A stretch of DNA of 64,000 nt, from the NCBI GenBank assembly GCA_018660685.1, contig JABJJW010000009.1, positions 1 through 64,000 of the forward strand. Direction: 5' to 3'. The first letter of the stretch is position 1, and every line of letters starts with the position of its first letter. This DNA comes from Flavobacteriales bacterium. GTDB lineage: Bacteria > Bacteroidota > Bacteroidia > Flavobacteriales_G > Salibacteraceae. The position numbers were made by a program, and so were the translations under genes. Positions 1-64,000 of the stretch are shown here, one piece after another. The notes beneath the pieces were generated by a model, which made no database searches, was not told where the DNA came from, and saw only the letters and a program-made list of their open reading frames with translations.

Positions 1-255
1 CAGGATCACGAAGTAATCCTGCTCCTAAACTGATGATAAAAAGCCCAGAGCAAGTATGGCTTGCATGGGCGAAGTCCAATGCTCGGTCTAGACAGGATCA
101 CGAACAGAGCGAGTAATCCGAGACTGATTAGGAAATTAGACAATTAGCTGATTGATAGAAATAGATCAAAGCATGGCTTGCATGGGCGAAGTCCAATGCT
201 CGGTCTAGATAGGATCACGATGTAATCCAATATCTTCACTCTCTAATTCACCAAT
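1..255. repeat. Intergenic repeat region upstream of prmA
   Basis: No gene is visible here. A 48-bp unit occurs twice in direct orientation, at 56-103 and 173-220, with one mismatch, and the spacing is 117 bp start to start. Each copy ends in the core ggatcacga, and that core also appears alone at 2-10. All three cores are followed at varying distance by taatcc. GGATCAC...GTAATCC can fold into a short imperfect hairpin, and gcatgggc...gtccaatgc inside the 48-mer can form a second one. The left edge of the window cuts the array, so the true copy number is unknown. This looks like a lineage-specific structured intergenic repeat, not a CRISPR array. Confidence 0.75.
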
Positions 256-1080
256 TTGGACTACCAAGAAATCGCGCTCCGTTTTGAAAGTGATCTGTTT
301 CCCGAAATCCTCGAAGCAGAACTTGCCGAAATTGGCTTTGACAGCTTCACTTCTAATCGAGACACACTCAAAGCATATATCCCAGCATCGGAATTCGATC
401 CCGATTTGTTGGAGGCCATTCTGACGGCATACAGGGAAAACATCATCTCCAAGGAGATCCAGCAAATCGATCATCAAAACTGGAATGAACTCTGGGAGTC
501 CAATTACGATCCCGTTACTGTCGATGACAAAATATTCATAGGCGCTCCATTCCATCAAGTGCCTGATGGATTCGAGAATAATATCATCCTAGAACCGAAC
601 ATGAGTTTCGGCACAGGACATCACCCGACCACGCACATGATGCTCCGAACACTTTCCACGATGGATATTATGGGCAAGTCACTATTTGACTTTGGCGCCG
701 GCAGCGGAATCTTGTGCATCTATGCCGATCAGCGGGGAGCAAATGGATTTGGTGTTGAAATTGACGAACATGCGGCGCAAGCAGCAAATGAGAACCTAAA
801 CCTCAACAAGTGCGAATCATTCCACATAGTGGCCGGCGGTATTGAGGAGGCCGCGGAACGAAAGGTCGACATCATTGTTGCTAATATTAACCGTAACGTC
901 ATTGAAGAATCTGCGAATAAGCTCCGAGCAATAATCGAAGACGGAGGCACTCTCCTTTGCGCTGGATTCCTCAACTCCGACACTCCCGCCCTTACTTCGT
1001 TTCTCGAAGCCAATCGTTTTGAGAAGAGTGGCGAACTCAGCGACGGTGAATGGACTTTGCTTAAATTCATCGCTTCTTGA
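256..1080 (+). CDS. prmA: Ribosomal protein L11 methyltransferase
   Basis: This is an S-adenosylmethionine-dependent cytoplasmic methyltransferase that modifies ribosomal protein L11. It has 274 residues, a usual length for PrmA. The N-terminal substrate-recognition part is followed by the catalytic half with FGTGHHPTT, the SAM-binding motif DFGAGSG and the NINRN active-site loop, all typical of the family. The start is a TTG: an in-frame TAA lies at 244-246 and there is no ATG between it and conserved sequence. Its stop overlaps the next gene's TTG start in a TTGA tetranucleotide, suggesting translational coupling. In many Bacteroidota prmA sits beside tpiA and clpS; here clpS is about 11 kb downstream and tpiA is inverted. 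Confidence 0.95.
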   Translation: MDYQEIALRFESDLFPEILEAELAEIGFDSFTSNRDTLKAYIPASEFDPDLLEAILTAYRENIISKEIQQIDHQNWNELWESNYDPVTVDDKIFIGAPFHQVPDGFENNIILEPNMSFGTGHHPTTHMMLRTLSTMDIMGKSLFDFGAGSGILCIYADQRGANGFGVEIDEHAAQAANENLNLNKCESFHIVAGGIEEAAERKVDIIVANINRNVIEESANKLRAIIEDGGTLLCAGFLNSDTPALTSFLEANRFEKSGELSDGEWTLLKFIAS

Positions 1081-4000
1081 TACGAAACCTAGTTATATCC
1101 TTAAGCCTCATCCTAGCATTTGGATTGGAGTTGAGCGCACAAGCGTTCAAAGAATTTGCGGGTGAAGATGTCTTTCTTGAAGAATTAGAGGCTCAAATGG
1201 TAGAGCGAGCAGTTGGAGACGCCAAAAAGACGAATAAGGAACTGCATGAGCAATTCACCGAAATGTGGGTTGAACTCAATGTACTTAACCCTTCCCAAAA
1301 GACGAGGATTTTCAATGCTTCAAATACCATCCTGAAAAGAAGGCTTGCAGTGATCCCAGGAGTTCGTGACTACATCGTGACCGTTATGGACATTGCTAAC
1401 TCACCACTCGGATTAAGTGCCTTTGAAGAATGGCACCGTACAGTTGACGCAATCCTTGAGCTAAGATCGGTGCGGAAAGAGTTTGCTCGTTACATGGACT
1501 TTAGCGCAGCTTTATTCTCGGACAATGTCGTTTACAAGTCTCCTTCTGTTCAATGGATCAGTGATAGTCCGAACTTTTCGTTTCAACTCGAAGATGGCAA
1601 GCCAAAACTCATCTTTCCAGAACTCAATTTGAAATGCGAGGCCAAGCGCTCGGATGGACATATCAAAAACACCAGCGGCGTCTATTATCCGCTTGACGGA
1701 AAGTGGATTGGCAAAAACGGCCTCGTAACTTGGGAGCGAGCAGGTCTTGATCCGAATAAAGTCTACGCAATTATCAATGAATATGACATGCTCATGAAGT
1801 TTTCCAACTTCGACGCAGACTCAGTCACATTCTATAATACAGACTACTTTGACACTCCTTTGCTCGGCCGTCTTGAAGATAAGGTCCAAGCTAATGTCAC
1901 CCCGGAAAACGCTTCATTTCCATACTTCATTTCATACAGTAAGCGATTAAGAATCGCCAACATCGATAGAGGAGTGGATTACGAAGGCGGTTTTTCACAG
2001 AAAGGGGCCCGTTTTATTGCAAGTGGATCTGAAAAGGACCCTGCGATATTGGTTTTTCACTTAAATGATAAGCCATTTTTGGAGGTGAATTCAATGAGTT
2101 TCAGCATCAAGGATGACAGGATTATTTCCACGAATGCTGCGATTAGATTCTCCCTTCATGAAGACTCAATTTATCACCCTGGTCTTGACTTCAAGTACTT
2201 CAGAAAAGATCGTATTGTGAATTTGTACAAGGCTGATGAAGGCCTTCAAAAGGCTCCGTACTTTGATAGCTATCATGGCATTGACATACACACAGAGTTA
2301 GTACAATGGAAAATTGACCAACCGCGAATCACTTTCGGGACTATACCGAACAGCTCTGACAACCGGGCAATGTTTGAGTCCGACTTCTACTTCCGAGCTG
2401 GCAGATTTGATCAATTAATGGCTCTGAGCATGAACCACCCAATGGTGATGATAAAAAACTGTTTTGAGGAAAAAGAAGTCGACGTGCTTACAGATCGAGA
2501 AGTGGCATCCTGTATGCACTCAAGCTTAACAGACGCCCAAGTAACCCTTCTCAACTACACCAATTTGGGGCTGGTTAAGTACAATATCAAAACAGGTAAA
2601 GTGAGGTCAACCGACCGATTGTACCATTATGTAAGAGCAAAGTCCGAAAAGGAAGACTACGATGTAATTCAAATCGCCTCAGACATCGGCACAATGGAGA
2701 ATGCAAGTCTCGATTTGGTTGACGAGGTTTTTAAACTCAAGATGAACGGCATTCGAAATATTACGGTATCTGACTCGCATCAGGTGGTCATTTACCCTAA
2801 AGATGGAACGATCACCATGAAGAAGGATAAGGACTTCGATTTTTCTGGTGTCGTAAGGGCGGGTCGCTTGGAGTACTTCGGAAACAATTTTGAATTCCTC
2901 TACAATGATTTCAAAATGGAAATGCCCAACATCGACTCCATCAGGCTCATTGTCTCTACTGATCAAAAGACAGCTGGAGGAAAAGAACGTCTCGCGAGGG
3001 TGAGTACAGTGATTGAAGATGTTGAAGGAACTCTAGAAATTGATCACCCAAAGAATAAGTCTGGACTCGAAGAACTGGAGCAGTATCCAATCTTTACTAG
3101 TCATAAGAAGTCTTATGTCTACTATGATCGATCGAGCATCCAAAACAAAGCCTACCATCGAGATAATTTTTACTTCGAACTGGACCCATTCGTTTTTGAC
3201 AGTTTGGACAACTTCGAGAATAGACGAATCGATTTTGAAGGGCGTTTTGTCAGCGCCGACATATTCCCTGAATTCAGAGAGAGCTTAACGCTTCAAGAGG
3301 ATTATTCACTTGGATTCATTCGAAACACACCAAAGGATGGTTTCGATGTTTACCGTGGAAAAGGAGAATATCATGACACGATCAAACTCAGCCATGATGG
3401 ACTGAGAGGATCTGGAAAGTTAAAATACCTCACGAGCACGTCTAAATCTGACAACTTCTTATTTCTGCCCGAAGAGATGAAATGCATCGCTCAATCATTG
3501 GTCATTGATGAGCAAATGGGTCAAGTTGAGTATCCGCCTGCCACAGGAAAGGACATTATTGAGGATTGGCATCCCTATGACGATAATATGCACCTCGAAA
3601 CGGATGAAAATCCGTTTGTCATGTACGATGGCTCGGAATTAACAGGTAGCCTAGACTTATCGCCCGAAGAGCTACAAGGAGCAGGATTATTTGCATTTGA
3701 CAAAGCCGAATTAGAATCAGAATCATTCCATTTCAACTTTTCCGGGTTTGATAGTGACACGGCCGACTTCAAACTTCTTTCAGAGGTTTCAACTTTCGAA
3801 GGCTTGCAGTTCAGGACAAACAATGTTGAGGCACACGTCGACTTTGCAAAGAGGAAGGGTGTTTTCATTTCGAATGACGGAACTTCCATGATGGAATTCC
3901 CGAATAATCAATACGTCGCATTCATGGACCGTTTTACGTGGTATATGGACCAAGAGGCGATAGAATTATCAGGAGGCAAGGCTGACAAGAGCAATGCATC

Positions 4001-5540
4001 TGGAGCAATGCAGTATGAGGGATCAAGATTTATCTCCGTTCATCCAGACCAAGATTCACTGGAATTTTACTCTCCAGCCGCGCGATATGACTTAAGACGA
4101 AGTATTATCAAAGCAAAAGAAGTGGAATTCATCCAAGTTGCCGATGCATTAATCTATCCAGACAGTGGTTTCATTACTGTGCGAAGAAGAGCAAAAATGA
4201 AAACCCTCACTAACGCTCGCATTGTAGCTAATGCGATTACCAAGTACCACAAAATCGATAGCGCAACCATCGACATCTTCGCGAAAAGAGAGTACGTTGG
4301 AACCGGACTGTACACTTACAAAGACGCTAAAGGAAACAAGCAGCGAATTCGATTTCACAACATTAATGTCGACAGCACCGATCAAACTTATGCGAAGGGA
4401 GACATCTCCACAGAGAGGAATTTTACGCTGAGTCCGTATTTCGATTATAAAGGGAAAGTGCGCCTGAATGCCAGCGTTAAGGATTTAACATTCAACGGTA
4501 TGTCGAGAATTAAACATCAATGCGAGGCTTCTGTTTCTATGCATTGGTTCAAATTCAAGGCGGCAATTGATCCAGACGACATCTTCATACCGGTTGACAA
4601 AACCACATTTGATAAAGACGACAACTTGCTAAAAGCGTCATTGGTCCTCGATCCCGACACCGGGGCGATCTATACCACATTCATGTCTCCAAAACTTGAG
4701 GACAAGGATTACGATCTGTTACCTGCGACAGGATTCCTCACTTACAATACTGATGGGCAGGAATACCGGATATCGAACATCAATAAACTTGCTCAACAGA
4801 CTTTACCCGGGCAATATCTGAGTCTAGATGCTGAAGACTGCAAAGTATTTGGAGAAGGCAAACTCGGATTTGGATTCAATCCTGGTCAAGTGGACATCTC
4901 GACTGTTGGAAACATGAAGCACGACCTCAGCTCAAACGGCGTCGACCTCGATGTTATGCTTGTGCTTGACTTCTTCTTCGTTGACAAGGCAATTGATGAT
5001 ATGGCCAAGATCATGCAGGAGAACGCTATGGGCGAACCAATAAGTTTTGAACGAGAGACATATCAGCGTGGATTAGGAGAACTGATTGGCACTGACGAAG
5101 CAGATCGCCTTATTTCTCAAATAACATTGATAGGACAATTCAAAAAATTCCCTTCAGACCTCGAAAAGCATTTCTTTTTGACCGATGTTCAAATGAAATG
5201 GAATGCTGAGACAAACAGCTATCAATCGGTTGGAGATAAAATCGGAATTGGAAATATCGGCAAGCGTCAAATAAACGTGAAGGTGAAAGGAAAACTAGAA
5301 GTTGTGGTAGGGCGAATTCCTGAGATCAACCTGTACTTGGAAGCCGACAACGACACTTGGTATTACTTCAAATATTCAAGAAACATCATGCAAGCTTATT
5401 CTAGCATGGATGACTTCAATACAGCAATTGGAGATCTTAAGGCAGATAAGCGAAAGAAGAAGGTCGAAAAGGGTCAATCTCCTTACAGTTTTATGCTCTC
5501 GAGCAAGCGGCGACGTGACGACTTCGTGACTAAGTTTTAA
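1077..5540 (+). CDS. Large secreted protein of unknown function
   Basis: I do not recognise a named family. The 1487-residue product begins with a clear signal peptide (hydrophobic core, AQA-like cleavage near residue 23) and has no later membrane segment, so export to the periplasm or cell surface is likely. After a helical N-terminal part (to about residue 150) the rest is rich in alternating hydrophobic/polar and aromatic residues, in keeping with long beta-strand repeats of the OstA/TamB kind. That is an impression, not a domain hit. The C-terminus is basic and Ser-rich and does not look like a Por secretion tail. Translation probably starts at TTG 1077 inside a TTGA overlap with prmA, because the signal peptide begins at once and no ATG precedes it. 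Confidence 0.85.
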   Translation: MIRNLVISLSLILAFGLELSAQAFKEFAGEDVFLEELEAQMVERAVGDAKKTNKELHEQFTEMWVELNVLNPSQKTRIFNASNTILKRRLAVIPGVRDYIVTVMDIANSPLGLSAFEEWHRTVDAILELRSVRKEFARYMDFSAALFSDNVVYKSPSVQWISDSPNFSFQLEDGKPKLIFPELNLKCEAKRSDGHIKNTSGVYYPLDGKWIGKNGLVTWERAGLDPNKVYAIINEYDMLMKFSNFDADSVTFYNTDYFDTPLLGRLEDKVQANVTPENASFPYFISYSKRLRIANIDRGVDYEGGFSQKGARFIASGSEKDPAILVFHLNDKPFLEVNSMSFSIKDDRIISTNAAIRFSLHEDSIYHPGLDFKYFRKDRIVNLYKADEGLQKAPYFDSYHGIDIHTELVQWKIDQPRITFGTIPNSSDNRAMFESDFYFRAGRFDQLMALSMNHPMVMIKNCFEEKEVDVLTDREVASCMHSSLTDAQVTLLNYTNLGLVKYNIKTGKVRSTDRLYHYVRAKSEKEDYDVIQIASDIGTMENASLDLVDEVFKLKMNGIRNITVSDSHQVVIYPKDGTITMKKDKDFDFSGVVRAGRLEYFGNNFEFLYNDFKMEMPNIDSIRLIVSTDQKTAGGKERLARVSTVIEDVEGTLEIDHPKNKSGLEELEQYPIFTSHKKSYVYYDRSSIQNKAYHRDNFYFELDPFVFDSLDNFENRRIDFEGRFVSADIFPEFRESLTLQEDYSLGFIRNTPKDGFDVYRGKGEYHDTIKLSHDGLRGSGKLKYLTSTSKSDNFLFLPEEMKCIAQSLVIDEQMGQVEYPPATGKDIIEDWHPYDDNMHLETDENPFVMYDGSELTGSLDLSPEELQGAGLFAFDKAELESESFHFNFSGFDSDTADFKLLSEVSTFEGLQFRTNNVEAHVDFAKRKGVFISNDGTSMMEFPNNQYVAFMDRFTWYMDQEAIELSGGKADKSNASGAMQYEGSRFISVHPDQDSLEFYSPAARYDLRRSIIKAKEVEFIQVADALIYPDSGFITVRRRAKMKTLTNARIVANAITKYHKIDSATIDIFAKREYVGTGLYTYKDAKGNKQRIRFHNINVDSTDQTYAKGDISTERNFTLSPYFDYKGKVRLNASVKDLTFNGMSRIKHQCEASVSMHWFKFKAAIDPDDIFIPVDKTTFDKDDNLLKASLVLDPDTGAIYTTFMSPKLEDKDYDLLPATGFLTYNTDGQEYRISNINKLAQQTLPGQYLSLDAEDCKVFGEGKLGFGFNPGQVDISTVGNMKHDLSSNGVDLDVMLVLDFFFVDKAIDDMAKIMQENAMGEPISFERETYQRGLGELIGTDEADRLISQITLIGQFKKFPSDLEKHFFLTDVQMKWNAETNSYQSVGDKIGIGNIGKRQINVKVKGKLEVVVGRIPEINLYLEADNDTWYYFKYSRNIMQAYSSMDDFNTAIGDLKADKRKKKVEKGQSPYSFMLSSKRRRDDFVTKF

Positions 5541-5577
5541 TCGAATTTTGACAGAATATTAAATTTGCGCCTCGATA

Positions 5578-6237
5578 GTGCTGACTTTACCAGTCATATC
5601 ATCTTTAATTCTTGCCTACGTCTTGGGCTCCATTCCAACTGCAGTTTGGATTGGCAAAGCCTTCTACGATATAGACGTCAGAGAATACGGTAGCGGCAAT
5701 GCTGGTGCCACGAATACTTTTCGTGTTTTAGGTAAAAAGGCTGGAATACCCGTTCTGCTGATCGATGCATTTAAAGGATTCGCAGCCGTATCCCTAGTTC
5801 ATCTCTTTACTGAGGAACCAATCAGCACAGAAGCTTTCGTTAATTATCAGCTCGGTTTAGGAATTGCGGCTGTAATTGGTCACATATTCCCACTATTCGC
5901 TGGATTCAGAGGAGGAAAAGGTATTGCGACGCTGTTAGGCCTGATGTTAGGAATACATCCAGAGGGAGCTTTGCTTGCCTTAGTTGTCTTCCTTCTAGTA
6001 TTTGCACTTACTCGGTTTGTATCGCTTGGATCGATGTCGGCGGCCATCAGTTTTCCGTTTCTAATTGTGCTCGTATTTCAAGCAACCGTGCCGAGTTTGA
6101 TCATTTTCTCCATGTTCGTAGCCATTCTGGTTTTAGTCACACATCAAAAGAATATTGAGCGATTAGTGCGTCGAGAGGAAAACAAAGCCAATATTTCAAT
6201 TAAGAATTTAATTCGCCAAGCCGGCGAAGACGACTGA
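5578..6237 (+). CDS. plsY: Glycerol-3-phosphate acyltransferase PlsY
   Basis: An inner-membrane enzyme that transfers acyl groups from acyl-phosphate to glycerol-3-phosphate, the first step of phospholipid synthesis. The 219 residues carry the PlsY signatures: GSIPTA near the N-terminus, the glycine-rich SGNAGATN loop and GFRGGKGIAT, within several hydrophobic segments. The start is GTG at 5578. The C-terminal extension beyond the last membrane segment is short and basic. It lies 37 bp after the large secreted protein and could be co-transcribed with it and prmA. Confidence 0.95.
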   Translation: MLTLPVISSLILAYVLGSIPTAVWIGKAFYDIDVREYGSGNAGATNTFRVLGKKAGIPVLLIDAFKGFAAVSLVHLFTEEPISTEAFVNYQLGLGIAAVIGHIFPLFAGFRGGKGIATLLGLMLGIHPEGALLALVVFLLVFALTRFVSLGSMSAAISFPFLIVLVFQATVPSLIIFSMFVAILVLVTHQKNIERLVRREENKANISIKNLIRQAGEDD

Positions 6238-6263
6238 TTCTCCCCTAACTTTACTCACATTTG

Positions 6264-6296
6264 TTTGCTGAAAAGACCTATTTGGCGGTGTTTTTG
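6264..6296 (+). promoter_or_regulatory. Candidate promoter of the 1901-aa gene
   Basis: TTTG at 6264-6267 is followed 21 bp later by TGTTTTTG at 6289-6296. This is the spacing of Bacteroidota -33/-7 elements, with one mismatch to TAnnTTTG. It would give a leader of roughly 45 bases before the TTG start at 6349. Weak evidence, by eye only. Confidence 0.25.
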
Positions 6297-6348
6297 CAAC
6301 TAGTCTTATTAGGATTTTTACCATCTGTTAGAAAACAGGACTACAAAT

Positions 6349-9300
6349 TTGAGCCTGAAGAATCATATCGTTGCGCTGACACTGGCGTTCGTTTCTGTGC
6401 TTCACGTGAGTGGACAAGAATCAGAGGAAGCTCTTCGAGAAAAGGCTGAAGCCTTATTCGAACAAGAGAATTTTCCAGAGGCATTTCCAATCTACTCGCA
6501 GCTACTGAGCCTTAAACTTCAGAGTCCTGAGTACAATTACCGATTTGGCGCCTGTCAACTTTTTACAATTCAAAACAAGGAAGAACCTCTTAAGTATCTT
6601 GACTTTGCTGTAAAGGCGGAAGAGCCACCCGCTCTCGCCTATTTCTACTATGGCTTAGGATTACATCTTAACTATCGATTTGATAAGGCGATTGAGCAGT
6701 ATCAGAAGTATAAGGAATTAGGTGCTACAAAGGACAAAATGTTCAAATTAGCCGATCGGTATATAAAACAATGTACGGACGGCAAGACGCTCGTTTCTAG
6801 CTTCACAGACATTTCAGTAGTCGAAGCGCAAGTCCTGCCTCGCCGAGAGTTCTACAGAAACTATGACTTGAGGGAGTTTGGAGGAAAAATCATCGTTAAA
6901 CCTGATGACTTTATGTCCGATGAGGACAAAAAGAGGGATGCACGCTTTCTAATGTACTTTCAAGAAAGTGCAGACTTAATCTACTACGCCTCCTATTCAG
7001 ACAAAAACGCCACGGGTAAGGATCTCTACTATATTCAAAAACTACCAACAGGTGGATGGAGCACTCCCAGCAAGCTGCCTGCTACGATTAATACTTCCTA
7101 TGATGAAGACTACCCATTCATCCATCCGGAGGGCGATGTACTCTACTTCGCCTCTAAGGGACACAACAGCATGGGTGGTTATGACATTTTCAAAAGCACT
7201 CGTCGTGGAGATGGAACTTGGACTCAGCCAGAGAACATGGAATTTGCGATCAACACTCCATGGGACGAATTCATGTTCATTTCTGACTTGGATGAAAAAC
7301 TAGCCTGGTTCGCATCAAATCGTGAAACAAGTAATCATGATGTCACTTTATACAAGATTGGCATCGATCGAGTGCCTTTAGACTTGACGTTGATCAAAGG
7401 AAATTTTCAAGCAGAAGGTTCGCGCAAGGCAAAAATCACCGTCCAGGATTTAACACAAAACAAAATTGTCGGTGTGTACCACTCTGAAAGGCAGTTTGGC
7501 GAATACATTTTGGATTTGCGTGGAAGTGGTAAGTACAAATTCATCGTTGAGGCACAAGAGAGTAATTCCATCCATGAAGGAATCGTTGAAATCCCTCGCG
7601 AAAAAGGCCTCAAACAATTCAAGCAAGAAATGATTCTCGCCGTTGATGGAGGCGAAGAAAAACTTCAAATCATAAACCACTTTGACGAAGAGCTTGATTC
7701 GGACGAAACACTTCTTACGGCTGATATTCTTAGACGCCAAGCAAGCCTTACGGTTAACAGTTCTGAAGACGAAGTGGTTCGAACCACTGAAATTCTCGAT
7801 GATGGAGTCGCTAGTTCTGGGAGCGTTACAGAAGGGAAGTCTCAGGAAGAGCTGATTGCAGAAGCGACAAACCTCACCTCAGAAATGGAAGGTGATGCGA
7901 AATTGCTCAATCAGAAGGCCGCCTATCTATATGACGTGGCCGTTGAGAAACAAAGTTCATCAGATCCTGAGCAAGTGGCAGAAGGTGCTATTGCTGCGGA
8001 GTTAGCTGGAGTCTATAAAATGGAAGCTGACAATCGGGGGACGGCTGCCGACCGCATGAACGGTTCATTGAGTACGCTAAGTTCTGGGGCGCTCGAAGAA
8101 GCCGCGTTCAATGCTCAATTCAATCAGCTGCAAGTTACTTCCTCCAACTATGATGAACTTTCAAAATTTGAGGATCGGGTACCGAATGAATTTGAACGTA
8201 GAATAGCTCCAACCTTGAGTGAGTATGAAGTGAAAGTCGAAGAAGTATCGACCCTAGAAGATGATCTCATCGAACTAGACAAGGAGATTGAGTATCTGAC
8301 TTCTGAAAAAGAAAACACCAAGGATGAAACCATGCAGGCTGAGTACCAAGCTCAGATTGATGAAGCTCAAGCCACAAAACCTGATAAACAAGCTTCTCAC
8401 GACAGAGCAACGGCCGAATTAGACGTACTCGAAGATTCAAAGGATAAAGCGAGTAATTATTTCACGATCGCAAAATCCTTGATGTTGAGCGCTGATGCTG
8501 GAGCCAGTGGCGTTGCGAACCTTGTAACAGCTGCTTCAATCAATACGATCCAAATCGCATTCACGACAGGAGCAGAAAACAATCCTGCATTGCTGGCAAT
8601 GATCGCCCCAACATTAGCGGAAGGCGCACTTGCACAGAGCGTCGCTGCAGGAAGAAAAGAAGACAGTCAATCTTCAGAGCCTAATGATACTTTCAATGCT
8701 CCAGCATCGATAGCAGGTACGGACGAACCAGCGTCACAAGGGACTCAAATCGATGAGCCTGAAACAACAACGGAACAACCAGCAGATGAAGTCGTGCAGT
8801 CAAGTGATCAAGACACTGATGTAAATGATCAAATTCAACAAATCGTTGGCTCGGAATCCGAACCAGAGATCGTTTCCGGCGACTACAATGCATTTTTCAA
8901 TACGGAAGTTGCCATGGCTGGAAATGCAGAAGATCCAGTAATTGCCGAAACAAGAAAAGCCGAGTTATATGATCAATGGGTAGATAATCTTCAATTTAGG
9001 ATTGACTCATTGGAAGGAGTTCAGCAGAGCGAAGACCTTTCTGAAGAACAGAATACTGTTATTAATGATCAACTTGCTTCGCTAGAATCAACAAAAGATG
9101 AGAAACTAGACCTTTCACTCAATTCGTATCAACGGATAGCAGAACTGAGCGATCAAGCGTCGTCTAGCGAAAGCGACGGCGGGGGCGATGGTCAAATCTC
9201 AGGAGTAGATTCTCCTGGAGGTGATGAATCAACCGGATCAGGTACTGAAGATTCTTCGCTTGTTGATGATAATACCCCAGCGCTATCGCTGGCAGATTTT

Positions 9301-12054
9301 AGCACAGATGCTTTACCCGTAAAAGTCATCAGGCTGAACAGTAGTTACACTGCCCAGTTAGACGCTGTTCAAGAACCTGATCCAATCGATCAGAAAAAAG
9401 CTCAAGCCGGTGTCTATCAAGATTGGGCCGATGAATTACTGGGTCAGCTAACTGCAATTCAAACTCAAAGAGATGCAACTTCTTCCATTGAGGAACAGAA
9501 TATTTTGGATCAAAAAGCGACAGAAGTAAGTGATCTCCGGCTCGAAAAAGTAGCCGCTGCAGCTAAACTGAATCAGGAAGCGGGAGATGCTGAATTCGCC
9601 CAAGCTAATATTGGAGTCCAGAACAACTTACAAGAGCAACTCTATCAGTATGTAGATAACTACGATAAAAGAGCATTTGATCAGATCAAAACTGGAATTG
9701 AGAACGGTACTAATCAGGAGGAAAAAGATGCGCAATTAACCACACTGAATAAGAATTGGTTGATGGCCATTCAAAACGAAAAAGTCAAGCTCGAGGCGCG
9801 ATTCGAAAACACCGACGATCCGGAACAGATAAGATATATTGAAGATCAACTAGCGAAGCTAATTACAGAAAAGGATGAGGTACAGGCAGATCTTGCTGCG
9901 CTAGACCCTGACGCAAAAGTTGCTGAGCTAAGCGCTCCTAGTTCTATCCTCGTAGAAGGAGCCGAACGATTTGAAGGCTACGAGCCTGTAGATAATCCAA
10001 CTGTTGGTAATTACCGTGATGTTTCAGCAATGGCAGCCGCTTCCGCAACCGACGTGACCAATTCCATTAACGCATTGGAAACCGAGCTCGCCGGAACAAA
10101 GAAGAAAAAGCATCGCGCTGAAATTGAAGACAGAATCGTCGTTGAAGAAGGAGCTGAAGCTGTAGCAGAAATGAGGAGTATATTCTATGAGGAAGCAGCG
10201 GAAATCCTTGCGACTACAGAAAGTCAACTACTCCAGTTAGGACCTGAGGACCCACTTCCATCAACGAAGCAAGCTCGTGTTGCCGAAGATTTGGCTATGG
10301 AGGCGACCATGGCTGCTAATACAGCGGCTAAAATGATGGAGGACGCACTGAATATCAGGAAGAAAAAGGTGCGAATTGCCGCAGTAAGAGATGCTCAACG
10401 AGCTTCAAATGATGCGACCGTCAAACAACAAAAATCACAACTGAGTGCGCAGCTGGTGGAGGATATTAAGTCAGTCGAACAAGAAGCAGTTGCTCAGAAT
10501 TTCCTCATTCTTCCCAAGGATCAAATCACCCTACCGATGACTCGAAGAGAGCTCAACCCTACCGAGCAGGCAGACGTGAAAGCAACGTCCGAGTTCCAGT
10601 ACTATGAATCTAACCGTGCAGTTGCTGATTCAATCCGCAGAGAACTCAAGATGATTGAGATGCGGGAAGAGCAGTTTACGAAGAGAGGACAAGCCACCAT
10701 GGCCCAATCAGCCATGATTAATTCTGGCGACGACGGAGGCAGATCACGAATGGCTTTAGCTGAACAAGCTTATGCTGACTTTGAAACAGCGGACAGTCTT
10801 AGCTCCGAAGCAGCCAAATTGAAGAGACAAGCCACTTTCTATGAGAATGAAGCTAATCGCAAACTTCTCATGGAGCCAGAAGAGGTATATATGAACATCA
10901 TTGCTTACTACAACCTAAATGCAGTAAACATTACGATTGACACAAGCGATAGTTCATTTGCCATGACCGCACTTCCCTCGATTAAAGAGGCAGCGGAAGC
11001 TGAGGAGCCTGAAGATCCTTTTAACTTAAATGCTCCAATTCTAGGAGGTAATGAACCAGTCGCAATAAGAGAAGATGATAAGCTGACCTCCACCATTTTT
11101 GAATTAAATCCAGGTGGAAATTCATCATCTTACAGCGAGTCCAATCCAATTCCGATTGATCCGCCCAAACCTCCTGGTGTCATTTACAAAGTTCAGATTG
11201 GAGCATTCAAAAGGGAAATTCCGCAAGATGCATTTCCGGGTATAGTACCAATTGAAGGAGAGTCAACCAATTTTGGTTTTACGCGATACACGGCAGGCGA
11301 ATTCAAAGCGTTTGGATCCGCAGACAATGCTAAAATTCGAATCCGGTCAGCTGGATACTCTGATGCGTTTGTTGTTGCCTATAGAGATGGAGTTAGAATA
11401 TCTGTCTCACAGGCCAGAGGAGGTGCTGGTTCTGTAGCGAGCTCTGGAAGTGGAACCGGAACAGGACGCGTTAGTTCAAGCGGATCGAGTTTAGTGCAAC
11501 AAGGATCTACATCCATTACGAATGTTTCTGAAATCGCTGGCATGTTCTACACCGTCCAAGTGGGAGTGTACTCAAGACCAGTTCGACCAAATGAAATTTA
11601 CAATATATCTCCACTCAATCAAGAGAATCTGAGCAATGGAACTTATCGTTACACCACTGGCGTCTTTGACAATGAGGGAACCGCTACTCGCGCAAGAGAC
11701 GAAGTAAGGTCATTGGGCATCAGCGATGCCTTTGTCACAGCCTATCGCAGCGGTCAGAGAATTACAATGAATGAAGCACGCGAAAGCAGCGGTGGTTTTG
11801 CTACGCAACCTTCTGGAGGGTCCAGTGGGCCTTGGTCTTACCAAGTTCTGCTTGGAACTTACACTGGAGAAGTGCCAGTTCAAGATGCTGTAGTAATTCT
11901 GCGTTTGAGCTCCCAAGGAGTAGACAAAGTTTCGAATGGAGATGGCTCAAGCAGCTATTATTATGGTGCCTTTACGAACAGCTCTGAAGCTGATGCGGAA
12001 GCTGAAAGGTTAAGAGGTCAGGGAATGACCCAGGCAAAATCAATTGAGCGTTAG
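6349..12054 (+). CDS. Giant TPR / beta-propeller / triple-SPOR envelope protein (PorE-like)
   Basis: The 1901-residue exported protein has a signal peptide ending near VSGQ (residue 23), TPR-type helices at about 25-140 and PD40/WD40-like propeller repeats at about 195-340 (motifs such as YPFIHPEGDVLYFAS). A very long acidic helical stretch (about 450-1600) rich in Glu, Ala and Gln looks like coiled coil. Three SPOR domains follow, at about 1610-1685, 1730-1805 and 1828-1901. The N-terminal half resembles PorE-type gliding/T9SS accessory proteins, in which an OmpA domain holds peptidoglycan; here SPOR domains, known to bind denuded glycan strands, take that place. A role in envelope anchoring is inference. 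The TTG start is chosen because the signal peptide follows directly. Confidence 0.85.
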   Translation: MSLKNHIVALTLAFVSVLHVSGQESEEALREKAEALFEQENFPEAFPIYSQLLSLKLQSPEYNYRFGACQLFTIQNKEEPLKYLDFAVKAEEPPALAYFYYGLGLHLNYRFDKAIEQYQKYKELGATKDKMFKLADRYIKQCTDGKTLVSSFTDISVVEAQVLPRREFYRNYDLREFGGKIIVKPDDFMSDEDKKRDARFLMYFQESADLIYYASYSDKNATGKDLYYIQKLPTGGWSTPSKLPATINTSYDEDYPFIHPEGDVLYFASKGHNSMGGYDIFKSTRRGDGTWTQPENMEFAINTPWDEFMFISDLDEKLAWFASNRETSNHDVTLYKIGIDRVPLDLTLIKGNFQAEGSRKAKITVQDLTQNKIVGVYHSERQFGEYILDLRGSGKYKFIVEAQESNSIHEGIVEIPREKGLKQFKQEMILAVDGGEEKLQIINHFDEELDSDETLLTADILRRQASLTVNSSEDEVVRTTEILDDGVASSGSVTEGKSQEELIAEATNLTSEMEGDAKLLNQKAAYLYDVAVEKQSSSDPEQVAEGAIAAELAGVYKMEADNRGTAADRMNGSLSTLSSGALEEAAFNAQFNQLQVTSSNYDELSKFEDRVPNEFERRIAPTLSEYEVKVEEVSTLEDDLIELDKEIEYLTSEKENTKDETMQAEYQAQIDEAQATKPDKQASHDRATAELDVLEDSKDKASNYFTIAKSLMLSADAGASGVANLVTAASINTIQIAFTTGAENNPALLAMIAPTLAEGALAQSVAAGRKEDSQSSEPNDTFNAPASIAGTDEPASQGTQIDEPETTTEQPADEVVQSSDQDTDVNDQIQQIVGSESEPEIVSGDYNAFFNTEVAMAGNAEDPVIAETRKAELYDQWVDNLQFRIDSLEGVQQSEDLSEEQNTVINDQLASLESTKDEKLDLSLNSYQRIAELSDQASSSESDGGGDGQISGVDSPGGDESTGSGTEDSSLVDDNTPALSLADFSTDALPVKVIRLNSSYTAQLDAVQEPDPIDQKKAQAGVYQDWADELLGQLTAIQTQRDATSSIEEQNILDQKATEVSDLRLEKVAAAAKLNQEAGDAEFAQANIGVQNNLQEQLYQYVDNYDKRAFDQIKTGIENGTNQEEKDAQLTTLNKNWLMAIQNEKVKLEARFENTDDPEQIRYIEDQLAKLITEKDEVQADLAALDPDAKVAELSAPSSILVEGAERFEGYEPVDNPTVGNYRDVSAMAAASATDVTNSINALETELAGTKKKKHRAEIEDRIVVEEGAEAVAEMRSIFYEEAAEILATTESQLLQLGPEDPLPSTKQARVAEDLAMEATMAANTAAKMMEDALNIRKKKVRIAAVRDAQRASNDATVKQQKSQLSAQLVEDIKSVEQEAVAQNFLILPKDQITLPMTRRELNPTEQADVKATSEFQYYESNRAVADSIRRELKMIEMREEQFTKRGQATMAQSAMINSGDDGGRSRMALAEQAYADFETADSLSSEAAKLKRQATFYENEANRKLLMEPEEVYMNIIAYYNLNAVNITIDTSDSSFAMTALPSIKEAAEAEEPEDPFNLNAPILGGNEPVAIREDDKLTSTIFELNPGGNSSSYSESNPIPIDPPKPPGVIYKVQIGAFKREIPQDAFPGIVPIEGESTNFGFTRYTAGEFKAFGSADNAKIRIRSAGYSDAFVVAYRDGVRISVSQARGGAGSVASSGSGTGTGRVSSSGSSLVQQGSTSITNVSEIAGMFYTVQVGVYSRPVRPNEIYNISPLNQENLSNGTYRYTTGVFDNEGTATRARDEVRSLGISDAFVTAYRSGQRITMNEARESSGGFATQPSGGSSGPWSYQVLLGTYTGEVPVQDAVVILRLSSQGVDKVSNGDGSSSYYYGAFTNSSEADAEAERLRGQGMTQAKSIER

Positions 12055-12073
12055 AACCTATCCTCTTAGCTCA

Positions 12074-12081
12074 TACTTTTG
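12074..12081 (+). promoter_or_regulatory. Candidate -7 promoter element of clpS
   Basis: TACTTTTG is a full match to the Bacteroidota -7 consensus TAnnTTTG and ends 17 bp before the clpS ATG, leaving a leader of roughly ten bases. No convincing -33 TTTG is present at the expected distance. Confidence 0.35.
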
Positions 12082-12098
12082 AGATCTTTTAAAAGGTC

Positions 12099-12377
12099 AT
12101 GAGTACAATTCACGAAACAGAAGAAGAAGTTGAGCAGGACGTCGTAGATATTACGGTCCACTCCATCATTTTGTACAATGACGATGTAAACACGTTTGAC
12201 CATGTGATTCTATCGCTGGTCCAAGTTTGTCAGCATACTGAAGTTCAAGCCGAACAAGTGGCTTGGATCGTCCATACAAAAGGCAAGTGTGATGTTAAAC
12301 ACGGTGAATTTGACACGCTCCATCCGATATGTCAAAAACTAAGAGACAAAGGCCTTTCTGCCGTAATAGAAGCATGA
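12099..12377 (+). CDS. clpS: ATP-dependent Clp protease adaptor ClpS
   Basis: ClpS binds the N-terminal domain of ClpA/ClpC-type unfoldases and hands over N-degron substrates. The 92-residue product shows the family core: YNDDVNTFDHVI followed by a helical segment with the HTKGKC-type metal/peptide pocket region. The acidic N-terminal tail is normal. It starts at ATG 12099. Its stop overlaps the downstream protease gene's ATG in ATGA, so the two are probably co-translated. PrmA, TpiA and ClpS genes are commonly neighbours in Bacteroidota. Confidence 0.95.
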   Translation: MSTIHETEEEVEQDVVDITVHSIILYNDDVNTFDHVILSLVQVCQHTEVQAEQVAWIVHTKGKCDVKHGEFDTLHPICQKLRDKGLSAVIEA

Positions 12378-13162
12378 GAAAATATTCTGGTATTATCGTT
12401 TTAACCCTTTTCATGGTTGCTTGCTCCAAGGTCCCAATTACTGGGCGCAAACAATTGAACATGTTACCTGAAAGCCAGCTCATGTCAATGAGTCTTACCC
12501 AGTATCAGACTTTCTTGAAGGAGAATAAAACCATAAAATCTGGCTCGAATGCCGAAATGGTAAAAAGGGTTGGAAACAAGATTGCCAAACAAGTAGAGGC
12601 TTACATGAAGAAACATGGTCACGGCAATCGTGTCAAGGACTACAAGTGGGAATTCAACCTGGTTGATGACGACTTGGTAAATGCTTGGTGCATGTCGGGC
12701 GGCAAGGTTGTTTTCTATACTGGGATTTTGCCAATCACAAAGAATGAAACCGGGTTGGCTGTTGTGATGGGGCATGAAATTGCTCATGCCATTGCACGGC
12801 ACGGAAACGAACGAATGAGTCAAGGATTGTTGGTTCAAGCGGGTGGCTTGGGTCTGAGCGTTGCTTTGAGTGAAAAACCTGAATTGACTCGCAATCTACT
12901 ACTACAATCATTTGGAGTAGGAGGAACATTGGGTATTTTGAAATTTAGCCGAATGCACGAAAGCGAAGCGGACAAAATGGGATTGATCTTTATGGCTATG
13001 GCCGGATACGACCCGAATGAAGCAGTTAAGTTTTGGCAACGCATGTCCGAACAAGGAGGACAGAAACCGCCAGAATTTCTATCTACCCACCCACACGACG
13101 ATACAAGAATTGCAGACATTAAAGCGTATCTTCCCGAAGCGCTTAAGTTCTACAAACCTTGA
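12374..13162 (+). CDS. M48 family metallopeptidase, lipoprotein
   Basis: This is a zinc metalloprotease of the LoiP/BepA-like M48 group, presumably anchored to the envelope. The lipobox MVAC places the lipidated Cys at residue 17. The catalytic HEIAHAIARH (HEXXH) and the third zinc ligand in ESEADKMG are intact, and a THPHDDTRI motif follows near the end, as in the family. Length is about 262 residues. The ORF track extends 15 codons further to a TTG, but ATG 12374 gives a proper lipoprotein signal and an ATGA overlap with clpS. The family degrades or helps fold outer-membrane proteins; the substrate here is unknown. Confidence 0.93.
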   Translation: MRKYSGIIVLTLFMVACSKVPITGRKQLNMLPESQLMSMSLTQYQTFLKENKTIKSGSNAEMVKRVGNKIAKQVEAYMKKHGHGNRVKDYKWEFNLVDDDLVNAWCMSGGKVVFYTGILPITKNETGLAVVMGHEIAHAIARHGNERMSQGLLVQAGGLGLSVALSEKPELTRNLLLQSFGVGGTLGILKFSRMHESEADKMGLIFMAMAGYDPNEAVKFWQRMSEQGGQKPPEFLSTHPHDDTRIADIKAYLPEALKFYKP

Positions 13163-13617
13163 CAGTAAACATTCTCATACTGCTGATTGCCATCGCCATC
13201 GGCTTAATACTCATCGAGATTTTTCTTATTCCCGGTGTCGGAATTCCAGGAATCGTTGGAGCCGTGCTCCTCATTGTTGCCCTCGTCCTTGCTTATCAGA
13301 TCAGCGGCATGGTAGGACACATTGCGCTTGTGGTCACTGGCATCATATCAATCGGCTTAGTCTACCTTGCTTTTCAGGCCAAAACATGGGATAAGCTTAG
13401 CCAAAAAGAAGAGATTACCTCGAAGGTAGAATCGCACACAGACGAATTGAACATTGGAGATAAAGGTCAAACCATCAGTAGACTTTCTCCAATGGGTAAA
13501 GTAATGTTCAACGAAGCGTTTTTTGAAGTGAGTTCCAAGGGAGAATACATTGAAGAAAATACTCAAGTGGAAATCGCTAACATTGAAGGAAGCAAAATCA
13601 TCGTAATACCAGCATAG
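13159..13617 (+). CDS. NfeD family membrane protein
   Basis: Short NfeD-type protein (152 residues) with two or three N-terminal membrane helices and a C-terminal OB-fold domain (pattern [19 protein letters not shown]...). NfeD proteins pair with flotillin/SPFH proteins, and the gene is followed 2 bp later by floA, so a membrane-microdomain partnership is well supported by context. It starts with TTG in a TTGA overlap with the M48 gene's stop. Confidence 0.92.
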
Positions 13618-13619
13618 CT

Positions 13620-14618
13620 ATGTTTTCAGGAATCGGATTAATCGTCGTCATCATCATCCTCGCCATCGTTGGCCTTTGGGTACTACTCTACTTCATCCCA
13701 GTTGGTTTATGGTTTCAAGCCGTTTTAACCGGGACCAGAGTTTCATTGATTCAACTCATATTTATGCGTTGGAGACGTGTGCCACCAGCCATTGTCGTTA
13801 ACGCGATGATTGGAGCGAAAAAAGCAGGAATCACTATTAGTTCCGATCAACTAGAAGCACATTACCTAGCAGGTGGTCATGTACAGAATGTTGTAAATGC
13901 ACTCATATCGGCCGATAAAGCAAACATCCCTCTCGACTTTAATATGGCTACCGCAATAGATCTAGCGGGAAGAAATGTATTCGAAGCAGTAACGATGTCC
14001 GTGAATCCAAAGGTGATTGATACACCACCAGTCACTGCCGTTGCAAAAGATGGAATTCAGTTGATCGCCAAAGCGCGTGTGACGGTTAGAGCAAACATTA
14101 AGCAGCTCGTTGGTGGAGCAGGTGAAGACACAATCTTGGCGCGTGTTGGAGAAGGAATCGTAACGTCGATTGGTTCGTCTGAAAGTCACAAAAAAGTACT
14201 CGAAAACCCTGATTCAATTTCGAAGGTTGTCCTTGCACGTGGGCTTGACTCTGGAACTGCTTTTGAGATTTTATCGATTGACATTGCTGATGTGGACATT
14301 GGGAAGAATATTGGGGCAGAGCTTCAAATAGACCAAGCGGAAGCCGATAAGAACATTGCACAAGCAAAAGCGGAAGAGCGTAGAGCCATGGCCGTTGCTG
14401 AGGAACAAGAAATGAAGGCCAAGGCTCAAGAAGCAAGAGCTAAGGTGATTGAAGCCGAAGCCGAGATTCCGATGGCCATTTCAGAAGCTTTTCGAAGCGG
14501 TCATCTTGGTGTCATGGATTTTCAACGCTACAAGAATATTCAAGCTGATACCGAGATGCGTGATTCGATCGCGAAGCCTCAGGATAAGAAGCCCGGACAA
14601 GGAGGTAAAAACAAATAA
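13620..14618 (+). CDS. floA: Flotillin-like protein FloA
   Basis: The 332-residue SPFH protein has an N-terminal membrane hairpin, the conserved segment [17 protein letters not shown] and an alanine/glutamate-rich helical C-terminal part ([21 protein letters not shown]). That architecture is typical of FloA (YqfA). Flotillins organise functional membrane microdomains. It is coupled to the nfeD gene just upstream. Its stop codon abuts the stop of the convergent tpiA gene with no spacer. Confidence 0.95.
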
Positions 14619-15374
14619 TTAGGCAGACTGAATAATCTGGAGAAAGGAATCAATCTTTAGTGACGCTCCTCCTACCAGGCCGCCATCGATGTCTTGCTGG
14701 CCGAATAGCTCCTTGGCATTTCCAGCATTTACGCTTCCACCGTAAAGAATTCGAATGCGTGAAGCAACATCGTCACCATACTTAGTTGCTACTTGATCGC
14801 GAATGAAAGAATGCATTTCCTGCGCTTGTTCTGGAGAAGCCGTCTCCCCTGTTCCAATTGCCCAAACTGGTTCATAAGCAATCGTACATTTTGAAATCTC
14901 CTCATTGGACATCGCGAACAATGCCTCTTCCAATTGAGTTTGAACGACGTCAAAATGGTTGTTGGATTGGCGTTCATCAAGCTTTTCACCGCAGCAAAAA
15001 ATCGGCTGAATGCCAGCCCCGATCGAGTGTTGAAGCTTCTTTGTCAACGTCTCACCGCGCTCACCCTGATACTCTCTTCTCTCCGAGTGACCTACAAGAA
15101 CGAACGACGAACCAATAGAAGAAAGCATACCCGCTGAGATTTCTCCCGTAAAGGCGCCATCTGTAGAAGAAGCACAATCCTGTGCTCCGACAGAAATCGC
15201 CGACTTCGCATTTTTTAGAAATTCAAATGTGTGGCGGACGTATGGAGATGGCGGACAAATGAGCACGTCGCAATTCCAGTCCTTCTCGTTCTTGACCAAA
15301 TCGGAAACAAGACTCATTGCCTCGTTCCAATGCAAATTCATTTTCCAATTCCCAGCAACTAGCTTTCTACGCAT
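14619..15374 (-). CDS. tpiA: Triosephosphate isomerase
   Basis: Glycolytic/gluconeogenic enzyme interconverting dihydroxyacetone phosphate and glyceraldehyde-3-phosphate. The 251 residues include GNWKMN with the active-site Lys, the VGHSERR His motif, the catalytic AYEPVWAIGTG region and the phosphate-binding GGSV segment. It lies 12 bp after the DoxX/BT_3928-type gene, an arrangement conserved in Bacteroidota, so the two are probably one transcript. Confidence 0.97.
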   Translation of the reverse strand: MRRKLVAGNWKMNLHWNEAMSLVSDLVKNEKDWNCDVLICPPSPYVRHTFEFLKNAKSAISVGAQDCASSTDGAFTGEISAGMLSSIGSSFVLVGHSERREYQGERGETLTKKLQHSIGAGIQPIFCCGEKLDERQSNNHFDVVQTQLEEALFAMSNEEISKCTIAYEPVWAIGTGETASPEQAQEMHSFIRDQVATKYGDDVASRIRILYGGSVNAGNAKELFGQQDIDGGLVGGASLKIDSFLQIIQSA

Positions 15375-15386
15375 GCTGCAATATTA

Positions 15387-16733
15387 CTAGTTCATGTAAT
15401 TCTGCTTGACCTCTTCATAGGTCGGAATGGAATTGTAATGCCATTTGCCGATCACCGTTCCTTCTTTCAGCAACACCAGACCCGCATTTGAACGAATAAT
15501 AGTCTTGAGCATAGTGGCATCCGCAGTTAAATAATCAAACTGGTTTTGGTTTGCGTGGCGGAAGGTTTCAATTTCAGAATATGAATTGGCGGCCAATCCA
15601 TACATGTAAGGACCGCCTTCAGGGTCATTCATTGCAGCTTCATTGATTGCATTGATTTTTACCTGTGAAGCATTGTCCGTTTCGGTGATGTCGTAACAAA
15701 CAGAAAGAAAGATGTACCCTTCTGCTAGAATGTCTTCGGTGTAGTCATTTCCATCACTATCTTCCAAAACGAAGTCATGGATAGGAGGCTCGCATCCTTT
15801 GAATATCAGTTCCGTTTCTCTATCAACAAATTCAGCTCCCTCAATATTCCAAGGTTCATCTTCCGTTGTGTAGGTATTCACCTCCCCATTGACGCTGTAG
15901 AACCACGTGTCTTCGTAAATGTCTTGGGGCGCATCAGGAGGACACTCCTTGAGCTCTGAAATGTTATTCCCGATTTTATATGGTCGAAAATCCTTTATAG
16001 GAAGGTACATGACACAGTACAAGCAGAACCAAGTTGTTATGATTGTCGCAACTGAGGCCATCACCCAATCTTTCCAATCTTGCTTCATGAATTCCTTGAT
16101 GCCCAACAGCACTATAAATGTGACGATCGAGAACCAGATTGGGAAGGCCCAACCTACCATGCCCAAAGAGAAGACGGAAATCAGAATGAGTGAACCACCC
16201 AAATTCAACAGATCGGAATTCCTATCTGCAGGTTCAGTGTTCCTTCGATCCAGGAATATGATGATCGAAAACACCATGAGAACAACGTCCTTCCAGAAGC
16301 TTTCCCAGGGGTCCAACTTAATGGCATCACCAAAGCAGCCGCAGTCTTTCATATAGCTGATATCGTCCCTTGCTACGAATCCCAATACTCCTTCGAAAAA
16401 ATGGGTAAGTCCTGACTCATGATTATCGAAGAACCAATTCGCTACCGCTGTGTAGCCAGTCAAAAAGGTGAAGAAAATCATCAACAGTAAGAGTGCCCAA
16501 GAAGCCAGTTTCATCCTCGCTCCCAACAGAACGGCCACACCTAACACAATCTCAGCCACACATACTAGAATGCTTAGTTCGAGTGCAAACGGATCTAACC
16601 ATGGAAGATCAAAGACACCTGGTGCGAAATAGTCATTGAGTTTGTAGGAGAATCCCACTGGGTCATTTGCTTTGATGAGTCCAGAGACAATGAAAAGCGA
16701 TCCAACCAGGATTCGAGATATTCTACTCAGCAT
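15387..16733 (-). CDS. DoxX/BT_3928-type membrane protein with thioredoxin-like domain
   Basis: The N-terminal half is a DoxX-type four-helix membrane domain (RILVGSLFIVSGLIKANDPVG) extended by further helices. After about residue 270 comes a periplasmic thioredoxin-like domain in which no CXXC is visible. A conserved CGCFGD motif lies between membrane helices. The family is characteristic of Bacteroidota and sits next to tpiA and DUF1599. The ORF could start at 16787 (466 aa), but I prefer ATG 16733 (448 aa): family members begin at this point and a perfect TACATTTG promoter element lies inside the extra 18 codons. The function is unknown, possibly redox-related. Confidence 0.85.
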   Translation of the reverse strand: MLSRISRILVGSLFIVSGLIKANDPVGFSYKLNDYFAPGVFDLPWLDPFALELSILVCVAEIVLGVAVLLGARMKLASWALLLLMIFFTFLTGYTAVANWFFDNHESGLTHFFEGVLGFVARDDISYMKDCGCFGDAIKLDPWESFWKDVVLMVFSIIIFLDRRNTEPADRNSDLLNLGGSLILISVFSLGMVGWAFPIWFSIVTFIVLLGIKEFMKQDWKDWVMASVATIITTWFCLYCVMYLPIKDFRPYKIGNNISELKECPPDAPQDIYEDTWFYSVNGEVNTYTTEDEPWNIEGAEFVDRETELIFKGCEPPIHDFVLEDSDGNDYTEDILAEGYIFLSVCYDITETDNASQVKINAINEAAMNDPEGGPYMYGLAANSYSEIETFRHANQNQFDYLTADATMLKTIIRSNAGLVLLKEGTVIGKWHYNSIPTYEEVKQNYMN

Positions 16734-16756
16734 AAAGCCATCATTTTTGAGTTGGA

Positions 16757-16764
16757 CAAATGTA
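16757..16764 (-). promoter_or_regulatory. Candidate -7 element for the DoxX-type gene and tpiA
   Basis: On the minus strand TACATTTG matches TAnnTTTG exactly and lies about 24 bp before ATG 16733. If real, the longer start at 16787 cannot be used. Confidence 0.4.
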
Positions 16765-16901
16765 AAAGCTGAAGCTTGCTTTTGCATTCGATTAACAGGT
16801 GGTTAACTGAGTGTAACTACCGAATTCTCATTTATTCTTTTCGCTGGAACACTTTTCATCGAGTTTAGGCGTCTTATTGATAGCACCCTAACTCTGCAAT
16901 A

Positions 16902-17111
16902 ATGAAATCAAAATGGACTTTGGCTCTGACCCTGCCATTTCTTATTGGATTTATTTCTTGCAATAAGTGCAAAACATGCTACCTCGTTGATGAGAGCAAC
17001 GATCGACGCATCGAAACGGAACTGGGATTGTTCTGTGGAGAGAAACTAATTGAAGATGTTTCCGTTGATTTTTTAGCTTCCAATGGAGGTGAGCACGTTT
17101 ACTGTAGATAA
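16902..17111 (+). CDS. Small cysteine-rich lipoprotein
   Basis: This 69-residue product has a lipoprotein signal (GFISC, lipidated Cys at residue 20) followed at once by NKCKTC and two further cysteines (residues 45 and 68). I do not know its function; the Cys pattern suggests a small disulfide-stabilised or metal-binding envelope protein. It starts at ATG 16902 and is followed 26 bp later by a strong Rho-independent terminator, which supports it as a real single-gene transcript. Confidence 0.7.
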   Translation: MKSKWTLALTLPFLIGFISCNKCKTCYLVDESNDRRIETELGLFCGEKLIEDVSVDFLASNGGEHVYCR

Positions 17112-17137
17112 ACCATGACCATATTTTGGTCACCACT

Positions 17138-17189
17138 GAAAAGGCGCGAACGTTGTCGATAAGACAATTCTTCGGGCCTTTCTTTTTTT
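17138..17189 (+). terminator. Rho-independent terminator after the small lipoprotein gene
   Basis: AAAGGC pairs with GCCTTT. Inside it CGAA pairs with TTCG, then TTGTC with GACAA around a GATAA loop. The stem runs into a T-rich tract (tctttttttc). The long stem plus T-run is convincing. Confidence 0.82.
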
Positions 17190-17323
17190 CAGGCAAGTCG
17201 ATGAACCTCTCACGATTCCGTCGACCAAGATTCGGATTAAATATGTGCTTGGGGGAATTAAAAACCAAAACCCCAATTAGGTCCTGACTGTTCAACTAGC
17301 TCCAACCTCATCACCTAATATTT

Positions 17324-17344
17324 TATTTAGATCGGTTCTAAATA
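17324..17344. promoter_or_regulatory. Palindromic operator, iron-box-like (site 1)
   Basis: TATTTAGA-TCGGT-TCTAAATA is a perfect 8-5-8 inverted repeat 78 bp upstream of the FecA-like receptor gene. The shape fits a dimeric repressor of the DtxR or Fur class. The regulator's identity is inference, based on the iron-uptake target. Confidence 0.55.
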
Positions 17345-17394
17345 CCGTAAACAGGGTATTGCGCAGAACCTATTTCGAACCGTTCTTTGCATTC

Positions 17395-17415
17395 TATTTA
17401 GAATCAGTCTAAGGG
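17395..17415. promoter_or_regulatory. Palindromic operator, iron-box-like (site 2)
   Basis: TATTTAGA-ATCAG-TCTAAggg repeats the left arm of site 1 exactly and five bases of the right arm, with the same 5-bp spacer. It begins 71 bp after site 1 and ends 7 bp before the receptor start, where a bound repressor could block transcription or initiation. Confidence 0.45.
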
Positions 17416-17422
17416 CACATTA

Positions 17423-19882
17423 ATGATGAATCCGAAACGCAAAAACTATTGGCTAACCACCGCAGCCGCCATGGTTTTCTCCTTTAGCCTTTTGGCGCAA
17501 TCCGCCTCAGTAAAAGGCAAAATCCAAAGCTCAGATAGCACCCAAAACCTATCTGGTGTATCGGTCTATCTTGACGGCACGAATCACGGCACGATATCCA
17601 ATGGAAGTGGCCATTTTCGATTAGAAGAGATTCCAGTTGGTGATTACACCTTGGTCATAAGCTCAATAGGATATTCACCTCAGCGCATTGCTGTCCAGTT
17701 AAGCGAAGGCGATGTACTCACCCACAGAGCATTTCTAGAAGAATGGGTAAACACCCTCGATGCCGTGAATATTATTTCAAAAGGAGTAACTGGAATCAAA
17801 GATGCTCCAGGCTCAATGCACGTGCTCACACCACGGGTAATTGAGAAATTCAGCTACACCGACATTAATCGAACGCTGAGGTCAATACCTGGAATCAACC
17901 TACAAGAAGAAGATGGGTTTGGCCTACGACCCAACATTGGACTTCGAGGTACCGGCGTTGAGCGAAGCTCGAAGATCACCGTAATGGAAGATGGTGTGCT
18001 TATGGCACCTGCTCCATACGCAGCTCCGGCAGCATATTATTTTCCCACGATTGGTAGGATGCAGGGAATTGAAGTATTGAAAGGAAGCAGCCAGATCAAA
18101 TATGGCCCTTACACGACTGGCGGAGCCATCAATCTAATATCCACTCAAATTCCGTCTGAGTTCGGAGGCAGAATTCACATGATCGGCGGAAGCTTCGGCG
18201 GAAGAAACCTTCATGCATACGTTGGAAATTCTCATAAGAATGTGTCCTACCTAGTGGAAACGTTTCAATTCGGCTCAGAGGGTTTTAAAAAGCTTGATGG
18301 TGGGGGGAACACAGGCTTTTCTAAGCAAGACTATTTGGCTAAAGTACGCGTCAATACCAACGCAGATGCCAAGTACTACCAGAGCTTGACATTTAAAGTT
18401 GGCCAGTCTGCAGAATCAAGTAACGAGACTTATCTCGGCCTAAGTGAATCTGACTTTAGTGCGAATCCATTGAGAAGGTATGCAGCCTCTCAAATGGATC
18501 ACATGGCCACGACTCAACATCAGTATTCAATCAGTCATAGCATTCGATTTCCAAAAGTTGCAGAATTAACAACGACAGCATATCGAAGCGACTTCAGCCG
18601 GAACTGGTATAAATTAGATAAGGTCGTTGATAGCTCAGGTGCCAAAACGAGCATTTCCTCCATTCTGGATGATCCAAATTCCTACGCAAACGCATTTGCC
18701 ATCTTGAACGGCGGGAGCAGCTTGAACTCCAATGCTCTTCATGTGAAGGCGAACAATCGTGATTACTACGCCCAGGGCATCCAGACCAATTTATCCCTAG
18801 ACTTCAAAACAGGAAAATTGTCGCATAAGGCTGATATCGGCGTCCGAGTGCATCAAGATCAAATCGATCGATTTCAGTGGGTGGACGAGTACGCCATGGT
18901 CAATAATGTAATGCTAAAGAGCAGTGCAGGAACTCCAGGCACAGAAAGCAACAGAGTAGAAACGGCTAACGCGATTGCATCCTATATCCAATATAGGATC
19001 AAATACCGCAAGTTTACCTTCACTCCAGGTCTGCGATATGAGAATATACACCTGAAACGACTTGATTATGGTAAATCAGATCCCGATCGGACAGAATCTA
19101 ATTTATCAAACCGCAGCAACTGGGTTCAGGCATTGATTCCCGGTGCCGCCATAGACTATCAGCACAGCAAGTTTTTCAGTGCATTTGTTGGCGTTCACCA
19201 GGGATTTGCCCCAGCAGGAAGTAAGGATGGAGCAGAACCAGAGCAGAGTGTGAACTACGAAGCTGGAATTCGCTATGCAAAGAATGCATTGAGCGGGCAG
19301 GTTGTCTATTTCATAAATGACTACGAAAACTTGTTAGGAGCTGACTTGAATGCCGCTGGTGGAGCTGGGTCAGGAAATCTATTCAACGGCGGTCAAGCAA
19401 TCACTCAAGGTGTAGAGTTTCAAGCCTCGCAAGACCTCATCTGGAAAAATGAGGACAGCAAATACAGTCTTCCACTTTCTGTTGTATATACGTTCACCGA
19501 AGGGCATTTCGAGAATGATTTTTCAAGTGATTTTGAAGGTTGGGGTTCTGTGGCGGCCGGCGACCATCTGCCCTACTTGGCAAATCATCAATTCTCCGTA
19601 ATTCTAGGAATTGAACATCACAAGTTCAGCGCGAATGTAAGCGGTCGTTTTGTAGATGAAATGAGAACAAACCCGGGTCAAGGAGCAATACCGTCAAACG
19701 AAAAGACTGACGCATATTTTGTCTTGGATGCTAGTGCATCATACAACCTCCATAAGTACATTTCGCTATTTGGTAATATGACCAACATCTCTGATGAGAC
19801 GTATGTTGTGGCTCGAAGACCAGCAGGACTTAGACCAGGTATGCCTCGGGCATTTAACCTAGGACTTAAAGTCAACTTCTAG
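17423..19882 (+). CDS. FecA-like TonB-dependent outer-membrane receptor
   Basis: Imports a ferric chelate, probably citrate-like, across the outer membrane using TonB energy. The 819 residues comprise a signal peptide (to about 25), a carboxypeptidase-regulatory-like beta-sandwich domain (about 28-110), a plug (about 115-235) with GLRGTGVERSSKITVMEDG and APYAAPAAYYFP, which are typical of the FecA group, and a beta-barrel ending in the aromatic C-terminus LGLKVNF. Two iron-box-like palindromes upstream fit iron control. The stop overlaps the convergent glycosyltransferase stop in CTAG. The exact ligand is not shown by the sequence. Confidence 0.92.
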   Translation: MMNPKRKNYWLTTAAAMVFSFSLLAQSASVKGKIQSSDSTQNLSGVSVYLDGTNHGTISNGSGHFRLEEIPVGDYTLVISSIGYSPQRIAVQLSEGDVLTHRAFLEEWVNTLDAVNIISKGVTGIKDAPGSMHVLTPRVIEKFSYTDINRTLRSIPGINLQEEDGFGLRPNIGLRGTGVERSSKITVMEDGVLMAPAPYAAPAAYYFPTIGRMQGIEVLKGSSQIKYGPYTTGGAINLISTQIPSEFGGRIHMIGGSFGGRNLHAYVGNSHKNVSYLVETFQFGSEGFKKLDGGGNTGFSKQDYLAKVRVNTNADAKYYQSLTFKVGQSAESSNETYLGLSESDFSANPLRRYAASQMDHMATTQHQYSISHSIRFPKVAELTTTAYRSDFSRNWYKLDKVVDSSGAKTSISSILDDPNSYANAFAILNGGSSLNSNALHVKANNRDYYAQGIQTNLSLDFKTGKLSHKADIGVRVHQDQIDRFQWVDEYAMVNNVMLKSSAGTPGTESNRVETANAIASYIQYRIKYRKFTFTPGLRYENIHLKRLDYGKSDPDRTESNLSNRSNWVQALIPGAAIDYQHSKFFSAFVGVHQGFAPAGSKDGAEPEQSVNYEAGIRYAKNALSGQVVYFINDYENLLGADLNAAGGAGSGNLFNGGQAITQGVEFQASQDLIWKNEDSKYSLPLSVVYTFTEGHFENDFSSDFEGWGSVAAGDHLPYLANHQFSVILGIEHHKFSANVSGRFVDEMRTNPGQGAIPSNEKTDAYFVLDASASYNLHKYISLFGNMTNISDETYVVARRPAGLRPGMPRAFNLGLKVNF

Positions 19883-21090
19883 CGGTTCTTCTCCTCGATC
19901 CATCGAGACATGTACTCCGTACTTCGAAGCGTGTGGTGGTTTAGCATCTGACCAAGGAAATCTGATTTCCTGTGATCTCCTAGGTTGGATGAAAGAAGAT
20001 TCAAGTCGTGAATGAATTTTAGCTCGAATGGATCTTTTGAGAATCGATTCTTAAGCAGAGGCACTATTCTCTTTGCCGAAGATTCCCACTCTTCTTCATT
20101 CTGATAAAGTTCAATCGCCTTCTTCGCAAACTCTTCAAAACCTGTTGCTACAATTCCTGGGAACTCGTCTTTGGTTGAAATCCCCTCCAATCCAATTACC
20201 GTAGTCACAGATGGTGTACCACTTTGCATGGCGTCGAATAATTTGCCTTTCAAGCCGGCTCCAAAGCGCAGTGGAGCTAAGAGAAGTCGATACTGTGAAA
20301 CTGTCTCGATTGCTTCTTCTGCCCTGCCTTTAATCAAAAAACCAATTGCCTTATCATTGAGTTGATGCTCACTTTCTTTAGAGTAAGAGCCATAAACGTG
20401 CATTTCTGCTCCGGGCAGTTCCTTCCTGATCAAAGGCCAGATGTCTTTTTTAAGATAGCGGATCGAATCCAAGTTCGGGGCGTGTCTAAAGTTCCCAATG
20501 GTGACAAAATGCTCTCGGTTCTTCCAATTCACCTCTGGCTCAATCGCTTCAACCATGAATGGAATGTAATGCAACTTTGACGCATCAATTTTGAATACTC
20601 TCTGCAGCAAAGCGTACTCATACTCAGAGATCATGAGGCTTAAGTCGCAGCGATGAATGCAAGCGAGTTCGCGAATCGCGACTTCATTGAACAGATCGGA
20701 CTCTTCATAACCTCTGTCACTTTCAAGTGCAATTTGCCGCCCACGCCTAAGACAGTGAAGATCCTCGGTATCCAAAACCTTCACAGCACTCGGACAGTGC
20801 TGCGACACTCTCCATCCAAATTGTTCTTCGCACATGAAGCGGTCAAAGAGCACGATATCTGGATTGAGTTCCTTCACCAACGAATCAAAACCTGAGTCAT
20901 TGACCTGTATTGATCCTGCTTTAATTCCTAATGCTCTAAAGTCAATGCTATGCTTACTCGGAGCTGCGGTAGACACATAGGTCATTGACCATTTTTGATC
21001 GAGGAACGCGCTGAGCAATTGAAGCATCCGGCTACCTGCTGCTGTGGATGTCGGCTCAGGCCAAACGGTGCTTATGATGAGGATTTTCAT
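19879..21090 (-). CDS. Glycosyltransferase (GT4-like, GT-B fold)
   Basis: The 403-residue protein begins MKILIISTVWPEP as many GT-B enzymes do. It has a C-terminal nucleotide-sugar half with VTIGNFRHAPN, LLAPLRFGAGLKGK and DAMQSGTPSVTT, matching the GT4 pattern. Donor and acceptor are unknown. It stands alone on its strand, outside the polysaccharide locus at the right of the window, within the block that seems to have been inserted between the DoxX-type gene and DUF1599. Confidence 0.85.
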   Translation of the reverse strand: MKILIISTVWPEPTSTAAGSRMLQLLSAFLDQKWSMTYVSTAAPSKHSIDFRALGIKAGSIQVNDSGFDSLVKELNPDIVLFDRFMCEEQFGWRVSQHCPSAVKVLDTEDLHCLRRGRQIALESDRGYEESDLFNEVAIRELACIHRCDLSLMISEYEYALLQRVFKIDASKLHYIPFMVEAIEPEVNWKNREHFVTIGNFRHAPNLDSIRYLKKDIWPLIRKELPGAEMHVYGSYSKESEHQLNDKAIGFLIKGRAEEAIETVSQYRLLLAPLRFGAGLKGKLFDAMQSGTPSVTTVIGLEGISTKDEFPGIVATGFEEFAKKAIELYQNEEEWESSAKRIVPLLKNRFSKDPFELKFIHDLNLLSSNLGDHRKSDFLGQMLNHHTLRSTEYMSRWIEEKNR

Positions 21091-21230
21091 TTCTATTGAT
21101 GCTCATCCTGGGGGCTCGAGGCCTTCTCGAAGGAGGCCATCAAAGATAATTGGCTTGTCTTCGGGACGACCAAGATTGTCGCCAATAGTATGCTTGCATG
21201 AAGTAATATGTCATATTTACTACCTGAACC
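21091..21230. other. Structured intergenic region
   Basis: No ORF is visible. Several inverted repeats are seen: ggccttc/gaaggaggcc near 21119-21140, and ATTGGC...GCCAAT (about 21149-21187) enclosing GTC/GAC pairs. The segment cgaccaagatt recurs near 17222. This may be a repeat-family remnant. Confidence 0.35.
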
Positions 21231-21800
21231 ATGAAGGATTTCTTTGTACTTCTAATTTCTCTTCTTTTTGCACTACAAGTTCCAGCTCAAAAAAAGTATA
21301 GACTGGTATTTCAGAACCATACGACGGAAAAGAAACTCATCCTTAAAAAAGGGCATTTTCTTAATTACGAGCTCGCTAAAAAGTATGGCGAGATTGAAAA
21401 TGACAATCCCCGGTTACTCATTTCGGAGGATAAACATGAACACAAGATCACAAATGGAAAAATTAAAAAGATTATTCCTGGTGATAATCCAGCGGTCTAT
21501 CTCAAACAGTACGGAAAAGAAAGTGTGATTTTACTAGCCGATGTTGACGTCGTACATAAATACTTCTATGTGGACATTATTTCGATAACCAGTTCAATTG
21601 CCCTCACAGGCGTCATGGGCGCAGCCCTCATTGGAATGGGCATTGGATTTAAGGAATCTGGACTGGGGTTTATTGGAGTGCCATTACTAGCCACCGGGAT
21701 AATTTCTGGTTTTCTTTTTAAGCAAAAGACATATAGAATGTCGGAAAACAGCACTGCGCATGTTGCAAGTAAAGAAAACATCAAGAAAAGATTCAATTAA
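21231..21800 (+). CDS. Unknown exported protein with C-terminal membrane segments
   Basis: I do not recognise this 189-residue protein. It has a signal peptide (cleavage near VPAQ), a polar basic part in which KHEHKITNGKIKKIIPGD suggests a small beta domain, and two glycine-rich hydrophobic segments (about 120-165) before a basic tail. It may sit in the inner or outer membrane. It starts at ATG 21231, and its stop codon abuts that of the convergent DUF1599 gene. Confidence 0.75.
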   Translation: MKDFFVLLISLLFALQVPAQKKYRLVFQNHTTEKKLILKKGHFLNYELAKKYGEIENDNPRLLISEDKHEHKITNGKIKKIIPGDNPAVYLKQYGKESVILLADVDVVHKYFYVDIISITSSIALTGVMGAALIGMGIGFKESGLGFIGVPLLATGIISGFLFKQKTYRMSENSTAHVASKENIKKRFN

Positions 21801-22334
21801 CTATCCTAACCGAATCAATGCAAAGAGCGCATAATTCATCATGTCCTGATAATTTGCATCGATGCCTTCTGAGATGAGTGTTTTGCCTTGATTGTCTTCG
21901 ATCTGACGAATTCTCAAAATTTTCATAAGGATCAAATCGGTGAGCGAACTCACCCTCATTTCTCTCCATGCTTCTCCGTAATCTGAATTCTTTTTGATCA
22001 TGAGATCACGTGTCTCTTGAACTTTGGCTTCATACAATTTTGAGGTCCGCTCCACTTCCATCTCGTGATCAGAATCTGTAGGGAGCTCCAATTGGAGCTG
22101 AGCCATGACACAGTAGTTGACAATTCCAACGTATTCATTGCCGATGTCTTCTCCGACCTTATTCTCCCCTGTTTCTTCGATGGTTCGTATTCGTTGAGCT
22201 TTGATGAATATTTGATCTGTCAACGACTTCGGCCGGAGTATTCTCCATGCAGTTCCATAATCCTTGGTTTTCTTAAGGAAGATATCCCGGCATTTACCTA
22301 ATGCCTCATCGTATTGTTTCAATGTCAGTTCCAT
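21801..22334 (-). CDS. DUF1599 protein with two tandem copies
   Basis: The 177 residues contain the same module twice: about 22-80 (KDYGTAWRILRPKSLTDQI) and about 115-175 (SDYGEAWREMRVSSLTDLI), each followed by an RIRQIE-type helix. This is the DUF1599 family, common in Bacteroidota beside folP and the DoxX-type/tpiA genes. No enzymatic role is established. The gene is divergent from folP, and their 5' ends lie about 45 bp apart. Confidence 0.88.
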   Translation of the reverse strand: MELTLKQYDEALGKCRDIFLKKTKDYGTAWRILRPKSLTDQIFIKAQRIRTIEETGENKVGEDIGNEYVGIVNYCVMAQLQLELPTDSDHEMEVERTSKLYEAKVQETRDLMIKKNSDYGEAWREMRVSSLTDLILMKILRIRQIEDNQGKTLISEGIDANYQDMMNYALFALIRLG

Positions 22335-22335
22335 C

Positions 22336-22343
22336 TATTTTCG
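22336..22343 (+). promoter_or_regulatory. Candidate -7 element of folP
   Basis: TATTTTCG, one mismatch to TAnnTTTG, lies 37 bp before ATG 22380. The same octamer occurs before the genes starting at 29439 (-) and 32661 (+). Confidence 0.25.
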
Positions 22344-22379
22344 CTATCGATTATGTGGTCACAAATTACTGCAATTCCG

Positions 22380-23213
22380 ATGAAAAAAACGCTCAACTGT
22401 CGAGGTAGATTGATTGACATGAGCACGCCTGCAGTAATGGGAATCCTGAACGTAACTCCCGATTCATTTTTTGATGGTGGAACCTATCAATCTGAAGATC
22501 TGTTAATGCATCGTGCTGAGCAACACTTGAAGGATGGCGCTAAATTCTTGGATGTAGGAGCGATCTCCTCTCGTCCAATGGCTGAAATGGTAAGCGAAGA
22601 ACAAGAGAAGACAAGGCTCATTCCTGCTGTTGAAGCGATTCATAAAAGGTTTCCCGAGGCGATCATATCCGTTGACACTTTCAGAGCGAATATTGCCCAC
22701 ATGGCGATCCAAGCCGGTGGAGACATCATTAACGACATCAGTGGCGGTGAACTGGACGAAGCAATGTTTGAGACCATCGCCCAACTTCAAGTTCCATACA
22801 TCCTCATGCACATGAAAGGAACCCCCCAAACCATGCAGCATGACCCAAAATATGGAGACGTCACAGAAGAAGTATTTAATTTTCTCGTTACCCGAGTTCA
22901 TCGCCTCAAGGAGCTAGGTGTTCACGACATCATATTGGATCCTGGATTCGGGTTTGGAAAGAGCGTTGACCACAACTACGATCTGCTTGACGAGCTGGAC
23001 CATTTTCTTGCCATGGGACTGCCACTCCTTGCTGGGTTTTCACGAAAAAGCATGATCAACAAGGTAATTGGTACAACTCCAGATACGGCCTTAAACGGGA
23101 CGTCTGTATTGAATACATTAGCACTTCAGAAAGGTGCTTCTATACTTAGAGTTCATGACGTAAAAGAAGCGATGCAGGCCGTTGCACTCATTAACCGAAT
23201 GAGAAGGGCTTAA
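22380..23213 (+). CDS. folP: Dihydropteroate synthase
   Basis: Condenses p-aminobenzoate with hydroxymethyldihydropterin diphosphate in folate synthesis. Motifs: MGILNVTPDSFFDGG (diphosphate and metal loop), the DVGAISSRP segment, NDISGG and LDPGFGFGK. Length is 277 residues from ATG 22380. The ORF track extends to a TTG at 22314, but that would overlap the divergent DUF1599 gene, and family members start close to ATG 22380. Confidence 0.95.
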   Translation: MKKTLNCRGRLIDMSTPAVMGILNVTPDSFFDGGTYQSEDLLMHRAEQHLKDGAKFLDVGAISSRPMAEMVSEEQEKTRLIPAVEAIHKRFPEAIISVDTFRANIAHMAIQAGGDIINDISGGELDEAMFETIAQLQVPYILMHMKGTPQTMQHDPKYGDVTEEVFNFLVTRVHRLKELGVHDIILDPGFGFGKSVDHNYDLLDELDHFLAMGLPLLAGFSRKSMINKVIGTTPDTALNGTSVLNTLALQKGASILRVHDVKEAMQAVALINRMRRA

Positions 23214-23229
23214 CATTCACTTCAAATTC

Positions 23230-23237
23230 TACCTTTG
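23230..23237 (+). promoter_or_regulatory. Candidate -7 element of accA
   Basis: TACCTTTG is a full match to TAnnTTTG and ends 21 bp before ATG 23259. It overlaps the upstream TTG (23235) used by the ORF track, so it argues for the ATG start. Confidence 0.45.
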
Positions 23238-23258
23238 GCCGCAGATAATTCCAATTCT

Positions 23259-24218
23259 ATGGCCGTTTATCTGGATTTTGAAACACCAATTCAGGAACTC
23301 GAGGAACAACTCGAAAACCTGAAACAAGTCAAGGAAAAAAGCAAGCTCAAGTCAGACGATGCGATTGTTGAACTAGAAGCCAAACTGGTTCAGACCAAAA
23401 AGAGCATCTACAAAAACTTGACCGCTTGGCAAAAAGTACAAGTCTCTCGACATCCCGAGCGACCGTATACGCTGGCTTATATCGAAGCCCTCACCGGAGG
23501 GAACTTTATTGAGCTCCACGGCGATCGCAATGTTCGCGATGACAAAGCCATGGTCGGTGGTATGGGAAGCATTGATGGTAAGACCTTCATGTTCGTTGGC
23601 CAGCAAAAAGGCATTAACACCAAGATGCGCCAATACCGAAACTTCGGAATGGCAAATCCAGAAGGATATCGTAAGGCACTCAGGCTGTTTAAAATGGCCG
23701 AGAAATTCAATAAGCCGATTGTTTGCTTCATCGATACACCGGGTGCTTTTCCTGGACTCGAGGCAGAGGAAAGAGGGCAAGGAGAGGCGATCGCCAAGAA
23801 CATTTTTGAAATGATGAACCTGAGAGTTCCAGTAATTGCCATTGTAATTGGTGAAGGAGCTTCTGGTGGTGCACTAGGTATTGGCGTTGCTGATAAGGTC
23901 ATGATGATGGAATACACATGGTATTCGGTTATCTCACCTGAGTCCTGTTCTTCCATTCTTTGGAGAAGTTGGGATTTCAAAGAGCAAGCCGCTGAAGCCC
24001 TGAAGCTTACAGCTGATGACATGCTCAGCAATGGTCTTGTAGATGGAATCATCAAAGAGCCTGTCGGAGGAGCGCACGGCAATCCACTTGAGGCATACGA
24101 GAATGTCAAAGAAGAAATTCTTCTCCAATACAATTCACTCAAATCACTTAATGCCGATGCTCGGATCACCAAACGAATCGAGAAGTATAGTGGCATGGGT
24201 GTGTTTGTAGAAGGCTAA
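23259..24218 (+). CDS. accA: Acetyl-CoA carboxylase carboxyltransferase subunit alpha
   Basis: AccA with AccD moves the carboxyl group from biotin carrier protein to acetyl-CoA, the first committed step of fatty-acid synthesis. The 319-residue length is standard. Seen are the N-terminal [18 protein letters not shown] helix, the [21 protein letters not shown] segment and the oxyanion region [15 protein letters not shown] 23259 gives the usual family N-terminus. Five bp separate it from menC, suggesting a shared transcript. No accD is in the window. Confidence 0.97.
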
Positions 24219-24223
24219 TTGCC

Positions 24224-25267
24224 TTGAAGTATTCCTGGACTAAACACCGACTTCAATTTCTTCGCCCTGGCGGCACATCTAGGGGGGTTTTAACCCATAA
24301 AGACTCGTGGTTTTTGATGGCTACAAGTCCAGAATTTGAATATCCAGCAATTGGGGAATGCAGTATTATTCCTGGCCTTAGTCCCGATCCGTTTAATGAA
24401 ATCGAGAAAATGCTCGATGTTATTTGTGTAGGACTTACCGAAAATGGGGATGAACCAGATCTATCGAAATTCCCAGCACTAAAATTCGGTTTAGAAATGT
24501 TGAATACCGACATAGCCGCAAAGGGAACCAAGGTCTTTCGTCACGATAAATTCACCTCAGGAGAAAGCGGAATCTTAATCAACGGACTCGTATGGATGGG
24601 CGATACGGATTTCATGAAAAGTCAACTCGACGCTAAAATTTCAGAGGGCTTTACTTGTATCAAGATCAAAATCGGTTCGTTGGATTTCGAAACCGAAAAG
24701 CGTTTTCTAAGTGATCTGAGAAATCGATATGGTGATGAATTGGAGTTACGCTTAGATGCAAATGGCGCGTTTCCCATATCCGACGCATCACAGATGCTGG
24801 ATCAGTTGAATGCCTTCGGAATACATTCGATCGAACAACCGATTAAAGCTGGAAATTGGACGGACATGGCCTCCATTTGCTCAGCTTCACCGATTCCAAT
24901 CGCACTGGACGAAGAACTTATCGGAGTGAAATCTCACAATGAAAAAAATGAGCTACTGGATGCGATAAAACCTCAATTCATCATTCTAAAACCGAGTTTG
25001 GTTGGTGGGTTAAAAGAGTGCTCGCAATGGATCGATCTCGCTGAATCCAAAGGGACTGGATGGTGGATCACATCAGCCTTAGAGTCCAACATTGGTTTGA
25101 ATGCCATCGCGCAATATGTATTCAATAAAGGAGCATTTATGCCCCAGGGTTTGGGAACGGGAAGCCTATTTGCAAACAATTTCGATTCACCGCTGTCTAT
25201 TCAAGGTGAAATGTTGAGATTTAGCGCACATTCTAGCTGGAACCTAGATGAATTGAAAGATGACTGA
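24224..25267 (+). CDS. menC: o-Succinylbenzoate synthase
   Basis: Enolase-superfamily enzyme that dehydrates SHCHC to o-succinylbenzoate in menaquinone synthesis. The 347 residues show the catalytic KIKIGS (KxK), metal ligands in RLDANGAF, SIEQPI and ALDEEL, and the second lysine in ILKPSLVGG. The start is TTG at 24224. It overlaps menE by 8 bp, supporting coupled translation and a menaquinone role over other enolase-family functions. Confidence 0.92.
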   Translation: MKYSWTKHRLQFLRPGGTSRGVLTHKDSWFLMATSPEFEYPAIGECSIIPGLSPDPFNEIEKMLDVICVGLTENGDEPDLSKFPALKFGLEMLNTDIAAKGTKVFRHDKFTSGESGILINGLVWMGDTDFMKSQLDAKISEGFTCIKIKIGSLDFETEKRFLSDLRNRYGDELELRLDANGAFPISDASQMLDQLNAFGIHSIEQPIKAGNWTDMASICSASPIPIALDEELIGVKSHNEKNELLDAIKPQFIILKPSLVGGLKECSQWIDLAESKGTGWWITSALESNIGLNAIAQYVFNKGAFMPQGLGTGSLFANNFDSPLSIQGEMLRFSAHSSWNLDELKDD

Positions 25268-26357
25268 TTTTAAAGCATACAAAACCCTTTCGCTTAACGG
25301 GCGGAAAAGATCTCTCCAAGAATGGCGAGCACACGCTCAGCAACAACTCCAAGAGGGTTATGGATTGGGAGACTTGGAAGAGATTCTTGAATTCGTGGTA
25401 GATTGGAGTGACCGAAGGGAATGGATCGAAACACGAACTTCTGGAAGCACCGGCAGACCTAAGAACATCAAGATTCGCAAAGAGCACATTATTTCTAGCG
25501 CCTTACGTACACTCGAATTTCTTAAGCTAAAATCTGGAGACTCAGCCCTCCTCTGTATCCCTGATCAATTCATTGGAGGAAAAATGATGATTGCGAGATC
25601 CATCATTGGAGAGCTTGACCTTCACATCGCAGATAGCAGCTCAACTCCAGAGCTTCCAGAAGGAAAAACAATTGACTTCGCGGCGCTCATTCCAATGCAA
25701 GCCTATCATATTGCTCAGAATAAGGATTTAAAAAAGACGTGGCAAGGAGTCAAGAAAATAATCATCGGAGGGGGTCACATTGACCCTCTATTGGAAGCTG
25801 AGCTAGCGACTTGGAAATGTGAGATCTATGAGTCTTTTGGAATGACAGAAACCATCTCACACATTGCTCTCCGGAAAATTGGGAGCAAAGAAAGAGAACC
25901 TTTTGTGCTGCTTCCAGATATCACCATATCCCAGGATGAACGGAATTGCTTGCTCATCGAGTCTGAGTTGCTACCAACCAACCCTCTCGTCACCAACGAC
26001 ATCGTTGAAATGGTGGATGATAAGTCCTTTCATTGGATGGGGAGAGCAGACAACCTCATTAACAGTGGAGGTGTTAAAATCATTCCAGAAGTAATAGAAA
26101 AGCTGGCCAAACCGCACGTCAATTCCAATTTCATATTTGGTGGAATGCCCGATGAAGAACTTGGCCAAAAAGTGGTTCTGCTCATAGAAAGTCAACCGCT
26201 CAGTGACGATGATCAAAAGGAATTGTTGAAAGACCTGAGGAAAGAATTACACAAGTATGAAATGCCGAAGGAAATACACTATCTCGATGCATTTGAAGAA
26301 ACCGAAAATGGCAAGGTGAATCGCAAAAAGACGCTGAAGCTTATCAACGCCTCGTGA
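25260..26357 (+). CDS. menE: o-Succinylbenzoate-CoA ligase (short AMP-binding enzyme)
   Basis: Activates o-succinylbenzoate with ATP and CoA. The 365 residues form a compact adenylating enzyme with the P-loop RTSGSTGRPK, ESFGMTETISH, GRADNLINSGG and a C-terminal catalytic lysine in NGKVNRKK. It is shorter than typical MenE (about 450-490 aa), as is usual for the Bacteroidota form. Its start lies inside the end of menC. It converges on the proline dehydrogenase gene with 24 bp between stops. Confidence 0.92.
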   Translation: MTDFKAYKTLSLNGRKRSLQEWRAHAQQQLQEGYGLGDLEEILEFVVDWSDRREWIETRTSGSTGRPKNIKIRKEHIISSALRTLEFLKLKSGDSALLCIPDQFIGGKMMIARSIIGELDLHIADSSSTPELPEGKTIDFAALIPMQAYHIAQNKDLKKTWQGVKKIIIGGGHIDPLLEAELATWKCEIYESFGMTETISHIALRKIGSKEREPFVLLPDITISQDERNCLLIESELLPTNPLVTNDIVEMVDDKSFHWMGRADNLINSGGVKIIPEVIEKLAKPHVNSNFIFGGMPDEELGQKVVLLIESQPLSDDDQKELLKDLRKELHKYEMPKEIHYLDAFEETENGKVNRKKTLKLINAS

Positions 26358-26381
26358 GGCTAATCAATATCACAGGTAGAT

Positions 26382-27566
26382 TTAGCTTTTACGCCTGTTG
26401 ATCTCTTTCAAAATCATACTATATTCCTTCCCCATTTGACCTGCGATTGCGGTGTTTTCCTTCGCTCTACGAATTAAGTATGGAAGCGTTGATCGAACAG
26501 GGCCATATGGAAGATACTTGCTCACATTGTATCCTGCAGCAGCAAGGTTAAAGCTCATATAGTCGCTCATTCCATAGAGCTGAGAAAAGTAAACGTGAGG
26601 GTGGTTTTTGTCTAGCCCTTTTTCATTTAGGAGCTGAGTTAAATAGATCGAACTGTACTCATTGTGAGTCCCAGCGCATATTTCTACGATGTCAATGTTT
26701 TCGATACAAAGCTGCAACGCGGCGTTATACGCATCATCCGTTGCTTGCTTACTTAGTTGTATTGGCGTGGGATATCCTTGTTCTGCAGCTCGGGCATTTT
26801 CTTTGTCTAAGTATGCTCCTCGAACAATTTTGTTTCCAATCCGAAATCCTTCTCGCCTTCCTTTCAATATCAATTGGGTGAGGTATTCCAATCGATCGTG
26901 CCGGAACATTTGCGTGGTTTGGAAGACGATGGCCTTCTCCCTATTAAACTGGGTCATCATACTCTCGACCAAACGATCAATTGCATCCTGAATCCAGCTC
27001 TCTTCCGCATCCACATAGATCGGCACGTTCGCTTCATACGCTGAACGACAAATTCGCTCAAATCGTTGATGCAAATTGGCTGCTGCTTCTTTGTCTGAGC
27101 TGGACAAGTCCGAACCAGTACTCAATTTTTCGAGCAAACCATTCGAAGCTATTCCACTGACCTTTATACATGACACCGGAATATTTTCATTGTCTTTTGC
27201 CAGTTGAATCGTTCGGATTATTTCCTGTTCGGTCATGGCAAAATCAGACTCCTTCTCCTGCCCTTCCACGGAATAATCCAGTATGGCCCCAACATGGCTT
27301 TCACGAAGTTTTTCAATTACCGAGATCGATTCGGAAATGGTTTCACCACCACAGAAAACCCTAAAAACCGTTGGTTTAGCCGCCCATCGAACGGGCATCC
27401 TTGACGAAAGGGCGAATTCAGCCAACGAAGTAGCAAACTTGGTAAGGCCAGCATTATTCATCAGCCTGAAAATCCAATAGTTGAAGCGCAGGTCGCCATT
27501 GCTTAAATGAGCAAATGCCGTTGAACTATCCTCGAAACTTACTTGCGGTTCTGATTCGTTCGCCAT
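26382..27566 (-). CDS. Proline dehydrogenase
   Basis: FAD enzyme that oxidises proline to pyrroline-5-carboxylate and feeds electrons to quinone. The 394 residues show the TIM-barrel PRODH pattern: VDAEESWIQ, IVRGAYLDKEN and the C-terminal YLIRRAKENT substrate/FAD motif. It is a stand-alone PRODH, not a PutA fusion, as in flavobacteria. It starts 10 bp after the M1 peptidase, so peptide breakdown and proline catabolism may be co-transcribed. Confidence 0.93.
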   Translation of the reverse strand: MANESEPQVSFEDSSTAFAHLSNGDLRFNYWIFRLMNNAGLTKFATSLAEFALSSRMPVRWAAKPTVFRVFCGGETISESISVIEKLRESHVGAILDYSVEGQEKESDFAMTEQEIIRTIQLAKDNENIPVSCIKVSGIASNGLLEKLSTGSDLSSSDKEAAANLHQRFERICRSAYEANVPIYVDAEESWIQDAIDRLVESMMTQFNREKAIVFQTTQMFRHDRLEYLTQLILKGRREGFRIGNKIVRGAYLDKENARAAEQGYPTPIQLSKQATDDAYNAALQLCIENIDIVEICAGTHNEYSSIYLTQLLNEKGLDKNHPHVYFSQLYGMSDYMSFNLAAAGYNVSKYLPYGPVRSTLPYLIRRAKENTAIAGQMGKEYSMILKEINRRKS

Positions 27567-27576
27567 AGGGCCAAAG

Positions 27577-29439
27577 TTAATTCAGCTGTAGCATGTCATC
27601 CAAAGTATTGGTGGAGACAGAATGATAATTTGGACGAGCCTTCTGATAGATCGCTTTAGCTCGAACCATTTCTGGTTCGGCTTCGATCAATGCTCTGTAG
27701 ATTGGAACTAGGAACTTCCTACGGCCGACGCTGATCAGAAATGCCTCTACCTCTTCATTGACAGCCTCATAACCCACAGAAATAGATAGTACGAACCACT
27801 CAGCGGCAATTTCGCTGTTCCCAGTAGATGTAAATCCGAATGCACGATCCAACTCCATCATTTTGTCTTGTTGGATATCTCGAGGTAGCCTCCGTAAGAA
27901 GTGAAGCCAATGATGAGTCGTCCAGTTGCTTGAATCAATTTCCATCGCTGGTGAGCCCTCAAGCCACTTCGTCATTTCGTTTTCGACTTGGGCAAATAGT
28001 GGTGACTCAACCGACACGCAATTGCTAGGAATACCCGGTTCGTATACCCACTGATCAACCATTAGAGCGTCATACGCTTCGTCAGAGCTACCAAATAAAT
28101 CTGCCTTCAAATTCTCAAGAAATGTCTCCGTATCAATGGTCTTAAACGCGTTGTCGCTAAAGTGTTTATTGAGAAATGCATCAAACTCTTCCCGACCAAC
28201 AGACTCTTCCATTGTGCGCAGTAGCAAATAGCCTTTTTCGTAGGCGATGTCGCTCATCCCGTCATCTGGGTTACGGCCGTCAAGCGCTAGTTTCAATTTG
28301 GTATCATCCGGTGTATCAGCAAATTCCACCAAGGTGTGATCTAGGTCCTGTTTTCCCAGGATGGCCAACATGTTTGCATAGTCTTTTCCATAAACCGACT
28401 CCATGATTCGACGCTCAAAGTAGACCGTAAACCCTTCATTGAGCCAGAAGTCATTCCACGTGGAATTAGTCACCAAATTCCCACTCCAGCTATGAGCCAA
28501 CTCATGCGCAACAAGTGCAGTGAGCGATTTGTCTCCAGCAAGTATTGTTGGCGTTGCAAAAGTCAATCTAGGATTCTCCATCCCACCAAAAGGAAAACTA
28601 GGCGGAAGCACCAAAACATCGTATCGATCCCAAGCATACCGACCGTAGATCGCTTCGGCGGCTTCGAGCATTTTTTGCATGTCCTCAAATTCATAAGCCG
28701 CTGCATCCAATATACTTGGTTCTGCATAGACTCCTGTTCGTTCACCAATTTCCGCAAATCGTAAATCCCCAACTGAAAGTGCCATCAGGTAGCTGGGAAT
28801 AGGTTGATTCATTTGAAAAGTATAAACACCCGTCGTATCAATTTGAACTGGATTTGATGCACTCATAACAGCCAGCAGGTCTTTTGGAACACTCACCGTT
28901 GCCTCATAAGTATACCGCACACCGGGACTATCCTGTGAAGGAATCCATGTTCGTGCTAGGATGGCTTGGGACTGTGTAAATAGAAATGGTTTTTCCTTTC
29001 CAGCAGTCTGTTGAGGATTGAGCCACTGCAATGCTTCTGCCCCTTCCGTTGTCTCATAATCAATTGAAACTTGCTTCGACTCAGGAGTGATCGCAATCGC
29101 CAATTCTTGTCCCAAGAATGGTTTCTCAGGCCCAATCCACCACTCCTTGGTTTCAGCGCCATCAACCCGTATGGCTTTGATGTTGAGGTTTCTGATATCC
29201 AGTTTCAGCCGCTCAGCATCTGCAGCGACCAGCATGTCATATGTTGCGGTGGCCACAATTTTCTGATTGTCAAAATCAACGTGTGCATTCCAATTTAAAT
29301 GGGTCACAACTGCTTTTGATGGATCAGCAAACGAATGAATCAAGGGTGACGATGCTTCTTGTTCGGCATCAGGTCTTTCTACTTTGGATTCAGAGCATCC
29401 AAAAAGTACAATCAGTAAGATGAGAGATAAATAGCGCAT
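27577..29439 (-). CDS. M1 family aminopeptidase lipoprotein (leukotriene A4 hydrolase-like)
   Basis: Zinc aminopeptidase, 620 residues. A lipoprotein signal ends at LFGC (Cys 15). The N-terminal beta domain is followed by the exopeptidase motif GGMENP, the zinc site HELAHSWSGN with downstream NEGFTVYFE, and the helical C-terminal domain of the LTA4-hydrolase subgroup. It probably trims peptides at the cell surface or in the periplasm. It is preceded by an unknown secreted protein and followed by proline dehydrogenase on the same strand. Confidence 0.95.
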   Translation of the reverse strand: MRYLSLILLIVLFGCSESKVERPDAEQEASSPLIHSFADPSKAVVTHLNWNAHVDFDNQKIVATATYDMLVAADAERLKLDIRNLNIKAIRVDGAETKEWWIGPEKPFLGQELAIAITPESKQVSIDYETTEGAEALQWLNPQQTAGKEKPFLFTQSQAILARTWIPSQDSPGVRYTYEATVSVPKDLLAVMSASNPVQIDTTGVYTFQMNQPIPSYLMALSVGDLRFAEIGERTGVYAEPSILDAAAYEFEDMQKMLEAAEAIYGRYAWDRYDVLVLPPSFPFGGMENPRLTFATPTILAGDKSLTALVAHELAHSWSGNLVTNSTWNDFWLNEGFTVYFERRIMESVYGKDYANMLAILGKQDLDHTLVEFADTPDDTKLKLALDGRNPDDGMSDIAYEKGYLLLRTMEESVGREEFDAFLNKHFSDNAFKTIDTETFLENLKADLFGSSDEAYDALMVDQWVYEPGIPSNCVSVESPLFAQVENEMTKWLEGSPAMEIDSSNWTTHHWLHFLRRLPRDIQQDKMMELDRAFGFTSTGNSEIAAEWFVLSISVGYEAVNEEVEAFLISVGRRKFLVPIYRALIEAEPEMVRAKAIYQKARPNYHSVSTNTLDDMLQLN

Positions 29440-29460
29440 ACTTTTTATTTGAAGGAGGCG

Positions 29461-29468
29461 CGAAAATA
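29461..29468 (-). promoter_or_regulatory. Candidate -7 element of the M1 peptidase gene
   Basis: On the minus strand TATTTTCG lies about 21 bp before ATG 29439. It has one mismatch to TAnnTTTG and is identical to the elements before folP and the DPP-IV gene. Confidence 0.3.
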
Positions 29469-29496
29469 GCTCTCCTCACGATGATTGACATTGATT

Positions 29497-30798
29497 TTAA
29501 AACTTCGTCAGATTTGCATGGATGGTTGCTTTGTCAACTACTTCTGGTTCCAATTGAATTCTCTGAAGATTTCCTGTCGTCATTTGATGCTCGGCGTAAA
29601 CATATTTGTTGTTAACCTTACCGTAGGCCACAATCCAGACTTCCTCGTTGCTAGGAATTTCATTGAAACCCAGCAATCCAGTCGCATCAATAATCTGAGC
29701 CGGCAATATGCTATTGATCGTATCGAAGATCATTCGGACTCCAATTTCATTATTGAAATCAGGGACATCAACCATCAAATTGGTTGGGTTGTCAATTTCA
29801 TAGAACAGGTCGCAGTTAATCCAGCCGAGAGCACTACTTTCTAACAAGTATCCATCTCCTTCAAACCAACTTCCATCTAACAAGTCAAATTCACTCCACT
29901 CTTCATCTTCCCATTCATCCTCTTCCCATTCATCTTCTTGCTGAAGTTGAACATTACTCCAACTCATTCTTTCCCAGTTGATGATGTCGAATTCATCCTC
30001 TCCTTGAAAGACCTTCATCTCCCTTTTAAGGTCATAGGCCGGAATAAAAATTTCAATGAGTTTACCTCGTCTGAGCTCGATAGGTTCCCCGCTGCACGTT
30101 GCTGAGATGTAGAGCATGCCTGCGCTTTCCAGCATCTTTTCACCAGAATTTGATGTGAGTTCATTTAAAAGAAATTCTTCCTTCGACAAGTATGAATGAA
30201 GTTCAATATCCACGAAATCACACTCACCCAGAATTCCACTTTCACTTTGAAAAGCGTATTGAGGAAACCGAACAAGCACTCCCTTCGAATCGTAGATTTC
30301 TGCAACTTCCGTATTGTCAATTGTGAAAGACTCACCTCCTTCAAGTAGCGGATTGATACCGCTGTGCGTGAATTGAAGTGGCATATCTGGCTGTCGTGAA
30401 ACAATCAAATTGTTCACCAACATTCGGTCAGATACAATCGCATTGTCATAGCTTAGATCTCGAACGTATCTCCGGCGTTCGTACTGTTTCACCTTGAATC
30501 GATGGACCTCTACTCCCCTTGTTCGGAGGTGTTCAAAAATTGCTCTACATCGGTTCAGTGAGAGTCGACAGGCTGTTGGATAATCTCTTTGCCGCTCATA
30601 GTTTGAAACAAGGACTAGTTCCACTTCAAAATTGATGGGTAGCTTGTCATAGACTTGATCGACCTGATGAATAACCGATTGAGTAAGTCGAGATCCACCA
30701 TGCGTAAACTCAATGATGGCCTTAGACAAATTTGTTCCGGCGAAGGAGGGAAAAACGAGAAGGAGGGTGCTTGCTTTCAGAATCAGAATGTTCTTCAT
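29497..30798 (-). CDS. Unknown secreted protein with OmpA-like N-terminal part and acidic Trp repeats
   Basis: I do not recognise a full-length family. The 433-residue product has a signal peptide (to about 20). A segment (about 25-110) with RQRDYPTACRLSLNRCRAIFEHLRTRGV resembles the helix of OmpA-type peptidoglycan-binding domains. A beta-rich remainder follows, interrupted by the acidic patch EDEWEEDEWEDEEW near residues 290-304. That patch is encoded by two tandem copies of a 15-bp unit (29906-29935). It sits 57 bp upstream of the M1 peptidase gene. Confidence 0.75.
   Translation of the reverse strand: MKNILILKASTLLLVFPSFAGTNLSKAIIEFTHGGSRLTQSVIHQVDQVYDKLPINFEVELVLVSNYERQRDYPTACRLSLNRCRAIFEHLRTRGVEVHRFKVKQYERRRYVRDLSYDNAIVSDRMLVNNLIVSRQPDMPLQFTHSGINPLLEGGESFTIDNTEVAEIYDSKGVLVRFPQYAFQSESGILGECDFVDIELHSYLSKEEFLLNELTSNSGEKMLESAGMLYISATCSGEPIELRRGKLIEIFIPAYDLKREMKVFQGEDEFDIINWERMSWSNVQLQQEDEWEEDEWEDEEWSEFDLLDGSWFEGDGYLLESSALGWINCDLFYEIDNPTNLMVDVPDFNNEIGVRMIFDTINSILPAQIIDATGLLGFNEIPSNEEVWIVAYGKVNNKYVYAEHQMTTGNLQRIQLEPEVVDKATIHANLTKF
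29906..29935 (-). repeat. Two tandem 15-bp units coding for an acidic Trp motif
   Basis: tcttcccattcatcc and tcttcccattcatct lie head to tail with one mismatch, in frame within the gene at 29497-30798. They encode the repeated EDEWE unit. Slippage could change its length by five residues. Confidence 0.6.
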
Positions 30799-30951
30799 GT
30801 TGAAGCAATTAGGCTTTCAATGCAAACGATTCCTTCAATACTAAAGTGCTTCTCGATCAATCATTTATACGGACGTAACTATTTTCTCTGTGAATCGTAC
30901 TTTAATAAAGACCAACCAAAATCATTGCTTGCGTCTTTTTGACATCGCCAT

Positions 30952-31164
30952 ATGACACGCTCAGTTATTATATCAATCGTATTACTAAGTCTTTTGTTGA
31001 CCTCTACGGTCGGCTACTTTGAATATGGAGCGGAAAACCTAAGAACATTGAGCATTGATTGGAGTTACGGTCTAACAATACTACTTGCCACGGGCGTTCT
31101 TAGCCTTTCACTGGTTATGCTCTTAGAAGCCATTCGCAAACTGCGTTCAGTCCCGGAAGGTTAG
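30952..31164 (+). CDS. Small membrane protein of unknown function
   Basis: The 70-residue protein has two hydrophobic segments (about 5-22 and 42-62) and a short basic C-terminal tail. It starts at ATG 30952. No motif is recognised. It lies between divergent and convergent neighbours with only 8 bp to the flavoprotein gene's stop, so the coding call rests on hydrophobic pattern and fit into the gap. Confidence 0.55.
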   Translation: MTRSVIISIVLLSLLLTSTVGYFEYGAENLRTLSIDWSYGLTILLATGVLSLSLVMLLEAIRKLRSVPEG

Positions 31165-31172
31165 AAGAGTTT

Positions 31173-32567
31173 TTAGAAAATCTTTCCAGGATTTAAAATC
31201 CCTTTCGGGTCAAAGACCTTCTTGATTGATCTCATCAAATTCAAGTGTTCTTCGCTAAACATAATATCCATGTAGTCACGTTGCACATATCCAATTCCAT
31301 GCTCTCCTGATATCGTTCCACCAAGCTCTTTTACACTGGTGAATAATTCTCTAATGGCCACAGGAAGGTTTTCATCCCAATTTTCATCCGACATATCATC
31401 CTTCAAGATGTTGACATGGAGATTCCCATCACCAGCATGGCCATAACATATACTTCGAAAACCATGGTCCGATCCAATTTCTTTAACAGACTTCAGCAAT
31501 TCTGGCAGCTGAAACCTAGGAACAACAGTGTCTTCCTCTTTGTAGACTGATTGTGCCTTCACCGCTTCACCAACTCTCCGGCGCAGCTTCCATAGCTGAT
31601 CTTTCTTTGCTTGATCCTCCGCGAACAGGATTTCACCACAGTCGAATTGAGCCACAATTTCAGAAATCGTTTCGCAATCTTTCATCAGTAATTCCTCATC
31701 GTTTCCATCAACTTCTATAAGCAGGTGTGCTTCTTCGCCATCCTTCAACGGCACGGGTTCTTCACCGATGAAATCCATTGTGAACTGAATCGCGTCACGC
31801 TCCATGAATTCCATTCCGCTCGGAACCACACCGGCTTTGAAAATGGCGCTCACAGCTTTACATGCATTCGTCGCCGTTGAGAACGGCACCAGCATCAGAA
31901 GATCGTTCGTCGGATGAGGAATCAGCCTCATCACAATTTTGGTAATAACTGCCAAGGTTCCTTCACTCCCTACAAGAAGTTGTGTGAGATTATATCCGGT
32001 ACTATTCTTTAAGGTATTTGCTCCCGTCCAGATAACTTCACCACTGGGAAGTACAGCCTCTATGTTAATGACAAAATCCTTCGTCACTCCATATTTTACC
32101 GCTTTCGGGCCGCCCGAGTTTTCGGCAACATTTCCACCAATAAAACAACTTCCACGACTTGCCGGATCTGGTGGATACATCAGTCCTTTTTCCTTAACCG
32201 CAATTTGAAAAACTTCGGTTATCACTCCTGGCTCCACTGTGGCCTGAAGGTTCTGCTCATCGATTTCTAAAATTTGATTGAATCGTTCCATACTCAATCC
32301 TATTCCACCATGAAGCGAAAGGGCTCCACCACTCAATCCGGTTCGAGCTCCGATTGGTGTGACTGGGATCCCATGGTCTGATGCAATCTTCATGATTGCA
32401 GAGACTTGTGACGTGTCTTGTGGCTTGAGGACGGCATCAGGAGGGAAATTAAAATCTTCCGTCTCATCATGCCCGTACTCGATCCGAGTCTCTTGGTCCA
32501 CGTAGATGTTCTCATCCCCAACAATGGCCCTCAATTGAGAGGTTAGCTCTTGATCTAATTTATTCAT
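31173..32567 (-). CDS. FAD-linked oxidase, glycolate oxidase GlcD / D-lactate dehydrogenase family
   Basis: Flavoprotein oxidising a 2-hydroxy acid, such as D-lactate or glycolate. From ATG 32567 it has 464 residues: an N-terminal PCMH-type FAD domain (PIGARTGLSGG, YPPDPASRGSCFIGGNVAENSGG) and a C-terminal FAD-oxidase domain ending in HAGDGNLHVN, EHGIGYVQRDY and NPGKIF. The ORF track's 28 extra N-terminal residues would run into the divergent peptidase's upstream region and look non-coding. The exact substrate cannot be read from sequence. Confidence 0.92.
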   Translation of the reverse strand: MNKLDQELTSQLRAIVGDENIYVDQETRIEYGHDETEDFNFPPDAVLKPQDTSQVSAIMKIASDHGIPVTPIGARTGLSGGALSLHGGIGLSMERFNQILEIDEQNLQATVEPGVITEVFQIAVKEKGLMYPPDPASRGSCFIGGNVAENSGGPKAVKYGVTKDFVINIEAVLPSGEVIWTGANTLKNSTGYNLTQLLVGSEGTLAVITKIVMRLIPHPTNDLLMLVPFSTATNACKAVSAIFKAGVVPSGMEFMERDAIQFTMDFIGEEPVPLKDGEEAHLLIEVDGNDEELLMKDCETISEIVAQFDCGEILFAEDQAKKDQLWKLRRRVGEAVKAQSVYKEEDTVVPRFQLPELLKSVKEIGSDHGFRSICYGHAGDGNLHVNILKDDMSDENWDENLPVAIRELFTSVKELGGTISGEHGIGYVQRDYMDIMFSEEHLNLMRSIKKVFDPKGILNPGKIF

Positions 32568-32627
32568 CTGTTCGTCACAAAGATGGGAGTACACCTCAAG
32601 GCAAGAAACACAACGCCCAAATATTTC

Positions 32628-32635
32628 TATTTTCG
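32628..32635 (+). promoter_or_regulatory. Candidate -7 element of the DPP-IV peptidase gene
   Basis: TATTTTCG lies 25 bp before ATG 32661 in the 93-bp divergent intergenic region. It has one mismatch to TAnnTTTG. Confidence 0.3.
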
Positions 32636-32660
32636 GCTCCCCCACAAACAAACACAGGAA

Positions 32661-34829
32661 ATGAGAAGAGGATTAATTACAGTCTTGATAATTGCTGTTT
32701 GGATTCCAGCCTATACACAGGAGCTGACACTCGCTGATATTTGGAAAAATGGAACTTACCGCCAAGAATCCGTCCGTGGCTTACGCTCCATGGAAGATGG
32801 ATTGCAGTATACCGTCCTTGAAACGGATCGCGGTGGAAAAACAATCAACCGATATGAGTATGCAACAGGCGACAAGAAAGGACAAGTTCTAGCTGAAAAC
32901 ACACTCAAAGATTTAACCGGTGATCCGGAGGCAAAAATCGAAGACTATCGCTTCAGCTCTGATGAACGATACTTGGTGATTTCTTCGGATGTCGAACGAA
33001 TTTATCGTCATTCGACCAAGGAGAAATACTACATCGTCGACGTCCTAAATAAGCAAGCTCGACTATTGAGTGAAGATGGCAAGCAAAGGCATGCTACGAT
33101 ATCTCCTGATGGACTGAACATTGCATACATTAAGGGAAACGATCTCTTCATGCAGGACTACCAAACCTCTAAAGAGACTCAGGTAACCAAGGATGGCAAG
33201 GCGAACAGTATTATTAACGGATACGCCGATTGGGTTTATGAGGAGGAGTTCACATTTGACAAAGCATTCTTTTGGTCTCCAGATGGAAAAAAGATTGCAT
33301 TCTATCGCTTTGATGAAACAGAAGTTCCTGAATTCCACATGCCAAAATATGGCGATCTCTACCCTGAAGATTACACGTTTAAGTATCCTAAAGCTGGCGA
33401 AAAGAACTCCAAAGTGACCATCATGGTTTATGATATTGGTGAGGGTTTGATTCACAAATTGGATCTTGGAGATTACGAATACATCCCAAGAATAAAATGG
33501 ACAAAATCAAGTGGTCTATTGGCAGTCATGAAAATGCCTCGATTACAAAATAAGCTTGATATTGATCTTGTAAACACACAAGACTACACTGCCAAGACGG
33601 TATATAGTGAGTCGAGTGATACGTACATTGAAATTAGCGACGATCTAACATTCTTTGGGGAAAACGAAGGCTTCATTTGGAGAACGGAAAAGGATGGTTA
33701 TTATCACCTCTATAGTTACGACATGGAAGGCCAGAATGAGAAGCAGCTCACTTCTGGACCTTGGGATGTGAGAACCTTTTTAGGTTATGATGAAGGGAGT
33801 TCGTGGCTTTATTTCAGCGGAAGTATGGATCAGCCTTACGACAATGGAATTTTCCGAATCAATTTGAACGGTGCAGCACCAGAGCCAATCAGTCCACCGA
33901 TCGGATCGAACAGAGCGAGCTTCAGCAAAGGGTTTAAGTACTTTATGCTTTACCATAGTAAGGCAACCGAGCCGTCTCGTGTTTCCCTTCATCGCTCTGA
34001 CGGGTCAGAAGTGAGGATATTAGAAGAAAACTTAGAGCTCCACGAAAAGATGCACGGCATGAAGCTCTCCGATGTTGAATTCATGGAAATTCCAAATTCA
34101 GAAGGAACATCATTGAATGCATGGATGATGAAGCCGGCGGATTTCAATGCCAAAAAGAAATATCCAGTGCTTATGTATGTCTATGGTGGGCCGGGTTCAC
34201 AAACCGTAACCAATGGAATGAGCAGCAACTTCTGGTGGCATCAATTGTTATGTCAGCGAGGTTATATCGTGGTGTCAGTGGACAATCGTGGAACCGGTGC
34301 TCGAGGTCGCGACTTCAGGACAAGCACATATCGAGAATTAGGGAAATTAGAAACCATGGATCAAATAGATGCCGCTAAATGGCTCGCTTCCCAAGATTAC
34401 GTGGATGGCTCCCGCATTGGAATATGGGGTTGGAGTTATGGAGGCTACATGTCTAGTCTGTGTCTTTTCAAAGGAGCGGATGTTTTCAAAGCTGCCATTG
34501 CGGTCGCGCCCGTGAGTAATTGGAAGTACTATGACAACATATATACGGAGCGATACATGGGACTGCCCCAAGACAATGCGGATGGCTACGACAAGAATTC
34601 ACCCATAAACTTTGTAGAGAAAATGGAAGGCAACTATCTACTAGTTCATGGTACTGGAGACGACAACGTTCATTACCAGAACTCCGTGGAGATGGTGAAT
34701 GCGCTGATATCAGCTGACAAACAATTTGATTTCTATATTTACCCCGACCGCAATCATGGTATTTATGGCGGAAACACGCGCCATCATTTGTTTACCAAGA
34801 TCACGGACTTTATTACTGAAAATCTCTAA
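32661..34829 (+). CDS. S9 family dipeptidyl peptidase IV
   Basis: Secreted serine peptidase that removes X-Pro dipeptides. From ATG 32661 it has 722 residues with a signal peptide (cleavage after AYTQ region, about residue 20), an eight-blade beta-propeller including the DPP-IV pocket segment WVYEEEF, and an alpha/beta-hydrolase domain with the nucleophile in GWSYGGYMS, Asp in HGTGDDNVH and His in DRNHGIYGG. The longer ORF start at 32583 would hide the signal peptide. The POT peptide transporter follows after 19 bp, so the pair looks like a peptide-use unit. Confidence 0.95.
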   Translation: MRRGLITVLIIAVWIPAYTQELTLADIWKNGTYRQESVRGLRSMEDGLQYTVLETDRGGKTINRYEYATGDKKGQVLAENTLKDLTGDPEAKIEDYRFSSDERYLVISSDVERIYRHSTKEKYYIVDVLNKQARLLSEDGKQRHATISPDGLNIAYIKGNDLFMQDYQTSKETQVTKDGKANSIINGYADWVYEEEFTFDKAFFWSPDGKKIAFYRFDETEVPEFHMPKYGDLYPEDYTFKYPKAGEKNSKVTIMVYDIGEGLIHKLDLGDYEYIPRIKWTKSSGLLAVMKMPRLQNKLDIDLVNTQDYTAKTVYSESSDTYIEISDDLTFFGENEGFIWRTEKDGYYHLYSYDMEGQNEKQLTSGPWDVRTFLGYDEGSSWLYFSGSMDQPYDNGIFRINLNGAAPEPISPPIGSNRASFSKGFKYFMLYHSKATEPSRVSLHRSDGSEVRILEENLELHEKMHGMKLSDVEFMEIPNSEGTSLNAWMMKPADFNAKKKYPVLMYVYGGPGSQTVTNGMSSNFWWHQLLCQRGYIVVSVDNRGTGARGRDFRTSTYRELGKLETMDQIDAAKWLASQDYVDGSRIGIWGWSYGGYMSSLCLFKGADVFKAAIAVAPVSNWKYYDNIYTERYMGLPQDNADGYDKNSPINFVEKMEGNYLLVHGTGDDNVHYQNSVEMVNALISADKQFDFYIYPDRNHGIYGGNTRHHLFTKITDFITENL

Positions 34830-34848
34830 TCACTAACTACACAACTAT

Positions 34849-36333
34849 ATGAGTTCTATTACCAAGGGCCATCCACAGGGCCTAATGACGCTGTTCTTCT
34901 CAGAAATGTGGGAACGGTTTTGTTATTATGGAATGAGGGTTCTCCTCACGCTTTATCTCGTTAAATCATTAATGAAAGGAGATGCCGAAGCGTCCTTGAT
35001 CTATGGAGCCTATACCGGCCTCGTTTACGCAGCACCTATTCTTGGTGGCAAGATGGCGGACAAATATTTAGGTTACCGCTATGCTGTAATTCTCGGAGCC
35101 ATATTAATGGCAATTGGAGAGTTCTTGATTCTAGAAGGAAGCGAAATGTTCCTCATGATTGGTATGGGAGCGCTGATTGTTGGTAATGGCTACTTCAAAG
35201 CGAACATCTCAACCATTGTCGGTAAGCTTTACGAAGACAACGATCCGCGTCGAGACTCGGGTTTTACGATCTTTTATATTGGCATTAATATCGGCGCTCT
35301 TCTGGCGACGACGGTCGTCGCCTATGTTGGTGAAACCTATGGTTTTGATAAAGGCTTCGGTTTAGCCGGTATTGGAATGTTACTGGGTACGTTTATATTC
35401 TGGTCTGGCCGGAAAAACTATGCAGCTGCCGCAGGTCTGAATCCTACGGAAGCAGGTCTGAAAAAGGCAATCGGCCCATTGAATATGGTCCAGGTGATTT
35501 CAATAGGATCGCTCCTGCTTATTCCACTTTGCTACGTTCTGGTTTTACAAAACCAAGTGCTTGACTACATCCTTCTTGGTCTATTCATCTACATCAGCTA
35601 TGCGATGATCTCTGCTGGTGCTAAAGAAGATCAAACTTCAGACAAACCCATTTGGAAGGATAGGATGATTGCGCTCATCATTTTCATGGTTATCAATATT
35701 ACTTTCTGGGCATGCTTTGAGCAGGCGGGAACATCGCTCACGCTCTTCGCTGATCGAAATGTTGATCGTGAAATTATGGGATGGATTATGCCAGCCTCAA
35801 TGACGCAGTTCTTTAACCCGTTCTTCATCATCACGTTTGGATCTATATTTTCCATCATGTGGGTAAAGCTGAGTGCCATTGGTAAGAATCCTAGCATTCC
35901 TATGAAGTTCGCTCTTGGTATTCTTCAACTTGCTGCAGGTTTCTTAATCACAAAAGTAGGAATGATGTTCGTAGATGACGCATTTCAAGTTCCACTATTG
36001 ACGCTTTTCTTCCTTTACATGTTACATACGACTGGTGAATTATTCTTGTCACCGATTGGACTGTCCATGGTAACGAAGTTGTCACCAAAGAGCATGGCTG
36101 GAACGGCCATGGGAGCTTGGTTCTTGAGCTTTGCGATAGCGAACTATGTTGGAGGTAAAATCGCTTCACTGACCGGTGGTCATGGTGACAGTGGTGAAGC
36201 TTTAAGTGCTGCTGAAGGACTAGATAAGTACATCGGAGTCTTTTCGACAATTGGTTTGGTTCTCGTTGGAATCTCGATTCTAATCATGATCGCGAACAAG
36301 CCACTTAAAAAGCTAATGCACGGAGTAGAATAG
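34849..36333 (+). CDS. POT-family proton-dependent oligopeptide transporter
   Basis: Inner-membrane symporter for di- and tripeptides. The 494 residues have about 14 hydrophobic segments, the POT signature at the start (HPQGLMTLFFSEMWERFCYYGMR, with the ExxER-type motif) and GNGYFKANISTIVGKLY of the PTR2 family. It lies 19 bp after the DPP-IV gene and is followed by a strong terminator, defining a two-gene transcript. Confidence 0.95.
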   Translation: MSSITKGHPQGLMTLFFSEMWERFCYYGMRVLLTLYLVKSLMKGDAEASLIYGAYTGLVYAAPILGGKMADKYLGYRYAVILGAILMAIGEFLILEGSEMFLMIGMGALIVGNGYFKANISTIVGKLYEDNDPRRDSGFTIFYIGINIGALLATTVVAYVGETYGFDKGFGLAGIGMLLGTFIFWSGRKNYAAAAGLNPTEAGLKKAIGPLNMVQVISIGSLLLIPLCYVLVLQNQVLDYILLGLFIYISYAMISAGAKEDQTSDKPIWKDRMIALIIFMVINITFWACFEQAGTSLTLFADRNVDREIMGWIMPASMTQFFNPFFIITFGSIFSIMWVKLSAIGKNPSIPMKFALGILQLAAGFLITKVGMMFVDDAFQVPLLTLFFLYMLHTTGELFLSPIGLSMVTKLSPKSMAGTAMGAWFLSFAIANYVGGKIASLTGGHGDSGEALSAAEGLDKYIGVFSTIGLVLVGISILIMIANKPLKKLMHGVE

Positions 36334-36358
36334 CCGAATTGCATTGCAAGAATTTGGA

Positions 36359-36404
36359 TGAAGGCAGTTGTTAATATGCATTAATGACTGCCTTCTTCTT
36401 TTTT
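36359..36404 (+). terminator. Rho-independent terminator after the peptide transporter gene
   Basis: GAAGGCAGT (36360-36368) pairs perfectly with ACTGCCTTC (36387-36395). Inside, TTAAT pairs with ATTAA around ATGC, and ttcttttttt-like sequence follows. It lies 26 bp after the transporter's stop. Confidence 0.87.
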
Positions 36405-36435
36405 AAGAAACGTCTTATATCCGTAATTTCACCGT

Positions 36436-36993
36436 ATGAAACCATTGTTTCTTATAGCTATAAGTCTGAGTTTAAGTTTATCCAGCCTTGCCCAAGCAAA
36501 GGTGAATTGGATGTCGTGGGAAGAAGCTGTTGAAGCTTCGAAAACGGAGCCTCGACTTGTTTTCGTTGATATGTACACGTCATGGTGTGGCTGGTGCAAG
36601 ACCATGGATCGCAACACGTTTGCGAATCCTGTAATCGCCGAAGTCATGAACGACCACTACTATGCGGTCAAGATGAATGCAGAAATGAAGGACACCATCG
36701 ACTTCAATGGCTACCAATTTGTGAATCCACGGCCTAAAGGCAAGAGAAGTGCTCATCAATTGGCTGCTTCCCTTTTAGAGAACAAGTTGAGTTATCCAAG
36801 TTTTGTCTTCCTGAATGGAAAATTTGAGCGATTACAAATCGTCCCCGGATACAAAAGTCCACAGCAGTTTGAACCAATCATTCGATACTTTGTTGAGGGC
36901 GCGCCTCAAAGTGTGCCTTATGAAAAGTACATGCAGACGTTTGAGACTCGGCTGAAGAAAAAACCGCAGCAAGCGAAGCCGACGAACAACTAG
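36436..36993 (+). CDS. Exported thioredoxin-family protein
   Basis: The 185-residue product has a signal peptide (cleavage near LAQA, residue 20) and a thioredoxin fold with the active site SWCGWCK (about residues 49-55) and the cis-Pro segment SYPSFVFLNG. It is of the DUF255/thioredoxin_7-like type and may act as a periplasmic disulfide reductase or cytochrome-maturation helper. The partner is unknown. It follows the transporter terminator, so it has its own promoter. The Lys/Gln-rich tail is short and probably disordered. Confidence 0.9.
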   Translation: MKPLFLIAISLSLSLSSLAQAKVNWMSWEEAVEASKTEPRLVFVDMYTSWCGWCKTMDRNTFANPVIAEVMNDHYYAVKMNAEMKDTIDFNGYQFVNPRPKGKRSAHQLAASLLENKLSYPSFVFLNGKFERLQIVPGYKSPQQFEPIIRYFVEGAPQSVPYEKYMQTFETRLKKKPQQAKPTNN

Positions 36994-37023
36994 TACACTA
37001 GAACTTCGTTAGACTAATCTTCA

Positions 37024-37632
37024 TCAGTGAGCGGAGTATTGCTGTTCACCTGCCTCCACCTTAACATCTACAAAATTCACCGTTGGCGGTATGGGACATG
37101 AAAATCCTCCTCCATACGCGCAGTATGGATTGTAGCAACGGTTAAAATCCAGCTCAATCTCTCCGTCCCCTTCTGGAATGTTGATGTCAAGGTACCTACC
37201 ACCTCCATACGTCTCCTCCCCCGTTGTTAAGTCTTTGAATGGAAGAAATAGAGACGGTGGATACGGCGATACATAGCCTTCGGGCCAGATTCGTTTGTAA
37301 GCATATAGAGTATCCATCCTTTGGCCGTTGTTGAAAGTGATCATGCCATAGGTCTGAAACTGCTTTACCTTCCCAATTGAAGTCATGATATCCAATACTT
37401 CGCCGTCAATGATCAGACTGAAATCGGCGGTCTTGTTCCAACCTTCATCCACATCAAAGTAGTTCAAGTGGGAAAATGCTTTCCGATCTACTTTCTGCAG
37501 TGGAGAGTGCTTTCTGCTTTCGAGCTCTTCGTCCTTTTCGTGGCGCTCGGTTATGATTTCGTTTTGGTAGACCGATTGGGCCGAGATAGCCGTAGTATGG
37601 AGAATGAAAAGAACGGCGATCAGACGTTTCAT
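37024..37632 (-). CDS. DUF1684 family exported protein
   Basis: The 202 residues begin with a signal peptide (to about 18). The C-terminal half carries the DUF1684 pattern: GGGRYLDINIP, LDFNRCYNPYCAY, CPIPPTVN and a terminal VEAGEQQYS. The biochemical role of the family is not established. A perfect TAnnTTTG element lies just upstream. It converges with the thioredoxin-like gene, 30 bp between stops. Confidence 0.9.
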   Translation of the reverse strand: MKRLIAVLFILHTTAISAQSVYQNEIITERHEKDEELESRKHSPLQKVDRKAFSHLNYFDVDEGWNKTADFSLIIDGEVLDIMTSIGKVKQFQTYGMITFNNGQRMDTLYAYKRIWPEGYVSPYPPSLFLPFKDLTTGEETYGGGRYLDINIPEGDGEIELDFNRCYNPYCAYGGGFSCPIPPTVNFVDVKVEAGEQQYSAH

Positions 37633-37648
37633 AGGATGAATTTGATTA

Positions 37649-37656
37649 CAAAAATA
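37649..37656 (-). promoter_or_regulatory. Candidate -7 element of the DUF1684 gene
   Basis: On the minus strand TATTTTTG matches TAnnTTTG exactly and lies 17 bp before ATG 37632. Confidence 0.4.
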
Positions 37657-37764
37657 GCACGACCCGACGCTCGACCAGGGTTTTCAGATTGTCATGATAA
37701 AATGAGCTCCATAATTCGAACTTTCGTTCTAGGAACAGACGTCAATTAACCACACCTTTGCGCC

Positions 37765-38139
37765 GTGCAAGACACACATCGCATAACCACTGACCTTGAA
37801 CGTCGGATTATCCGAGTGGAATTTCTTCTCGAAGAAGACACTAAGGAAGACCGGGAGAAGTGCATGAAAGAAGTGTCGGAAATCATGAGCAAAGACTCAT
37901 GGGAAGGATTGCTCATTGATACACGAACGCTGAAAGATCCTATGCCCGTTGTGGAGCAATTGCAGATTGGGCAAAGCGTGCAAAAATCAATGATGAGCTT
38001 GATTAAGACTGCAATGCTGTACAATCCAAATGGAGGTAATGTGAATGAATTCATCACTGCGGTTTCCAAGAAACGAGGTCGGAGAATTCAGGAATTCACC
38101 GATGCAGAAGAAGCGGAAGCCTGGCTCGCGGAGCAGTAA
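37765..38139 (+). CDS. Small cytoplasmic protein, SpoIIAA/STAS-like
   Basis: The 124-residue soluble protein starts at GTG 37765. The alternating strand/helix pattern and the ending FTDAEEAEAWLAEQ resemble SpoIIAA-like STAS-fold proteins found in many Bacteroidota, but I see no diagnostic phosphorylated Ser motif. A role in signalling or lipid/anion binding is possible; the function is unknown. The GNAT gene follows after 10 bp, so they probably share a transcript. Confidence 0.75.
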   Translation: MQDTHRITTDLERRIIRVEFLLEEDTKEDREKCMKEVSEIMSKDSWEGLLIDTRTLKDPMPVVEQLQIGQSVQKSMMSLIKTAMLYNPNGGNVNEFITAVSKKRGRRIQEFTDAEEAEAWLAEQ

Positions 38140-38149
38140 GTTGGCCCTC

Positions 38150-38662
38150 ATGGATTTCAAACTTAGATCTTGGTCTATTGACGATAGAGAGGCGCTGACA
38201 CGGAATGCGAACAATCGGCTCATCGCGAAGTTCATGACCGATGGATTCCCGCATCCATACAATGAGGCTGATGCCGAGCGATTCATAGGAATGGCAACTT
38301 CAAATACTCCTGCAAACATCCTCTGCATTGAAGTGGATGGAGAAGCATCAGGTGGGATTGGAATTCACCCACAAGCTGATATCCATCGAATGAACGCAGA
38401 ATTGGGGTATTGGCTTGCCGAGCATCATTGGGGAAAAGGCATTATCACCAAAGCAATCAAAGAGATGGTGGATTATGCATTCACTAGTTGGGACTTTCAA
38501 AGGATTTATGCCATCCCGTACGGAACCAATATTGGTTCTCAACGTGTATTGGAGAAGGCCGGTTTTCAATTGGAAGCCACGCTAGAAAAAACAATTATTA
38601 AGAACGACGAAATGCTGGATGAGTTAATTTTCGCCATTCGTCGTAAAGATTGGAAGAAATGA
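38150..38662 (+). CDS. GNAT family N-acetyltransferase (RimJ/RimL-like)
   Basis: The 170-residue acetyltransferase has the GNAT core: GIGIHPQADIHRMNAELGYWLAEHHWGKG (partly quoted motifs GYWLAEHHWGKG and YGTNIGSQRVLEKAGF), the pattern of RimJ/RimL-type protein or small-molecule acetylases. The ORF track extends upstream over the previous gene's end; ATG 38150 is the first start after that stop that gives the usual N-terminus. It overlaps the DinB gene in ATGA. Confidence 0.9.
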   Translation: MDFKLRSWSIDDREALTRNANNRLIAKFMTDGFPHPYNEADAERFIGMATSNTPANILCIEVDGEASGGIGIHPQADIHRMNAELGYWLAEHHWGKGIITKAIKEMVDYAFTSWDFQRIYAIPYGTNIGSQRVLEKAGFQLEATLEKTIIKNDEMLDELIFAIRRKDWKK

Positions 38663-39186
38663 AATTTGAATTATCAAACGCCTTAGAGATCCTAGAGCGC
38701 ACACCATACGTGCTTGATGCCATGCTCTCTGAAATTCCAGATGAGTGGGGCCGACAAAATGAAGGTGATGAAACGTGGAGTGCCTTTGATGTGATGGGTC
38801 ACCTAGTACACGGAGAGCGCACAGATTGGATGGCCAGATTGGACATCATCATGTCCGATGCAGATAAAAAGACATTCACTCCTTTTGATCGCTTTGCACA
38901 ATTTGAAGAAAGTAAAGGCAAAACCATGAATGGCTTACTAAGAGAATTCACCAAGCTTCGAAACGACAATCTGGACCGACTTGTAGAAATGAGCCTCGAA
39001 AAAGATGATTTCAAGAGGGTTGGAAATCATCCGTCATTGGGTCAGGTGACGTTATCACAACTCATCTCTACTTGGGTAGTGCATGATCTTTCCCACATCT
39101 CGCAAATTTCTAGAGCCATGGCTCATCAATTTAAAGATGAAGTGGGTCCATGGAAAGAGTACTTGAGAGTGCTCGAAGGCAAGTAG
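38659..39186 (+). CDS. DinB family protein
   Basis: The 175-residue four-helix bundle shows the DinB/YfiT metal-site histidines in GHLVHGE and VHDLSHISQ. Such proteins are putative metal-dependent thiol transferases. ATG 38659 forms an ATGA overlap with the GNAT stop; the ORF track's TTG three codons earlier is less likely. It is probably co-transcribed with the GNAT and SpoIIAA-like genes. Confidence 0.9.
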   Translation: MKFELSNALEILERTPYVLDAMLSEIPDEWGRQNEGDETWSAFDVMGHLVHGERTDWMARLDIIMSDADKKTFTPFDRFAQFEESKGKTMNGLLREFTKLRNDNLDRLVEMSLEKDDFKRVGNHPSLGQVTLSQLISTWVVHDLSHISQISRAMAHQFKDEVGPWKEYLRVLEGK

Positions 39187-39195
39187 TATTTTTCG
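39187..39195 (+). promoter_or_regulatory. Candidate -7-like element of menB
   Basis: TATTTTTCG lies 18 bp before the menB ATG and resembles the TATTTTCG elements found before three other genes, with one base inserted. Weak. Confidence 0.2.
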
Positions 39196-39213
39196 CATCC
39201 AAAACTGAAGTGA

Positions 39214-40056
39214 ATGGAGAAGGCTAATTGGACGACCGTCAAAGAGTATCAAGACATCACCTACAAGAAGTCTGGAGGAACGGCTAGAATTGCCTTCAAC
39301 CGACCAGATGTAAGAAATGCATTCCGCCCGCGAACCGTCTTCGAATTATACGAAGCCTTCCACAATGCGCGTGAGGATGACAACATAGGCGTTGTTCTCT
39401 TTTCTGCAGAAGGACCATCATCTAAAGATGGAATCTATTCATTCTGCAGTGGAGGAGATCAAAACGCCCGCGGACATCAAGGCTATGTAGATGACGATGG
39501 AGTTCCTCGTCTAAATATTCTTGAAGTTCAACGTCTGATACGATTCATGCCTAAAGTCGTGATCGCCGTCGTTCCTGGTTGGGCGGTTGGTGGAGGACAC
39601 AGTCTGCACGTGGTATGTGACCTAACGTTGGCGAGTAAAGAGCACGGCATCTTCAAGCAAACGGATGCTGATGTTACCAGCTTTGATGGTGGATATGGCT
39701 CAGCGTATCTCGCCAAAATGATCGGTCAAAAACGCGCCCGAGAGATCTTCTTCCTAGGTCGAAGTTATTCGGCTCAAGAGGCATTTGACATGGGTATGGT
39801 CAACGCCGCGATTCCTCATGCGGAATTAGAGGACGAAGCTTACCAATGGGCTCAGGAAATCTTAGCCAAGTCACCTACCTCAATCAAGATGTTGAAGTTC
39901 GCCTTTAACCTCACGGATGACGGAATGGTCGGACAACAAGTCTTTGCTGGTGAAGCGACACGGCTTGCTTACATGACGGAAGAAGCCAAAGAAGGAAGAG
40001 ACGCCTTTTTGGAAAAACGCAAACCAGACTTCAAGGACATTAAGTGGATTTCCTAA
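39214..40056 (+). CDS. menB: 1,4-Dihydroxy-2-naphthoyl-CoA synthase
   Basis: Crotonase-fold enzyme that closes the naphthoquinone ring in menaquinone synthesis. The 280 residues include RPDVRNAFRPRTV, the oxyanion segment FCSGGDQNARG, AVVPGWAVGGGHSLHVVCD, and the MenB-specific TDADVTSFDGGYGSAYLA, which separates it from ordinary enoyl-CoA hydratases. It works in the same pathway as menC and menE at 24-26 kb but is in a separate transcript. Its stop overlaps that of the convergent ABC gene. Confidence 0.97.
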   Translation: MEKANWTTVKEYQDITYKKSGGTARIAFNRPDVRNAFRPRTVFELYEAFHNAREDDNIGVVLFSAEGPSSKDGIYSFCSGGDQNARGHQGYVDDDGVPRLNILEVQRLIRFMPKVVIAVVPGWAVGGGHSLHVVCDLTLASKEHGIFKQTDADVTSFDGGYGSAYLAKMIGQKRAREIFFLGRSYSAQEAFDMGMVNAAIPHAELEDEAYQWAQEILAKSPTSIKMLKFAFNLTDDGMVGQQVFAGEATRLAYMTEEAKEGRDAFLEKRKPDFKDIKWIS

Positions 40057-40754
40057 ACGCTGGCGAAATAATTTTCTAGCTCCTCCAATGTTCCGTCCGA
40101 CGTTCGGATGTCATTGATGATCTTTCCTTTTTCAAGCAACACCACTCTTTCACAAACTTCAGTTACATGACTTAAGTCGTGGCTTGAGATCAACATTGTG
40201 ACTCCGTGATCATCCTTCAAATTTCTGAGAAGCTCTTTTAATCGAATCTGTGTGGATGGATCGAGGTTGGCAAAGGGTTCGTCCAAAACCAAAACTTTAG
40301 GGTCAAACACAAGCGAGGCTGCTATTCCCACCTTTTTCTGGTTTCCTTTACTGAGGTCTCGGATCAACTTCTTTCCTCCAAGAATCTCTCCGTTGAACAA
40401 GTGCTCAAACTCATCGAGTTTAGCCTGTAGATCTGTTTTAGTGATGCCGTGGATTGAGGCAATGAAATTGAAATACTCTTCAGGGAGCAGGTGTCCAATT
40501 AAGAAACCTTCGTCAAGAAAACTTCCTGTAAAATGTTTCCATGAATCATTTCCAGATGTTGACGTGTCTCCTATTGTGACTAGTCCTTCATCTGGTTCAA
40601 TTAAGTCCAACACACATCTAAATAAGGTTGTCTTTCCTGCTCCGTTATTTCCGACCAGCCCAAAGCTTTCCCCCGAAGGAATTGTTAGAAGCGCTAAGTC
40701 CGCAGCGGCATAGTCGCCGTAAATTTTCTTGAGGTTGCTAATGCTTATTTCCAT
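40053..40754 (-). CDS. ABC transporter ATP-binding protein
   Basis: The 233-residue ATPase has Walker A VGNNGAGKTT, signature LSKGNQKK, Walker B VLVLDEPFANLDP and the H-loop SSHDLSHV. It is a DrrA/CcmA-like exporter subunit. ATG 40754 comes one base after the permease stop; the ORF track's longer form would overlap the permease gene. The partner is the DUF5687 permease directly upstream. The substrate is unknown. Confidence 0.95.
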   Translation of the reverse strand: MEISISNLKKIYGDYAAADLALLTIPSGESFGLVGNNGAGKTTLFRCVLDLIEPDEGLVTIGDTSTSGNDSWKHFTGSFLDEGFLIGHLLPEEYFNFIASIHGITKTDLQAKLDEFEHLFNGEILGGKKLIRDLSKGNQKKVGIAASLVFDPKVLVLDEPFANLDPSTQIRLKELLRNLKDDHGVTMLISSHDLSHVTEVCERVVLLEKGKIINDIRTSDGTLEELENYFASV

Positions 40755-40755
40755 G

Positions 40756-42261
40756 TCATCCTTTTCTAAAATCCTCAGCAATTTCATATCGCTGATTGTG
40801 TAGCCATTTAGCTAAAAGTGAAATCCAAAATCGCGTTCCAGCCAATCCGAGAACTCCAATTGCCCCAACCAACAAGATTCCAACTTGATCTCCCCACAGG
40901 AATGATCCGAGCATGTAGAAGAGAACTGGAAGCCCCATGACTGGAATGACCAGAATGAATTGAGCAGCTCCCACGCCTTGCATATTCATTACCGTCCCTT
41001 TGGTCAGGTCAATTTTCTTGGGGTTGAAGGATCCGAAAAACATGACCACAAACGTGTTAATCCCAATATTGAAAAGGAAAACACAAAAAATGGTCAATAA
41101 AACTTCATATCCGAAGTAGACATAGGGAATCGAACAAATCATTGCTGCCAGGCTCACGAGGGTGAACAAAGTGAACTTACTCATGTAGTACTCCTCAAAA
41201 CTCACATTCCGAGTTAGAACATGGTCAAAATGGCTTCCCTCCCATCCCAGTAAGTACTGTCCATAATTCATGATGAACATTCCAGTGATGATCAATGAGA
41301 ATAGAAGATAAATCCACTTCATATCAACAAAGTCATTTGTTGTAAATGCCAAAAGCCCGTAGCCAAGAAACAGGATTGTAATGAGCAGAACAGACTTCGG
41401 CCGTTTGTTTCTCCAAATGAGTTTGAATTCAAGTTCCGTTAGTTTTCCAACCATTCCAAATCGGCTTAATATTCCGTTGCCCACATAGGTCACTTTGCTT
41501 TCTCTAAATTTTGAAAGGCGCTGCAGGTACATGTTCGCTCTCAGAAATCGGAAATTGGAATAGTATGCAATTGAAATGAAGATCAATGGGATTGCCGCTG
41601 TCCATGGATGCTGAAAGAGGATGTCAAATAAACGTCCTGATAATGCCATAAAGTCAACGATGTCGAACCATCCTAGAATGAATATTGCGAACACCACAAC
41701 AAGCAATCCGATATAGATTCCTGAATTGATTTCTGAGGTCCGTTTTACAAGGAGTAGGAGGAAATTATTGGTGTAGATCAAGAGAAAAAAACCGGCAGAC
41801 CAACCCAATGCAGAAGCAAACGGCAAGTTTGAAAATACTTCGATTGTGAAGGGAATGAAAAGCAGAAAGTGAAATAGATTGAACGGATTCCAGATCGATT
41901 TAACTAGCATGAAATTGGCTAACTGCGATCGTTTAATGGGTAAGTGAAGTAAAGGCCGAATCGAAAGGGCCGGGAGTTTTTGCATAAAATACCTCACTGT
42001 GAAGTCGAGCATTATATAGTAAAGCAGAAGTCGATTTAAACGTTGCAATACCCAAGATATGCCATGTGACTTATAAGTTACCTCGTCCATAGGTATGGCC
42101 ATGAGGATATTATCCATCACCATTCCGAGTGCCAGAAAATTAGCTGCGAGATACACAAACATGAGTACCATCAGGGCATTGATCACCGCTCGGCGATGCC
42201 AAATCGGTGATCGAACAGACTCACGCCAATCATTGCGTATTATAAGCCATAATGAATTCAT
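40756..42261 (-). CDS. DUF5687 family ABC permease
   Basis: The 501-residue integral membrane protein has about 12 hydrophobic segments and an N-terminal MNSLWLIIRNDWRESVRSP amphipathic entry helix. Its organisation fits the DUF5687 permeases of Bacteroidota that pair with a CcmA-like ATPase. The ATPase gene follows after a single base, so they form one exporter, possibly for a lipid, peptide or drug-like compound. Confidence 0.88.
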   Translation of the reverse strand: MNSLWLIIRNDWRESVRSPIWHRRAVINALMVLMFVYLAANFLALGMVMDNILMAIPMDEVTYKSHGISWVLQRLNRLLLYYIMLDFTVRYFMQKLPALSIRPLLHLPIKRSQLANFMLVKSIWNPFNLFHFLLFIPFTIEVFSNLPFASALGWSAGFFLLIYTNNFLLLLVKRTSEINSGIYIGLLVVVFAIFILGWFDIVDFMALSGRLFDILFQHPWTAAIPLIFISIAYYSNFRFLRANMYLQRLSKFRESKVTYVGNGILSRFGMVGKLTELEFKLIWRNKRPKSVLLITILFLGYGLLAFTTNDFVDMKWIYLLFSLIITGMFIMNYGQYLLGWEGSHFDHVLTRNVSFEEYYMSKFTLFTLVSLAAMICSIPYVYFGYEVLLTIFCVFLFNIGINTFVVMFFGSFNPKKIDLTKGTVMNMQGVGAAQFILVIPVMGLPVLFYMLGSFLWGDQVGILLVGAIGVLGLAGTRFWISLLAKWLHNQRYEIAEDFRKG

Positions 42262-42369
42262 GGCAGCGAAGTAAATCCATTAGTCGAGGCCTCTAAGTCA
42301 CAAGAGGATCATCGGTAATTTAGCTACATGAACGAAGATTGAACTCACTGTCTATTGAGAATTTTCCAT

Positions 42370-42382
42370 GCCCAAATTGGGC
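42370..42382. promoter_or_regulatory. Perfect palindrome upstream of carB
   Basis: GCCCAA-A-TTGGGC is a 6-1-6 perfect inverted repeat in the 235-bp gap between the divergent permease and carB genes, 115 bp before the carB ATG. It has no T-run, so an operator is more likely than a terminator. The rest of the gap holds no ORF. Confidence 0.3.
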
Positions 42383-42441
42383 GCTCGCGGTTATTAACAA
42401 TCAGTGGGATTAGATGTCGAGAACTATTGGCTTTCAAAAGA

Positions 42442-42471
42442 TTTGCGTGCAATATCTTCGCCTACAATTTG
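42442..42471 (+). promoter_or_regulatory. Candidate promoter of carB
   Basis: TTTG at 42442-42445 is followed 17 bp later by TACAATTTG, which is TAnnTTTG with one extra base, 26 bp before the carB ATG. The match is approximate. Confidence 0.25.
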
Positions 42472-42496
42472 AGCAATTGTAACTTCTCCCAGATTT

Positions 42497-45316
42497 ATGC
42501 CGAAAGACAATAGCATTAAGTCCGTCCTGATCATAGGAAGCGGACCAATCATTATTGGACAAGCATGTGAATTTGATTATTCCGGATCCCAAGCAGCCCG
42601 TTCTCTCAAGGAAGAGGGAATCGAGGTTGTCCTGATAAATTCAAATCCGGCTACGATCATGACGGATCCGGTTACTGCGGATCACATTTACTTGAGACCA
42701 CTTGAGCCGAAGTATATCCGTCAAATTTTGGAAGAACATCCAGAAATTGACGCCGTCCTATCTACGATGGGAGGTCAGACTGCCTTGAACTTGGCGATCG
42801 AATGCGACAAGCAAGGCATCTTCAAGGACCACAATGTCCAAATGATAGGCGTGGATATTAAGGCGATAGATGTCACAGAAAACAGAGAGGAGTTTAGAAA
42901 ACTACTTGACACAATCGATATTCCTTATGCTCCATCAGCGATCGCTCGCTCATTCTTAGAAGGAAAAGAAATTGCTCAAAAATTTGGATTTCCTCTCGTG
43001 ATCCGACCTTCTTATACCCTGGGAGGAACAGGGGCTTCATTTGTCCATCATCAAGAAGATTTCGATAAGCTACTCGAAAGAGGGTTACATGCCTCTCCGA
43101 TCCATGAAGTCTTGATTGATAAAGCCTTGATTGGCTGGAAGGAATTTGAGCTCGAGTTGCTCAGAGACAACAACAATAATGTTGTCATAATATGTTCGGT
43201 CGAGAATATGGATCCAATGGGGATTCACACAGGAGACTCGATCACTGTTGCTCCAGCCATGACGCTGTCTGATAAGACATATCAACGCATGCGAGACCTG
43301 GCCATCAAGATGATGCGATCCATTGGAGACTTTGCCGGAGGATGTAATGTTCAATTTGCTGTCAGTCCCGATGACAAGGAAGAAATTATCGCGATTGAGA
43401 TCAACCCAAGGGTGAGTCGATCGTCAGCACTGTCATCTAAGGCCACGGGATATCCAATCGCAAAAGTGGCGGCCAAGCTCGCCATCGGATACAACCTGGA
43501 CGAATTGAAAAACCAGATTACGGGAAATACTTCTGCGTTTTTCGAACCAACTCTCGACTATGTAATCGTCAAAATTCCAAGGTGGAACTTTGACAAATTC
43601 AAGGGGTCAGAGCGAGAGCTTGGCCTACAGATGAAATCTGTTGGTGAGGTAATGGGAATTGGAAGATCCTTTCAAGAGGCGCTTCAAAAGGCGTGTCAAT
43701 CATTAGAAATTCGCAGAAATGGTCTCGGTGCAGATGGTAAGGAATTAAAGGATCAAGGAGCAATTCTGCAGAGCCTTGAACACCCGAGTTGGAACCGTCT
43801 TTTTCATATTTACGATGCTGTGAAGCTGGGTATTCCTTTCAAGACGATTTATGATACGACCAAAATTGATCCTTGGTTCTTGCACCAAATCGAAGAGCTT
43901 ATTAGCATCGAACGGGTAATGGAAAAGGAGACCGTCGATTCAATTTCTTATGACTTAATGTGGGATGCGAAACAGCGCGGTTATGCTGATCGCCAGATTG
44001 CACATTTACTTGGGTGCTTGGAAAGTCAAGTTCACTCCAAGAGGAAGGAACTTGGAGTCAATCGAGTTTACAAGCTTGTCGATACGTGCTCTGCTGAATT
44101 TGAGGCAAAAACACCGTATTACTATTCGAGCTTCGAAGGCGAGAATGAGAGCGTTCGATCTGATAAGAAAAAAGTTGTAGTGCTAGGTTCCGGACCAAAT
44201 AGAATCGGTCAGGGAATTGAGTTTGACTACTGCTGTGTGCATGGAGTATTGGCAGCCAAGGAATGTGGCTACGAAACCATCATGATCAATTGCAACCCAG
44301 AAACTGTATCGACCGATTTTGACACGGCGGATAAGCTCTATTTCGAGCCTGTCTTCTGGGAACACATTTATGACATCATTGAGCACGAGCAGCCAGATGG
44401 CGTCATCGTGCAGCTCGGTGGTCAAACAGCCCTTAAACTTGCGGAAAAGCTTGAGCGATATGGCATCAAAATTTTCGGAACAAGCTATCAAGCCTTAGAT
44501 CTTGCCGAAGACCGAGGAAGGTTTTCAGACAGACTGAAGGAGCTTAATATCCCCTATCCTAAATACGGGGCCGTAGAAACGGCAGACGAAGCCATTGAAC
44601 TTTCCCGAGATTTAGGATACCCGCTCTTAGTTCGTCCGAGTTATGTCCTTGGAGGACAAGGGATGAAGATCGTCATCAATGAGAAAGAATTAGAGCAACA
44701 CGTCGTGAATATATTTCGTGATATGCCGGATAATCGAGTTCTTCTGGATCACTTCCTTGAAGGAGCGATTGAGGCAGAGGCCGACGCCCTTTGCGATGGG
44801 GAAGATGTGTACATCATTGGCATCATGGAACACATTGAACCAGCAGGTATTCATTCTGGTGATTCGTCCGCAGTCCTCCCTGCGTTTGACTTGAGCGACA
44901 ACGTTATGAATCAAATCACAGAGCACACCAAGAAAATTGCCGTTGAGCTTGAAACGGTTGGATTAATCAACATCCAATTTGCAGTAAAAGATGAAACTGT
45001 ATTCGTTATTGAAGCAAATCCTCGAGCATCTCGAACAGTGCCCTTCATCGCCAAGGCGTACAGAGAACCGTATGTGAATTACGCTACGAAACTTATGCTT
45101 GGCGAAGCCAAAATCAAGGATTTCAACTTCAATCCGCATAAGGAAGGATATGCAATCAAGCTTCCAGTCTTTTCATTCGACAAGTTTCCCAATGTGTCGA
45201 AAGAACTGGGTCCAGAGATGAAGTCAACGGGAGAGGCAATCTATTTCATCGACGATTTGAAAGACGAGTACTTTCAAAAAATCTATTCTGAAAGAAATCT
45301 TTATCTATCTCGATAG
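42497..45316 (+). CDS. carB: Carbamoyl-phosphate synthase large subunit (no MGS domain)
   Basis: Makes carbamoyl phosphate for arginine and pyrimidine synthesis. The 939 residues contain both ATP-grasp halves: the first opens with GSGPIIIGQACEFDYSG, the second with GSGPNRIGQGIEFDYC at about residue 561. Typical segments such as NPRVSRSSALSSKATGYPIA and NPRASRTVPF are intact. The protein ends at the point where the E. coli enzyme (about 1073 aa) would enter its MGS-like allosteric domain, so UMP/ornithine control through that domain is absent, as in other flavobacterial CarB proteins. No carA is nearby. Confidence 0.97.
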   Translation: MPKDNSIKSVLIIGSGPIIIGQACEFDYSGSQAARSLKEEGIEVVLINSNPATIMTDPVTADHIYLRPLEPKYIRQILEEHPEIDAVLSTMGGQTALNLAIECDKQGIFKDHNVQMIGVDIKAIDVTENREEFRKLLDTIDIPYAPSAIARSFLEGKEIAQKFGFPLVIRPSYTLGGTGASFVHHQEDFDKLLERGLHASPIHEVLIDKALIGWKEFELELLRDNNNNVVIICSVENMDPMGIHTGDSITVAPAMTLSDKTYQRMRDLAIKMMRSIGDFAGGCNVQFAVSPDDKEEIIAIEINPRVSRSSALSSKATGYPIAKVAAKLAIGYNLDELKNQITGNTSAFFEPTLDYVIVKIPRWNFDKFKGSERELGLQMKSVGEVMGIGRSFQEALQKACQSLEIRRNGLGADGKELKDQGAILQSLEHPSWNRLFHIYDAVKLGIPFKTIYDTTKIDPWFLHQIEELISIERVMEKETVDSISYDLMWDAKQRGYADRQIAHLLGCLESQVHSKRKELGVNRVYKLVDTCSAEFEAKTPYYYSSFEGENESVRSDKKKVVVLGSGPNRIGQGIEFDYCCVHGVLAAKECGYETIMINCNPETVSTDFDTADKLYFEPVFWEHIYDIIEHEQPDGVIVQLGGQTALKLAEKLERYGIKIFGTSYQALDLAEDRGRFSDRLKELNIPYPKYGAVETADEAIELSRDLGYPLLVRPSYVLGGQGMKIVINEKELEQHVVNIFRDMPDNRVLLDHFLEGAIEAEADALCDGEDVYIIGIMEHIEPAGIHSGDSSAVLPAFDLSDNVMNQITEHTKKIAVELETVGLINIQFAVKDETVFVIEANPRASRTVPFIAKAYREPYVNYATKLMLGEAKIKDFNFNPHKEGYAIKLPVFSFDKFPNVSKELGPEMKSTGEAIYFIDDLKDEYFQKIYSERNLYLSR

Positions 45317-45579
45317 TGGGACTCATCCGACTTCTCGCAATAATTTTTCTTGTCTACTTAGTTTTTAGACTAGCGGCTCGATTTCTCTTCCCATTAGTCG
45401 CACGGTACTTCATGAAAAAAGCGGCGAGTACCATGGAGGAGCACATGAAGTCACAGAAATCTGGAGAAAAGGTGTTTCAGGAGGGTGATGTTGAAATTCG
45501 CAAAATGGACAATCCCAATAGTCAAGCTGCTTCGGATCGCCAGGATGACTACATAGATTTTGAGGAGATTGATGATTAA
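45316..45579 (+). CDS. DUF4834 family small membrane protein
   Basis: The 87-residue product has one N-terminal membrane helix, then a short basic part and an acidic end (DDYIDFEEIDD) typical of DUF4834. Its GTG start shares the last base of carB's stop. The function is unknown. A single transmembrane anchor with a cytoplasmic tail is the likely topology. Confidence 0.85.
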   Translation: MGLIRLLAIIFLVYLVFRLAARFLFPLVARYFMKKAASTMEEHMKSQKSGEKVFQEGDVEIRKMDNPNSQAASDRQDDYIDFEEIDD

Positions 45580-45626
45580 TCAAGTCAGTTAGATATTTTC
45601 ACGAGTTCATACTAAGAAGCCGATTT

Positions 45627-46427
45627 ATGGCATTCGAATTTCACAAAGACAAAGAGCGATACTTCAGGATGCAGCACGAGACTACTCGCGACTACATCAT
45701 TCCTTTTCTGGAAACTAAAATCAAGGTGTCGGCGGGACTTAGAATCCTCGAGATTGGGTGTGCAGAAGCGGGAGTTTTAAAAGCCTTCACTGATAAAGGG
45801 TGTACTTGCCTTGGAATTGAACTTGCGTCGAACAGACTAGAGACAGCCAGATATTTCATGAAAGATGAAATGGAGAAAGGTCTCATCACGTTTATGGATA
45901 AGGACATTCATGACGTGGACGTTGAGAATGAGCTCGATGAAAAATTTGACCTCGTGATTCTGAAAGATGTGATAGAGCACATCCATGACCAACGCAGTTT
46001 CGTTATGAGGCTTCGTGATTTCTTGAAGGATGGCGGAATGATCTTCTATGCTTTCCCACCTTGGTATATGCCTTTTGGAGGGCATCAACAGGTCGCTAAA
46101 AACAAATTTTTATCTAAGCTTCCTTACTATCACTTACTGCCGCTGCCTTTATACAAGGCATTTCTACGATCGTTTGGAGAAACCAAAGAGAAGATAGCCA
46201 ACCTTGTAGAAATTAAGGAAACAGGAATATCAATTGAACGATTCGAACGCGTGGTCAGAGACGCCAATTTTGAGATTGCCGGAAAGCAACACTATTTATT
46301 CAATCCAATCTACAAGTTCAAATTTGGGTTGCAGCCTAAGAAGCAATATGGATTCATATCATCCATTCCTTTTATTCGAAATTTTTTCACGACCGGCGTC
46401 TATTACCTAACCATGCTGAAAAGGTAG
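45627..46427 (+). CDS. Class I SAM-dependent methyltransferase
   Basis: The 266-residue protein has the SAM-binding motif RILEIGCAEAG, an acidic ribose-binding Glu after strand 2 (LGIELA) and motif DLVILKDVIEHI, which resembles UbiG/Coq3-type and glycan-associated methyltransferases. The basic, aromatic C-terminal part (from about 160) could touch a membrane or lipid-linked acceptor. It lies at the left edge of the surface-polysaccharide locus, but the acceptor is not known. Confidence 0.85.
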   Translation: MAFEFHKDKERYFRMQHETTRDYIIPFLETKIKVSAGLRILEIGCAEAGVLKAFTDKGCTCLGIELASNRLETARYFMKDEMEKGLITFMDKDIHDVDVENELDEKFDLVILKDVIEHIHDQRSFVMRLRDFLKDGGMIFYAFPPWYMPFGGHQQVAKNKFLSKLPYYHLLPLPLYKAFLRSFGETKEKIANLVEIKETGISIERFERVVRDANFEIAGKQHYLFNPIYKFKFGLQPKKQYGFISSIPFIRNFFTTGVYYLTMLKR

Positions 46428-46434
46428 ACCCAAG

Positions 46435-46710
46435 CTAGTTTAATCTCACCAATTCTTCAGCGAGGAGTGCGGTATATTCTCTAGCCCCTTTTTCATTCAA
46501 ATGAAATAGGTCAAATGAGTTTTGTTTGGTATAGAGTTGGGGATATTCTTGCGGATTCGAGTAATCTAATACGACATATCCTTTTGAGCTCAGAAAATCG
46601 GCTTGGGCGCTTACTGCGATGGCAGCATTCGGGCCTTGCCTTGGAGGGATTAAACAAATTAATTGGGTTCAATAGTCCGGATCGACTTTCAATTCGTGAT
46701 AATAAATTAC
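46435..46710 (-). pseudogene. Remnant of an SGNH/GDSL-hydrolase-like gene
   Basis: Not in the ORF track. Read on the minus strand in the frame ending at TAG 46437-46435, the sequence gives a coherent C-terminus: CLIPPRQGPNAA, KGYVVLDYSNP and FDLFHLNEKGAREYTALLAEEL. This looks like the last block of an SGNH-type hydrolase, with the catalytic DxxH-like pair in FDLFH. An in-frame TGA (46671-46669) interrupts the frame after VDPDY and no start or N-terminal half is found upstream. It is therefore a decayed fragment about 90 codons long that fills the gap between the methyltransferase and YfhO genes. Confidence 0.7.
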
Positions 46711-46775
46711 ACATTTGAAGACGCCTGAATTAGGCGATCATTGTACGTCCTTCAGTCACCTCTAACTTTTTCACT

Positions 46776-49307
46776 TTGAGTTCTACGATTCTACCATTTT
46801 CGAGAAAAGCCATCCTGACTCATTCGAGCAGCATTGCCATTTTCATTGTCACAGCTATGTTGTACTGCTCACCCGTTCTTGAGGGCAAGAGAATAGTGCA
46901 AGATGATATTGTGAAGAACACTGCACAAAGCAAAGAGAGGTTAGATTTTTTCGAAGAAACAGGGGAAGAACCGTTGTGGACCAGTCGGGTGTTCAGCGGA
47001 ATGACCATGTTCAACATCGGGACTCGTTTTTCAGGGAATGGATTGATCTATCTCGATTCCTTAGTCCGAAAATGGCTTCCTGTGACTGTCAACATCATGT
47101 TTGTCACGATGCTCGGATTCTATTTGCTCATGATGGCACTTGGAATAAATCCATGGCTTTCAGTCGGCGGGGCTGTTGGCTATGCTCTGTCCTCAAACCT
47201 CTTGGTATCGCTGATGGCAGGACATAACACCAAGATTTTAACCATAGGCTATATGGGAATGGCGCTTGCTGGTCTATACATGGTCTTGAATTCGAAAAAA
47301 TATCTCGGAGCTACCCTCCTATCAATTGGCATGGGATTAATGGTACGCGCGAATCACCTCCAAATTCTGTACTATTTCATACTGCTTGGGCTGATTATCA
47401 GCATTGTTGAGTTGGTGAGAGCCTATCAAGAAAAGCGTCTTCCAGACTTTGCCAAAACAATCGGCCTCATTGCAATAGCAGGAATTATTGGAGCCCTTCC
47501 TGCTGCGGGAAAGGCGTATAACATTTATGCACACTCAGGCCCGACTATTCGAGGCGGTAATTCGGAGCTCTCGACGAAGAAAGAAGAGGACAAAGGTGGC
47601 CTCGACAGAGATTATGCCTGGCGTTGGTCCAATGGGCCTATCGAATCATTCACAATGGTCATTCCCAGCTTCATGGGAGGTTCCACTGGAGAAGCTCTTC
47701 CAAAAGACGGTAATGTTCAAAAAGAACTCCAGAAATTTCAGCTGAATAAACAGCAGAAAGAACAAATTCTTGGGAGAGCACCAATGTATGTTGGAAAGCA
47801 GCCCTTCTTGCTCGGAACAGTTTATGTCGGTTCAGCATTTATCCTCCTCTTCATATTTTCAATGTTCGTTGTAAAAGGGCCAATCAGACTCTGGGTAGGT
47901 ATTGCGACCGTGTTTTTCTTAATACTGAGTTTCGGAAGGCATTTTGAATTGATCAATGGCTTGCTCTTCGACTATCTACCAATGTTCAATAAATTCAGAA
48001 CTCCATCAATGGCATTGGCCATTCCGGGATTACTGATTCCATTTTTCGGACTGATAGGCCTAAATCTCGCGCTCAAAGGAGAACTTGAAGAAGCTGAATT
48101 CAAAAAAGCGCTGAAAATGACGCTGTATGTTGCAGGAGGAATTATGGCGTTGCTGTTGGTTTATGGTCTCACCAATGATTGGATTGGACCAAAAGACAGT
48201 CAATATCAGGGTGAGAATTCTCCTTGGGGTATTGACGGGGTGTATGAGGCACTCCTTGCAGATCGCAAAAGTCGATACATGACCGATTGGTTTCTCAGTC
48301 TAGTCATGATGGTTGGAGGTCTCGGTGTAATATGGGCTGGATACAAAAAGAAGATTTCGAATGTCCTAGTCTACGTTATCATTTTCCTCATTCTCGGAGG
48401 AGATAACTGGCGCGTCAGCAAACGATATCTGAACAATGACAAGTTTGAGAATCCACGCGATTATGAAAAGAACTTTGTTTCGAGTGCCGCAGATAAGTCA
48501 ATCCTTAAAGATGCAGACCCAAACTATCGCGTAATAAACATTACCCGTAACCCGTGGACAGATGGAATGACATGCTACCATCACAAAAACATTGGCGGCC
48601 ATCACGCGGCAAAATTGCAGCGATATCAAGAGTTGATAGAATACCAACTATCACCGCAACTACAAAAGCTTCAGGGTGGCTTGAGACAGGCAGGGGAGCG
48701 TGTGTTACTTGATCCCCAAGTAAGTGCTCAAATGCCAGTATACAATATGTTGAATACGAAGTACTTCATCCTTCGCCCCAATAACCCAATGGGTTTTGCT
48801 ACCAATCCTAGCGCTTGCGGAAATGCATGGTTTGTTAGTGAAATAGAGCAAGTTGGAAGTGCTCAAGATGAAATTCAAGCACTCGCAAACTTTAATCCGA
48901 ATGAAACGGCAATCGTTGAATCGGAATACAGTGAACAGCTTTATGGGTATTCATTCGGGAAATCAGATGATGCCAAAATTGAGTTGAACGAATTTCGCCC
49001 AAACCGAATCACTTACAGTTCGAATAATACAGAGGACGGACTTGCAGTGTTCTCTGAAATCTACTATCCTCTCGGATGGGAGGCATATGTTGATGACGCT
49101 CCAGCAGAAATTTATCGTGTTAACTATCTGCTCCGGGCCATCAAAATACCAGCAGGTAAGCACGAAGTGTTCATGATCTTTAAACCAGCGAGCTACTCTA
49201 TTGGGCAAGGTATTTCATTGGCTGGAACCATTTTGTTGGCCCTCTTCGCTGGTAGCATGATATATTTCTATCGAAAGCAAAGCCAAACGGAAGAGTCTGA
49301 AGCTTGA
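46776..49307 (+). CDS. YfhO family multi-pass membrane protein (GT-C-like)
   Basis: The 843-residue membrane protein has about 12-14 hydrophobic segments, an N-terminal loop SRVFSGMTMFNIG and a C-terminal soluble domain with EIYYPLGWEAYVDD, the YfhO signature. Family members are thought to act as GT-C glycosyltransferases moving a sugar from a lipid donor outside the cytoplasm, for example in teichoic acid or glycan decoration. It starts with TTG at 46776. Its stop overlaps the next glycosyltransferase's TTG start in TTGA, the first of several coupled junctions in the surface locus. Confidence 0.9.
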   Translation: MSSTILPFSRKAILTHSSSIAIFIVTAMLYCSPVLEGKRIVQDDIVKNTAQSKERLDFFEETGEEPLWTSRVFSGMTMFNIGTRFSGNGLIYLDSLVRKWLPVTVNIMFVTMLGFYLLMMALGINPWLSVGGAVGYALSSNLLVSLMAGHNTKILTIGYMGMALAGLYMVLNSKKYLGATLLSIGMGLMVRANHLQILYYFILLGLIISIVELVRAYQEKRLPDFAKTIGLIAIAGIIGALPAAGKAYNIYAHSGPTIRGGNSELSTKKEEDKGGLDRDYAWRWSNGPIESFTMVIPSFMGGSTGEALPKDGNVQKELQKFQLNKQQKEQILGRAPMYVGKQPFLLGTVYVGSAFILLFIFSMFVVKGPIRLWVGIATVFFLILSFGRHFELINGLLFDYLPMFNKFRTPSMALAIPGLLIPFFGLIGLNLALKGELEEAEFKKALKMTLYVAGGIMALLLVYGLTNDWIGPKDSQYQGENSPWGIDGVYEALLADRKSRYMTDWFLSLVMMVGGLGVIWAGYKKKISNVLVYVIIFLILGGDNWRVSKRYLNNDKFENPRDYEKNFVSSAADKSILKDADPNYRVINITRNPWTDGMTCYHHKNIGGHHAAKLQRYQELIEYQLSPQLQKLQGGLRQAGERVLLDPQVSAQMPVYNMLNTKYFILRPNNPMGFATNPSACGNAWFVSEIEQVGSAQDEIQALANFNPNETAIVESEYSEQLYGYSFGKSDDAKIELNEFRPNRITYSSNNTEDGLAVFSEIYYPLGWEAYVDDAPAEIYRVNYLLRAIKIPAGKHEVFMIFKPASYSIGQGISLAGTILLALFAGSMIYFYRKQSQTEESEA

Positions 49308-50590
49308 AAAAGGCCCTCATACTCACGTACTACTGGCCGCCAGGATCCGGCCCCGGAGTTCAACGATGGTTGAAATTTTGTAAGTACTTACCAGAATTTG
49401 GTTGGGACACGAAGGTGATCACTGTGAACAATGGAAGCTATCCAAGTGTCGATTCAAGCTTAGAAAATGATATTCCTGAGGGACTAGAAATCCACAAAAC
49501 CAAAACCATTGAACCTTTCGCCATTTACAATGCGCTGCGCGGTAAAAAAGGCAAATCAGTTGAAGTTGCACTAGCTAGTGTAAAGGGTAAACAAAGTCCT
49601 TTTTCCAAGTTTGCTAACTACGTTCGTTCCAACTATTTCATCCCGGATGCTCGGGTTGGTTGGAATACATATTCCTTTCCTAAGGCCATAGAATTAATAA
49701 AGAAGGATAGACCCGATGTCATTATTACGACAGGTCCGCCACACAGCACACACTTGGTTGGGCAACGACTTCATAAAATGTTTGATATTCCTTGGGTAGC
49801 TGATTTTCGTGATCCTTGGACTACGATTTATTACAATCAATTTCTTCTTCGAACGGACTCATCAATAAGAAAGGATAAAGCTTTAGAAGATCTGGTCCTA
49901 TCAGAGGCGAGTGCCCTGGTCACGGCGACTCCAGGAATGAAAGCAGAATATGAGGAAAGGGCGAATTCTGTTCAATTCCTAACCAATGGTTTTGACCAAT
50001 CGGATTTCCCCGAAGATATTTTACCACGCGAAGAAACATTTACCATCTCGTATGTCGGAAACTTCAAACCGATTCAAAACATTGAGATATTGTGGCAAGC
50101 ACTGAAGGACTTGAGCACTGAAGGCGCAAGTCTAAAACTTCAAATTACTGGCAATGTGGCTGAAGAAGTATCGAAGTCAATTCTAACCCATGGATTGGAC
50201 CACATGTTGGAGGTATTACCCTTCGTTCCTCATCATGAATCAATCAAACGAATGATGAGTGCACACATGTTGCTTCTCCCAATTCCGCAAGATGCAAGTA
50301 GTAAACTCATTCTCACTGGTAAGATATTTGAGTATTTGGCCACGCGCCGTCCAATTCTATCCATTGGTCCACCACACGGAAATGCATCAAGCATTCTCGA
50401 TGATTGTGAAAAAGAGTCCATGATTGACTACAAAGATCTTGAAGGTCTGAAGATGCAGATCAAGACTCAGTTAGACTTATGGAGTTCCGGTCAATATGAG
50501 CCTATATCTGGAAATGATAATTATACGAAGTACAGCCGAAAAGGCGTTACTGAGTCGCTTGCTCAATTATTGAATACGCTGGTAGAATGA
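49304..50590 (+). CDS. Glycosyltransferase, GT-B fold (GT4-like)
   Basis: The 428 residues begin with ALILTYYWPPGSGPGVQRWLKF, a common start of surface-polysaccharide glycosyltransferases. ITTGPPHSTHLVGQ, WVADFRDPW and a C-terminal donor-binding part with LTGKIFEYLATRRPIL follow. The sugar is unknown. It is coupled to YfhO by TTGA and to the formyltransferase fusion by ATGA. Confidence 0.9.
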   Translation: MKKALILTYYWPPGSGPGVQRWLKFCKYLPEFGWDTKVITVNNGSYPSVDSSLENDIPEGLEIHKTKTIEPFAIYNALRGKKGKSVEVALASVKGKQSPFSKFANYVRSNYFIPDARVGWNTYSFPKAIELIKKDRPDVIITTGPPHSTHLVGQRLHKMFDIPWVADFRDPWTTIYYNQFLLRTDSSIRKDKALEDLVLSEASALVTATPGMKAEYEERANSVQFLTNGFDQSDFPEDILPREETFTISYVGNFKPIQNIEILWQALKDLSTEGASLKLQITGNVAEEVSKSILTHGLDHMLEVLPFVPHHESIKRMMSAHMLLLPIPQDASSKLILTGKIFEYLATRRPILSIGPPHGNASSILDDCEKESMIDYKDLEGLKMQIKTQLDLWSSGQYEPISGNDNYTKYSRKGVTESLAQLLNTLVE

Positions 50591-51906
50591 GATGCGTTGT
50601 TATCGGTAGCAAAGAACTCGGATGTGTCATTGTCGATGAATTAGTTCGACAAAAACACAGCATTCCTCTCGTGATTACTCGCGACGATTCGCCTGGGATG
50701 GCATTGTGGCATAAAATGGGGCACCGATCGCTGAAAGAAGTGGCGACACGGCATGGCTTGAATGTTCTGGAAGGTGTCAAGGTTAATGACGACACAACAC
50801 TTAACGCTATTCGAGAAGCACGTCCCGATCTCATATTGTCTTGCTTCTGGAGCGATCTCTTTAAATCTGAAATTCTAATGATCCCTTCTCGAGGTGTATT
50901 TAACTTTCACACCGCATTTCTCCCAAAAAATCGCGGGTCAAGACCAATTCCTTGGGCGATGATTAACGGGGATGAGTTTACTGGAATCACCTTGCATCAA
51001 ATGCAATTAGGCGTTGATGACGGGCCAATTGTGGCCACCAAGAAAGTGGCCATCACCGACTCTGACACCGGCAAAACTATGTATGACAAAGTCATGCGCG
51101 AAGGCGTAAACTTGGTCACGGAAGTGATCGCGCTATTTGGAGAAGGCAAGGAGGTTTTGACACCACAAGAAGATGCTGATTCGACCTTCCATCTCCGAGG
51201 CGAACCATATGGTGGTCAATTCAACTACTTCTGGGATGAAACCAAAGTGGATCGTTTCAAACGGTCATTCATCTTCCCTCCCTTTCAGGCTCACAGAAAC
51301 CCACCGCAATCGAAGCAACTTAAGCAAGGCGTCTCCTTAATCGTGTCTTCAGAAAGATCAAGTGAATCATGGAATGAGCTAAGCGCTCAAAATCAATTCA
51401 CTCAAGATCTTCGTCCATATCAAATAGAGTCTGGTGGTGATTCAGCGATGCGTAAGGTCTTGAGGACTTGGAACCCAAAAGGCGGCGCTCAATTGTGTTA
51501 TTTTCCAACGCAGAAATCAGGCCTGGATGCGCATTATCCAATATTAGAATCCTTGATGCGGGGCGATTACCTGGCCAGCATTTCATCTCTTGAAACGTTA
51601 GACGGATCACCCGAAAGATGTCAACCTTTTCGATACGAGAACGGAATTCTTGAATTGCCTGTCAATTACGTTAATCCGTCAAAAGAAGAACTCCAATCTC
51701 ACCTCCACACAGCTCAGCGGTTCAGTGCCAAATATGATTGCACGTGCTACCTCCACATACTGTTAGATGAGCATTATGGCACGGATGATCACGAGCTGTT
51801 CACGAGAGAACTCTCACAACAAATTCAAAACAGCACGATATCATTAATGACTTATGGTGATGTTTGCGAAGAATTCAACACAGAATATGAAGACATCAGC
51901 GCTTGA
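50587..51906 (+). CDS. Formyltransferase-domain protein with NodB-like C-terminal part
   Basis: Residues 1 to about 200 are a formyltransferase domain with the catalytic Asn-His pair in FNFHTAFLP (N106, H108), the Arg/Gly loop KNRGSRPIPWAM and the Asp in GVDDGPI. This matches enzymes that transfer a formyl group from 10-formyl-THF to amino sugars. Residues about 230-439 look like a degenerate polysaccharide-deacetylase or related domain (FPTQKSGLDAHYP, LHILLDEHYGTDDHELF). I am unsure of that. The fusion may formylate and trim an amino sugar in one protein. It overlaps its neighbours on both sides. Confidence 0.8.
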   Translation: MRCVVIGSKELGCVIVDELVRQKHSIPLVITRDDSPGMALWHKMGHRSLKEVATRHGLNVLEGVKVNDDTTLNAIREARPDLILSCFWSDLFKSEILMIPSRGVFNFHTAFLPKNRGSRPIPWAMINGDEFTGITLHQMQLGVDDGPIVATKKVAITDSDTGKTMYDKVMREGVNLVTEVIALFGEGKEVLTPQEDADSTFHLRGEPYGGQFNYFWDETKVDRFKRSFIFPPFQAHRNPPQSKQLKQGVSLIVSSERSSESWNELSAQNQFTQDLRPYQIESGGDSAMRKVLRTWNPKGGAQLCYFPTQKSGLDAHYPILESLMRGDYLASISSLETLDGSPERCQPFRYENGILELPVNYVNPSKEELQSHLHTAQRFSAKYDCTCYLHILLDEHYGTDDHELFTRELSQQIQNSTISLMTYGDVCEEFNTEYEDISA

Positions 51907-52534
51907 GGCCTTTGATACTGTCCTCGTACTCGCACCACACACAGACGATGGTGAACTCGGCTGCGGCGGGACAATTCACAAACTAAAACAACTTGGAAAA
52001 AGGGTTGTTTATGCAGCATTCTCAACGTGTGAAGAGTCGGTGCCAGAAGGATTTCCGAAGGACGTTTTGACACATGAGGTTAAGGCGGCCACAAAAGAAT
52101 TAGGAATTCCGGAAGAGGACCTTATTATCCTCGACTATCAAGTCCGATACTTTCCACGGGATCGTCAAGCAATCCTCGAGGATATGGTCAAACTAAATAG
52201 AGAATTGAAACCGGACCTCGTTTTCTGTCCTTCATCATATGACATCCACCAAGACCATGGAACCATCAGCATGGAGGCCAAAAGGGCGTTTAAGAGCACC
52301 ACGCTACTTGGATATGAATTCATTTGGAATAATTTCCAGTTCTCATCACAGTCCTTCATTGAGCTAGATGAAGCCGATGTTGCAGCTAAAGTTGCGTCCA
52401 TGGAATGTTATAAGTCCCAATCAAAACGACTTTATGCGAAGGATAAGTTGATCAGAGGAATAGCAAATTATCGAGGGTTGCAAGCGCAAGTCGAATATGC
52501 TGAAGCTTTTGAAGTCATTCGTTGGATTATTTGA
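51887..52534 (+). CDS. PIG-L (LmbE) family deacetylase
   Basis: Zinc-dependent N-deacetylase, 215 residues from ATG 51887. The metal site is APHTDDGELGCGG, a variant of AHPDDE, with the second motif DIHQDHG. The family removes acetyl groups from GlcNAc-type sugars. The gene begins inside the end of the formyltransferase gene (20-bp overlap), and its stop overlaps the sulfotransferase ATG (TGATG). A free amine made here could be formylated by the upstream protein or amidated by the ATP-grasp system further on. Confidence 0.92.
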   Translation: MKTSALEAFDTVLVLAPHTDDGELGCGGTIHKLKQLGKRVVYAAFSTCEESVPEGFPKDVLTHEVKAATKELGIPEEDLIILDYQVRYFPRDRQAILEDMVKLNRELKPDLVFCPSSYDIHQDHGTISMEAKRAFKSTTLLGYEFIWNNFQFSSQSFIELDEADVAAKVASMECYKSQSKRLYAKDKLIRGIANYRGLQAQVEYAEAFEVIRWII

Positions 52535-53517
52535 TGGACACGCAGGCACATACCGTATTTCTGACTGGCACTGGCCGCTCGGGAACAAACATTTTAAAAA
52601 AGGTACTAGGCTCACACAGCAAAGCAGCATCACTGCCTTTCGAGTACAGATTCATCATTGACCCAGACGGCATCGTCGATTTTTACAATTCATATCCGGT
52701 TGTTTGGTCACCTTATCGTGCAGACAAGCAAATAAAAAGGCTCGAGTCATTTTTACTTGGTCTAGCTTCCCTTGATCTCGACAAAGAATCCAGAGCCGCG
52801 AAAGCATTATCTGCTGATCCGCAGGGCCTTGAGCTAACTCCACCTCCTTATAGTGGATGGGAGCTTGAAAAGTGGATTCCTGGATTTACAGAAGCTTCAA
52901 AACATTTGATCAATGACTTAAGCCAATTTGGATATTCTGCCGTCTGGCCCGGTTCCAAAGAAGGTGTGAATAGGAATGAGATGTATTTCCAAACGCCTAA
53001 GACGAAAGAAGAGCTCAAGCCAATAATTTCAGCTTATTTAAACTTCTGTCTCAACGCAATCGTCAATGCTCAGAATAAAGAAGTATTCATTGAAGACAAC
53101 ACTCACAACCTTCTTTTTGCCAATGATTTGCTGGAATTGGTTGATAATAGTAAAATGATTCACGTAATCCGAGATCCTCGGGACGTGGTAAGTTCGCTGA
53201 TTCAACAGCGTTGGGCACCAAAAGAATTAGAGAAAGCCATAGAATGGTACGGTGCTTTGATGGATCATTGGCTTGAAATTAGAAAGCATACGCCGAGTGA
53301 CAGGTTGCTTGAAATACGATTCGAAGACCTCATTCATCAAAGAGAGGAGACTTTGTCAGATGTATGCTCCTTTATCGGAATTGAAATCGAGCAGCCGCTT
53401 CGAGAAATTGATATGAGCAACCACCACATCGGACGTCATGAAAGCGATCTAAGCCTTGAGCAAATCAATTTGATGAACAATCGATTAGCTCGTATTATCG
53501 AAACGTATAATTATTGA
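52534..53517 (+). CDS. Sulfotransferase (PAPS-dependent), first of two
   Basis: The 327-residue protein has the 5'-phosphosulfate loop LTGTGRSGTNIL and the 3'-phosphate-binding IRDPRDVVSSLI, then RFEDLIHQREETL. These are standard for sulfotransferases acting on glycans or lipids. It is the last gene of the plus-strand operon. ATG 52534 is preferred to the TTG four codons earlier. Its 3' end overlaps the convergent second sulfotransferase by 7 bp; the two share the fold but little obvious sequence. Confidence 0.88.
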   Translation: MDTQAHTVFLTGTGRSGTNILKKVLGSHSKAASLPFEYRFIIDPDGIVDFYNSYPVVWSPYRADKQIKRLESFLLGLASLDLDKESRAAKALSADPQGLELTPPPYSGWELEKWIPGFTEASKHLINDLSQFGYSAVWPGSKEGVNRNEMYFQTPKTKEELKPIISAYLNFCLNAIVNAQNKEVFIEDNTHNLLFANDLLELVDNSKMIHVIRDPRDVVSSLIQQRWAPKELEKAIEWYGALMDHWLEIRKHTPSDRLLEIRFEDLIHQREETLSDVCSFIGIEIEQPLREIDMSNHHIGRHESDLSLEQINLMNNRLARIIETYNY

Positions 53518-54389
53518 TCCTCCAACCAGACTGGAAGCTTCTCACCGCTGTGTCTGAGTAAGCCCTTTACCTGACTTAAGTCCTGTTGGTAGTATTGTTT
53601 CAGTTTCTGCTCTGTTTCTGTGCTGATGTCCGAATCAAAAGGCTTCCCATTTATTGCATGGTAGAAGGATGTCAACCATCGCTTGAGCTTTGGACTGCGA
53701 TTCCAGAAACCTTGAAATCTTCGAAACACAGAAATTCCGATTGACTGCAACTGCGGATTTTTGAAGTCAACGCTTTCATTGTCACGCGTGAACTCGAAGC
53801 TTTCGTAGAATCCAGAGGCGATTCCGAGCCGTTCTGAAATCGACATCATCATGGATTTCGAATTCTTGAGATCGTCACTAAAGTGGATGGTCATGCGAGC
53901 CCCAAAATGGTCTTTCCACGTTACAAGGTCCTCGAAATAGAGACCGTCAACCAAGCCATTGTATACAGACTTATTCAATCTCACGCCCTGTTCCAGACAC
54001 TTATCTACATACTCAGCAAAACTCTCTCCATCAGGAATCTCGAGTCCGCGCTTTTTGTATTTGTAGAATGAATGCAATCTTTTCACTGGGTCACGAAGCA
54101 GTAGAATGATCTTCAAATCTGTTCCTAAGTATTGGTCCAGATATTTGAGATTTCCCGCGATGTCATGAAAGTAGCGAGGCGTTGATTCGAGAATAATTTT
54201 TTCGCCTTGATGGTTAAAATGTTTCAGATAGTCGTCAAGCCTAACATTGTTCCAATCCTCAACCCGATTCCAAAAGAAGGTTTCCTTCACATCAGCTCCG
54301 CATACATCAGGATGTGCACTTAGGTAATTGTGCATGGACGTGGTGCCTGCTTTATTCACTCCTGCTATGATCAGATTTGGTAGAGCCAT
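53511..54389 (-). CDS. Sulfotransferase (PAPS-dependent), second
   Basis: The 292-residue protein shows the heparan-type pattern: AGVNKAGTTSMHNYL (phosphosulfate loop), the substrate-side KETFFWNR and LLRDPVKRLHSFY (3'-phosphate loop). This is closer to the animal-like NDST/HS3ST branch than its convergent neighbour. It is the last gene of the six-gene minus-strand operon and starts in a TAATG overlap with the flippase stop. Confidence 0.9.
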   Translation of the reverse strand: MALPNLIIAGVNKAGTTSMHNYLSAHPDVCGADVKETFFWNRVEDWNNVRLDDYLKHFNHQGEKIILESTPRYFHDIAGNLKYLDQYLGTDLKIILLLRDPVKRLHSFYKYKKRGLEIPDGESFAEYVDKCLEQGVRLNKSVYNGLVDGLYFEDLVTWKDHFGARMTIHFSDDLKNSKSMMMSISERLGIASGFYESFEFTRDNESVDFKNPQLQSIGISVFRRFQGFWNRSPKLKRWLTSFYHAINGKPFDSDISTETEQKLKQYYQQDLSQVKGLLRHSGEKLPVWLEDQ

Positions 54390-55882
54390 TACAGTTTTAT
54401 CCCCACCTTTTTCAAACTCAGCAAAACCATTTCTTTAAGATCCTCTGAAAATCGCATCCGCATCACGATAAAAACAAACATTACCAAGATTAGAGCTGAT
54501 CTCATTACAATATTGATCAAGGGATAGTCAAACTCGATTGGCACGAGCCATGCGACAAAGAAGATCAAACTCAACCAAATGAGTGCGTACAGATTATCCA
54601 CTTTGAATGGCTGCATTTTCAGCTTAACCCAAACGAATAGAAAGAGTAACAAATTGTTGGATAGAATGGAAATTGAAGTGGCCAGTGCAGCGCCAGTAAT
54701 ACCATAAATGGGTATGAAGTAGAGGTTTGTAATTATTGCTGTAACGACCAACAGCAAACGGATTGCCAATGAGTATCGATAATGATCCGAGACAAGCAGG
54801 ATTTCATTGTTTATACCGGTTGCAGAGCTAAATATCTTGGCCAATCCAATAAAGAAAACGACCCAAACTCCCTGTCTAAACACATCCCCATTTGGTATAA
54901 GGTCGAAGAGGTCTTGAATATTCAACCAAACGAGCGTAAAAATCAATCCTGAGGCTATGAATTGGTTCAAGCTAGTCCTGTGGTAGATGTCTCGAATGTT
55001 GGCCATGTTCCCATTTTTCCAAGAATTAGAAATTACAGGAACGGATATCTGTGTAATTGATTTCCGAGGAAGTTCGATGACATTTCCCAGGGCTAATGCA
55101 ATGGCGTAAATACCTGTCGCGCCAAGACCAGCCAATGAACTAATCATCCAGCTGTCAATTTTTATAATCATTGAGCCTGAGAGAACGTTGAGAATTGCGA
55201 ACAGACCATAAGAAAAGACCTCTCTGCGCTTCTCTTTATCGATAGCCTTGAAATTGGAATTAATGCGAACGGTGTTTCGACTCAAATACGATATGATCAT
55301 CGAAATGAATACTAGCGCGTAGGTTAGTATAAAGAGATAGACCAACCATTGCACGCCAAGATCGAGGTAGAAATAGACCAGGACCGTCGTGATGTAGCCA
55401 AGGCGAAGAAAAATTGACTCATAGAAATTGGAAATAGTGATGTTAAACTCTGAACGGAAATACGCTCGAATCAACTTCGCACCACTGATCATGAAAATGA
55501 GTGCAGGCAGCCAATCGATGTATTCTACAAGCAAAGGCGAGTTAGACGCCACCGTGCTTATTAGAAACGGTTTCAAGATATAAAACACGCCCAATCCAAG
55601 GACTGCTCCTAGACCTGGGATGAGCATTGAAAGCAGTTGAAAGGCACCCAACTGGTCAGGAGAGTTTTTAAAGTAGGGATGATACTTTACGTAGGTGTTT
55701 TGCACACCGAGCAGCATAAACGGAACAATGATACCGGACAAGTCAAGCAAGACCCGAATTAGGCCGATTTCTTCCGTAGCCAGATACTTTGGATAAACGA
55801 AAAGTGAGAGGACAAATCCAAGTACAATACCCAGATAAATCACCACGCTGCTTAATGCTCCCTCTCTACGTATTATTCCCAT
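54389..55882 (-). CDS. Oligosaccharide flippase (Wzx/MATE-like)
   Basis: The 497 residues form about 12-14 membrane helices of the polysaccharide-transport (MVF) superfamily. It moves a lipid-linked glycan across the inner membrane. Motifs are weak, but the N-terminal GALSSVVIYLGIVLGF and the charge pattern fit. One base separates it from the deacetylase stop. No Wzy polymerase or Wza/Wzc export genes are in the window. Confidence 0.9.
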   Translation of the reverse strand: MGIIRREGALSSVVIYLGIVLGFVLSLFVYPKYLATEEIGLIRVLLDLSGIIVPFMLLGVQNTYVKYHPYFKNSPDQLGAFQLLSMLIPGLGAVLGLGVFYILKPFLISTVASNSPLLVEYIDWLPALIFMISGAKLIRAYFRSEFNITISNFYESIFLRLGYITTVLVYFYLDLGVQWLVYLFILTYALVFISMIISYLSRNTVRINSNFKAIDKEKRREVFSYGLFAILNVLSGSMIIKIDSWMISSLAGLGATGIYAIALALGNVIELPRKSITQISVPVISNSWKNGNMANIRDIYHRTSLNQFIASGLIFTLVWLNIQDLFDLIPNGDVFRQGVWVVFFIGLAKIFSSATGINNEILLVSDHYRYSLAIRLLLVVTAIITNLYFIPIYGITGAALATSISILSNNLLLFLFVWVKLKMQPFKVDNLYALIWLSLIFFVAWLVPIEFDYPLINIVMRSALILVMFVFIVMRMRFSEDLKEMVLLSLKKVGIKL

Positions 55883-55883
55883 T

Positions 55884-57149
55884 TTACTTGGATGCGTATT
55901 GCTGGAAAATTTCTTCCTGATTAATTGGTCGTATATCGTTATTCCTACAGAAATCTAACATCGCCCGATATACTTCGAGGTAACCGTCAAACTTCATGTT
56001 TGTGAAATATTTATTGTGCCATAAAACAGAGATGATCGCGTCCTCTTTATGCTTGTCCAAAAGCTCAACCAAGGTAGTTTGCAAACCTGATAAGTCCTGT
56101 TTCCTATACGTCCAGTTGCTTGTATCCATTACCATAAGCGGAACATGCAATGCCCTACATTGTTCTCCTCGATTGATGTCAAATGGTCGAATCGGAAGTG
56201 CGTAGTTATTTCTTAAACCAAATTCTTCCGCAAAGCCAAGAGAGAAATCAATCTCGAGAGGACTGGCGTCAACTTTTGAAAAATGCTCCGGAATTTGAAG
56301 CCTTAGGTAATGGTTCCTATTAGAAATTGTTTTGAATGGAAGAGCTTCTAATTCCGTTGAAAAGCTCTCAGAATTCACTGATTTATGGAGTCCTTGATGA
56401 AAACCGCGAGAGGCAATTTTTTGAATAATTGATTGAGTTCTCGAACTTGAGATTTGATAATCCCCGTTGCTGAGTGTTCTATTTTTTAGCGGCGTGGGAC
56501 GATTATTGGCGATCCAGAAGAACGTGCTTTTCAAATCATACTCATCATTAATGTCCATCATCTGATCCATGTTCATCCATCTGGGATTTCGCATGATTTC
56601 ACTCCACACGATTTGAAGCAGCCAATCCAATCGCCCCTTCTTCAAGGCGTAAAACCCATCTTTCGTGAAACTTCCATACAGACTATCGTTATCATGAGAC
56701 ACGAAAAGACGGGAAGGCTTGGTACCGACTTTTTTTGAATACTGTTCTTCAACAAATTCTCTGAATAGGTTGAGCACCTGATTCTCGGTGCAAACACCAA
56801 AGCGTGCTTGATAACTCTTCGCAAAAGGAAATCTTCCAAGATCGTCTTGGTCCACGGCTCCAACTTCTTGGAAGTAGTTGAGCATGTAAACGATGGTTGA
56901 AAGCCGGTCTATTGTGTCGTCTTCCCGATTTACGAAACCGTTTTCTCCTAAAATTTCATGATGAGAAAAACTGCGTTTCGAAAAATTATCATTGAAGCTA
57001 GATGAAACGAGATAGTTTCCAGATTCTGGGGTCAAGCCTACCTCCAAAGCATCCAATTCAACCGAATGATTTGCATTCAGCTGGTTGAGGCTCACTTCTA
57101 TAGCCTTTGAAAAGGCAGGATCAATTCGAGAATCAAATGATAGTTTCAA
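55884..57149 (-). CDS. NodB-like polysaccharide deacetylase family protein
   Basis: The 421-residue product has an N-terminal extension (about 1-130) and a NodB-type barrel: motif 1 variant FVSHDNDSLYG, motif 2 variant FHQGLHKS and LEIDFSLGFAEEFGLRNN...PF, as seen in Bacteroidota surface-polysaccharide loci. The canonical TFDD is altered, but His and Asp remain, so deacetylase activity is plausible and not certain. Its TTG start overlaps the ATP-grasp stop in TTGA. Confidence 0.82.
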   Translation of the reverse strand: MKLSFDSRIDPAFSKAIEVSLNQLNANHSVELDALEVGLTPESGNYLVSSSFNDNFSKRSFSHHEILGENGFVNREDDTIDRLSTIVYMLNYFQEVGAVDQDDLGRFPFAKSYQARFGVCTENQVLNLFREFVEEQYSKKVGTKPSRLFVSHDNDSLYGSFTKDGFYALKKGRLDWLLQIVWSEIMRNPRWMNMDQMMDINDEYDLKSTFFWIANNRPTPLKNRTLSNGDYQISSSRTQSIIQKIASRGFHQGLHKSVNSESFSTELEALPFKTISNRNHYLRLQIPEHFSKVDASPLEIDFSLGFAEEFGLRNNYALPIRPFDINRGEQCRALHVPLMVMDTSNWTYRKQDLSGLQTTLVELLDKHKEDAIISVLWHNKYFTNMKFDGYLEVYRAMLDFCRNNDIRPINQEEIFQQYASK

Positions 57150-58327
57150 TGAATGTCGACCTTTCTATTCTTACCGAGTACCAATTGTACTATTCGCAAA
57201 GGAAGTTCATAAATCATATAAATCACCCATGGCATGATGTCCTTGGAATCAAAGAATGCGTGAGCTTCAGAAGCAAGGCTCGATCGGACCATCGACCTCA
57301 GGCTCACATTCCGATTGAGAATGAAATTGTAGATGAAGTCCTCCACGAAATAATACCATTCACCTTGGTCAATCTTGTTGAGTTGAGGCGACGATGGTTT
57401 TTCTCCCCTCGCTGCGTCCAAAGTAATCATGGGAAGGTTGACACCAGCGTACTGAGCGAGCGAATGCCAGCTCCAAGATCTTGGATTCATTTCGATGACA
57501 TAAAAGTCATCTTCATACTTTTTGTACTCAATTTGAGCAATGCCTGAGTAGTTGAGCTCAGAAATGATCTTCTCGGAATAATCAACTAGCTTTTGGTCAA
57601 AAACGATTTCAGCCAGAGTCGCTTGACCTGCCTTAGGCGGGTATTGTCTCACCTTTCTTCCGGTGAAGCACCCCAACAATTTCCCATCCCAAGCTGCAAT
57701 ACCAGCAGTGAAGAGCTCGTCATCTCCCCCAGGAATGAATTCCTGAAGGATGTAAGGTGACAATTTAGACTCCAATTCCGCAATGAACTTGCTTGCTACC
57801 TGAGCGTTCTCGCAGAGTTTGACTTTGAATAATCCTTTCGAAAGGTTGTCGGTTGCTCTTCTGTTGTCTGGCTTAATGATAACCGGCCATGTAACCGTTC
57901 CATTTTCAACATCACTTTTCGAAAACTGCTTCGGCTGTGGAATGCTTATGTGATTTACGAAATCCGCAAACTGGAGCTTGTTCGAAATCTTATTTAGTAC
58001 CGTGACATCCGTTTCGTAAAGTGCTTTAAAGTCTGATAAGAGACTTTGATTCTCTGCAAGAAGCTGAACGTACTCATCATTTACAGGAAGTAGATATAGA
58101 TCATCATCTGAAAAATCAGATGCAATTTGAACAAGGCCTTGAACCAGTGCTTTGGGGTCCTTCCCTGGTTTGGGAAATTTGTATCGTTTGTATACGTACT
58201 TAGAATATTGGCCTGCCTTAGCCCAATGATGATCCACGGCAATAACTTTGCATCCAGCTTTCCCTAAGGATCGGATAGACGCTAAGCCGTTTCGGTTACA
58301 GTCTATTATGACAACTGTTGGCTTCAT
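57146..58327 (-). CDS. ATP-grasp carboxylate-amine ligase
   Basis: The 393-residue protein begins with a Rossmann-like part (VVIIDCNRNGLASIRSLG), followed by an ATP-grasp domain: WPVIIKPDNRRAT, YILQEFIPGGDDELF, and metal ligands in YVIEMNPRSW. Such enzymes activate a carboxylate as acyl phosphate and join it to an amine. The C-terminal part (from about 330) is hydrophobic and may associate with the membrane. It follows the histidine phosphatase with no spacing and overlaps the deacetylase gene, so its substrate is probably made by the ComA-like enzyme and phosphatase. Confidence 0.88.
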   Translation of the reverse strand: MKPTVVIIDCNRNGLASIRSLGKAGCKVIAVDHHWAKAGQYSKYVYKRYKFPKPGKDPKALVQGLVQIASDFSDDDLYLLPVNDEYVQLLAENQSLLSDFKALYETDVTVLNKISNKLQFADFVNHISIPQPKQFSKSDVENGTVTWPVIIKPDNRRATDNLSKGLFKVKLCENAQVASKFIAELESKLSPYILQEFIPGGDDELFTAGIAAWDGKLLGCFTGRKVRQYPPKAGQATLAEIVFDQKLVDYSEKIISELNYSGIAQIEYKKYEDDFYVIEMNPRSWSWHSLAQYAGVNLPMITLDAARGEKPSSPQLNKIDQGEWYYFVEDFIYNFILNRNVSLRSMVRSSLASEAHAFFDSKDIMPWVIYMIYELPLRIVQLVLGKNRKVDIH

Positions 58328-58855
58328 TTAATCCACTTGCATCGTGATCAATTTCCCATTCTCCACAATGCGTTCGTTCATCCCTGTAAGAGATCCTGAG
58401 TTTATGATTGAGATCAATCCCCGAATGAATGCACCATGGGAAACGATCAAAATGATCGGATTCATTTCATACTTCTCTAAAAAAAGCCTAATTCTTATCT
58501 CCAGTTGTTCAAACTCTCCTTTCAGATCACTAGCCAAAGGATCACCCAACCATGAATCTGACATCTCATCCAACATTTGAGTTTTTGGCAACCCTTCAAA
58601 TCTTCCAAAACTCATTTCGCTGACGAGGGGTTCGATGGAATAGTCCAAGCCTAATCGATCAGCAGTTTGTACCGCTCTTTTTAGTGGACTGACCAAAACC
58701 AAATCTGGTTTTACCTGTTCTAGCTCATCTGAAATACTTGCAATTAAGCTGTTATTCAAGGCATCCGACTCAAGCAGTTCGATGTCGGTGAGTCCTTGCA
58801 TCAAACCCTCATCGTTCCAAGATGTTCTTAAATGCCTAATGGCGTGGATGGTCAT
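58328..58855 (-). CDS. Histidine phosphatase family protein
   Basis: The 175-residue phosphatase has the catalytic His in IRHLRTSWN (residue 8; the usual RHG is RHL here), the middle acid in SEMSFGRFEGL and the second His in VSHGAFIRG. The family removes phosphate from small metabolites. It is locked between the ComA-like gene (TAATG overlap) and the ATP-grasp gene (0 bp), so phospho-sulfolactate or a related compound is the natural guess for its substrate, replacing the unrelated ComB. Confidence 0.9.
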   Translation of the reverse strand: MTIHAIRHLRTSWNDEGLMQGLTDIELLESDALNNSLIASISDELEQVKPDLVLVSPLKRAVQTADRLGLDYSIEPLVSEMSFGRFEGLPKTQMLDEMSDSWLGDPLASDLKGEFEQLEIRIRLFLEKYEMNPIILIVSHGAFIRGLISIINSGSLTGMNERIVENGKLITMQVD

Positions 58856-59595
58856 TATTTCAGGAAGAAGGTTTCGCTTCTCAGTCCTTGACGTTGGGCT
58901 TCAAGCAATGCAAGGTCTAGAGGGTTTACATTACCAAGGTTCACATTGGGTCCAACTTCGTTGATGAAATACATCTGAAGTGATGTAGCCGGTGCTTCAA
59001 AGATCAAGCGCTCTGGATCAGTTTGACTAATAATATCCGCTACAAGCCCAGTTCTTAGTTCTCCACTCGGTCTATAAATACCCGCTGTTCCACTATCCCT
59101 TCCCTCCGTAATTACATATTCCGCTCCTACCTCAAAAAGCATGTTGATTTCTTTGATCCACTCAGATGGAGGCATCACTTTCTCTTTGTCCTTTGACCCA
59201 ACCTCGGATAAAACTGTAAACTCAGACTTCAGATCATCTACCATTCTGCAGCGATCATCTATAGAAATATCCACTGTTCCGGTCGAGATTTCCAACATGT
59301 CAATTTTGTGCTTTCTTAAAAAATCTAGGTATTCGTTGAACTTATTTTGAGCGTAAAACTTCTCAAATAGAGTTCCTCCGAAATAGACCTGAATATCATG
59401 CTTGCGGTAGAGTTCGATTTTGGCATCCAAATTCGGAAGAATGTAAGCCACACCGACACCCAGCTTTGCCACATCTAAGAATATTCCGTAGTCCTCGAGA
59501 ACATTGGCAAGCTCTCCAGTACTTAACCTCGTGTCGTTGACAGCAGTAATTCCTGTCTTCCTTGGTTTTACTGTCCTGACCGGTGTATCTAGCAT
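58855..59595 (-). CDS. Phosphosulfolactate synthase family protein (ComA-like)
   Basis: ComA joins sulfite to phosphoenolpyruvate, giving (R)-phosphosulfolactate. The product shows the family layout: KPRKTGITAVND at the start, FLDVAKLGVGVAY, YFGGTLFEK, MLEISTGT, SEVGSK, the YVITEGRDSG segment, and the ending NLGNVNPLDLALLEAQRQGLR. From ATG 59595 it has 246 residues, which suits the family; the ORF extends to a TTG at 59646 (263 aa). It heads a six-gene coupled operon and is divergent from the PLP-enzyme operon. Whether sulfite is the true nucleophile cannot be read from sequence, since paralogues of unknown activity exist. Confidence 0.88.
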   Translation of the reverse strand: MLDTPVRTVKPRKTGITAVNDTRLSTGELANVLEDYGIFLDVAKLGVGVAYILPNLDAKIELYRKHDIQVYFGGTLFEKFYAQNKFNEYLDFLRKHKIDMLEISTGTVDISIDDRCRMVDDLKSEFTVLSEVGSKDKEKVMPPSEWIKEINMLFEVGAEYVITEGRDSGTAGIYRPSGELRTGLVADIISQTDPERLIFEAPATSLQMYFINEVGPNVNLGNVNPLDLALLEAQRQGLRSETFFLK

Positions 59596-59703
59596 GATTA
59601 AGCGTTTTGACAAATATCCGAATAATCCAGCTCCAAACGTGCTCAAAACAGTTAACTCAGATGAAAAATGATTGGGTATTTATAGGTTACTTTGCACCAT
59701 AGT
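59596..59703. other. Divergent promoter region of the two accessory operons
   Basis: These 108 bp separate the ComA-like start from the PLP-enzyme start. On the plus strand TTACTTTG (about 59688-59695) is one mismatch from TAnnTTTG. On the minus strand TTTG and TATTTG lie about 18 bp apart upstream of ATG 59595. Shared control of both operons is likely, but no operator is obvious. Confidence 0.35.
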
Positions 59704-61110
59704 ATGGAAACAGCTACCCGAAAAATGACTTTCGAAGAGGCGTTAGTGTCTGGTGGGGATGAACGTCTAGATTTGGATGAAAATGGGTTAAACAAATACT
59801 TCGTCAATCCAACCCAAGGCTCAGGAGTGTTCAATCGAGGGTCTTGCACTTGTTCATTCATAACGGAGGATGCAAAAATTCCTACCCATTCACTTTACGA
59901 AAAGCTTAATCAAAATCCAGACTACTCGGAGCTATACGAATCTCTGAGTTTAAGAATCAAGTCTGCGTTGGAGGAAGGCACCGAACCTTTCGAAGTTTAC
60001 TTGGCGCCAAGCGGCAGTGACCTTTGTTATTTTCCGCTGCTCTTTTCAGCGACCATTCAACCTGAAAAGCCTATTCTAAATGTAGTCACTTGCCCTGAGG
60101 AGTTAGGGTCGGGTTCTGTCCTTGCCTACAAAGGGAATTTTTTCTCCCAGAAAACTCAAATAGAGAAAGTGGAATTATCTGAGCCACTCAATAAGAGTAT
60201 TCCAATTGAGTTCATCTCTTTTCCAGCCCGTGATGAACATGGGGTCATCCTCGATCACAATGAACAAATCATTGAATGCATCACTGAACACCAAGAATCT
60301 CACAACGTAATCGTGAACTTGGTGATTGGGTCTAAGTCTGGAATTGAAGACAACCTATCCATAGTTGAAGAATGTCAGCACCTGAATGTTAAGTGGGTCG
60401 TAGACATCTGTCAGTTGAGGGTTTCAAGAGCTCTTATTCAGAGGCTACTGGCACTCAATTGCAGTCTTTTGGTGACGGGGTCAAAATTCTATCAAAGCCC
60501 TCCATTCTGCGGTGCGTTAATCGTACCCGGCAGTCTTCAAAAACAAATTGACGCATCAACTGCGGATCCAGAGGTGACCAAAGGGTTTGATCGTGTTTTC
60601 ACTTGCTTCGACTTTCCAAAGAATTCGATTTATAGACCGTACTTCCAAGAAAAGGGAAATCATGGACTCTTGCTTCGTTGGGAAGCTGCCCTGTATGAAT
60701 TTGAGGCTATTTCTGCCTACACGGAGAGTGAGGTTATTCGAATAGTTTCCAAATGGAACATTACTATTCAAGACCATATGATCTCTCGGCCAGATGTCTT
60801 TGAGCTCATGAGTGATCAGGACAAAACCAATAAGTCTATTATCTCCTTCCGAATTAAAAAAGAAGGAATTTATCTCAGTCATGAGGAATTAAAAAGCTTG
60901 TACAAGCGGCTTTGCCTCGAAGGCAGTAAATGGATGCCCCAATATGACACTGTCACAATTGGCCAACCGGTGGCATACACATCTGGTTCGTTCCTCCGAG
61001 TGGCCTTAGGATCATTCAATGTTCGTCAATTGATGAGCAAGGACGTTAATCTTGACGAAGACATACAAATCTTAGAGACTTTGGAGGCCATCCTACACGA
61101 GTCCGCTTAA
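59704..61110 (+). CDS. PLP-dependent enzyme, fold type I (aminotransferase class V-like)
   Basis: The 468-residue protein has the fold-type I layout. The Asp that contacts the pyridine nitrogen is in KWVVDICQLR, and the Schiff-base lysine appears to be in LLVTGSKFYQSPPFCGALIVP (short motif TGSKFYQ). The family is diverged: I cannot tell aminotransferase from desulfurase, lyase or decarboxylase. From ATG 59704 it overlaps the next gene in TAATG. Its place beside a PLP decarboxylase and an Asn-synthetase-like protein suggests amino-acid building-block synthesis. Confidence 0.75.
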   Translation: METATRKMTFEEALVSGGDERLDLDENGLNKYFVNPTQGSGVFNRGSCTCSFITEDAKIPTHSLYEKLNQNPDYSELYESLSLRIKSALEEGTEPFEVYLAPSGSDLCYFPLLFSATIQPEKPILNVVTCPEELGSGSVLAYKGNFFSQKTQIEKVELSEPLNKSIPIEFISFPARDEHGVILDHNEQIIECITEHQESHNVIVNLVIGSKSGIEDNLSIVEECQHLNVKWVVDICQLRVSRALIQRLLALNCSLLVTGSKFYQSPPFCGALIVPGSLQKQIDASTADPEVTKGFDRVFTCFDFPKNSIYRPYFQEKGNHGLLLRWEAALYEFEAISAYTESEVIRIVSKWNITIQDHMISRPDVFELMSDQDKTNKSIISFRIKKEGIYLSHEELKSLYKRLCLEGSKWMPQYDTVTIGQPVAYTSGSFLRVALGSFNVRQLMSKDVNLDEDIQILETLEAILHESA

Positions 61111-62345
61111 TGCGACTTCAATCAAATAGAGCATTAGAGCTATTCAACACAGCGCAGTCCGATGGATTGATCGAAGAATTGGATACAACCATCATTTTCT
61201 ATGACTTGGACATTCTTGAGCAGAGATTGAAAACTGTCCGCTCTGCATTTGGTCCTAGTTATAAACATAGTGTTGCGATCAAGTCGAACCCTTTGTCGAA
61301 GGTCCTTGAATACATCAGCAAAAATGAGAATGGATTAGAAGCGGCATCGTTCGAAGAGCTCTGTCTCGCCAATAATCAAGAACCTTCGTTTACGGTCTGG
61401 GATAGTCCGGTAAAAACGAAGGCAGAAATCATCGAAGCGGAAAAAATGGGTGGCGTACTGATCAACGCTGACAGCCTCGATGAACTTGAGTTGATTCTGG
61501 CACATACGGCTCAGTCAAAAATTGGACTAAGGATCAATCCGCAAGTGAATACAGGTAGCCATGGCTCCATGAGTGTGTCAGGTCAATATTCCAAGTTCGG
61601 TGAACCCATTGCGAATCGCGCCTCCATCATCGAAGCGATTTTAAGGCACCCCAAAAGAATAACGGCTCTACACGTCCATTCCAGCTCGCAAACAACCGAT
61701 TACGATCGACTTTGCAATGCCATTCGTTCTGTTGTGGATTTAGCCAATGAAATCAATCAAGTCTCTGCTGCTCAGATCGAGACCATTGACATAGGTGGTG
61801 GATTTCCCGTAAGCTATGAAGCCGCAAGGGATTTCGACATCGCAGACTATGCTGAAAAGTTAAAAGAAACCTGCCCTGAGCTCTGGAATGGAACGTATCA
61901 GGGAATCACCGAGTTTGGAAGATATTACCATGCCAATGCTGGTTTCACAGCAACCCGCATCGAAGGCTCAAAAGGAGATTCCGAGAATCAAACAATCATT
62001 ACGCATGCTGGTGCAGACCTCTTTTTGAGAGAGGCGTACAATCCTGGGGTGTGGCCTCATGAGTATTCCGTGATAAGAGCTGGTAACGAGGTTAAACAAA
62101 CGTTGATCAGAACAGACATTGGCGGTCCGCTATGTTTCGGAGGAGATTACATTCAAAAAGAAGTTCTGCTTCCAAAATGCCAGCAAGGCGACTGGTTATT
62201 TGTGCTCGATACTGGGGCAAATTCATTTGCGCTTTGGTCACGACATTGCAGCAGGTCTTTTCCAAAGGTCATTGGGTTCGATGGAAAAGCTCAAATATTC
62301 AAAAAGCGCGAATCCATTGAATCTATAATTGGGTTTTGGTCTTAA
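61110..62345 (+). CDS. PLP-dependent decarboxylase, fold type III (LysA/ornithine decarboxylase-like)
   Basis: The 411-residue enzyme shows the PLP lysine in HSVAIKSNP, the glycine loop TIDIGGGFP, and near the C-terminus IGGPLCFGGDY with the acid-active Cys and Asp, then DTGANSFALWSRH. The family decarboxylates diaminopimelate, ornithine, arginine, lysine or carboxynorspermidine. The specificity loop does not match one of these clearly. Neighbours make a housekeeping LysA role unlikely; decarboxylation of a pathway-specific amino acid is favoured. Confidence 0.85.
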   Translation: MRLQSNRALELFNTAQSDGLIEELDTTIIFYDLDILEQRLKTVRSAFGPSYKHSVAIKSNPLSKVLEYISKNENGLEAASFEELCLANNQEPSFTVWDSPVKTKAEIIEAEKMGGVLINADSLDELELILAHTAQSKIGLRINPQVNTGSHGSMSVSGQYSKFGEPIANRASIIEAILRHPKRITALHVHSSSQTTDYDRLCNAIRSVVDLANEINQVSAAQIETIDIGGGFPVSYEAARDFDIADYAEKLKETCPELWNGTYQGITEFGRYYHANAGFTATRIEGSKGDSENQTIITHAGADLFLREAYNPGVWPHEYSVIRAGNEVKQTLIRTDIGGPLCFGGDYIQKEVLLPKCQQGDWLFVLDTGANSFALWSRHCSRSFPKVIGFDGKAQIFKKRESIESIIGFWS

Positions 62346-62360
62346 ACTCTTCAGGTTGAA

Positions 62361-64000
62361 ATGATCGGATATTCTGGCATATATCATAGAGACAAAAGCT
62401 GGTCGCCATCCGACGATGATCATTTGACAGAGATGATCAACCAGCTCCAAGGAACCTCGGCATTGGAGCCATTAATTACTGAGTTTGAAAGCCACGGAAG
62501 ATGTGCAATGAAGATTGCGTCAATCGACCCAAGGTCACCGATGATCACCAAAGAAAATGAGGTTCGAAAGTTGTGTTTGTTTGGCGAATTGTACCCTCAG
62601 TCCACGGCGAATTCCCTTTTGGAAGCAGTGCTTGCCGATGACAGTGAGAATTTGACTTCTAGTATTCAGGATTTGAACGGAGCATTCAATCTCATTGTCT
62701 ACGACAAAACCAATTCTCAAGTCAAGATATTCAGGGACATTGGAGGAGTAAAAGCTTGCTTCTACCATGACAATGGACAGGAGGTGATTTTTTCGTCGGG
62801 GCTCCGGTCGGTAGCAAAATCATCACTTTACCGAGATAAACAAGTGGACACAAAAGGGCTATGGCTCAACCTTGCTTACCCTGCACCTCCACAGCCGCTC
62901 ACCGCATTCAAAGACATTTCTTGTCTCGAACGAGGAAGCCGTCTTTCGATAAATTCCACGGTAACAACCGACCATTACTGGACTATTCCTTCGAGGGATA
63001 TTGATATAGGTATGGACTTCAACTACGCTGTAGAGCGAGTGCATTCGACATTAACTGATGCAACATCCGATCGTGTTCAAGGAATTCAGAATCTAGGATC
63101 AACGCTCAGTGGAGGGGTTGATTCTGCCTATCTCTCTGCTCTAGCGTTCCAGAATAATGAGCACACGGAGGCATACACCTTTAAGCTCGCAGGAGAAGAG
63201 TACAGCCAATTGAATGAAGATGATGTTGCCGCTTTAACTGCACGGAAGTATGGCATGAAACATCACATAAAATCCTTTGTGTATGATGACTTCATGGAAG
63301 ATTTCCAAACGCTCATCAAACTGTACGAGCAGCCTGGTATCTCCATCGGAGCCTACTATAGTATTGCGAAACTGGGGCATCAGCTTGGATACTCGCATGT
63401 TGTGAATGGACTGGCCGGAGATGAGCTCTTTGGGGGATTTCATTTCTTCAAGCATCTCAGCTATTGGCCTCTTTTACGACTTCTCTCCCCAGTTGCCTCG
63501 CTCGTTCCTTCCAATAGAACAAAAGGTATTGACAAGTTCATCAAAGTGGCTGGGGCGGGATCGATTGATGAGTATTACTCTCGTGCATTTGCTATCTATC
63601 TCGACAAGGAATTGAAGAACGTGTTCAACAACCTGTACTTCAGTGCTCTTGACGCTCAGCAAGAGCTGTACAATCCTCGGCGAGAACCATTCAAGGATAG
63701 CATTTCTGGGTTGATGCACTACATGTTTAGCAACTGTCCGAATCACCACATCTACAGGTTCGAATCATTTTCGAATCACTTCGGAATTCAACCGTTGTAT
63801 CCATTTCTGGATAATAATGTGATTGAGCATGCATTTAAAGTTCCTTCTCGTTTCAAAGTGAAGGGCCACAAACGCAAAATTGTTTTAAAACAGGCCGCGG
63901 CTCCGTATGTCGTGCAACCCGCACTCACTGAAAACAAACGCGGCGTCGGAGCTCCAGTAAATAGCTGGATGAATACCCATCTCAAAGACATCAAAGAGGA
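62361..64000 (+). CDS. Asparagine-synthetase-like ATP-dependent amide-forming enzyme, partial (runs off the window)
   Basis: Absent from the ORF track because no stop is reached before 64000. The frame from ATG 62361 stays open for 546 codons. An N-terminal Ntn-type domain (MIGYSGIYHRD, aligning with the usual MCGI start) lacks the nucleophilic Cys2. The synthetase domain has the ATP pyrophosphatase loop LGSTLSGGVDSAYLS and GLAGDELFGG. Such Cys-less homologues include beta-lactam synthetase and lasso-peptide cyclase, which join or cyclise amides without glutamine. It probably forms an amide in the accessory pathway; the substrate is unknown. Confidence 0.88.
   Translation, partial: MIGYSGIYHRDKSWSPSDDDHLTEMINQLQGTSALEPLITEFESHGRCAMKIASIDPRSPMITKENEVRKLCLFGELYPQSTANSLLEAVLADDSENLTSSIQDLNGAFNLIVYDKTNSQVKIFRDIGGVKACFYHDNGQEVIFSSGLRSVAKSSLYRDKQVDTKGLWLNLAYPAPPQPLTAFKDISCLERGSRLSINSTVTTDHYWTIPSRDIDIGMDFNYAVERVHSTLTDATSDRVQGIQNLGSTLSGGVDSAYLSALAFQNNEHTEAYTFKLAGEEYSQLNEDDVAALTARKYGMKHHIKSFVYDDFMEDFQTLIKLYEQPGISIGAYYSIAKLGHQLGYSHVVNGLAGDELFGGFHFFKHLSYWPLLRLLSPVASLVPSNRTKGIDKFIKVAGAGSIDEYYSRAFAIYLDKELKNVFNNLYFSALDAQQELYNPRREPFKDSISGLMHYMFSNCPNHHIYRFESFSNHFGIQPLYPFLDNNVIEHAFKVPSRFKVKGHKRKIVLKQAAAPYVVQPALTENKRGVGAPVNSWMNTHLKDIKE

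Follow-up and report, generated by a model that had tools for sequence, protein, structure and literature searches.

A putative sulfolactate production-and-attachment gene unit in a surface-polysaccharide locus of a Flavobacteriales bacterium

Organization of the locus

The window, that is, the whole 64,000-nucleotide stretch of DNA that was analysed, carries three minus-strand genes (57146-59595) encoding a ComA-like protein, a histidine phosphatase (HisP) and an ATP-grasp ligase, and this unit heads a six-gene surface-glycan operon (Table 1). The translational coupling in the original prediction was borne out by the junction sequences: the ComA and HisP genes share a TAATG overlap (AAATAATGACC), and the HisP and ATP-grasp genes meet at 0 bp (GATTAAATGAAG). 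The ATP-grasp gene runs into a deacetylase gene through a TTGA overlap, and the flippase and sulfotransferase that were also foreseen for the operon follow. The ComA start was placed at the ATG at 59595 (246 aa), whereas the mechanical open reading frame opens at a TTG at 59646. No cys genes adjoin the unit in the window; a CysH-like (PAPS reductase) gene is present in the window genome.

Table 1. Genes of the ComA-HisP-ATP-grasp operon and of the neighbouring glycan operon
Feature	Position	Strand	Basis
ComA-like (2R)-phospho-3-sulfolactate synthase, HisP-associated clade	58855..59595	-	PF02679 E 5.7e-78; 1u83/1qwg matches; invariant residues; tree
Histidine phosphatase (branch 1), RHL signature, proposed phosphosulfolactate phosphatase	58328..58855	-	PF00300 E 1.1e-23; ComA pairing
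ATP-grasp ligase, proposed sulfolactate activation and joining to amine	57146..58327	-	PF15632 E 4.9e-9; PRK06849-like
VimE-like deacetylase homologue (DUF7033 region), possible amine-exposing step	55884..57149	-	NCBIfam VimE 38.8 bits
Wzx-type flippase	54389..55882	-	PF01943
Sulfotransferase, last gene of the operon	53511..54389	-	PF00685
Second sulfotransferase, convergent, of the neighbouring glycan operon	52522..53517	+	PF13469
Neighbouring glycan operon: YfhO-like, glycosyltransferase, ArnA-like formyltransferase, PIG-L deacetylase	46776..52534	+	

Conservation of the gene order

The ComA-HisP-ATP-grasp order, with the gene ends overlapping or abutting, was also found in two congeneric species (loci L034 and L045) and in a member of another class of Bacteroidota (L092), and the module with an ATP-grasp gene in a glycan context is thus known from four genomes. 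The L092 gene run consists of a DesI-like sugar aminotransferase, ComA, HisP, ATP-grasp and a PAPS reductase that scores over its NCBIfam cut-off, and the module sits within an O-antigen-type rmlA/B/C cluster. The ComA-HisP pair without the ATP-grasp gene occurs in dozens of Bacillaceae genomes (40-odd loci), commonly as a ComA-HisP-CysH-Sat-CysC operon, the last three genes encoding PAPS reductase, ATP sulfurylase and APS kinase. In Bacillota outside the Neobacillus family, no further genome with this ComA type (E <= 1e-60) was found (sample n=349), and the plasmid records held only other ComA types (at most 41% identity among the matches listed) and generic ATP-grasps.

The three genes are therefore kept together in relatives, both in the window's genus and in another class. 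Because the order recurs in L034, L045 and L092 and the ComA-HisP pair in dozens of Bacillaceae, it reflects more than chance, and a chance adjacency of the three genes was ruled out by this recurrence.

The ComA homologue

The window ComA matched PF02679 with 262.1 bits (curated cut-off 25.2), and its nearest solved structure is B. subtilis 1u83 (E 1.8e-54). Its TIGR03849 score of 203.7 bits lies under the equivalog cut-off of 280, that model describing archaeal enzymes. Active-site residues were judged by alignment invariance as a proxy for ligand contacts. All 27 of the 27 invariant columns in an alignment of 113 sequences are kept, including those of Mj K43, E79, E103, E133, K137, E168, R170 and E205. 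On the other hand, the K-F-G-W-G-T-S motif of characterised ComA enzymes reads KLGVGVA in the window, and the change to K-x-G-[IVM]-G-x-A, with loss of the aromatic residue, is clade-wide. As this motif lies close to the invariant K43, an altered substrate is possible. The residue check thus did not refute the proposed ComA chemistry: the invariant positions stood and the neighbouring motif did not.

Given the lost aromatic residue, enzymes of this clade might take a different nucleophile or a different phosphorylated enol acceptor, and their product would then be a related acid and not sulfolactate. We regard this as improbable, because all the invariant residues are kept, the Bacillaceae members of the clade stand in one gene run with the three enzymes that jointly supply sulfite (PAPS reductase, ATP sulfurylase and APS kinase), and a PAPS reductase belongs to the L092 run. 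The window ComA is accordingly best read as a predicted phosphosulfolactate synthase acting on phosphoenolpyruvate and sulfite, an assignment with good support from sequence comparison.

The tree placed the window ComA in a clade apart from both the core Bacteroidota ComA and the YitD enzymes. The genome of L092 keeps a separate core ComA besides that of its module. A core Bacteroidota ComA simply moved into a glycan locus was ruled out by the tree together with the presence of both copies in genome G573.

The histidine phosphatase

HisP matched PF00300 with 84.3 bits, and its core residues R7, H8, R60, E80 and H140 are invariant in the five module HisPs. The usual histidine phosphatase signature is RHG; all 51 of the 51 ComA-paired HisPs carry RHL. 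A HisP gene lies directly downstream of 45 of the 46 examined ComAs of the window's clade, and ComB beside none of the 46. The YitD-type ComAs, in contrast, have ComB alongside in 12 of 13 cases and HisP in none. ComB (PF04029) had no match in the window genome (G000), in G088, in G307 or in Neobacillus G677. It is absent from 33 of the 54 genomes with the window's ComA type, as judged from two genome lists compared by hand. Three family members that carry the core ComA do have ComB.

It is reported that yitCD and yitBA-yisZ are the spore-sulfolactate genes of B. subtilis and that sulfolactate makes up 5% of the spore dry weight (PMC517825). As in those yit genes, a ComA homologue and a phosphatase are found here with PAPS reductase, ATP sulfurylase and APS kinase. 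Unlike B. subtilis, where YitC is the ComB, the window's clade has a histidine phosphatase, and the glycan loci add the ATP-grasp. The Bacillaceae operon thus looks like a yit sulfolactate operon that has been rebuilt, HisP standing in the place of ComB. Because of these operons, the nearly constant pairing with ComA, the lack of ComB beside the clade and the ComB-less window genome, HisP is very probably a phosphosulfolactate phosphatase, a prediction with good support, and the proposal that a phosphatase replaces ComB at this locus is strongly supported. No report of a histidine phosphatase acting on phosphosulfolactate was found in the literature searched, which mostly excluded subscription journals.

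The ATP-grasp ligase and the fate of sulfolactate

The ATP-grasp protein matched PF15632 and is PRK06849-like. It is present in all four glycan loci, where it forms one supported clade (98/97) with invariant K152, E267, E279 and N281, and none was seen beside the Bacillaceae ComA-HisP pairs. The ATP-grasp family is broad. A PDB sequence search gave only weak carboxylase matches. A structure model of moderate confidence (pLDDT 73.5), built on a four-sequence alignment, matched 2pn1, PylC and biotin carboxylase in Foldseek, with PylC among the top fold matches and biotin carboxylases matching about equally well. PylC is an amide-forming ligase. The window protein shares the fold and core of PylC and other ATP-grasp carboxylate-amine ligases, but differs from PylC in showing 17-18% identity over the fold alignments.

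ComC sulfolactate dehydrogenase (PF02615) had no match in G000, G088, G307, G051 or G573. Since no ComC homologue was found, sulfolactate looks like the acid that is used. The coenzyme M pathway of archaea, ComA-ComB-ComC-ComDE (PMC5695019), has the same ComA first step and the same logic of synthase then phosphatase, whereas the window genome has no ComB or ComC homologue and its pathway appears to stop at sulfolactate. A divergent PLP-enzyme/decarboxylase/AsnB operon was considered as a pathway part (such as a route from sulfopyruvate through cysteate to taurine) and is not counted in the pathway, because none of the L034, L045 and L092 modules has homologues of its genes alongside.

Alternatively, the cassette could yield free sulfolactate, to serve as an osmolyte, to store sulfur or to feed sulfonolipid or cysteate synthesis. 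The ATP-grasp would then do an unrelated glycan job, such as linking amino acids to uronic acids, and would lie beside ComA-HisP because insertions are frequent at this locus. The Bacillaceae pairs without an ATP-grasp probably do make free sulfolactate, like B. subtilis spores (PMC517825), and relatives of the ATP-grasp outside the module occur without ComA. We nevertheless consider this explanation unlikely for the glycan loci: the three genes overlap or abut in four loci from two classes, their ATP-grasps form one clade, the search gave no ComC homologue that could oxidise sulfolactate further, and in L092 the gene after the ATP-grasp encodes a dedicated PAPS reductase. These observations give moderate support to the ATP-grasp as a putative sulfolactate-activating enzyme.

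As to the acceptor, the deacetylase had been called NodB-like; a NodB Pfam match is absent, and the closest named relative is the VimE deacetylase, for which the window protein scores 38.8 bits, well under the model cut-off of 440 (NF053580), and is thus weakly VimE-like. A G088 deacetylase gene reaches 125 bits against the same cut-off, VimE-like homologues lie close to the modules of L034 and L045, and the DesI-like aminotransferase adjoins it in L092. For the Wbp/Vim pathway, by which P. gingivalis and T. forsythia make a linking sugar, it has been proposed that the deacetylase VimE frees an amine on the sugar and that a small acid, serine or glycine, is then attached there; the amino acid is added by VimA, a putative N-acetyltransferase relative (PMC7468200). 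Our proposal likewise has a deacetylase exposing a sugar amine for acylation by a small acid; it differs in that the acylator would be an ATP-grasp and the acid sulfolactate, and the window deacetylase is a distant VimE relative.

Members of the ATP-grasp superfamily are able to make ester as well as amide bonds, and the sequence fixes no acceptor; sulfolactate activated by this enzyme may therefore end up on a hydroxyl or a thiol, or on the amine of a lipid or an amino acid in place of a sugar amine. This appears rather unlikely, as amine-making genes adjoin or lie near the module in all four loci. The amide on a surface-glycan amine is put forward as the putative product, with bond and acceptor sugar deduced from context, and we give it an even chance. 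The predicted joining to an amine thus found contextual backing in the restriction of the module ATP-grasp to glycan loci, the nearby deacetylase or aminotransferase and the missing ComC.

Proposed pathway and implications

In the proposed pathway, ComA would combine phosphoenolpyruvate with sulfite supplied by the cellular PAPS reductase to give phosphosulfolactate, and HisP would take off the phosphate, in the role of the unrelated ComB, to give 3-sulfolactate. The ATP-grasp would then activate the sulfolactate carboxylate with ATP and join it, most likely as an amide, to an amine on a sugar carried by a nucleotide or a lipid. The amine would come from the VimE-like deacetylase in the window's genus and from the sugar aminotransferase in the other class, and the flippase would export a glycan bearing a permanently charged C-sulfonate decoration.

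Taken together, we lean towards reading the three genes as a cassette, set in a surface-polysaccharide locus, for making sulfolactate and attaching it. The wider claim, a new class of glycan with N-linked 3-sulfolactyl groups made by ComA-HisP and attached by the ATP-grasp, together with the HisP family as a second, non-homologous phosphosulfolactate phosphatase for this ComA clade in Bacteroidota and Bacillaceae, is more tentative, its chance falling just short of even. The sulfolactyl-amide pathway as a whole is supported in part: the conserved gene order stood, the predicted ComA and HisP steps have good support, and the putative amide product rests on context. Our literature search, which left subscription journals mostly aside, found no description of a sulfolactyl glycan.

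If this reading is true, an organosulfonate would join the known chemistry of surface glycans together with an enzyme set to make it, and a second, unrelated phosphatase would be assigned to the sulfolactate pathway. Sulfolactate-producing Bacillaceae would then be recognisable from the genome even without ComB. Microbes use sulfolactate as a substrate in sulfur cycling, so a glycan-bound pool of it would be a new source.

Gene organisation

The ComA, histidine phosphatase (HisP) and ATP-grasp genes lie at the positions given in the original prediction, with the translational coupling described there: the ComA/HisP junction (AAATAATGACC) is a TAATG overlap, and HisP and ATP-grasp abut with 0 bp (GATTAAATGAAG). 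The deacetylase, flippase and sulfotransferase that it placed downstream in the same operon are also present; the deacetylase is VimE-like and is joined through a TTGA overlap. The genome (2.58 Mb, 96% complete) carries one ComA copy.

Coordinates of the module and associated features
Feature	Position	Strand	Remarks
ComA	59595 (ATG) to 58855	-	246 aa; Pfam ComA 5.7e-78
HisP	58855-58328	-	Pfam His_Phos_1 1.1e-23
ATP-grasp	58327-57146	-	Pfam ATPgrasp_Ter 4.9e-9
ArnA-like formyltransferase, then PIG-L deacetylase	50587-52534	+	
Divergent operon: PLP-dependent fold-I-like enzyme, decarboxylase-like enzyme, AsnB-like amidotransferase	59692-63998	+	
Third sulfotransferase, just past window end	L032 4139-5170 (contig 64139-65170)	-	
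Bacillaceae ComA-HisP-CysH-Sat-CysC operon	L046 9995-13823; also L095-L101, L143-L148		

In the divergent operon, the fold-I-like enzyme has no Pfam match, the decarboxylase is DAP/ornithine-decarboxylase-like (TIGR03099-like), and the amidotransferase is of the TIGR03108-like type known from XrtA/PEP-CTERM loci and from P. gingivalis (WbpS). These genes were not found next to the module in relatives.

Two kinds of ComA and their phosphatases

Of 295 Bacteroidia, 243 carry a ComA-like gene, with few exceptions as a single copy, and outside the window's genus the rows read showed 40-47% identity to the window ComA. In the maximum-likelihood tree, the window, its congeners G088 and UBA1993, the glycan-locus copy of G573 (a genome of another Bacteroidota class) and a Bacillaceae group formed one clade (100/99), separate from the core Bacteroidota group and from YitD; G573 has both kinds. 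In the Neobacillus family, 73 of 194 genomes yielded 75 ComA matches; by a hand count, 56 are of the window's kind, at 63-100% identity to the Neobacillus sequence, and the other 19 (37-44%) are YitD-like.

The phosphatase partner tracks the ComA clade. HisP was directly downstream in 45 of 46 fetched window-type loci and ComB in none, whereas YitD-like loci had ComB in 12/13 and HisP in 0/13. The HisP-less case is a second window-type copy in one Bacillaceae genome. Listings compared by hand show ComB in all 19 YitD-like genomes, adjoining ComA in 18, while in the Neobacillus family no ComB lay within 5 kb of the 56 window-type genes, and 33 of 54 genomes with them had none anywhere. Fisher tests on the partner counts gave extreme values that ignore relatedness. 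ComB is likewise absent from the window genome, G088, G307 and Neobacillus PS3-12.

Neither HisP nor ComB adjoined any of 52 core ComA genes examined. Three members of the window's family with core ComA (G004, G121, G210) encode ComB elsewhere in the genome.

The common Bacillaceae unit is ComA-HisP-CysH-Sat-CysC, and some members have ComA-HisP or ComA-HisP-CysH only. In B. subtilis, where sulfolactate makes up 5% of spore dry weight, yitCD and yitBA-yisZ were inferred to serve phosphosulfolactate synthesis (PMC517825). The Bacillaceae unit matches this gene set, with a histidine phosphatase in ComB's place, and is probably an unrecognised spore-sulfolactate operon. A divergent MFS transporter very often lies upstream and could export or import sulfonate. 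Because HisP replaces ComB in this sulfolactate-type operon, in genomes such as Neobacillus PS3-12 that lack ComB, the proposal that it is the module's phosphatase, standing in for ComB, is well supported. All 51 HisPs compared have RHL instead of the common RHG, and the catalytic residues (R, H, R, E, H) are conserved.

The predicted ComA step, phosphosulfolactate synthesis, is also well supported. The window ComA keeps all 27 columns invariant over 113 sequences, including Mj K43, E79, E103, E133, K137, E168, R170 and E205, but throughout its clade the motif K-x-G-[WF]-G-T-[SA] is replaced by K-x-G-[IVM]-G-x-A. This changed motif is the weakest point of the assignment. Sulfite is likely still the nucleophile, since Bacillaceae members with the changed motif sit in sulfite-producing operons.

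ATP-grasp and the possible fate of sulfolactate

The gene order was found to be kept in relatives. ATP-grasp occurs in three of 13 genomes of the window's genus (window, G088, UBA1993), all with identical order and overlapping or abutting ends; ComA/HisP/ATP-grasp identities to the window are 72/47/46% (G088) and 71/50/48% (UBA1993). None was found elsewhere in the order, and among 295 Bacteroidia it is confined to this genus at E <= 1e-35. The phylum sample added one carrier, G573, with the same order (58/29/31%). This patchy distribution would fit a surface-glycan cassette spread by horizontal transfer.

The suggested action of the ATP-grasp ligase on sulfolactate is moderately supported: the gene is present in all four glycan loci, and none was seen beside the Bacillaceae ComA-HisP pairs, whose product is likely free sulfolactate. 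The four enzymes keep the ATP-grasp core and form one supported clade (98/97) in a small tree of 11 rows. The structural model (pLDDT 73.5) matches 2pn1, PylC and biotin carboxylases, which shows the fold, not the substrate. Module genomes have no ComC homologue, and therefore further oxidation of sulfolactate by the ComC route is unlikely. A CysH-like gene in the window genome provides a sulfite supply.

Possible amine source and product

In G573, the run begins with a DesI-like sugar aminotransferase, which at 256 bits falls short of the equivalog cut-off, and continues through ComA, HisP and ATP-grasp to a PAPS reductase that scores above its NCBIfam cut-off. It lies within a cluster of rmlA/B/C, flippase and glycosyltransferase genes. 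In the window's genus, the loci are Wzx/Wzz-type, and the VimE-like deacetylase adjoins ATP-grasp or is one gene away. With the formyltransferase, the PIG-L deacetylase and the third sulfotransferase nearby, the window's glycan seems to be heavily modified.

P. gingivalis VimE was proposed to expose a C-2 amine, which is then given serine (PMC7468200). The module has the same pattern of amine-exposing and acid-attaching enzymes, although both the acid and the enzyme that attaches it are different. An amide on a glycan amine is plausible, and from this shared pattern our best guess for the end product is an N-sulfolactyl sugar, which may be new.
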